This document shows positions 1-27,252 of a stretch of DNA of 27,252 nucleotides, piece by piece. Numbering within the stretch: position 1 is the first letter of the stretch; each line of letters begins with the position of its first letter. Source of the stretch: a virus. The position numbers and the translations under genes were made by a program. The notes beneath the pieces were generated by a model. The model was given only the letters and a program-made list of their open reading frames with translations. It searched no databases and was not told where the DNA came from. The DNA lies in IMG/VR virus record IMGVR_UViG_3300036900_000034, positions 1 through 27,252 of that record; one strand, given 5' to 3'.

Positions 1-11
1 ATTTGGTGAAC

Positions 12-365
12 TCATTTACCTGCCTCCGGGTGATAGTCGTTACGAACCTGAGAATCCTGCGGAGCCTGAATGCCTGAATGCTCCGGCCGCTCCCAATCAG
101 AGTGAAACGATGTGTGGCTCAAACCCAATTGAAAGAGTGCTATAAGTAGCCCGATGATGAGCACCTGAAGCACTGCGATGACCTTGAGCATCCCTATGCC
201 CTTATCGCGGTCTGTGCGCAGTTCTCTAACGTCCTCTTCTATATCGCAAAGTCTGGGATCAATGTATTCAACGGCAGATTGCAATTTTTCAAGCTCCTGT
301 TCTACGCTTCCCTGGCCCCGTTTATAAGTCACCCCATCTCCTCGTCTTCGTCCAAGATTGGCCAT
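12..365 (-). CDS. Coiled-coil single-pass membrane protein, possible lysis gene
   Basis: This 117-aa protein has a basic N-terminus (MANLGRRRGDGVTYKRGQGS), then a coiled-coil helix (VEQELEKLQSAVEYIDPRLC, DIEEDVRELRTDRDKG). One membrane helix follows (MLKVIAVLQVLIIGLLIALF, residues about 59-80) and then a polar tail of about 35 residues. Coiled coil followed by a membrane helix resembles the XhlA type of holin accessory protein, but the long tail differs. It starts 11 nt after the 31-aa membrane gene. Endolysin or spanin genes would be expected just to its left, outside the window. The membrane topology is clear; the lysis role is inferred. Confidence 0.6.
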   Translation of the reverse strand: MANLGRRRGDGVTYKRGQGSVEQELEKLQSAVEYIDPRLCDIEEDVRELRTDRDKGIGMLKVIAVLQVLIIGLLIALFQLGLSHTSFHSDWERPEHSGIQAPQDSQVRNDYHPEAGK

Positions 366-376
366 AAATTCACCAT

Positions 377-472
377 TCAGTTCGCGAGCGAAATTGCCAC
401 AACAAAAATGATGATTCCCATCAAGATGATGGTGAGGAAGGCGTAGATAGCGGCCTTGTCTCCACTGCTCAT
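377..472 (-). CDS. 31-aa single-helix membrane protein
   Basis: The ATG at 472 overlaps the stop of the previous gene as ATGA. The product is MSSGDKAAIYAFLTIILMGI with the tail IIFVVAISLAN: a short polar head and one long hydrophobic helix. The longer open frame up to 844 is a shadow. No strong ribosome-binding site is seen, so translation would be by coupling. Its place at the end of the tail genes and before another membrane protein suggests a holin-like or lysis helper, but this is not shown. Confidence 0.6.
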   Translation of the reverse strand: MSSGDKAAIYAFLTIILMGIIIFVVAISLAN

Positions 473-879
473 TTCAGCGTTATCACCACACCCGGAGGCG
501 GCCCAGGCGTTACCGGTGCTTGAATCGTTTGGGGAAAGATGGCGCTTGCCGAGGATGGCACACCTCCTGAGGGGGTATAGGTGGCGTAGCCGCAGTAGAT
601 TGCTCCCGTGACGAGCGATGGCCCAGAATCGGTATAAAGCCATGTGGTCTGTGTGGTGGTGATGGTCGGATTCGGCACAGCAGTAGAGACGTTGATATAA
701 GCCGCATCCCCGGCAGCTGGGCAAGTTGACCCGCTCGGCAAAGCAACGCGCCAAACCTGCGCCGTGCATGCAACGGTCGTCGTGCATTTGCTGGTGTTGA
801 TCGTCCACTGAGCGGTATGCGGTGTCTGCGCAAAGGCAGAGCACGAGAGAGCGAATGCGAGTAAGACGAGACGCTTCAT
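469..879 (-). CDS. 136-aa secreted protein with signal peptide
   Basis: The ATG at 879 gives an ATGA overlap with the large adhesin-like gene and places a clear signal peptide at the N-terminus: MKRLVLLAFALSCSAFAQ, with cleavage likely after A or Q. The open frame extends upstream to 1158, but that part is a shadow of the large gene. The mature part is about 118 aa, Thr/Ser/Pro-rich and beta-like (TTTVACTAQVWRVALPSGST, CPAAGDAAYINVSTAVPNPT), with four cysteines and a Pro-rich end (VTPGPPPGVVITLK). The style is that of a small Ig-like or fibre-tip module. An ATGA overlap follows into the 31-aa gene. Function unknown; it may be a partner of the two large fibre proteins. Confidence 0.7.
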   Translation of the reverse strand: MKRLVLLAFALSCSAFAQTPHTAQWTINTSKCTTTVACTAQVWRVALPSGSTCPAAGDAAYINVSTAVPNPTITTTQTTWLYTDSGPSLVTGAIYCGYATYTPSGGVPSSASAIFPQTIQAPVTPGPPPGVVITLK

Positions 880-3800
880 TGGATCTTGATACCCCCTGAG
901 AATTTCACTGTGCCTGCGATGGTGATGTTTGCTGTCGGCGCAGCAGCGTTGAACGTGGCTGTCACCGTGCAAGCCGCGTTGGGCATGTTCCCCGTGTATG
1001 TTGTTGTGCCGCTGCCACTGCAACCCGTCACAGAGGCCAGCGTAGAGCCGCCTGTGGCCGTCACAGTGCATGAGTAGGACGCGTTGTAGTTGTGGGCACC
1101 TGCGCAGCCTGTAATCGTGCCTGTGCCGCTTCCTGCTGTGGCTGTTGAAAGCGTCCAACTGTTGATTGTGAAGTTAGCCGTGGCTGCAGAGTTGGCGCCG
1201 ATGGAGAAGGATGGGCATGGATTGGTTGCGCCGGAACACGCTGCTGAACCCGAAACCGATGACCATGAGGTAAACGAGTAGCCCGTGTTCGGGACCGCGG
1301 TGCAAGCGCCTATCGTATTCCCGCTCACATAGCTTCCATTTGCGCAGTTTGAACCCGTCAGGCTGCCGTTGGTCGCTGTTGCTGTCCATGTGTAGGAAGT
1401 AGCAGGCGCGGATCCATAGAACTCAGTCGTGTCTGAAATGACGCGGACCTGAGTTGACGCCGCGGCCGCGGTCATGTCGATCTGCACCTGCATATCCGGC
1501 CCAGATGCCCAGGAGCTTAGATTGACTGGAATCCCGCCCATAGGAACCACTGCGACAGAATCAAACAATGCATAAGTCTTCGGGCTGGTCGCGGCCGTCA
1601 CGTCCCAAATCTGCAGGTAGTCATAGAACATGCAGTTCGAACCGCTCGAAGCCGTGCAAGACGCGCGCCGATGGCCGAAATTTCGCGTCTTGTAGCAGTG
1701 CCCCGAGGTCAGAGGGTAGGAAGTGATGTTCGCTCCTCCGGCCACGTCGACGCCGAGAAGGACAGTCCAGGGATTCGATTGCGGGGCCGCTCTGAACATT
1801 CCCGAGGTGCCGCCCCAGTCAAAGCCCCATCCTGCGTACGCTCCTGTGCCGCCTGAATAAGCCGTGGGGCTGGAATTGATATTTACATCAAACTCCCAGT
1901 CATGCAGAGTCGAGACGTTATCGGCGCACCAGTACATATCGCGGTAATAGGCGAGAGCGTTATCGAGCGTGGTTGAATTGCTCGTGTATTGCGAAGGCCA
2001 TAGCACGTCCGAGTTTCCATGCCCGCCAGCGGTTGATTGTGCGAAGACTGCGCTGCCATTTGCCACGCATCCCAAAGGCGAAAGGCCGGTAATCGGCGTT
2101 GCTGTCGAGTTCGATGGATCGCCCGAGCAAACCGCATCGTCTGCTGTGCCGCCGTAGGTGTCGGTTACGGTCACAGGCGAGTCTGTGCCGCCTGAGTTGT
2201 TGCCGTTGTCCATCGCCTGAATTCCAACGCCTGAGCTTGTCACGGTCACTGCGTTCTGCGTTGCGCAGCCTGCTGCAATCGCCGCTGTCCTGATGGCTGA
2301 TGTTGCGTAGAGTTGCCCGACAGGGACACCTAGGGGCGTGATGTTGTGGCTGCCGTCGCATCCCGTTCCCACATTGCCAAGCTGCTTGCGCGAGGGAGTT
2401 ACGACGATGCCGCTTGAGTTCGAGTTTGACGATAGCGTGGCAGTAAAGAGAATTGAGGGTGTGCCGCTGATCGTGTAAACCCCAGAGGTCACGCTTGAGT
2501 CCGAGTAGCCTGTCTCGCAGGCAATCGCCTTTAGCGTCGTGGTAGATCCGATGGAGACGCCAGCCGTGTAGACCGTGCCGGTACTGCAAGTCGGAGCTGT
2601 TCCGCTGGTGGTATAGCGAATCGTTGCGCCGGCCGTTGTTGTCAGCATCACAACCGGAAGCCCTGCCGCGTAAGTATCAGCGATAGGGCCAAAGACGGGC
2701 GCATTAACTGCACCGTTGATGACGTAGGCAGCCGATGATATGGAAGAGTCATTCCAGCCGGTTTCGTATGCAATCGCCTTGATGGTCAGCGATGTTGCAA
2801 CGCTGACAGGTGTGGAATAGACCGTGCCGTGAGTCGTTGTGGGCGTGCTTCCATCTGTGGTGTAGCGGATTGTCGCACCGCCTGTGCTGGTCGAAATTGT
2901 GACATTCTGCGTGGGTCCGTAAGATCCGGCAACCGGGCTCAATGTGGGGGCAACAACTGTGCCTTGGAACGTTGCAGTGACCGTGCAGTTTGCCGTCACA
3001 GTGCCGGTGTAGGTTGTGGTCCCCGTCCCTCCGCAGCCGGTGACACTCGCGATAGTCGAGCCGCCGGCGGGTGCGATCGCGCAAGAGAATGGCGTGCCAG
3101 AGGAAATGCCTGAGCCTGTCGGAGAGCATGTGACGGTGCCTGAGCCTGTGCCGGCCGTCGCGGTCGAGAGGGTAAAGGTCGTTCCGCCAACCAGCGGGTG
3201 AGGATAGGTGAGAGGCCCGCCGCCAGAATAAAGCCCTGTCCATGTGTTTGTGGATGAGCAGGCATAAATCTGCTCTGTGGCGGTGTCTTGATAGCCCACA
3301 CCATAGCTTCCTGTCGGGCTGACTCCCGTCGTTCCGCCTGGGCCTGCGGTGCAGGTGGCTGGCCGCGAACCGAGAGCGCCAAAGCCTGTGCCGAATGCGC
3401 CGGTAAATGATCCTGTGCACGTAGAATTCAGCGCGTTGCAGTCTTCGTAGTAATCGCGATTGTTAGTGCTTGAGATGTCCTGATTGTTGTAGCTGCCACC
3501 TGCACCGGTAATCGTGTTGTGGATGAGATAGACCGGCTCAAGCATCTGATGCGGCCACGCGATGATGTTCCCTGCGGTGACGTTCAAACGTCCCAGCGAA
3601 GGGGTTGCGTTCAGGTTCGCCCCGTTCATCGTGTCCTGCGTCTGGCCGCGCCCTACTCCGTCCAGGCATGGATAGCCGTTGCCAGAAAATGAGAAGTCCC
3701 ACCCGCTGCCTACGCCATTCGCCAGCCCTGTTCCGGGGTTGATGGCGTTGGCACCGCAATACCCCCATCCGAGCGAGTTATTTGTTTCTGCGCGCGTATC

Positions 3801-4835
3801 GCACTGGCGATCTGAGCAAGCTCCATAGACCCAGTTGAAGCTCCCACTCGCCGCGGTGTTGCCCCATACCAGCGCCGGACCGCCCTTTGAGCCAGAGAAG
3901 GCGAAGGTGCCCGTCGATTGTGTGGCGTAGTTGTGATACTCCTCGTATCCTCTGCAACCACGTAGCGAGCCGCCAGCGGTCACTGTGGCGTGAGTCTGGG
4001 CTGTTACTGAGACATTGCGAAAGATGTTGTAGCGCTCGACGAAGAATCCTGCCGCATCGCAATCGTTTGGATAGCCGCCCGAGATGTCTGAGCTTTCAAG
4101 GTAGATGGCTTTAAGCGTTCCCCAAGGGGTTGCGTTCTGCCACGTCCCGTCACCGTTGCCGATAGAATCCCCGATGGTGTTGAATGCCTGGAATCCGTTG
4201 GTACTCACGCCAATGCAAGCAGAGGCCGTGCAGAGGTTCATGTTGGTGTGATCGATGACACCCTGCGTCGGGCCGTTGAATCTGAGCCATGTGGATTGCA
4301 AACCAGCAGGGGAGTAAGTCGAGTTGTCGATGTGCAGCTGAGTCAGGCGGATATTCTGAGAGTTGCCGCCGATCGCCAGAAAGCCGTTGAACTTCACAAA
4401 GGTGGTACTGCCGCCCTTGAAGGTAAAGCCGCTCATGGTGAAGTGAGTCGATGTGCCTCCGGTGGTGATGATCAGCGGAGATGTGTTCGAGGTGACGGAA
4501 TCCTGAATGATGGTTGAATCTGTTGGGGTGCAGGCATACCCCGAGGTTCCTGCGGTGCCTGTGCAGGTCACTGTCGTTGCGCCTTGAATGACAAGCGTGG
4601 TAACAGCCGAGGGCACAGTCAGCGAGACGGTTGAGGTCCATGCCGAGGTTCCAGCCGGGACGTTGAGCGTTACTGTCGCGTTGGTATTCCCCGCCGTCGG
4701 CCATGCTGCGATGAAATCCGACTGCGAAGGGCTGGCAGCGTTACAGACTGACGTGGTGCAGGACTGGCCCGAAAGTTGTAGAGGGGCCAGCAGGCAGAGT
4801 GCTAGACTGCCGAGCATGATTGCTGCGAAACGCAT
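876..4835 (-). CDS. Large secreted modular adhesin-like protein in the fibre cluster
   Basis: The ATG at 4835 is chosen (1319 aa): AGGA lies 8 nt upstream and the signal peptide starts there (MRFAAIMLGSLALCLLAPLQ). The frame is open to a GTG at 4907, so a longer form is possible. Residues about 78-330 look like a parallel beta-helix (FTMSGFTFKGG, LTQLHIDNSTY, GVIDHTNMNL), the fold of many tailspikes and pectate lyases. Two chitobiase C-terminal-like domains follow at about 627-788 (GGATIRYTTDGSTPT, AGATIRYTTSGTAPT). Three Cys-rich Gly/Thr repeats (about 548-625, 1145-1225, 1228-1295) resemble InlB-type B-repeats. A domain at about 795-1145 is unknown. It may bind or cut host polysaccharide. 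An ATGA overlap leads into the next gene. Confidence 0.75.
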   Translation of the reverse strand: MRFAAIMLGSLALCLLAPLQLSGQSCTTSVCNAASPSQSDFIAAWPTAGNTNATVTLNVPAGTSAWTSTVSLTVPSAVTTLVIQGATTVTCTGTAGTSGYACTPTDSTIIQDSVTSNTSPLIITTGGTSTHFTMSGFTFKGGSTTFVKFNGFLAIGGNSQNIRLTQLHIDNSTYSPAGLQSTWLRFNGPTQGVIDHTNMNLCTASACIGVSTNGFQAFNTIGDSIGNGDGTWQNATPWGTLKAIYLESSDISGGYPNDCDAAGFFVERYNIFRNVSVTAQTHATVTAGGSLRGCRGYEEYHNYATQSTGTFAFSGSKGGPALVWGNTAASGSFNWVYGACSDRQCDTRAETNNSLGWGYCGANAINPGTGLANGVGSGWDFSFSGNGYPCLDGVGRGQTQDTMNGANLNATPSLGRLNVTAGNIIAWPHQMLEPVYLIHNTITGAGGSYNNQDISSTNNRDYYEDCNALNSTCTGSFTGAFGTGFGALGSRPATCTAGPGGTTGVSPTGSYGVGYQDTATEQIYACSSTNTWTGLYSGGGPLTYPHPLVGGTTFTLSTATAGTGSGTVTCSPTGSGISSGTPFSCAIAPAGGSTIASVTGCGGTGTTTYTGTVTANCTVTATFQGTVVAPTLSPVAGSYGPTQNVTISTSTGGATIRYTTDGSTPTTTHGTVYSTPVSVATSLTIKAIAYETGWNDSSISSAAYVINGAVNAPVFGPIADTYAAGLPVVMLTTTAGATIRYTTSGTAPTCSTGTVYTAGVSIGSTTTLKAIACETGYSDSSVTSGVYTISGTPSILFTATLSSNSNSSGIVVTPSRKQLGNVGTGCDGSHNITPLGVPVGQLYATSAIRTAAIAAGCATQNAVTVTSSGVGIQAMDNGNNSGGTDSPVTVTDTYGGTADDAVCSGDPSNSTATPITGLSPLGCVANGSAVFAQSTAGGHGNSDVLWPSQYTSNSTTLDNALAYYRDMYWCADNVSTLHDWEFDVNINSSPTAYSGGTGAYAGWGFDWGGTSGMFRAAPQSNPWTVLLGVDVAGGANITSYPLTSGHCYKTRNFGHRRASCTASSGSNCMFYDYLQIWDVTAATSPKTYALFDSVAVVPMGGIPVNLSSWASGPDMQVQIDMTAAAASTQVRVISDTTEFYGSAPATSYTWTATATNGSLTGSNCANGSYVSGNTIGACTAVPNTGYSFTSWSSVSGSAACSGATNPCPSFSIGANSAATANFTINSWTLSTATAGSGTGTITGCAGAHNYNASYSCTVTATGGSTLASVTGCSGSGTTTYTGNMPNAACTVTATFNAAAPTANITIAGTVKFSGGIKIQ

Positions 4836-4914
4836 TTTGGGGTTCCTGCTCATCGTGATTGCATTTCTGGCCTTTGGTGTCTGGGTCGTTAAAGTCATGC
4901 CGCCCACGCCCTAG
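4816..4914 (+). CDS. Possible 32-aa membrane ORF opposite the fibre leader
   Basis: A plus-strand ORF from ATG 4816 to TAG 4914 encodes MIAAKRILGFLLIVIAFLAF, GVWVVKVMPPTP: one hydrophobic helix with a basic N-terminus. It overlaps the signal-peptide end of the minus-strand gene and the gap before it. No convincing Shine-Dalgarno is seen (only GAG nearby). Hydrophobic shadow frames can arise opposite a leader region, so this is probably chance. Confidence 0.12.
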   Translation: MIAAKRILGFLLIVIAFLAFGVWVVKVMPPTP

Positions 4915-7900
4915 TTGATCCCGTAGAGGGTGAAACTGCTCCCGGCTGCGAAGTGCCCCGAGCCTACAGTGGAAGTGAATGAGGTAATGGCGCTGGTTTG
5001 ATTCCAGAGGCAGGTTGAGTGCAGTGCACCGTTATTAGTCGCAGAGGAAACGCTTGGATACGACATCATTTCCTGCACAACCGTCTTTCCGAACGACGTC
5101 TGAGCGTAGAAGGGGAAGAGGAATTCTGCCGATCCTGCTACAGCCCCAGATGCAGCCAGATACAGACCCTTGCACGCCGTCGCGCTCACTGCCGAAAGTC
5201 CGGTGATTGTTCCGGTGCCGGTGACGAAATACCCTTCATCGGCATAGTGGGCTGAGGTATCGGCGTTGATCGTGAGCGGAACAGACTGCCATGTGCTATC
5301 CCCAATCCCGTTAAAGATCATCTTGAGGTGGTTGAACGTTCCAGGGATTACTGAGAACGTGACCACGCTCGTAGTGCTTCCTGAGACAGTGCAGACCCCG
5401 TTGGACACCGTGCAGCCGGTTGCAGTAACCGAGCCGGTGATGTTGGTCATAGCCGATGCCGAGCCGGTTGAGCAGGTTGGGCAGGAGACGGCGTAGGTGG
5501 TTCCCGAGGGAGTGACGACAACCGGGGAAACCCCTGTCACATTCACCGCAGTAGCCGCCTGCTGGACGCTGAACATGGTGATGATCGTGCGGGAATTTCC
5601 GGTGATGCGGAAACCAGCCTGCCCCACAGCGGTAATCGGTGAGGAGCTATCCGTCGCAGTGAGTTCAAGCACGTTGCCGAGATAGACCTTTAGCGTCGTG
5701 GTTGATGTTCCGCTTACCTGAAGCGAGAGCGTCAGCGCGACATTGGTGGGGATGACAAAGGTTGCCGTCCCCAGAGTCGTCGGAGTTCCCGCCACCGTCT
5801 TGAACAGCGTGATTGCTCCGGTGCCGTTGATGTTCGCGTAGTAGTGTGTTGCCGCTGCGCTACTGGCGCGTGCAAACACTCCGCATTCACCTGTTGAGGT
5901 GACGAGCCAGCACCTTGCCGTCACGGTGTAATCCGTCGTTACCGGAGTGAGGGTAGAAAGCACATCCCCATAGGTGGGAGACGCCCCCGTAGTTAATTCA
6001 GCCGTTCCGGGGTTCACCGTTCCCTGAATCGTCGGCACACCCTGCGGGGAGGAGTTGTTGTTGGTGTACTGGGCGTAGGTGTTTCCGTAGGTGTCCGTGT
6101 GAGAGGTCAGAGCCGTTGTCGCGGTTCCTTGGAAGTAATCGAGGGCGGTGTAATGGCCTACCGCAACGGTTCCCTTGCCTTGGTCTACCAGTTGAATTTC
6201 ACTGAGCGGATTTGAGACAAAATTCGGCGCATCGTTCAGCGAAATGGGATTTGTGTTGATCTGGATTTCGGGGATGTTTCGGAAGTTCCCGCCATCGATC
6301 GATCCATTTGCTAAGACGTTTGCCAGCGTGTCATTGATCGTCACCGCATTGATGTAGGAAGGAACAACGCAGGTAGGCGCTACGCAACTGTTTTCAATCG
6401 CGTCGTAGTACATCGTGACGCGGTTTCCGCCGTTCTGAGCACCTGAGAAGTCAGGAAGGATGTAGGGGTCGGCAATCTGCGCAAGCGAAGATCCGATGCC
6501 CTCATTCTGATTCTGAACAGTGAGATTCGGCCTGCTTGGGAAGGTCCACGTCGAGCCGTTGTCGGTCGAGGAGCCAATGTAGATGTAAGGCGTAAGCGGG
6601 TCAGAGGTTCCGCAGTGAATCGCTGCCCAGAGCTTCGTTCCGTCGTAGTAGAGCCACACACCGCTTGCAGATAGGCAGTTGCCGCCAATGGTGTTCGCGT
6701 TGTTGCCAATGACGGGAGCACCTGCCTTGGTATAGCTGCCTGTATATCCAGTGGTCGAGGTAGCCTTGAAAAGCTGGAAGTGTGCGGCTGAGGTCTGGCA
6801 CTCGTAAATAGCCGTCCAGTTGTTTCCGCTGGTGTTGACGACTGCCCAGTTTTGCAGGCTGTTGGCAGTTTCAATGCTGCTGCCACCGCATGACATTGCA
6901 CCTGTGGTTGTCTTGGTCAGGCCAGCCATCGTGGTGCCGGTAAAGATGTCGCCTGATCCGGTGTTGATGTTTGTGGCGAGAACGACAAGGTTTCCGCTCT
7001 GCCGCGTGGGGAGCATGTAGCCGCGCCCATAGTTCACCGTTGCAGCAAGAGGACAGCCGCCCTGGATTCTCTTTGGCGGTTGAATGCCATCGGCAGACTC
7101 ACCGAAGCACAGCCCAATCCCACGCCCGCCGCCGGCTGTCGGCCACCATCCGGTTGTCCACTCCATCTTGACGACTTCAGCATCATTGGTGAGGACTTCG
7201 GGCGATGAGTCCCACATTGCTGAAGGTTCGAGCACCTGCGCGTTGGCATCGCCTGCCTGCGCTCCGATAACCACGCCCATGCGGTCCCATACTTCAGTCG
7301 AAGTGCCTGCTGCGCATACACCGTTAGCCGCGGTGCAGAATCTTGAAGCCGCCCCGCCCGCTTCAGACCCAACTGCGTGGCCGCTGGAATCTACGCCATA
7401 GACCGCCGTGGTTCCACTGCCAGGCACCACTGGGGTGGCATTGTAGGTAAGCGCAATTTGACTCGCTCCGATGGCTGTGACCGCGATAGGCTCTGTCGAT
7501 GTGACAGTAGTTCCGTTATCGCTGAGGGCAGATTGCGCGCCTGTGGTTGTCGCGTTTGTGGCCTTGCCGATGACGTTGGCTGCCTGACCTGAGACGGTTC
7601 CAGATCCACCCCCACCCGAACCGCAAGGCGTGCCTGTTGATCCCAATACGCCAGATGCCCAGGTTCCGCATCCATCCGCTACACCCGTATTCGTCAGCGA
7701 GTGACCCGAGGCGATAGTTAAGCCGAGATTGAAGGTATGTGATGCCGTCCAGATAAACGCATTGGCAAGATTGACTCCGAGCGTTCCGGTTGTGGTTATG
7801 GGTCCGCCCGTCATCGTCGCATCTGTCGCAACGTTGGTGACTCCTCCACCCCCGCCTCCGCCAGCAGAGAAGACTGAATAGCTCGTTCCATTGCTGACGC

Positions 7901-9335
7901 AGAGGTTGACTGTCGTTCCCCCGCCAGCCGAGCAGTCGGTGCTATTCAGTGCATTGCGAACCAGGAAGACGTTGCTGACGTTGGCGCCTGGAGGAAAGAG
8001 CGTTGCGAGTTGCGCGGCCTGGACTGAGATCAGCCCAGCGGGAAAATTCGCGTCCACTCCCAGTGTCTTGAGATTCGGGTCATAGACCAGCGGAGGCAGG
8101 ACGTTCAGCGCGTTGTCGGCCGCTGGAGGGGGGTCGGTATTGTAGAAAATCATGTAGCCGATGTTCCCGACAATCAACTCAGTCGGCGAAGTGGTTGATA
8201 CTCCCGAGCGGGAAATACCGGCCGTGGCTGTCGATGCCTCGAAGTTCGCACCCGTCAAGCCCGTCAGCCCGGTAAACTGCTGCATCGGCCATGATCCCCT
8301 TGGGCCTGCTACCGGGGTAAGCTGAATCCCACCTGAAGCCACGTCTACGCCATTGGTCGCGTTGTCGCTGCGCAGTGAGTCAAAGGCAAACCCATAAACG
8401 GCTGTGATGTGGGAGGTGCTGGTAATCTGCGGGGCTTGCGCTGCCAATGCTCCGGTAAACGTCCAAGTGATGTGGCAGTCGCTTGGCGGGAAGGTGCTCG
8501 ATTCTGCCGCCATCAGGAGATCAACGGAAGAGTTGCTTCCCGAGACAAATGGGTTGGCGCAATAGCCCGATGCAAATCCGGTGCTTCCTGTGGGGTGAAT
8601 GATGGCGTAGGTTCCTGTGATGGGCGGAACAGGCTTCATCTCGAGCGCTGGCGTCGAGGTAGCAGGGACTTCAAAGCTGATATTCGCTGCGCCATCCTGC
8701 CGAGGAATGGCGTTGATGTAACCCGCATCTGGCGCCGGCAGAGTGGTGCTCAGATTGACAGGCCAAACCGGAGACGTTGGAACGTCATCGACCTTGATTG
8801 CAGGCCCGTCCAGCGTGATCTGGTTTGTGCCGAGGTTGTGTACCTTGATTGCCGCGGTATCGACAAAGTTGGGCGTGGTGTCTGTTGCCAGGTTTGAGCC
8901 GTTTACCTGCACATGCACAGCCGCGCAGCCCCCGGTGCCATTTGAGCCTTGTATCACTCCTGATGCGCCGATCGCCGTACATCCTGCCCCTCCACCGCCG
9001 CTGTCCCATGTGGGGATGTGGTCAACTGTCCAGATGAGCGAGCCATCTGGGTGCTTCAGAACGAGCTTGATAGTCGGAGTGCCTACCCAGATTTGCGCTT
9101 CGCCTGCTGCGTTCAAGATGATGGGATTGGGGTTCTGGCTTACTTCAAGATAATCGGTGTAAGTTGGTGTCTGCGTGCTCGTGCCCGCGAGAAATGAGTA
9201 CAATTTACAACCCACGCACGGCGATCCTGTTTCATCTACGAATTGCCACATCGGCTGAACTAAGGGATGTGCCTGCCCATAGCCCAGTGAAGAGCCACAC
9301 AACAGCGCGAACGGGATTAGCCGCTTAAAGTTCAT
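4911..9335 (-). CDS. Tailspike/tail fibre with signal peptide and P22-like head-binding domain
   Basis: The protein is 1474 aa, with GAGG 10 nt before the ATG. Residues 1-21 look like a Sec signal peptide (MNFKRLIPFALLCGSS, then GYGQ). Residues 24-107 match the tailspike head-binding domain: GCKLYSFLAGTSTQTPTYTD, then NPNPIILNAAGEAQIWVG, then KLVLKHPDG and IWTVD, with an unusual CVGC pair (C40, C43). A Gly/Ser/Thr-rich stalk leads to a likely beta-propeller around 680-1030 with an Asp-box (SSTDNGSTW, near 923) and IADPYIL, so it may be a glycan-binding or glycan-cutting module. A jelly-roll-like domain follows (about 1110-1260). The C-terminus ends in AGSSFTLYGIN, typical of phage fibre tips. 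Host recognition is likely. A Sec signal on a fibre is odd. Confidence 0.8.
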   Translation of the reverse strand: MNFKRLIPFALLCGSSLGYGQAHPLVQPMWQFVDETGSPCVGCKLYSFLAGTSTQTPTYTDYLEVSQNPNPIILNAAGEAQIWVGTPTIKLVLKHPDGSLIWTVDHIPTWDSGGGGAGCTAIGASGVIQGSNGTGGCAAVHVQVNGSNLATDTTPNFVDTAAIKVHNLGTNQITLDGPAIKVDDVPTSPVWPVNLSTTLPAPDAGYINAIPRQDGAANISFEVPATSTPALEMKPVPPITGTYAIIHPTGSTGFASGYCANPFVSGSNSSVDLLMAAESSTFPPSDCHITWTFTGALAAQAPQITSTSHITAVYGFAFDSLRSDNATNGVDVASGGIQLTPVAGPRGSWPMQQFTGLTGLTGANFEASTATAGISRSGVSTTSPTELIVGNIGYMIFYNTDPPPAADNALNVLPPLVYDPNLKTLGVDANFPAGLISVQAAQLATLFPPGANVSNVFLVRNALNSTDCSAGGGTTVNLCVSNGTSYSVFSAGGGGGGGVTNVATDATMTGGPITTTGTLGVNLANAFIWTASHTFNLGLTIASGHSLTNTGVADGCGTWASGVLGSTGTPCGSGGGGSGTVSGQAANVIGKATNATTTGAQSALSDNGTTVTSTEPIAVTAIGASQIALTYNATPVVPGSGTTAVYGVDSSGHAVGSEAGGAASRFCTAANGVCAAGTSTEVWDRMGVVIGAQAGDANAQVLEPSAMWDSSPEVLTNDAEVVKMEWTTGWWPTAGGGRGIGLCFGESADGIQPPKRIQGGCPLAATVNYGRGYMLPTRQSGNLVVLATNINTGSGDIFTGTTMAGLTKTTTGAMSCGGSSIETANSLQNWAVVNTSGNNWTAIYECQTSAAHFQLFKATSTTGYTGSYTKAGAPVIGNNANTIGGNCLSASGVWLYYDGTKLWAAIHCGTSDPLTPYIYIGSSTDNGSTWTFPSRPNLTVQNQNEGIGSSLAQIADPYILPDFSGAQNGGNRVTMYYDAIENSCVAPTCVVPSYINAVTINDTLANVLANGSIDGGNFRNIPEIQINTNPISLNDAPNFVSNPLSEIQLVDQGKGTVAVGHYTALDYFQGTATTALTSHTDTYGNTYAQYTNNNSSPQGVPTIQGTVNPGTAELTTGASPTYGDVLSTLTPVTTDYTVTARCWLVTSTGECGVFARASSAAATHYYANINGTGAITLFKTVAGTPTTLGTATFVIPTNVALTLSLQVSGTSTTTLKVYLGNVLELTATDSSSPITAVGQAGFRITGNSRTIITMFSVQQAATAVNVTGVSPVVVTPSGTTYAVSCPTCSTGSASAMTNITGSVTATGCTVSNGVCTVSGSTTSVVTFSVIPGTFNHLKMIFNGIGDSTWQSVPLTINADTSAHYADEGYFVTGTGTITGLSAVSATACKGLYLAASGAVAGSAEFLFPFYAQTSFGKTVVQEMMSYPSVSSATNNGALHSTCLWNQTSAITSFTSTVGSGHFAAGSSFTLYGIN

Positions 9336-9374
9336 CTTGATATGTCCTCTTGAGCAGTGCTAGAGTGTGAGCCT

Positions 9375-9482
9375 ATGCTTGATGTCGTGCTGACGGTCGT
9401 TGTGACCTATCTTTTGGTGCATACGGCCCTTATCTTAGGCTACGCATCCATAAAACTCATTCGTTGGATAGGTGACCGCTGA
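9375..9482 (+). CDS. Possible 35-aa membrane protein on the opposite strand
   Basis: The widest gap in the operon (148 nt) contains a plus-strand ORF from ATG to TGA that ends just short of the neighbouring stop. It begins MLDVVLTVVVTYLLVHTALI and ends with a short basic tail (KLIRWIGDR), which is one membrane helix with positive residues on one side. No clear Shine-Dalgarno precedes it. It would be the only gene on this strand. It may be a chance ORF. Confidence 0.25.
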   Translation: MLDVVLTVVVTYLLVHTALILGYASIKLIRWIGDR

Positions 9483-9483
9483 A

Positions 9484-10854
9484 TTACTGGCGACCCTGGG
9501 CCGCGAGAAATCGCTGAATTGCTAAATCCCGCATTTGCTGAGGTGTCAATTGTGGATTCTGGGGTTTATAGTTCTGTGCGTTATTGCCCAAGCCATTAGG
9601 GGATACGCCTTCCACCGGAAGACTCTCCGCTGGGGTAAGGCGCTCCCCAAGCGAGGAAAGAGCCTTGCCACCACGAAATAGGCCTGTCGCTATGGCCGTC
9701 TTTCCCGGCACGCTATCTATTGCGGCGCCAGCCGCTAGCCCAAGAAGGGGGTTGCCCTCCATGCCGCCAGCCATCGCACCTGTTCCCAGCATTAGAGCCT
9801 TGTATATATGCGCAGTTAGCGGTCGAGAGCCGGTATTCGCGCGCTCTTCTGCCCTGCCCGACATCTTCAGCAGGTCCATGTAGTTCTGATTGAGCGGGGC
9901 TGTTTCGGGAATGGCTTCCTGCAGCACTCCCGAGAGCCCACCGACCTGCTGCTGGGTGACCGACTTTAACCCTACTTGCGTTGGATCTGACCAGCTTGTT
10001 GCTTTTGCCAGATCCTTCTTCATTTTCCAGACTTGTGAGGGGGTAAAGCCGCCCTGGGCTTGGCCTTCATCAAACACTTTCTTAAAAGTGGAGGCATGAT
10101 ATTTCAGGTCATCCAACAGGCCCTTGGGGGCTCCGACGCCGGTAGCCACTTCGTGCGCTTCTTTCATCGGCTCCGCAATAGCATTAGCCACATCTTCAAC
10201 CGGGATTAGTTTCCCAGATGCGTCGGCCGCCTTGTATGCCGCGTCGAGCTTTTGCCCTGTCGCATCAGCAGCATCGGCAGACTTCTCCGCAAGGCTGCGC
10301 ATGGATATTGCAGGACCATTCCCGGTCTCTAGGTAACCCCTGCCGGGATTAGCGCCGCGCTTGAAATCGGCTTTGAGCGTCCCCACCGTCTTGTTAATCA
10401 AGCCGGTGCCGGCGTCTTGCGCTGCGTTGCCTACTGCCGTTGCCGCTGTGCCTGTACCCTTCTTGACGAGCGCCGCGGCGGGTTCTGCTACTTCTCCTGC
10501 GGCGTTGCCGAGAACTGCCCCGCCCACAAGGTTTCCGGCTGTCTGTGCTGGGTTGTCGATCGCAGATTGGATCATCTGCTTTCCGGTGTCGTATGGGTGC
10601 GCGATCATCTGCCCCATGCCCGAGAGCGTATCGAGCGGATGCACGAAGGGCTGCGTTACGCCTTGGATTGCGCCAGCGCCGAACTTCTGCGCCTGATTGA
10701 CTAGGGCAGAGTGGCCCTGCTGCTGCTCAGGCGTGACTGTGGTGAGCTTGTCGACGTATTTCTGGACGATGTTGCGGTCGTCGGACGCATCGGGAGGTAC
10801 GGGCGTCCAGCCTGCCTGATCTGGGGGTACGGGTGTCCACGCGCTAGTGCTCAT
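9484..10854 (-). CDS. Candidate ejection protein (gp16 position)
   Basis: The ATG at 10854 is chosen (456 aa): it gives the ATGA overlap and has GGAAG 9 nt upstream, whereas the ATG at 10869 would overlap the previous gene. The N-terminus has a repeated WTPVPPD motif (two copies within 20 residues), a disordered leader also seen in other phage internal proteins. Small-residue helices follow (AGNLVGGAVLGNAAGEVAEP, AAALVKKGTGTAATAVGNAA) that could insert into a membrane. The middle has KSADAADATGQKLDAAYKAAD and PSQVWKMKKDLAKATSWSD. A second hydrophobic Gly/Ala region lies at about 355-395. It may help the genome cross the host envelope; this is inferred. Confidence 0.62.
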   Translation of the reverse strand: MSTSAWTPVPPDQAGWTPVPPDASDDRNIVQKYVDKLTTVTPEQQQGHSALVNQAQKFGAGAIQGVTQPFVHPLDTLSGMGQMIAHPYDTGKQMIQSAIDNPAQTAGNLVGGAVLGNAAGEVAEPAAALVKKGTGTAATAVGNAAQDAGTGLINKTVGTLKADFKRGANPGRGYLETGNGPAISMRSLAEKSADAADATGQKLDAAYKAADASGKLIPVEDVANAIAEPMKEAHEVATGVGAPKGLLDDLKYHASTFKKVFDEGQAQGGFTPSQVWKMKKDLAKATSWSDPTQVGLKSVTQQQVGGLSGVLQEAIPETAPLNQNYMDLLKMSGRAEERANTGSRPLTAHIYKALMLGTGAMAGGMEGNPLLGLAAGAAIDSVPGKTAIATGLFRGGKALSSLGERLTPAESLPVEGVSPNGLGNNAQNYKPQNPQLTPQQMRDLAIQRFLAAQGRQ

Positions 10855-12491
10855 TGCTTTAACTTCCATCCAGCCGGGAGGGGTGTGCCTGCTGGTGCCT
10901 GGTGAAGATTCCCATTCTGGTCAACGGCACGAATCATGCCGCTAGCGGGGGCGCCTTGCGCACCGCCCTCCAGAAGCCCATATTTCTGCAACCGCTGCTG
11001 CCCCTTTTGGTCAAAGAACTCGTTTACCGGCAAATCCTGCCCCGTGCTGTTCTTGTACTTCTGGAAAAGTGAGCGAGACTTGCCGCCGAGTAGATCCATC
11101 GTCTCTTTCAATGCTGAATCACGCACACTCTGCCGTGCGGAAGTGAGGCCGCTCGATATCTTATTGCTTTCATCGACTGTCAGCACTCCATTCTTGACGA
11201 GCTTCCCTACTTCACCAGTCAGGAATTCGACATCCTGCATGTATTTGGCAGAGGTGCCACTCTCTATCGTCTTATTGCCCATTGCCGGGGAGAATCCCGC
11301 ATCGGCTGAGTTACTGATTGCCCTATCTGCGTGCTCCATTGCAGTCGCAAGCTGCATGACGTTCTGAGCATCGCCTTTTGTCTTGAAGTCCTGCTTTCCT
11401 TTGTACCGAGCATCGGTATAACTCGGGTCGTAAGTGAGCACAGCATTTCTCAGCGCTTGCGCCTGGACGTTGCGTGCGCTTGCCGATGGGACTGCGATAT
11501 CTCCGTTTGCCATTGCTTTAACTTGCGCCTGCGTTCCGGCTGGCAGCGTCTGCAAATAGGCGTCCCCGGTAAGATTGGTGCCGTTGTCTGTGAGGCCCAG
11601 AGCCAACTTCTGCTTTGCTAACGACAATTCCCCGGGGATGCGCGCGTTTTGCTCCGCGCCTGCTTTGGCAGCAGCCAGCCGAATCTGGCCCTGCTGAATC
11701 AGCTTTGATCCCGGGGCAGTTCCCATCGCAACCGACTGCGCCGAAGGGTCATAGAAGATGCTGTTAGGGTCGCTTTTGCCTTGCGTTTGCTCCGCTTGCG
11801 CTTTCTTTTGCGCATCTTCCAGGAGCTTGTTAAAGCCGCCCATGCCAGCGATTTGCGAGGTAAGGGCCGCGCGAATCTTAGCAGGATCGGCCATTTGCGC
11901 CAGTTGTGACGCCATTTGAGCATGTTGAGGATCCAAGACGCCTTGCTGAGTCAACTGCTGCGCCGCGGATTGGAGCCCGGGCACAAGCTGCTCATCCGGC
12001 AACTGCATCACGCCTGTCATTGCGTTTATCAGCATGTCGTTTTTGGTTTTGATTGCGTTGGCCTGTGCACTGCCTGCCTGGGCGTCATTCTTGGCGATGG
12101 TCGACGCCTTGTCTTTCATGTCGAGCACTTGCTTTTGCAGGGCCTGATATGTGCTGTAAGAGACGCCCGCTTTCCTCGTTCTGTCGAGCAGGTCGTCGTA
12201 GTTGGGCATCGAAGAGGCTTGGGGCTGGGTACCATCAGCAGCAGCGGCCGCGGGCTTTGGGGATGCCCAATCCTGCATGACAGCGCTCATCTTCTGCTGA
12301 TCCTGCTGCTCGCGTTGTGCCTTCTGTAGTTCCAACTGGCCGCTCTGCACGCGCTGCTGCGCCTCCTGCTGCTGCAGAGGAGCCAGCTGCATCATATTGC
12401 GGAGTTGCAAGATACGGCCGTACTGCTCAACAGGATCATTCTGCTGTTGAGGAGCGTGAATGCTTAAAGCCGGAAGAGGGATGCTGCCCAT
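10851..12491 (-). CDS. Candidate ejection protein, Gln-rich coiled coil (gp20 position)
   Basis: This 546-aa, mostly helical protein is very rich in Gln and Ala. Residues about 15-75 form a coiled coil (GRILQLRNMMQLAPLQQQEA, QQRVQSGQLELQKAQREQQD). More helices follow at about 100-310, then a region with TALEHADRA-like and DSALKETMDLLGGKSRSLF segments. The C-terminal domain (LFQKYKNSTGQDLPVNEFFD) is compact. No signal peptide and few cysteines are seen. It lies between the gp7-like gene and another candidate ejection gene, matching P22 gp20. This style of long Q-rich protein is common among podovirus internal proteins. The assignment is from position and composition. Confidence 0.62.
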   Translation of the reverse strand: MGSIPLPALSIHAPQQQNDPVEQYGRILQLRNMMQLAPLQQQEAQQRVQSGQLELQKAQREQQDQQKMSAVMQDWASPKPAAAAADGTQPQASSMPNYDDLLDRTRKAGVSYSTYQALQKQVLDMKDKASTIAKNDAQAGSAQANAIKTKNDMLINAMTGVMQLPDEQLVPGLQSAAQQLTQQGVLDPQHAQMASQLAQMADPAKIRAALTSQIAGMGGFNKLLEDAQKKAQAEQTQGKSDPNSIFYDPSAQSVAMGTAPGSKLIQQGQIRLAAAKAGAEQNARIPGELSLAKQKLALGLTDNGTNLTGDAYLQTLPAGTQAQVKAMANGDIAVPSASARNVQAQALRNAVLTYDPSYTDARYKGKQDFKTKGDAQNVMQLATAMEHADRAISNSADAGFSPAMGNKTIESGTSAKYMQDVEFLTGEVGKLVKNGVLTVDESNKISSGLTSARQSVRDSALKETMDLLGGKSRSLFQKYKNSTGQDLPVNEFFDQKGQQRLQKYGLLEGGAQGAPASGMIRAVDQNGNLHQAPAGTPLPAGWKLKQ

Positions 12492-12493
12492 AT

Positions 12494-13774
12494 CTAACCT
12501 GCCGCCCCGGTGAACGAACCCCAGTCACCGTATGGATTTGAAGTTGCTGCACCGCCGCCCATATTCTGCAATTGATTCAGCAGATAGAGATTCGAGAGGT
12601 TGTTTCCTACACCCCCGACAGCCCCACCCCATGCGTTTGCAGAGCCAGCGATGCCTGAAGCGTTGGCTGCTCCTGCGTTCTGGTAGGCATTGCCCATACT
12701 TTGAGCGGTGTTCAGCAGGTTGCTCGAGACGTTGTTGGATGCTGCCTGCCCTGCGTTCGAGAGCTGGCCGGCCGCTGTCTGCCCGATTCCTGCAATGGCT
12801 GCTAACCTGTTGAACTGGTTAGCCTGATCCGTGTTGTATTGGTTGTAATTGGTGTCAAAGCCTTGCAAGGCGCGCTGGTATACATTCCCGTACTCGCTTG
12901 AGCCGTAATCCTGCCCGAACTGGGTCAGATCCTTGAGCGTGCCCCCGGTCAATACGCCGCCCCGAGCCGCCGCAGAACGCTGCACCGCATCCGTGCCTAG
13001 CTTCAACCTTTCCTGATAGCCGGGATCGTTCTGCATCGTCAGTTCAGTTGGCGCAGTGAAGTGTCCAGAATACGGCGTCATCAGCGAGCCGAAACCACCT
13101 GAAGGCGATTGACCCGAAAGGCCGGTGTCGCCAGATGCGCCAATGACACTAGCGGGGCCTCCCGTAGCCCCGCCAAAGCCGCCGTTGATTGAGCCGACAG
13201 GCATAGCCGCGCCGCCGCCAGGGTTCGCTGTAGGGGCCGTGTAGCCTAATCCGCCCGTATCGCCGGGGAATGTACCGATAGCCGTACCGGGTCCGCCCGA
13301 AGCCCCGCCGAATGCAGGCGAAGCGCTGGGAGGGGTGTAGCCTAGGCCGCTAGTCATCGCCGCTGGCCTGCCAAATCCGCCTGGCCCGCTCGTTGGCGCT
13401 GTTCCACCCGTTGCACCGCTCGGTAGTGCAGTCCCCCCGACTGAACCACCAAGCGAGTGCTGCGGACTGGCGGTAGGGGCGCCGCCAATGCTGGTCATGG
13501 GGTTGATGCCCATCAGATAGCCCAGATTCGACAGCGCCCCGCCGCCATATTGCAGCCACGGCGCCATGTTCTGCTGATTTTGGGTGTATTGCTGCTTCTG
13601 GAAATCAAGCGCGTTCTGCGAAGCGTCGTATTGAAGCTGGGCGGCGTTGTTGGCAGCGCTTGATTGCTGCTTCGCCGCCGACTTTGCCCCGCTGGATGCA
13701 ATCGCAGCACCGCCGACTGACCCAGCGAGTCCGATGCCCCCCAGAATTGCGGTAGTTGCGATTGCGCCGCTCAT
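12494..13774 (-). CDS. Gly-rich virion/ejection protein, P22 gp7 position
   Basis: This 426-aa protein occupies the place of P22 gp7, the first of three proteins ejected with the DNA. The N-terminus is a small-residue hydrophobic helix (GGIGLAGSVGGAAIASSGAK) followed by an Ala/Gln helix (QYDASQNALDFQKQQYTQNQ). This pattern recurs in phage DNA-transfer proteins and could cross a membrane. Residues about 90-240 are Gly/Pro/Ser-rich with an internal repeat (GLGYT...FGGA.GGP..IG). The C-terminal half is helical and Ala/Asn/Gln-rich (YQRALQGFDTNYNQYNTDQA), ending in a Gly-rich tail. A strong GAGGAG precedes the ATG. Ejection function is inferred from order and composition. Confidence 0.65.
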   Translation of the reverse strand: MSGAIATTAILGGIGLAGSVGGAAIASSGAKSAAKQQSSAANNAAQLQYDASQNALDFQKQQYTQNQQNMAPWLQYGGGALSNLGYLMGINPMTSIGGAPTASPQHSLGGSVGGTALPSGATGGTAPTSGPGGFGRPAAMTSGLGYTPPSASPAFGGASGGPGTAIGTFPGDTGGLGYTAPTANPGGGAAMPVGSINGGFGGATGGPASVIGASGDTGLSGQSPSGGFGSLMTPYSGHFTAPTELTMQNDPGYQERLKLGTDAVQRSAAARGGVLTGGTLKDLTQFGQDYGSSEYGNVYQRALQGFDTNYNQYNTDQANQFNRLAAIAGIGQTAAGQLSNAGQAASNNVSSNLLNTAQSMGNAYQNAGAANASGIAGSANAWGGAVGGVGNNLSNLYLLNQLQNMGGGAATSNPYGDWGSFTGAAG

Positions 13775-14235
13775 GCTTGCTCCTCAGTAATCGTGATTTT
13801 GTTCAAATCCTGCCTGCGTGACAGCAATAACTCCGCTTCGTCCGTGAATTCGACTTCCGCATCCTGAACCGTCTTTGCCTGTGTCGGGAAAATCATCGTT
13901 ATGATCACAGGGCCTTTTGACTCAAAAACCTGTTTCCGCCCAGCCGATGCAGGCAGCACCGCGTAACCGTTGATTTCCACCTTTTCAGCGCCTACCAGAA
14001 CGCTTGCACAGCCCACCACAATCACCATCGTGGGGATCTTGATGAGCGCCCCGATCAATCTGGCATTCGGTGGCATTGTGACCGTCCGCGAGTACATCCC
14101 CGCATGAATCAAATGCTCTGTATAGAGCGGCAGTTGCTCTTTTCCCATCTCTACAAGCTGCACTTCGCAGAGCTTGCGGATGATACCCGGTGCTGTTGGT
14201 GGCAGCACCGGAATCGGGATGCTTAATGCGCTCAC
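13771..14235 (-). CDS. Hypothetical 154-aa beta-rich protein
   Basis: The GTG start at 14235 directly follows the previous stop, with AAGG 7 nt upstream. The protein is beta-rich: PGIIRKLCEVQLVEMGKEQL, LYTEHLIHAGMYSRTVTMPP, then a Val/Ile-rich core (KIPTMVIVVGCASVLVG) and GPVIITMIFPTQAKTVQDAEVEFTDE. The strand pattern suggests a cupin or jelly-roll-like fold, but that is a guess. No signal peptide is seen. It overlaps the gp7-like gene by ATGA. It lies among tail and ejection genes, so a virion role is possible. I do not recognise the family. Confidence 0.6.
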   Translation of the reverse strand: MSALSIPIPVLPPTAPGIIRKLCEVQLVEMGKEQLPLYTEHLIHAGMYSRTVTMPPNARLIGALIKIPTMVIVVGCASVLVGAEKVEINGYAVLPASAGRKQVFESKGPVIITMIFPTQAKTVQDAEVEFTDEAELLLSRRQDLNKITITEEQA

Positions 14236-14565
14236 TTAGACCTTCACAGGCCAATGCCACTGGCCCGGCTGATCCCCTTCGCGCGCCGAAGTCACCCAAA
14301 GAGTGTCGTTACCATCAAGAAACACCTGCCCGTTAATACCGGGGATGTCTTGGCCGAATTCATTGGGCCAAATGCGGGCAATGATGCAAGGAAGCTCCGC
14401 GCCTTCGTTTTCCCAATTGCCGATATGAGCCTGTGCGCCAAGCGGCCATTTATCGAGCTTGATGCGATCTGCGATTGCTGACCCGCTGGTGCGTCTGCGG
14501 TTGAGTTGATCTGCATCTTGTTGGGTGAGTTTGTAGACAACGATTCTGCCGATAGTGGGTTGCAT
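14236..14565 (-). CDS. Hypothetical 109-aa phage protein
   Basis: The product begins MQPTIGRIVVYKLTQQDADQ and continues with a soluble alpha/beta region rich in Trp (PLGAQAHIGNWENEGAELPC, WHWPVKV at the end). I recognise the opening 'GRIVxYxLTxxDAxxINRRR' pattern as a small protein seen in many phages, without a known role. It has no membrane segment. It has the best ribosome-binding site in the tail module (AGAAGGAG, about 7 nt from the ATG), and it starts a new cluster after the 31-nt repeat-containing gap. The next gene begins directly after its stop (TAAGTG). It may be a virion or host-takeover protein; unknown. Confidence 0.65.
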   Translation of the reverse strand: MQPTIGRIVVYKLTQQDADQLNRRRTSGSAIADRIKLDKWPLGAQAHIGNWENEGAELPCIIARIWPNEFGQDIPGINGQVFLDGNDTLWVTSAREGDQPGQWHWPVKV

Positions 14566-14576
14566 TTGCTCTCCTT

Positions 14577-14599
14577 CTGATTGATGGATTGATTGATTA
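14577..14599. repeat. Short GATT tandem repeat in an intergenic gap
   Basis: The 31-nt gap between the 109-aa gene and the GNAT stop holds about five copies of GATT/GATG in tandem on the plus strand, some of them continuing into the GNAT stop codon. It separates two genes in an otherwise overlapping operon. Such tracts can vary in length by slippage, but no coding frame depends on it here. Confidence 0.5.
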
Positions 14600-15034
14600 A
14601 AATGCCCTACAAAACACCGTATTGGTGTGCCTGTACTTCTTGTGCAAATTGAGCAACTTTTCGAGACTCCCGCCCGCCGGTGCGCTGTAGAGAATCGCTA
14701 CGCATCCGGCCTGTCTTGCAAATTCCTCCACAGCCGAAATCAGGTGCGCACCGAGCCCGCCTGAGCGATTCGCCTGAGACACAAAGAGACTTTCCAGTGT
14801 CGCAACCTTCTTGCCGTAGTGCGGCAGGACCGTTACCAGCACGGATGCAAACCCCACCATATGTTCCACGTAGAACGCTCCGAACATCTGCACCACTCCC
14901 GCCTTCTCGAGCGCGGCGTATGTCTCAGCCTGGGGGTTTACTGTGCCAATCTCGGGAATCGAGCACTCAGCCGCATATTCGGCGAGCAATTCAGGCGCGG
15001 CGAGAATGTCGAGGTACGTGACGGGGGCGATCAT
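14597..15034 (-). CDS. GNAT-family N-acetyltransferase
   Basis: This 145-aa protein is the size of a single GNAT domain, which moves an acetyl group from acetyl-CoA to an amine. The core strand is FVEHMVGFASVLV-like (FYVEHMVGFASVLVTVLPHYG). The following ATLESLFVSQANRSGGLGAHLISAVEEFARQAG region fits the acetyl-CoA-binding strand and helix, with N-R-S-G-G-L-G-A-H as a form of the Q/RxxGxG/A loop. The last strand is CVAILYSAP. GNAT genes are seen in some phage tail and ejection modules, where their target is unclear. It has an ATGA overlap with the fibre-like gene and no strong ribosome-binding site of its own. The substrate cannot be inferred. Confidence 0.82.
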   Translation of the reverse strand: MIAPVTYLDILAAPELLAEYAAECSIPEIGTVNPQAETYAALEKAGVVQMFGAFYVEHMVGFASVLVTVLPHYGKKVATLESLFVSQANRSGGLGAHLISAVEEFARQAGCVAILYSAPAGGSLEKLLNLHKKYRHTNTVFCRAF

Positions 15035-15732
15035 GTGGGATCTACGTGAGCAGTGAGAATTCCGTTCGTGAACGTCAAACTTCCTGTTGTGCCGCCTCCG
15101 GTAAGAGGTCCAAGCGGAACCGTTACCGACAGGCCAGCAACCGGAAGCTGTGATCCAGAGATGTTGCCCGAGATGTTTCCAAAGCTCGGCTGCGCCTGCC
15201 CAAACGCTCCTGTGGTTGAATCGTAAGAGGTCAGAAACTTGTTAAAGACGAACGGCGTGTTGTTTGCCAGCGCTGGCGTTCCGGTAAGGCTGCCGAAGGA
15301 AACGTCGTTCGGCGACCATGATGTCCCGCTCCAGATCAGCGCTTGGTTTGTAGCCGGGGCCGAAGCAACCAGAGAACTATAAGCCGTCGCTGCGCCTGTA
15401 ACCTGGTTGACCGTCGTGCGCGCGAAGGTCACCGTGTCTGCGATGTGGTCGAGATTGACGTCGGCCGCCACGTTGGTCAGGGAATTTAGCTGCCCTGTGC
15501 CTGTGAGATTCTGAACCACCGAAACAACCGTGCCAGGATGGCTTACGACTGTTGCTGCGGGGCCGATGACGCCGTTGAACTGGCCCAGGATGTCGAGCGC
15601 TGCATTGATGGCCTCAATAATCCGCATGAGCACGTTTTGCCCGTATGCTGTCGGCGTGCCCGTCTTGGGGTCAACGATCTGCGCAGTTGAAGCGAGCGGC
15701 GAGACTACCAGGCTGGTAATCGGACTGCTCAT
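15031..15732 (-). CDS. Fibre-like tail protein in the tail-needle position
   Basis: This 233-aa protein has low complexity typical of phage fibres. The N-terminal about 60 residues include a helix (NVLMRIIEAINAALDILGQF). After that come Val/Thr/Gly-rich strand repeats (VNLDHIADTVTFARTTVN, ALIWSGTSWSPNDVSFGSLT), then a C-terminal beta region with GPLTGGGTTGSLTFTNG. It stands where P22 encodes the tail needle gp26, but the strong coiled coil of gp26 is not evident, so it may be a short side fibre instead. GAGG lies about 8 nt before the ATG, and ATGA overlaps exist at both ends. Virion tail protein is likely; the exact part is unknown. Confidence 0.6.
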   Translation of the reverse strand: MSSPITSLVVSPLASTAQIVDPKTGTPTAYGQNVLMRIIEAINAALDILGQFNGVIGPAATVVSHPGTVVSVVQNLTGTGQLNSLTNVAADVNLDHIADTVTFARTTVNQVTGAATAYSSLVASAPATNQALIWSGTSWSPNDVSFGSLTGTPALANNTPFVFNKFLTSYDSTTGAFGQAQPSFGNISGNISGSQLPVAGLSVTVPLGPLTGGGTTGSLTFTNGILTAHVDPT

Positions 15733-17231
15733 TCAGTGACCTCTAGATAGGCATCCACGATTGTCCAAATCACAGGGTCTGTAACCACAAGCTCATACAC
15801 TCGGTTTCGGGAGCGGCCGAGGCGCAGCCAGAAAACCCGCTTGCCATATTCCCCAGCGAACCCGCAATCTCGCCAGTGCTCGTTTGACCAGGTATGGCCG
15901 CTGTCGTTCGACCAGCGAAGCATGGCCTGTGGTTCTCTTGGTTCGCCAGTGTCTTCGTCTGTCAGCGGCGGTTGTGGGCCCATGCCTGCATCAAAGTCCA
16001 CAATCATCTGCGTGTGAATGAGCCACTTCTTTTCATCTCGAACCGTTGGGGCTCGCCTGACCCTGCGAATCACGTTGCCGTTGTCGGAAACGAACGAATA
16101 TGAGCCATCGTTATTGTTGATGGGCAGGTGCATTTCCCAGAGGTTGTTGGAACTCCAGTCACCCACCAGATGCTTGCCGAACGCATACACATGGTTCCAG
16201 GAATGATGCGGCTCAGAAGGCCCGATATTGTTAATCCAGTGATCTCGTTTATGCCAAAGACTCTCGTTAAGGTCGTAGACCCATGACCATGAAGAATTCG
16301 GCACATAGAGCACCCAAAACAGATGACCTGCATCCTGATAGGAATAGGTCACAAGGTTGGCAATCTGATCCTCTGAGTACGACTGCAAATCAATCTCAAC
16401 CGCATGCGTTGACACTCTGACCGGCGTGTAGCCGTTCGACCTCTGCGCTACCCTTGCGCCGCGTTCATCCTGCCCAATCCAGAACACGGAATTATCGATG
16501 AGGCAAGGTGCAAACAAGGGCCCATTGCCTGTCTCGATCAGAGCGCCTGGGATCACGTCAAACACGTCGCTTGAGCCTGTGTTTTGATAGGGCTGGATGT
16601 GTTGCCCACCCATGACCCAGATTTCGCGGTGATTCACGATCAGCGAAGTGAGGTTTTCAGGAAATACGCTGACTCCATTCACGTTAAGGCCTGGCCATGT
16701 TGTGCCATCGAGAATGTCTGAGAACTGGTATTTGTTTGTGTCGAGGATGTTGAGCACGAAATAGGCGTCTGAGTACCAAACCACGCCAGGCACCCCAGCC
16801 AGAAGGCTTGTCACGTCCGTTAGCGTGTTTGTTGCCACGGTGTAGCAATACGCTGAGCCTGCCGAGACGATGAGCAATTCAACCGTGCTGGCTGCGATAG
16901 AGACAGGCTTGCCGTCATTGGCGATGGTCTGCAATGGCGTTACGGCGGAACTCGAAACCACCTCGCACAATTGCGTGCCTGCAACCACAAACAGGCGCCC
17001 GTTGATGATCTTTGAACCCCGAACCGGCGATTCGGGCAGGATGGCGAACGGTGCGAGGCCGGGAGTCGGGACATAGCTGCGAAGCCCTTGCGCGATCTGC
17101 CCGCCATAAGACTTGCCGGGGGAGACAGATCCTTGTGTCTCTGACGTTTCGGCGTACCAGTTGATTGCCTCTTCATCGGCAACGGCGACTGAGCTTGCCG
17201 TGTATGAAGGCCCGACGAACCCGAACCTCAC
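15729..17231 (-). CDS. Tail accessory factor / DNA-stabilisation protein, P22 gp10-like
   Basis: This 500-aa protein (P22 gp10 is 472 aa) likely forms the ring that closes the tail hub and carries the tailspikes. The N-terminus FGFVGPSYTASSVAVADEEAINWYAE and a run of beta-propeller-like repeats are characteristic: GSKIINGRLFVVAGTQLCEV, then VVWYSDAYFVLNILDTNKYQFSDILDGTTW, then LIVNHREIWVMGGQHIQPY, then WIGQDERGARVAQRSNG. The C-terminus returns to WSNDSGHTWSNEHWRDCGFAG, the Asp-box-like blade usual in this family. It starts with GTG (GTGA overlap), with a strong AGAGGAG 6 nt upstream. Its stop overlaps the next start (ATGA). The family assignment is firm; detailed function is by analogy to P22. 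Confidence 0.87.
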   Translation of the reverse strand: MRFGFVGPSYTASSVAVADEEAINWYAETSETQGSVSPGKSYGGQIAQGLRSYVPTPGLAPFAILPESPVRGSKIINGRLFVVAGTQLCEVVSSSAVTPLQTIANDGKPVSIAASTVELLIVSAGSAYCYTVATNTLTDVTSLLAGVPGVVWYSDAYFVLNILDTNKYQFSDILDGTTWPGLNVNGVSVFPENLTSLIVNHREIWVMGGQHIQPYQNTGSSDVFDVIPGALIETGNGPLFAPCLIDNSVFWIGQDERGARVAQRSNGYTPVRVSTHAVEIDLQSYSEDQIANLVTYSYQDAGHLFWVLYVPNSSWSWVYDLNESLWHKRDHWINNIGPSEPHHSWNHVYAFGKHLVGDWSSNNLWEMHLPINNNDGSYSFVSDNGNVIRRVRRAPTVRDEKKWLIHTQMIVDFDAGMGPQPPLTDEDTGEPREPQAMLRWSNDSGHTWSNEHWRDCGFAGEYGKRVFWLRLGRSRNRVYELVVTDPVIWTIVDAYLEVTE

Positions 17232-17404
17232 TTAGGCTCCTCTGTTGTCCAGCCGAGCTTTAAAAAACCGTCGAGTTCCTTCTGTGAACTGACGGTTAGC
17301 TCTTTGAAGTTGGTTTCGCCTTCGCGGATAGGCAGAGGCCTTCCCTTTGCGTCCCGGCCGCTGAACAGGTGGTAGATTTTGCAGGGAAACTTGATGTCAG
17401 TCAT
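17228..17404 (-). CDS. 58-aa microgene between gp4-like and gp10-like genes
   Basis: The ATG at 17404 overlaps the adaptor stop by one base (TGATG), and the stop overlaps the gp10-like start as GTGA. The product begins MTDIKFPCKIYHLFSGRDAK and goes on with GRPLPIREGETNFKELTVSS before a short charged helix ending in TTEEPK. It has no signal or membrane segment and I cannot name a family. Overlaps on both sides are the main evidence, since no strong ribosome-binding site precedes it. A 175-nt gap would otherwise be the largest in this module. Confidence 0.6.
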   Translation of the reverse strand: MTDIKFPCKIYHLFSGRDAKGRPLPIREGETNFKELTVSSQKELDGFLKLGWTTEEPK

Positions 17405-18135
17405 CAGAGCCCAATCCCGAATAGGTCAGCTTTGTAGTTGTAGCCGGCAGGCGCAGCCATCAAGTCCGACTGCATGCCCAAATCGGGCACGTTCATTGTC
17501 TTGATGACAGCCTTGGATTCAATGGCAACCTGAGCCACCACAGGCGGAAGGTTCGCCACGCCAAACTCAGCAGCAAGATCCACAGCGAGGTTGAATCTGA
17601 GTGCTCTCTGGTAGCCGGGAGGGAAGGCGATAGGCGTATTTAAGGCCGCAGGTTCGGCGAGCGCTGCCCAACTGTAGATCCTGACGAGGTTCAGCGTCGT
17701 ATTTGGGATAGGCCAGAAGTTCAGCGAGCGCAGCGGATAATCCCCAGTGTCATAGCAAATCTGCGGGAACGTGCCTGTCGTGGCCTTGACCGGCACTTTC
17801 AGCTGCCATTCATCGACCGAATACATGTCGATCGGCACTTCTACCGGGTTATCCGGAGCAAACAAGAGAATCGCGCTCATGGCGTCGATGCGCGCCGGCC
17901 GCGCCGTGTCAAAGTCCCCGCCGGGCCCCATCGTGTAGGTCTGCTGCCCTCCAATCAGCGGAAAGTCTTCCGATTTGGTGGTAAAGATCGTCAGCCGCGC
18001 CGCATTCCACGAGTCAATGAGGTCGTTCAGCACCACCAGGCTGTCGGTAGCGTCGTCAATCTGCAGAGCTTCCCCTGTGGCATAGACTCCAACCAGCCTG
18101 AGAGCGCTTCGGATTAGATCGTATGCGGTCGCCAT
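17404..18135 (-). CDS. Head-tail adaptor, P22 gp4-like
   Basis: This 243-aa protein likely forms the ring below the portal that starts tail assembly. The N-terminus ATAYDLIRSALRLVGVYATGEAL followed by DDATDSLVVLNDLIDSW has the helical pattern of P22 gp4 and related adaptors. The middle is beta-rich (GGQQTYTMGPGGDFDTARPARIDAM). The C-terminal helices (FPPGYQRALRFNLAVDLAAEFG) complete the family pattern. It is longer than P22 gp4 (166 aa), as in many environmental podoviruses. A good Shine-Dalgarno (AAGGG) precedes the ATG. It lies directly before a 58-aa microgene and the gp10-like gene, the P22 order. P22 gp4 also has muralytic activity; no such site can be claimed here. Confidence 0.78.
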   Translation of the reverse strand: MATAYDLIRSALRLVGVYATGEALQIDDATDSLVVLNDLIDSWNAARLTIFTTKSEDFPLIGGQQTYTMGPGGDFDTARPARIDAMSAILLFAPDNPVEVPIDMYSVDEWQLKVPVKATTGTFPQICYDTGDYPLRSLNFWPIPNTTLNLVRIYSWAALAEPAALNTPIAFPPGYQRALRFNLAVDLAAEFGVANLPPVVAQVAIESKAVIKTMNVPDLGMQSDLMAAPAGYNYKADLFGIGL

Positions 18136-18287
18136 TATCTACCCTTCTGATGTGGCTGGAATGGAGGCTTTTGCACTTGGGGCGCTGGCTTTTCGTTGCT
18201 GACTGCAAGCTGGAATGCGATCTCCTTGAGCCAGTGCGTTACCGAGAGGTCGTAGTGTGGCGTCTGCTTGATTTGGTCGCTAGTCAC
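18135..18287 (-). CDS. 50-aa microgene between glycosyltransferase and adaptor
   Basis: A GTG start at 18287 overlaps the glycosyltransferase stop (GTGA), and the TAA stop overlaps the adaptor ATG (TAATG). A strong Shine-Dalgarno (GGGAGG) lies 9 nt before the GTG. The product begins MTSDQIKQTPHYDLSVTHWL, continues with KEIAFQLAVSNEKPAP and ends in a Pro/Gln/Lys-rich basic tail. It has no membrane segment and I do not recognise it. Exact fitting between two genes plus the ribosome-binding site argue that it is translated. It may be a small virion or assembly factor. Confidence 0.6.
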   Translation of the reverse strand: MTSDQIKQTPHYDLSVTHWLKEIAFQLAVSNEKPAPQVQKPPFQPHQKGR

Positions 18288-18961
18288 GCTTCACTGCCTC
18301 CCGGCTGCCTGAGAAGGAACTTATGTAAATTGCCTTTGTAAACCTTGCCCTTGTCGTGGTGGTCGATGCTCAGATTTGGCACTAACCAGATGTCGCCGCA
18401 TTTGTCTTTCCAGCGCCGCGCAAATGAGTAGTCCTCGCCCCACCAGACACGCTCATGCACGCCATGATTGAAGAGGTCGACTGCCTGGTGGTACATCGGG
18501 CCATAACAGAGCTCGGGGTAAGCAACCATGAACCTGTCGACTGCTTCCGGGGTGATCTTCAGGAAGCCTGCCGGAATGAGTTTGGCTGAGATTGCGCCGT
18601 CGGACTGCCTGACTATGGGCACAAAGTTCTCGTGCGTTTCCCATGTGCCCATGTAGTACTCGTCATCCTGCTTGCATCGATACGTGCCGGCAACTACTTC
18701 GCCTTCCGTCTGGATCAGCTTGAGCAAGTCTTCCGGCCGCCACGCTACGTCGTAATCGAGAAACACAACCGCATCTGCCTTGGCATCGAGCGCTGCACGA
18801 AGCATGTTGGCTCGGGCCGCTGAGATGTATGGACATGCGATCTGCTGGGCATATCCGTGCTCCCATCCTGCCGCCTCAATCAGTGGAAGTGAATCTTCGA
18901 GGGACTTAATGTACGGGGCCGTGGGTCCGGAGAGCGAAGGTGTGCAGAAAACGACTTTCAA
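18284..18961 (-). CDS. GT-A-fold glycosyltransferase
   Basis: This 225-aa protein starts with TTG in a TTGA overlap with the previous glycosyltransferase. The N-terminus KVVFCTPSLSG and the ISAARANMLRAALD helix lead into ADAVVFLDYDVAWRPEDL, where DYD is the DxD metal site near residue 90. A later WWGEDYSFARRWKDKCGDIW segment and a DHHD motif near the C-terminus resemble the catalytic end of many phage-encoded glycosyltransferases. It forms a two-gene cassette with its neighbour, inserted between the coat and connector genes. The cassette might glycosylate the capsid, the tail proteins or the host surface; the sequence does not decide. The enzyme class is secure, but donor and acceptor are not. 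Confidence 0.82.
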   Translation of the reverse strand: MKVVFCTPSLSGPTAPYIKSLEDSLPLIEAAGWEHGYAQQIACPYISAARANMLRAALDAKADAVVFLDYDVAWRPEDLLKLIQTEGEVVAGTYRCKQDDEYYMGTWETHENFVPIVRQSDGAISAKLIPAGFLKITPEAVDRFMVAYPELCYGPMYHQAVDLFNHGVHERVWWGEDYSFARRWKDKCGDIWLVPNLSIDHHDKGKVYKGNLHKFLLRQPGGSEA

Positions 18962-19515
18962 TTGTGCACCATGAGAACGTCTGGAATCTTTGCGTGCGAA
19001 ATGCCTTGCGAGATCAGCAGTTCAATCAATTCTCCGTCTGCCTTCTCGCTGATATTGAACGGTTGAAACTTGCTGCGCCGAACAATGAACCCTGTTTTGT
19101 CGATGCTGTTGAGCACGGGCTGGACGTCGATTGTCGCGTAATGCAGTCCTGTGAATCTGGCATCGTAGACCATGTTGCAATAAACGAGATCCGCGCTAGG
19201 CTTGAGCATTCTTTCCGCAAAGACAGGCATGTAATAGGAATCATCCGAGGGGAAACAGACAAATTCCCCTTGGCATTCGTTCTCGACTGCCCAATTTGCC
19301 GTTGCGTAGCACCCGCCAAGCCCTAGAGATTGTGTATCGACATGCCGAAAGCGGGAATCAAGGCTATAAACCAGCCGATGATTAGATTTCTGGCTATCTG
19401 AGTTGTCGGTAACGATCACTTCAAAGTCTTCGAAGGTCTGCACGGCCAGCGAATGCAGCACGATAGGCAACATTGCTGGCCGATTGCAGGTTGAAACCAC
19501 AAACGAGAGTTTTAT
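18958..19515 (-). CDS. Family 2-like glycosyltransferase
   Basis: This GT-A-fold enzyme is expected to transfer a sugar from a nucleotide-sugar. The N-terminus (KLSFVVSTCNRPAMLPIVLHSL, AVQTFEDFEVIVTDNSD) is the typical GT2 nucleotide-binding start. PSDDSYYMP is the DxD-like metal site at about residues 90-100. At 185 aa it is short for GT2, and the acceptor side is reduced. No good ATG exists. The open frame reaches a GTG at 19572, which lacks a Shine-Dalgarno and would overlap the previous gene by 61 nt. The most economical start is ATA at 19515, just after the GGAAGGGTGGAGC ribosome-binding region and in an ATAA overlap with the previous stop. The acceptor may be a virion protein or host glycan; nothing shows which. 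Confidence 0.8.
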   Translation of the reverse strand: MKLSFVVSTCNRPAMLPIVLHSLAVQTFEDFEVIVTDNSDSQKSNHRLVYSLDSRFRHVDTQSLGLGGCYATANWAVENECQGEFVCFPSDDSYYMPVFAERMLKPSADLVYCNMVYDARFTGLHYATIDVQPVLNSIDKTGFIVRRSKFQPFNISEKADGELIELLISQGISHAKIPDVLMVHN

Positions 19516-19751
19516 GCTCCACCCTTCCAGAGCCCGAGGCCTACGAGCGTGTTCGTTACTTCCAGCACCCACGATGTGAGGCTGGCTGCCACGGTGATGT
19601 TCGAGGAAACCGATACCACAGATGCGGCCTGGATTGAGGCCGCGCGCTGTGCTACCGGCGTTGCGCCATAGAAACTGATTGGATCGGTTGCTGATTGCCC
19701 GAGCCCAGTTCCTTGAGAGTTTGCTTGGCTTAATTGTGTGCCGATGGTCAT
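19512..19751 (-). CDS. Small coat-adjacent protein with FYGATPVAQR motif
   Basis: The ATG at 19751 is preferred, giving 79 aa (MTIGTQLSQANSQ). It has a good Shine-Dalgarno (AAGGAAGG, about 8 nt upstream), whereas an earlier ATG at 19769 would add six residues and lie upstream of that site. The motif DPISFYGATPVAQRAA followed by a Val/Ser/Thr-rich strand region and a Leu-rich C-terminal helix recurs in small phage proteins encoded just after the capsid gene. I recall such proteins being annotated as head fibre or decoration proteins, but this is not certain. Its stop (TAA) overlaps the proposed ATA start of the glycosyltransferase. Role: possible capsid surface protein, inferred from position. 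Confidence 0.65.
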   Translation of the reverse strand: MTIGTQLSQANSQGTGLGQSATDPISFYGATPVAQRAASIQAASVVSVSSNITVAASLTSWVLEVTNTLVGLGLWKGGA

Positions 19752-19774
19752 GAATTTTCCTTCCTTCAAGAAGT

Positions 19775-19796
19775 CGGGGAGGCCGAAACCTCCCCG
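19775..19796 (-). terminator. GC-rich stem-loop after the coat gene
   Basis: A perfect 8-bp stem, CGGGGAGG/CCTCCCCG, with a 6-nt loop (TTTCGG on the minus strand) begins 6 nt after the coat stop codon. There is no T-run after it, so it is not a classic intrinsic terminator. It may be a leaky attenuator or an mRNA-stabilising 3' hairpin that raises coat yield over the downstream genes. Confidence 0.5.
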
Positions 19797-19802
19797 CTGG
19801 GG

Positions 19803-21020
19803 TTACTGGGCGATAATGCGGGCAGCCAACTGGGGCCGCAGGGTCTTGTAGCCATAGAGAACGTCGATTCTGCAGGGGATAACGTCATTCGTGATGTCGT
19901 ACTGGCGAGCAATACGCATCGAAATGCCGTCCATCACCTGACGAGAGCCCCAGGCGCCAAACTTCGACACGTCGATCAGATCGGCCGTGACAAAGGTGAA
20001 CGCTTCAGGATGGAAGACAAGCGACTGCTGATAGAGAGCATTCGCACCAGTCGAGGCAGCCGCCGTCGAGCCAATTTTGACAACCGTCAAACCAGCTCCA
20101 ACCGCAGTCACGTTCTGGGTTGCGCCAGAGGTTACAGGAACAGGTGAAATTGTGGCAGTTCCCGCGCCGCCCGCATAGTCCGCAGTAAATACGAACTGCT
20201 GCAGGAATCCGCGATCAGCCTTGGTTTCAGGATCCACCGCGTCCACGGTCGACAACGTAACGATGTCGCCCTTCTTGAAGGTGGTTGAGCCCGCAGCCAG
20301 AACCATGTTTGCGCTGCCCGATGTGATTGTTGCGGTGTAACCGGTTGTGTTAGCCGCCGAGCCTGACTGGAACGCGTTCAACACCGTGTTTTCGTAGGTG
20401 TCGATTCCGTTGACCTTACCGATTTTGCCGGTCAGGTAGGGCCGAGCAACCGACTCCTGCGGGTTGAAGAAGCCCTTGATGGCGTCGAGGTAGGAAACTA
20501 CGTGCCCCGGTGTCAGGGTTGCGCAGCGGTCCATATCGGGCGCCAGGTAGAGATTCAGCAACTTGCGGGCGTTGGCAAAGTCCGCATAGGTAAATGCCGC
20601 CGTGCTTCCATCAACAACGTTGTAAACGTCCTTGATCATGCTGAGGGCGTCTGACTCGATGTTGGTTGCCAGCACCGACATTGCAGGCTGGAGATAACGC
20701 TTGGAGAATTCGTCGATGGTCAGGGTCAAATCCTGCGAGGAGAAGACGGTATCCACACCCTTTTGCGTGGAAACGGTCAGAACCTGCGAGGTTTCAACGG
20801 TGTCCTGAACCTGTAGCACAGATCCGGTGCGAACCGTGTACTGATTCGGCATACGGATGGTGAGCGAGGGGCCGATTTTGCCGGAAGGAGAAGCGCCGGC
20901 ATTGGCGAACTGGTCATCGTACTGCTTGTTGATGTTGCCGATGAAGTTCAGTTTGGCGTGCAGGATGCGAAGCGCTTCCCGCGTGATGATTGTGGGAGAA
21001 AGAAGACTGTTGCCAGCCAT
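19803..21020 (-). CDS. Major capsid protein, P22 coat-type (HK97 fold)
   Basis: This 405-aa main shell subunit is close in size to P22 gp5 (430 aa). The N-terminus (ITREALRILHAKLNFIGNINKQYDDQF) followed by IRMPNQYTVRTG is the usual start of the P22 coat family. The ATNIESDALSMIKDVYNVVDG helix, equivalent to the spine helix, follows at about 120-140. Residues about 225-310 are a Gly/Ser/Thr-rich beta segment (AGSTTFKKGDIVTLSTVDAV), the place of the P22 I-domain insertion. The C-terminus (QYDITNDVIPCRIDVLYGYKTLRPQLAARI) is also typical of the family. A strong ribosome-binding site lies in a hairpin before the gene and a stem-loop follows it, which suits separate control of the most abundant protein. 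Confidence 0.92.
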   Translation of the reverse strand: MAGNSLLSPTIITREALRILHAKLNFIGNINKQYDDQFANAGASPSGKIGPSLTIRMPNQYTVRTGSVLQVQDTVETSQVLTVSTQKGVDTVFSSQDLTLTIDEFSKRYLQPAMSVLATNIESDALSMIKDVYNVVDGSTAAFTYADFANARKLLNLYLAPDMDRCATLTPGHVVSYLDAIKGFFNPQESVARPYLTGKIGKVNGIDTYENTVLNAFQSGSAANTTGYTATITSGSANMVLAAGSTTFKKGDIVTLSTVDAVDPETKADRGFLQQFVFTADYAGGAGTATISPVPVTSGATQNVTAVGAGLTVVKIGSTAAASTGANALYQQSLVFHPEAFTFVTADLIDVSKFGAWGSRQVMDGISMRIARQYDITNDVIPCRIDVLYGYKTLRPQLAARIIAQ

Positions 21021-21024
21021 TTAA

Positions 21025-21043
21025 GGGCTCCTGAGGAGCGCCC
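21025..21043. promoter_or_regulatory. Hairpin containing the coat-gene ribosome-binding site
   Basis: On the minus strand the 23-nt gap between scaffold and coat genes reads as GGGC, a GC bulge, TCC, a TCA loop and GGAGCCC: a 7-bp bulged stem. The right arm contains the AGGAG Shine-Dalgarno of the coat gene, about 7 nt from its ATG. Base pairing would hide that site, so ribosomes finishing the scaffold gene may be needed to open it. Function is inferred. Confidence 0.45.
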
Positions 21044-22036
21044 TCAGCCGAGTCCGAGTTGCTTATTGCGTTTCCGCATCCACTCGTCGGTAGAAAGGCT
21101 TTCGTCGCTCACGTCGAAGGCCCGCGAAGTTCCGCCACTGACAGGTGAGGGCGGTTTCGGGGCTTGCGTTTGCTTCCGTTCAGGAGCTTTGAATTTGCCG
21201 TCTTCGCCGCGGGGGGTTGATTCCTTCCCCTTGGCGAGTTCTTCCGCAATGCCGCTCTCAATCTTCGCAACGTATCGAATTGCCTTGTTCTGATTCGTCT
21301 TTGCCAGGTCTACAAACTTCGCAAGTTCTGCGTCGTCCGAGCCGATGACATAGAGCACGTCAGCAAGATAATCCGAGTCGTTGATGATGCTCAGGACCGG
21401 GAGGGGAATCAGCGGCGCACCTCTGTCGCTGAGAACCTTGCTCAAGAACGTCGACTTGATGTCGTCGAAGTTCTCGTACCGGTCACGGGCTTCACTTACC
21501 TTTGAGTTGAGAGCATCGCTCTCCGCTTTTACTCGCGCTTCGATCCCTTTGAAGTGATCTCTCACGTCCAGAAGGTGATCGGCCATCGCTGCATTGGCGT
21601 CCTCATAGCTCGCGTCGGGGTGCGCTTTCGCGTAATCCTCGATGAACAGTGAAGGTTTAAATGCGGCGCGGTATTCCTGGTAGTTCTGAGGCTGCTGCGG
21701 CCTTGCGGGGGACGGGTCCGGTTTAACGTCCGATTGGGCTGCAAGCTTGCGCTCTAAATCCTTTTTCTCGGCGAGTAACTGCTTGATGCGCTTTTCAGCG
21801 GGAGAGACTTTTTGCGGTGGCTCCTGGGCTTCTTCCGGGTCCGAATCCGGGGCATCGGGTTCCGCCGTCTCTTCCGGCGAGTCTGCAGGGGCCGATTCTG
21901 CGGGTTCGGCTGGTTTGAAGCGCTCAGGCAGTTCTCCAGTGCGACGGTAACTGTCGTATTCCGCCACGCTGGGCTGCTGCCCTTGAAACACGTCTACTTC
22001 TGCCGTTGACGATGCGGCTTGCGTCTGATCTTCCAT
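21044..22036 (-). CDS. Scaffold-like capsid assembly protein
   Basis: This 330-aa highly charged protein sits exactly where P22 gp8 sits, between portal and coat. Residues about 1-90 are acidic, Pro/Glu-rich and probably disordered. A coiled coil follows at about 85-105 (EKRIKQLLAEKKDLERKL), then a helical middle with a SYEDANAAMADHLLDVRDHF segment. The C-terminus is basic and short (STDEWMRKRNKQLGLG). In P22 a basic C-terminal helix-turn-helix of the scaffold binds coat protein, so the architecture agrees. P22 gp8 is 303 aa. The ATG has AAGGA about 11 nt upstream. I assign it from position and architecture, not from direct sequence similarity. Confidence 0.78.
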   Translation of the reverse strand: MEDQTQAASSTAEVDVFQGQQPSVAEYDSYRRTGELPERFKPAEPAESAPADSPEETAEPDAPDSDPEEAQEPPQKVSPAEKRIKQLLAEKKDLERKLAAQSDVKPDPSPARPQQPQNYQEYRAAFKPSLFIEDYAKAHPDASYEDANAAMADHLLDVRDHFKGIEARVKAESDALNSKVSEARDRYENFDDIKSTFLSKVLSDRGAPLIPLPVLSIINDSDYLADVLYVIGSDDAELAKFVDLAKTNQNKAIRYVAKIESGIAEELAKGKESTPRGEDGKFKAPERKQTQAPKPPSPVSGGTSRAFDVSDESLSTDEWMRKRNKQLGLG

Positions 22037-22090
22037 TTGGGTTGTGTCCTTGTGCCCTTGCGCCGGGCTAGCGGGGTGCTTCTAAACCCT

Positions 22091-24220
22091 TCAGGCGCTG
22101 GCGGCAGGTTGCTGCTCTGCCGCTTCAGCTTGTTGCGCCTGTGCAACTTGTGATTGAGCCGCATCCTGTGCGCTCTGGTCGGACTGATGCGCGGCACCTT
22201 GGGCGGCAAGCTGGCTCTGGTTCGCTGCCTGCTGCTGAGAGGCTTGTAGGGCCTGCTGGTGCTGCTGCGCGGCCATTGCCACGTCATGCGCCTGACCGTG
22301 AAACTGCTTCCAAAGGTCCTCTACGAACGATGCGCGCTCTGCTGTCATCTGAGCTTTGGTGTTGATCTCAGCGACAGCCAGCTGGGCTTCAAGTTTCTTA
22401 TCCTCGAGCGCCATGTCAGCCTGGGCCTGCAACTGAATCTGCTGCATCTTGCCCTGATGCTCGGCCGTCTTGGCTGCGCGCTCAAACTGGAGCTTCTGAA
22501 GTTCTCCACCCATGGCCTGCATCTGCTGCTGGGCTTGAGCAACCATTGCCTGAGCCTGTTCGGGCGTCTGTTCTTCGTGATCCTGCAACTGAGGCGGCAG
22601 CATCTTGTGCAAGCGCTCGGCGATCTGGTCGGCGCCGGCGAGGTCAGATTGCTTGAAGAAAATATCGCCAATGACGTGAATCAAATCTGGTGCAGATTGA
22701 AGAACCTGCTGCATGGTGTCGAACGATTCAGAGCGCTTGGAGTCGTAAGCCTGCCCCATCGTCACCACGTACGACATTTTGGCGTCTTTGATGTTGTGGT
22801 TCTTGGTTTTTCCGTTCTCCTGGTACTCGGCGTTGATTGTCACGACCTTCTGCTTCTCATCTTCACCAAGAATCGATATTTCGCGCTCGGTATCGTAGAT
22901 TTTCGGCACTATCTCGGCAATGATGTCGCCGCCTTGCTTGAATGAGCGTGCAAGGTTGTCGATGTAGTGCATCGTCGTGAGATTGGCCTGATCCTTGCGC
23001 GCCAGAATCGCGCGACCGCTGGTTTCATTGGCGTTATTGCCCAGCGATGCATCGAAAATGCCTGTTGTGGCCTTGAGGTCGTCGACTTCCTGCGCTACGA
23101 GGGCAGAGAGGGCTTGGATCGGTGCCTCTGCGATCTGCCTTTGTGGGGCAGGAGCGGGGTGACCCAATACATCCACAGCCTTGTAGAACAGAACTGGCGT
23201 GGGGTTGGTATTGAGATTCTTCCACATCGCCTCGTAGCCCTCAAGCTGGCCCTCTACGGCCATGAAGGGCGAGACGGGAGCGACAGAGATCGTCTCAGCA
23301 ATGCGCGACTTCGAGTAATTGATGAGCATCTGCGCAGCCTTTTGTGGCCGGACAACCGAGAACAGCCTCGGTTTCCCGTCTTGGATCATCTGCTTGCCGA
23401 GAACAGGAACGATGGGGCAGATGGTGCCAGGCCAAACCGTCTTAGAACTCTCGCCATCGTCGCCCGGGAGGATCTCCATACCGTTCGTCTTGCACATGTT
23501 GATGACGATTTCAGGCCTGCGCTTGCCTTTGGTTCGCTTCTCTTCTACCCACCAGTATTCAGCAATGCGGACGGTGTTTTCGGCAACCCATCCTTCACCC
23601 TGCTTCTCAGCTTCTGCCCAAGAAAGCGAAGACATCTCCGAATCAGGGTATTGGACTTCAAAGTCCTCTTTCGGCATGTCCTCGATCACAAACCAATACC
23701 GCGGCTTGCGCCCGAAGATAGCCGGAACAACGATGCCATAAACGGCTAGAGGGTCGAGAACAGGCTTAACCTTCAGGTCGAGGTCGTCTGAATCGTCATC
23801 GCAGTATTCCGTCAGGAAGCGATAGAAGCCCCATGAAGCGCCTGCCGAGTACTCAATGGCTGTCTCGTAAGCAACCTGGGCTTCAGAGTCGTATTGAATG
23901 TATCGAGCAAGGCCTTCGAGCACTTCCGCGGTGTCTTTATCTTCATCCAGGCGCGGTGCAAACTTGATCTGCGGCTTTTTCTGCCTTGCTTCGTTTGATA
24001 CCTGCTGCACAAACGTATGGCAGCGAGGAAACGACATTGCCGGGCGCCCTGCTTGCTCACGCTGAAGCTTAAGCTGTGGTTCCCACTGCTCATCCCCGTC
24101 AGGCGAGGCGAACTTGAGGTCAGAGATGAACTTGTCGCGCAAGTCTTTCTCTTCTTCGGCAGCGATCTCGAAGCGCTTGCGGGCGCGGCCTAAGAACTCT
24201 TGCTCTTTGGTGTCGCTCAC
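22091..24220 (-). CDS. Portal protein, P22-type
   Basis: This 709-aa subunit forms the dodecameric ring at the DNA-entry vertex, onto which terminase and then the tail factors dock. Its length is close to P22 gp1 (725 aa). Recognisable stretches are the N-terminal helix region (FEIAAEEEKDLRDKFISDLKF), the wing region rich in Trp and Tyr (KPRYWFVIEDMPKEDFE), and the typical ATTGIFDASLGNNANETSGRAI loop and helix before the crown. Residues about 550-709 are an extreme Gln/Ala-rich coiled coil, matching the long C-terminal barrel that P22-like portals project into the head. It starts with GTG in a GTGA overlap, with AAGG about 11 nt upstream. The scaffold gene follows 54 nt after its stop. Confidence 0.93.
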   Translation of the reverse strand: MSDTKEQEFLGRARKRFEIAAEEEKDLRDKFISDLKFASPDGDEQWEPQLKLQREQAGRPAMSFPRCHTFVQQVSNEARQKKPQIKFAPRLDEDKDTAEVLEGLARYIQYDSEAQVAYETAIEYSAGASWGFYRFLTEYCDDDSDDLDLKVKPVLDPLAVYGIVVPAIFGRKPRYWFVIEDMPKEDFEVQYPDSEMSSLSWAEAEKQGEGWVAENTVRIAEYWWVEEKRTKGKRRPEIVINMCKTNGMEILPGDDGESSKTVWPGTICPIVPVLGKQMIQDGKPRLFSVVRPQKAAQMLINYSKSRIAETISVAPVSPFMAVEGQLEGYEAMWKNLNTNPTPVLFYKAVDVLGHPAPAPQRQIAEAPIQALSALVAQEVDDLKATTGIFDASLGNNANETSGRAILARKDQANLTTMHYIDNLARSFKQGGDIIAEIVPKIYDTEREISILGEDEKQKVVTINAEYQENGKTKNHNIKDAKMSYVVTMGQAYDSKRSESFDTMQQVLQSAPDLIHVIGDIFFKQSDLAGADQIAERLHKMLPPQLQDHEEQTPEQAQAMVAQAQQQMQAMGGELQKLQFERAAKTAEHQGKMQQIQLQAQADMALEDKKLEAQLAVAEINTKAQMTAERASFVEDLWKQFHGQAHDVAMAAQQHQQALQASQQQAANQSQLAAQGAAHQSDQSAQDAAQSQVAQAQQAEAAEQQPAASA

Positions 24221-24465
24221 TTACCCATTGCCTTCTTGCGGATAGCAGCCGCGGCGTCAGGCTTGATGAACGTCTTTGTGGCATCCTGCACGCGGGCGTC
24301 GTTGGCCTGCTTATTCATCGCGTCGACGGCTTGCTGATGGGCATCTGATGGGGCAGTGCCGAAGTGCTTTGCCCATGCGTCTTTCATGCCCTGCACAAAA
24401 CTGTCCCCGCTGATGAAATCGTGAAAGGCATGAGCCAGTGTGTCAGGTGCGTTGTTGTCGTCCAT
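24217..24465 (-). CDS. Hypothetical 82-aa protein upstream of portal
   Basis: I do not recognise this protein. It is short and probably all-helical, with an acidic N-terminus and a Lys-rich C-terminus, and has no membrane segment or cysteine. A strong Shine-Dalgarno (GGGAGG, 8 nt from the ATG) and overlaps on both sides (TAATG with the gene before, GTGA with the portal) make it a real gene. By position it could be a packaging or portal-associated factor, but nothing in the sequence shows this. Confidence 0.65.
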   Translation of the reverse strand: MDDNNAPDTLAHAFHDFISGDSFVQGMKDAWAKHFGTAPSDAHQQAVDAMNKQANDARVQDATKTFIKPDAAAAIRKKAMGK

Positions 24466-24671
24466 TACTTGCCTCCCAACATGGCGTTAGCCTTTGCTCG
24501 GATCTTTGCCGCCGATGCGGGGCTCAGGTTGCCTTTGGCGACTTGCTGCGTGGCTCTCGCCTTCGCGTTCGCGGCGTGAGATTTATCCGGCATTGGATAC
24601 TTGCGCTCCCCGGGCATGCCGAATGTGCTAGCGGGGAGCGCGTTGCGGGTTGAGGCTTTCAGCTTTGCCAT
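24465..24671 (-). CDS. Small basic Ala/Lys-rich phage protein
   Basis: This 68-aa basic protein reads MAKLKASTRNALPASTFGMP and then GERKYPMPDKSHAANAKARA. The pattern 'LPxSxFxxPxxRxYPxxDxxHAxNAxARxxQ' recurs in phage proteins as a small domain, alone or at the end of larger proteins, and its function is not known to me. The basic charge would suit contact with DNA or with an acidic partner. The gene starts 3 nt after the stop of the Ig-like gene and overlaps the next gene by one base (TAATG). No strong ribosome-binding site precedes it, so it is probably translated by coupling. Confidence 0.65.
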   Translation of the reverse strand: MAKLKASTRNALPASTFGMPGERKYPMPDKSHAANAKARATQQVAKGNLSPASAAKIRAKANAMLGGK

Positions 24672-24674
24672 GGC

Positions 24675-25184
24675 TTAAGCGTGGTTGCTTTGCAGCGTGA
24701 AGCTGGTCAGAACTGGAACTGGCGCCGGGATGTCGACAATGTAGGCCAGCGATGCCGACAAAGGTGCGCCTTCGGCCGTGGTCAGGCTTGCCGACACATT
24801 GGCATTGCCATTGGCTACCGCAGAAACCAGGCCATTGCTGTCGACCGTTGCCGCAGCGTCGTTGTCTGACGCGTAGGTTGCGGCCGGAATGGGACCGGTG
24901 AAGGGCTGACCGAACTGATCCAGCGCGACAATGACTGTCTGGTCGGTTTCGCCGGCAGAGACGAGTGTGATGGGACCGGGGTTAGGCATAAATGATCCTT
25001 TCGAGAGGAGTTGAATGGTTGCGAGATAAGGCGGAGCATCCTCTGCAGCGATCACAGACAGAAGCTTGACGATGTGGCGATTCTGAAGGATCTGAACTTG
25101 GCCCTGGTCTAGCAAGTCACAGGTGAGAACGATCAGTTTCTTCAGCAGTTCTTCGGTTGTTTCTTCGTGGTGCTTGTGGCTCAT
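24675..25184 (-). CDS. Ig-like (Big_2-type) domain protein, possibly with an internal second start
   Basis: The protein is 169 aa from the ATG at 25184, which forms an ATGA overlap with the terminase stop; an ATG at 25193 is the less likely alternative. The N-terminal 65 residues are His/Glu-rich and then helical. The C-terminal about 100 residues are a bacterial Ig-like domain, with the typical Big_2 motif ATVDSNGLVSAVANGNANVS. Such domains often decorate phage heads or tails. The Ig part begins at an in-frame ATG (24989) with a good Shine-Dalgarno sequence (AAAGGA, 6 nt upstream), so a separate 104-aa Ig protein (24675-24989) may also be made. Its place between the large terminase and the portal is not diagnostic. 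A head decoration role is inference. Confidence 0.7.
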   Translation of the reverse strand: MSHKHHEETTEELLKKLIVLTCDLLDQGQVQILQNRHIVKLLSVIAAEDAPPYLATIQLLSKGSFMPNPGPITLVSAGETDQTVIVALDQFGQPFTGPIPAATYASDNDAAATVDSNGLVSAVANGNANVSASLTTAEGAPLSASLAYIVDIPAPVPVLTSFTLQSNHA

Positions 25185-26491
25185 GCCATCCATCCATTCG
25201 AGCCTTGATAGCCTTGCATTACACCTTCCGGCTTGCGCTGCCGTTCTGGTTCCTTAATGCCCACTGCTAACGTTCTGAGCGCGTCGGCAGGGTGACTTGC
25301 GTCGTCATGCAAAGGCTGGCTACGCGGTACTCCCAAAGCAGTTGCTGGTCCCCATTGATAACGTCGGAGATATTGCAGCCCATCTGCACACGCAGCCGCG
25401 TCGAAGTAGAGTTGCGGAAAAATGGTTCGAACCGCGTTGATTCCATCTGCGACACTAAGCTGGCGATTGACACGGACTTTGAATCCTTTCAGCCTCATCA
25501 GCTCTTCAATCGATTTGCCGGTGCCCAGATTGCGCGTGCCGCCATCCCAAGGAAGAAAGCAGGTGCCAAATACATAGCCCCACGTCTGCATCTCTCTGAG
25601 GTAGTAATCGATGGCCTGATGGTCGTCTTCGAAGTAGCGCAGGATCCTGATTTCAAACGGTGTGCGCTGCGCCGCCCAGATGCTTACTCTGTCGGCGAAT
25701 CCAAGATCCCAGAACGTGTCCACTGGAAGCAGAGGGTCAAATGGTACTGAACGGATGCGTCCTTCGCGCTCGGCTGCCTGAATCTCTGCTTTGTAGATGG
25801 CGCCTTCGACAGTTGAGCGTGTCGCGCCTTCATAGACATGGTGGAACGTGTCGTAATCCCGTTCCTTGAGCGTCTCGATCTTTTGCCGGGATTCCTCACT
25901 CAGCCAGTTGTTGTCGTGGTAGCTCGTCTTGACGGTTACGGCGCCCTTGGGGGGATTGATGATGAAGTCTTGATAAACCGGGTCCGTTTCCAAATCGGGG
26001 TTCATGGACCACCATATTTCCGAACCCGGCTTACGAATGGTCGGAAGCAGAATGGTTAAACTGCGCCGGCTGACTGTCGAGGCCTCTTCCCCCCAGAAGA
26101 TGTCGATGGCCTCATAAGACTTAATGCTCGAGACGGTCTGCTTACGGAGGCCGCAGAATACGAACTCTGTGCCATTCTTGCCGCGAATCTCTGACTGCAA
26201 TGGCGTGTAGAAGTGTTCGAGGCTGAGCCTGACAATCTGATCAGTGAGCAGCTGATGGACTGATTCTCTAATCGAGTCCATTGTTTCGCGGCCGCAGAGT
26301 ATGCGGAGCGGGTTCGGCCAGCCGGGGATGCTCCCGGTACCGAGTAGAAGCAGAGCCTGGGCGATCGACCAGCTCTTGACTCCATCTCTGCCTCCATAAA
26401 GTGTCTTGTAGGGGTGATGCTCAAACAGAAACGCCAGCTTATCGAGAAACTGGATCTTGCCTACGGTTTGGGGGGCTTGCACATTAGACAT
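25181..26491 (-). CDS. Terminase large subunit (ATPase/nuclease)
   Basis: This 436-aa motor ATPase and headful nuclease pumps DNA through the portal and cuts the concatemer. Walker A is GGRDGVKS at residues 33-40. Walker B with the catalytic Glu is IDIFWGEEA at about 129-137. The C-terminal RNase H-like nuclease shows an Asp in DTFWDLGFAD near residue 259 and the typical C-terminal HPADALR near residue 400. The P-loop GGR-DG-KS style and the length fit the Sf6 gp2/P22-type terminases. The start ATG at 26491 lies inside the RHH gene. Its stop makes an ATGA overlap with the Ig-like gene downstream. I am confident of the family but not of the packaging type. Confidence 0.95.
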   Translation of the reverse strand: MSNVQAPQTVGKIQFLDKLAFLFEHHPYKTLYGGRDGVKSWSIAQALLLLGTGSIPGWPNPLRILCGRETMDSIRESVHQLLTDQIVRLSLEHFYTPLQSEIRGKNGTEFVFCGLRKQTVSSIKSYEAIDIFWGEEASTVSRRSLTILLPTIRKPGSEIWWSMNPDLETDPVYQDFIINPPKGAVTVKTSYHDNNWLSEESRQKIETLKERDYDTFHHVYEGATRSTVEGAIYKAEIQAAEREGRIRSVPFDPLLPVDTFWDLGFADRVSIWAAQRTPFEIRILRYFEDDHQAIDYYLREMQTWGYVFGTCFLPWDGGTRNLGTGKSIEELMRLKGFKVRVNRQLSVADGINAVRTIFPQLYFDAAACADGLQYLRRYQWGPATALGVPRSQPLHDDASHPADALRTLAVGIKEPERQRKPEGVMQGYQGSNGWMA

Positions 26492-26772
26492 TTGCAGGTT
26501 GGGGAGTGCCGTATGGCTAGTTCTGGGGCTTCCGGTTTGCCACTCAAAGAGGAGCTAATCTTGAATCTCAGACTAGGAGGCTCGTCTAGCAATTCTGGCT
26601 CTGGCGACTCTTTACGCGGTGCCGGATCAGCATCGAACTCCATCACAGCATTCCAAAGAAGGATCTCGATTAGTTTGCTGCGACTCCTCTTGTCTCGCGC
26701 CGCTTCCTTGTCAATCAATTCGAGGAGTGCCTTGCTAATCCGGATGCTAGTGTGCTCTTTTGTGCTCGCCAT
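26461..26772 (-). CDS. Ribbon-helix-helix (Arc/CopG-like) DNA-binding protein
   Basis: This 103-aa protein has a short N-terminal RHH-like fold. A strand reading HTSIRISKAL is followed by two helices, LELIDKEAARDKRSRSKLIEILLWNAVMEF, with the usual R-S-x-x-I pattern before the second helix. The C-terminal half is acidic and Pro-rich and ends with a CKCLMCKPPKP tail that could bind a metal. RHH dimers usually repress transcription. The ATG at 26772 is chosen; an in-frame GTG at 26778 would add two residues. The start lies inside a strong inverted repeat (26761-26779). The gene overlaps the large terminase start by 31 nt. A repressor gene between the two terminase genes is unusual, and its role is unknown. 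Confidence 0.75.
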   Translation of the reverse strand: MASTKEHTSIRISKALLELIDKEAARDKRSRSKLIEILLWNAVMEFDADPAPRKESPEPELLDEPPSLRFKISSSLSGKPEAPELAIRHSPTCKCLMCKPPKP

Positions 26773-26779
26773 GAGCACA
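26761..26779. promoter_or_regulatory. Perfect inverted repeat over the RHH gene start
   Basis: A 7-bp arm TGTGCTC and its exact complement GAGCACA are separated by 5 bp and straddle the ATG of the RHH gene. Further half-sites flank it: another TGTGCTC at 26751-26757, and a TAGTG/CACTA pair at 26748-26752 and 26786-26790. Arc and CopG proteins bind such short palindromes, so this could be the autoregulatory operator. It could instead be an RNA hairpin that hides the start codon. Confidence 0.5.
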
Positions 26780-26787
26780 GTGTAGCA

Positions 26788-27240
26788 CTAGCTTTGAGGA
26801 TTCGGCTTCACAAACTCAACCGTGATGGCTGCCTGGATCGGGCCACCGTCTGGGCCTGAGATGAACTGCTCAACGCGATCGCCATATTTCTTCGGAACCA
26901 GTTTGGAAAGCAGCCACTTGCGCGTATCAACCTGCAGCCTGCAACGATTGATCCATTCAGCGTTCTGGACTTCAATTTCCTTCTCGCCACGCATGATTGT
27001 GCGCGTGTCGCTGCTCGTATCGTCAGCAATATCAAGCATTTCCTCGGCCATCGTTTCAAGCTGAATCTCTTTTGCGCGCGCGTATTGTTTTGCAAAGGTT
27101 TCGCTGGCTTGAATGTGCCTAATAATTGCTGAGGCCGAAATACTATATTTGAAAGCACTTGCGCGAAGAGATAAACCAGCCTCAATGTCATCGAGGACGG
27201 AGTTTTCTAATTCCTCTGTCCAGTTGATCGAAGTAGGCAT
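26788..27240 (-). CDS. Terminase small subunit, Sf6-like
   Basis: This 150-aa protein is the likely DNA-recognition subunit of the packaging motor, which binds the packaging site and loads the large terminase onto phage DNA. Residues about 8-50 look like a helix-turn-helix: an acidic helix, then a segment resembling 'LSLRASAFKYSIS', then a helix ending in IRHI. The C-terminal half contains RLQVDTRKWLLSKLVPKKYGDR, a stretch I recognise from the Sf6 gp1 / phage small-terminase family. The length fits that family (about 140-180 aa). It is the first gene of the packaging module, with the RHH gene 15 nt downstream and the large terminase after that. Only 12 bases lie upstream of its ATG, so no promoter can be judged. 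Confidence 0.88.
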   Translation of the reverse strand: MPTSINWTEELENSVLDDIEAGLSLRASAFKYSISASAIIRHIQASETFAKQYARAKEIQLETMAEEMLDIADDTSSDTRTIMRGEKEIEVQNAEWINRCRLQVDTRKWLLSKLVPKKYGDRVEQFISGPDGGPIQAAITVEFVKPNPQS

Positions 27241-27252
27241 TGGCTTTACTGT

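Follow-up and report, generated by a model that had tools for sequence, protein, structure and literature searches.

Tailed phages are thought to assemble entirely in the cytoplasm and to exit by lysis. In P22, completed heads can take up their spikes in vitro, and this is the final step of assembly. The tailspikes of P22, Sf6, Pam1, and Pan3 start directly at a head-binding domain (HBD), and the tail spike of Xanthomonas phage PBR31 (orf034) is likewise leaderless, with the start MAVQIAPLPVMRF. The antiholin RI of phage T4 has a cleavable signal peptide (PMC8385771). In a DGR survey, phage DGR adhesin-like proteins were without detectable signal peptides, which was used as support for their phage origin (PMC6199706). 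In the open full-text literature, our searches turned up no tailed-phage spike or fibre described as carrying a signal peptide; precedents elsewhere are possible.

The DNA analysed here, hereafter the window, is a virus record of 27,252 bases (IMGVR_UViG_3300036900_000034) whose minus strand carries a P22-like late region. We read it as coming from a short-tailed, P22-like phage with a host among the Acidobacteriota, most likely the Terriglobales. A sequence-only reading had claimed that three consecutive genes of a fibre cluster, coding for proteins of 1474, 1319, and 136 aa, all encode Sec signal peptides in front of cysteine-rich mature parts. The first of these proteins is a tailspike with an export signal, a feature shared by a family of short-tailed phages of soil Acidobacteria, in which the genes behind the spike usually have one too. 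The spike is probably exported and fitted to the particle afterwards, a route that departs from the accepted assembly of tailed phages.

Predicted signal peptides in a P22-like late region

The features of the window are given below (1474-aa protein, the spike; 1319-aa protein, protein 2).

Minus strand: terminase small subunit (phrog_1482)
25181 to 26491, minus strand: terminase large subunit
Minus strand: portal (phrog_156)
Minus strand: scaffold (phrog_8865)
Minus strand: coat (phrog_283)
Minus strand: gene with gp4/Ad3-type matches
15729 to 17231, minus strand: gp10-like head-closure protein (Hc3), leaderless (phrog_578, E 1e-83)
15031 to 15732, minus strand: adaptor-like protein, leaderless (position as PBR31 orf027; weak match to phrog_9627)
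Minus strand, between the adaptor and the ejection genes: acetyltransferase and two small proteins
9484 to 10869, 10851 to 12491, and 12494 to 13774, minus strand: three ejection or internal proteins, leaderless, directly upstream of the spike
4911 to 9335, minus strand: tailspike gene, 1474 aa, with signal peptide, HBD, and a long cysteine-rich distal part (open reading frame, Shine-Dalgarno sequence, synteny with PBR31, HBD homology)
9276 to 9335, minus strand: predicted spike signal peptide, residues 1-20, MNFKRLIPFALLCGSSLGYG followed by QAH (rule-based Sec/SPI model)
9015 to 9257, minus strand: HBD, spike residues 27-107 (profile match and AlphaFold2 fold)
9207 to 9218, minus strand: CVGC motif, residues 40-43, a CXXC in place of the LVGG of leaderless spikes (alignments)
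876 to 4835, minus strand: protein 2 gene, 1319 aa, predicted secreted beta-helix protein with CHB_HEX_C_1/Fn3_assoc and Flg_new_2 repeats (open reading frame, Shine-Dalgarno sequence, Pfam)
4764 to 4835, minus strand: predicted protein 2 signal peptide, 24 aa, ending LQLSGQ before SC (rule-based model)
3834 to 4763, minus strand: N-terminal right-handed beta-helix of protein 2 (AlphaFold2 on 20 sequences, with confidence over roughly the first 300 residues)
2724 to 2936, minus strand: CHB_HEX_C_1/Fn3_assoc repeat, the best of two (Pfam, E 1e-25 to 1e-27)
1161 to 1394, minus strand: Flg_new_2, a divergent InlB B-repeat (Pfam, E 1.4e-9)
469 to 879, minus strand: gene of the 136-aa protein, with signal peptide and four mature cysteines
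829 to 879, minus strand: predicted signal peptide of the 136-aa protein, MKRLVLLAFALSCSAFA followed by QTP (sequence and rule-based model)
377 to 472, minus strand: 31-aa protein with a single transmembrane segment, a candidate holin; overlaps the 136-aa gene by ATGA

All three leaders present the n-, h-, and c-regions of the Sec/SPase-I type (basic, hydrophobic, and a small-x-small end). The spike starts with the ATG at 9335, preceded on the minus strand by the Shine-Dalgarno sequence AGAGGA at 9345-9350. The leader of protein 2 (MRFAAIMLGSLALCLLAPLQLSGQ before SC) starts with the ATG at 4835, with AGGA at 4844-4847, and the start of the 136-aa gene overlaps the stop of the protein 2 gene. 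A longer in-frame reading frame is present for protein 2, but the ribosome-binding site belongs to the ATG at 4835. Leaders of like character are found in relatives, with the end PAPA before Q for the spike of L090 and LQLSAQ before TC for the protein 2 relative of L002. Codon substitution in the leader was uninformative: over the first 13 codons, a single synonymous difference separates the window from L002, which is too little for a test.

Leaders were called with a home-made rule-based Sec/SPI model, which called 14 of 15 control E. coli signal peptides. The model called all three query proteins and none of the 21 other window genes at the listed start; one other gene was called from an internal start only. 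Shuffled leaders reached the score in 0.25% of trials for the spike, 2.2% for protein 2, whose leader is therefore the weakest of the three, and 0% for the 136-aa protein. Because the false-call rate was 2.5% (20 of 816 genes of leaderless phages, all starts tried), three consecutive chance calls would be expected at about 1.5e-5. A lipoprotein signal was rejected, as the residues before the conserved C13 are LL and do not form a lipobox; a Tat signal was rejected because the twin-arginine motif is absent. The C-terminus of the spike (ending GHFAAGSSFTLYGIN) has no hydrophobic anchor in its sequence.

The mature proteins contain 28 (spike), 38 (protein 2), and 4 (136-aa protein) cysteines, or 1.9, 2.9, and 3.4 per 100 aa, whereas 12 other proteins of the window have 0-1.3 per 100 aa. 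The sequence-only reading was thus borne out both on the three consecutive signal peptides and on the cysteine-rich mature parts, although cysteine richness by itself was not counted as proof.

A head-binding domain behind the leader

The late genes share the order of PBR31 (adaptor, acetyltransferase, two small genes, internal A-C, tail spike, and lysis genes), and the 1474-aa gene therefore occupies the tailspike slot. The gene at 12494-13774 matches the DNA ejection family phrog_598, and the other two ejection genes (9484-10869 and 10851-12491) were assigned by their position, as internal A-C of PBR31. In the HBD, the spike is 43% identical to PBR31 orf034. Profile search (hmmsearch) matched this domain to the head-binding domain of the 7eeq tailspike (E 7.5e-14) and to the 9vyg tail spike (E 2.5e-13). 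With the AlphaFold2 model of the mature HBD (pLDDT 81), the top 23 Foldseek matches were all tailspike or tail-complex structures of Pan3, Pam1, P22, and Sf6, including P22 1lkt, P22 gp4:gp10:gp9N, and Sf6 gp14N. Direct alignment placed residue 28 of the spike at residue 8 or 9 of 9vyg, so that the window spike has about 20 extra residues at its front, which is the length of the leader.

P22-type tailspikes follow the ejection proteins in the late region, as this gene does (phrog_598, 578, 156, 283), and begin at the HBD, whereas here a 20-aa Sec leader stands in front. Sequence comparison and fold modelling together indicate that the 1474-aa protein is a real tailspike, as a variant of the P22 type rather than a standard member. 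The distal spike gave no significant Pfam or PHROG match, and relatives of residues 680-1150 were sought and none was found. An NCBIfam search returned nothing useful. The S74 domain was absent from the window proteins in Pfam.

Searching related phages for the same pairing of leader and HBD, as had been proposed from the window alone, was productive: viral-contig and genome scans yielded 179 distinct contigs with an HBD, and 32 of them carry a leader. Two of the leader calls were corrected by hand (L128, false, from an internal GTG; L169, true but missed), and a first genome scan with a narrow pattern led nowhere. Among 28 representative leaders at 80% HBD identity, the character is kept while the letters have diverged. 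Gln at +1 is near-universal. In 24 of 25 measured leader-bearing spikes, 24-28 residues separate the predicted cut (x-x-A/G/S before Q) from the LYTY motif, with 31 in the remaining one; in leaderless spikes, which start with MAVLTPSPKMQF or similar, the distance from the start codon to LYTY is 23-27 residues in 68 of 73. The leader is an addition ahead of a complete HBD, and the predicted cut would restore the standard N-terminus.

The number of HBD cysteines differs with the leader, cysteines being paired in leader-bearing domains and lone or absent in leaderless ones. Among domains with any cysteine, even and odd counts are 29 and 1 with a leader and 3 and 17 without (p 2e-9). Cysteines per 100 aa amount to 1.93 in leader-bearing and 0.59 in leaderless spikes. 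A CXXC is present in 10 of 10 leader-bearing and 0 of 70 leaderless spikes in scan A4, whose patterns were cysteine-free; the patterns of scans A5 and A6 contain cysteine and are biased to CXXC spikes. Other leader-bearing spikes have their cysteine pairs at different places. Such even counts are the pattern expected for disulfides that would form in an oxidising compartment. The leader label needs no more than four changes on a tree of 115 domains, so these counts represent few evolutionary events and are not independent; a single origin is possible, and the tree offered too few pairs for an independent-pairs test to decide. Cysteine pairing could instead give stability after lysis, and a disulfide network is described in the tail of phage Milano (PMC10811340).

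We considered it very improbable that the leader is an untranslated annotation artefact, with the true start lying internally and the resemblance due to chance or to chimerism with a host gene. The window spike does contain an ATG internally, at M29, and in several relatives a GTG lies just past the predicted cut, but M29 is missing in the nearest relative, good Shine-Dalgarno sequences precede the leader ATGs, and about 30 divergent leaders, like those of neighbour genes, keep their n-, h-, and c-regions. The Shine-Dalgarno sequences and the conservation led us to reject an annotation artefact, as did the finding that relatives share no consistent internal start. The same GTG and ATG codons, which lie close to the cut in the window and some relatives, might allow a leaderless minority made by internal initiation to fill the virions while the exported form serves a separate role outside. 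In several relatives, however, the Val that follows the cut has a codon other than GTG, and we saw no ribosome-binding site upstream of M29, which makes such a dual localisation quite improbable.

Proposed export, cleavage, and late docking of the spike

Export of the spike is very probable on the sequence evidence, and removal of its leader is likely. In the scheme that we propose, the leader would direct the nascent spike through the Sec pore, a step that is strongly supported by the leaders themselves. Signal peptidase I would then cut A/G-x-A/G before Q and leave the N-terminus of leaderless HBDs, as supported by the match in length. The spike would fold and form disulfides in the periplasm, which is supported by the pairing of cysteines. 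Meanwhile, spike-free heads would be finished in the cytoplasm by the portal, gp4-like, gp10-like, and ejection proteins, as their lack of leaders suggests. Mature spikes would finally dock on the tail hub via the HBD, at or after lysis, as the last assembly step. Proteins 2 and 3 (the latter being the 136-aa protein) would be co-exported, as further adhesins or free polysaccharide-active accessories. We consider this whole scheme, from Sec export and cleavage to periplasmic oxidation and late docking, to be moderately probable.

Instead of being cut, the leader might anchor the spike at the inner membrane or serve as a membrane-active tip of the virion. Phage lysis proteins are known that use such leaders as signal anchors. 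On the other hand, the A-x-A end before Q recurs, its predicted cut restores the canonical length of the N-terminus, and in sampled signal peptides of Edaphobacter aggregans, too, the most frequent +1 residue is Gln. The paired cysteines imply an oxidising compartment, and three bulky leaders would sit before the head-binding interface. We regard an uncleaved leader as improbable. The sequence-only reading had left it open whether the fibres are exported or the leader is used as an anchor. Since leaders recur in a phage clade, are confined to the cluster, and travel with paired cysteines, true export is favoured over a membrane anchor.

Late joining of the exported spike to the virion, taken overall, is fairly probable, given the kept HBD, the single copy per phage, and the assembly behaviour of P22 in vitro. 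Each of the 14 leader-bearing phage contigs checked (35-61 kb, possibly incomplete) has a gp10-like head-closure gene and exactly one HBD gene, which bears the leader. The HBD spike of their virions, if any is used, is therefore the exported one. It is unlikely, in our assessment, that the leader-bearing proteins are exported but act off the virion, as free adhesins or enzymes acting on polysaccharides, which would strip the producer's own coat before release, block further infection, or alter the surface of the lysogen, with the HBD as a relic of a former spike. Every leader-bearing spike retains the HBD, and its invariant columns are those of leaderless spikes; the checked phages have no second HBD gene, and the gene slot is that of the virion tailspike.

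For protein 2 and the 136-aa protein, action off the virion may well hold. Protein 2 has no head-binding domain, the spike being the only one with an HBD, and combines host-type repeats with a beta-helix of the polysaccharide-lyase kind; the nearest Foldseek matches of this helix are a polygalacturonase, PL6 lyases, and phage tailspikes, with E about 2e-3 and none passing E 0.001. Its family was found on 21 viral contigs, most with leaders and many adjoining another leader-bearing gene. Relatives of the 136-aa protein were sought and none was detected. More generally, leaders are present in 39 of 69 genes within up to three genes behind the spike in leader-bearing phages, versus 13 of 319 in leaderless ones, whereas the four genes in front of the spike have them in 2 of 117 and 7 of 497, respectively. 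The domains behind leader-bearing spikes include GDSL esterase (L104, L093), which also fits action off the virion, tail-fibre PHROGs (L104), and Ig-like or Cep192/ASH-like modules. One cluster gene, in L094, shares 80% identity over 892 aa with a chromosomal, non-prophage secreted protein of E. aggregans, and part of the cluster may therefore be secreted accessories, perhaps never in virions. Proteins 2 and 3 may be such accessories rather than fibres. What had been read as a fibre cluster thus holds for the 1474-aa protein, a tail adhesin by its HBD and its PBR31 slot, and the other two are candidates for such a role.

The genomes of potential hosts also contain the leader. The best genome match is E. 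aggregans DSM 19364 (Acidobacteriota, Terriglobales), where the matching region is prophage-like, with an integrase and ejection-type proteins; this region has no homologues of the window's portal or gp10-like protein. Across 397 Terriglobales genomes, all eight strong HBD matches bear a leader (the model called five and missed one that is evident; two were judged by eye), and in four of these genomes a single contig carries the portal, the gp10-like gene, and a leader-bearing spike, arranged as in phages. The leader was found on 0 of 11 readable HBD matches in Pseudomonadota genomes.

Implications and comparison with described systems

Export of the tailspike would bring Sec, signal peptidase I, and disulfide formation in the envelope into the set of host factors of tailed virions, and would account for how these soil phages make cysteine-rich adhesins. 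If spikes are exported, their sharing among phages becomes possible. The broader proposition is that a widespread lineage of Acidobacteriota tailed phages completes its particles outside the cytoplasm, with secreted, cut, and oxidised spikes that dock at or after lysis from a pool exchangeable among co-infecting phages; we judge the case for and against it to be evenly balanced. Prophages of Terriglobales make the export idea testable. For annotation, a signal peptide on a soil-virus protein with a beta-helix or esterase domain does not prove a host-derived auxiliary gene, nor is the absence of a signal peptide a test of phage origin. DGR target proteins are also phage-encoded and adhesin-like, and phages with leader-bearing spikes break the rule of thumb that such proteins lack signal peptides (PMC6199706).

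Two of the nearest described systems are adhesins with a signal peptide. The Bdellovibrio MAT fibres are phage-fibre-like adhesins that are exported by a signal peptide with a beta-rich domain right behind it; likened here by description only, they are bacterial predation proteins outside any phage, and an HBD is unreported for them (PMC10769870). The pIII of filamentous phages is a host-binding virion protein with a Sec signal peptide, but it is membrane-inserted and assembled by extrusion, while the window phage is a dsDNA tailed phage whose spike is without a C-terminal anchor (PMC8310372).

The closest systems remain the tailspikes of P22, Sf6, Pam1, and Pan3 (HBDs in PDB 1lkt, 8tvr, 7sg7, 7eeq, 9vyg), with which the window spike has in common the fold, the sequence family, the type of neighbourhood, and one spike gene per phage. 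In contrast to these spikes, that of the window adds a predicted cleavable Sec leader. An HBD with a CXXC or another cysteine pair and downstream genes that are predicted to be exported as well set this lineage apart from them.

Probable exchange with the host secretome

In the viral contig L094, the fibre-cluster protein encoded from position 3574, which carries a predicted Sec signal peptide (leader), shares 80% identity over 892 aa with a secreted protein of Edaphobacter aggregans:

L249 3053-8458: chromosomal secreted protein of E. aggregans, 1801 aa

This level of identity suggests that there was recent exchange between the phage fibre cluster and the host secretome.

Leader-bearing genes behind the spike

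A second recurrent family lies directly behind the tailspike gene in the viral sequences L121, L092, L093, L094, L103, L104 and L122. Its members begin with a signal peptide, behind which stands the motif QVQ(L/I)GKNVQIG, in some cases slightly altered, and no Pfam family was matched except for a weak GDSL match in L093. In another viral sequence, L003, the fibre with the head-binding domain possesses no leader and the two genes behind it (6203-7887) present strong ones: MRSLVIALALALCASGAQAQ and MRRFVLALLACLLAGQAFAG. Judging from these leaders, members of the cluster are also exported where the spike is not.

Other genes of the window and of its relatives

The window encodes several further proteins:

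12-365: 117-aa protein with one TM segment, behind the exported genes
377-472: 31-aa single-TM protein, behind the exported genes
13771-14235: 154-aa protein matching phrog_12032 'short tail fiber protein'
18284-18961: weak glycosyltransferase-2 type match, between the coat and gp4-like genes
18958-19572: glycosyltransferase-2 type match in the same interval, adjoining the preceding gene

The two TM proteins are likely lysis proteins, and the glycosyltransferase-like pair possibly has a role in surface modification. No leader was detected on the 154-aa protein.

In two related contigs, the gene for the gp10-like head-closure protein has acquired extra in-frame segments, each encoding ~280-320 aa: two in L263 (the contig of L093) and one in L264 (the contig of L105). 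The first insertion is built of W-x-A-N-T-x-Y-x-x-G repeats and weakly matches CBM_5_12. The arrangement looks like a grafting of carbohydrate-binding modules onto the tail hub.
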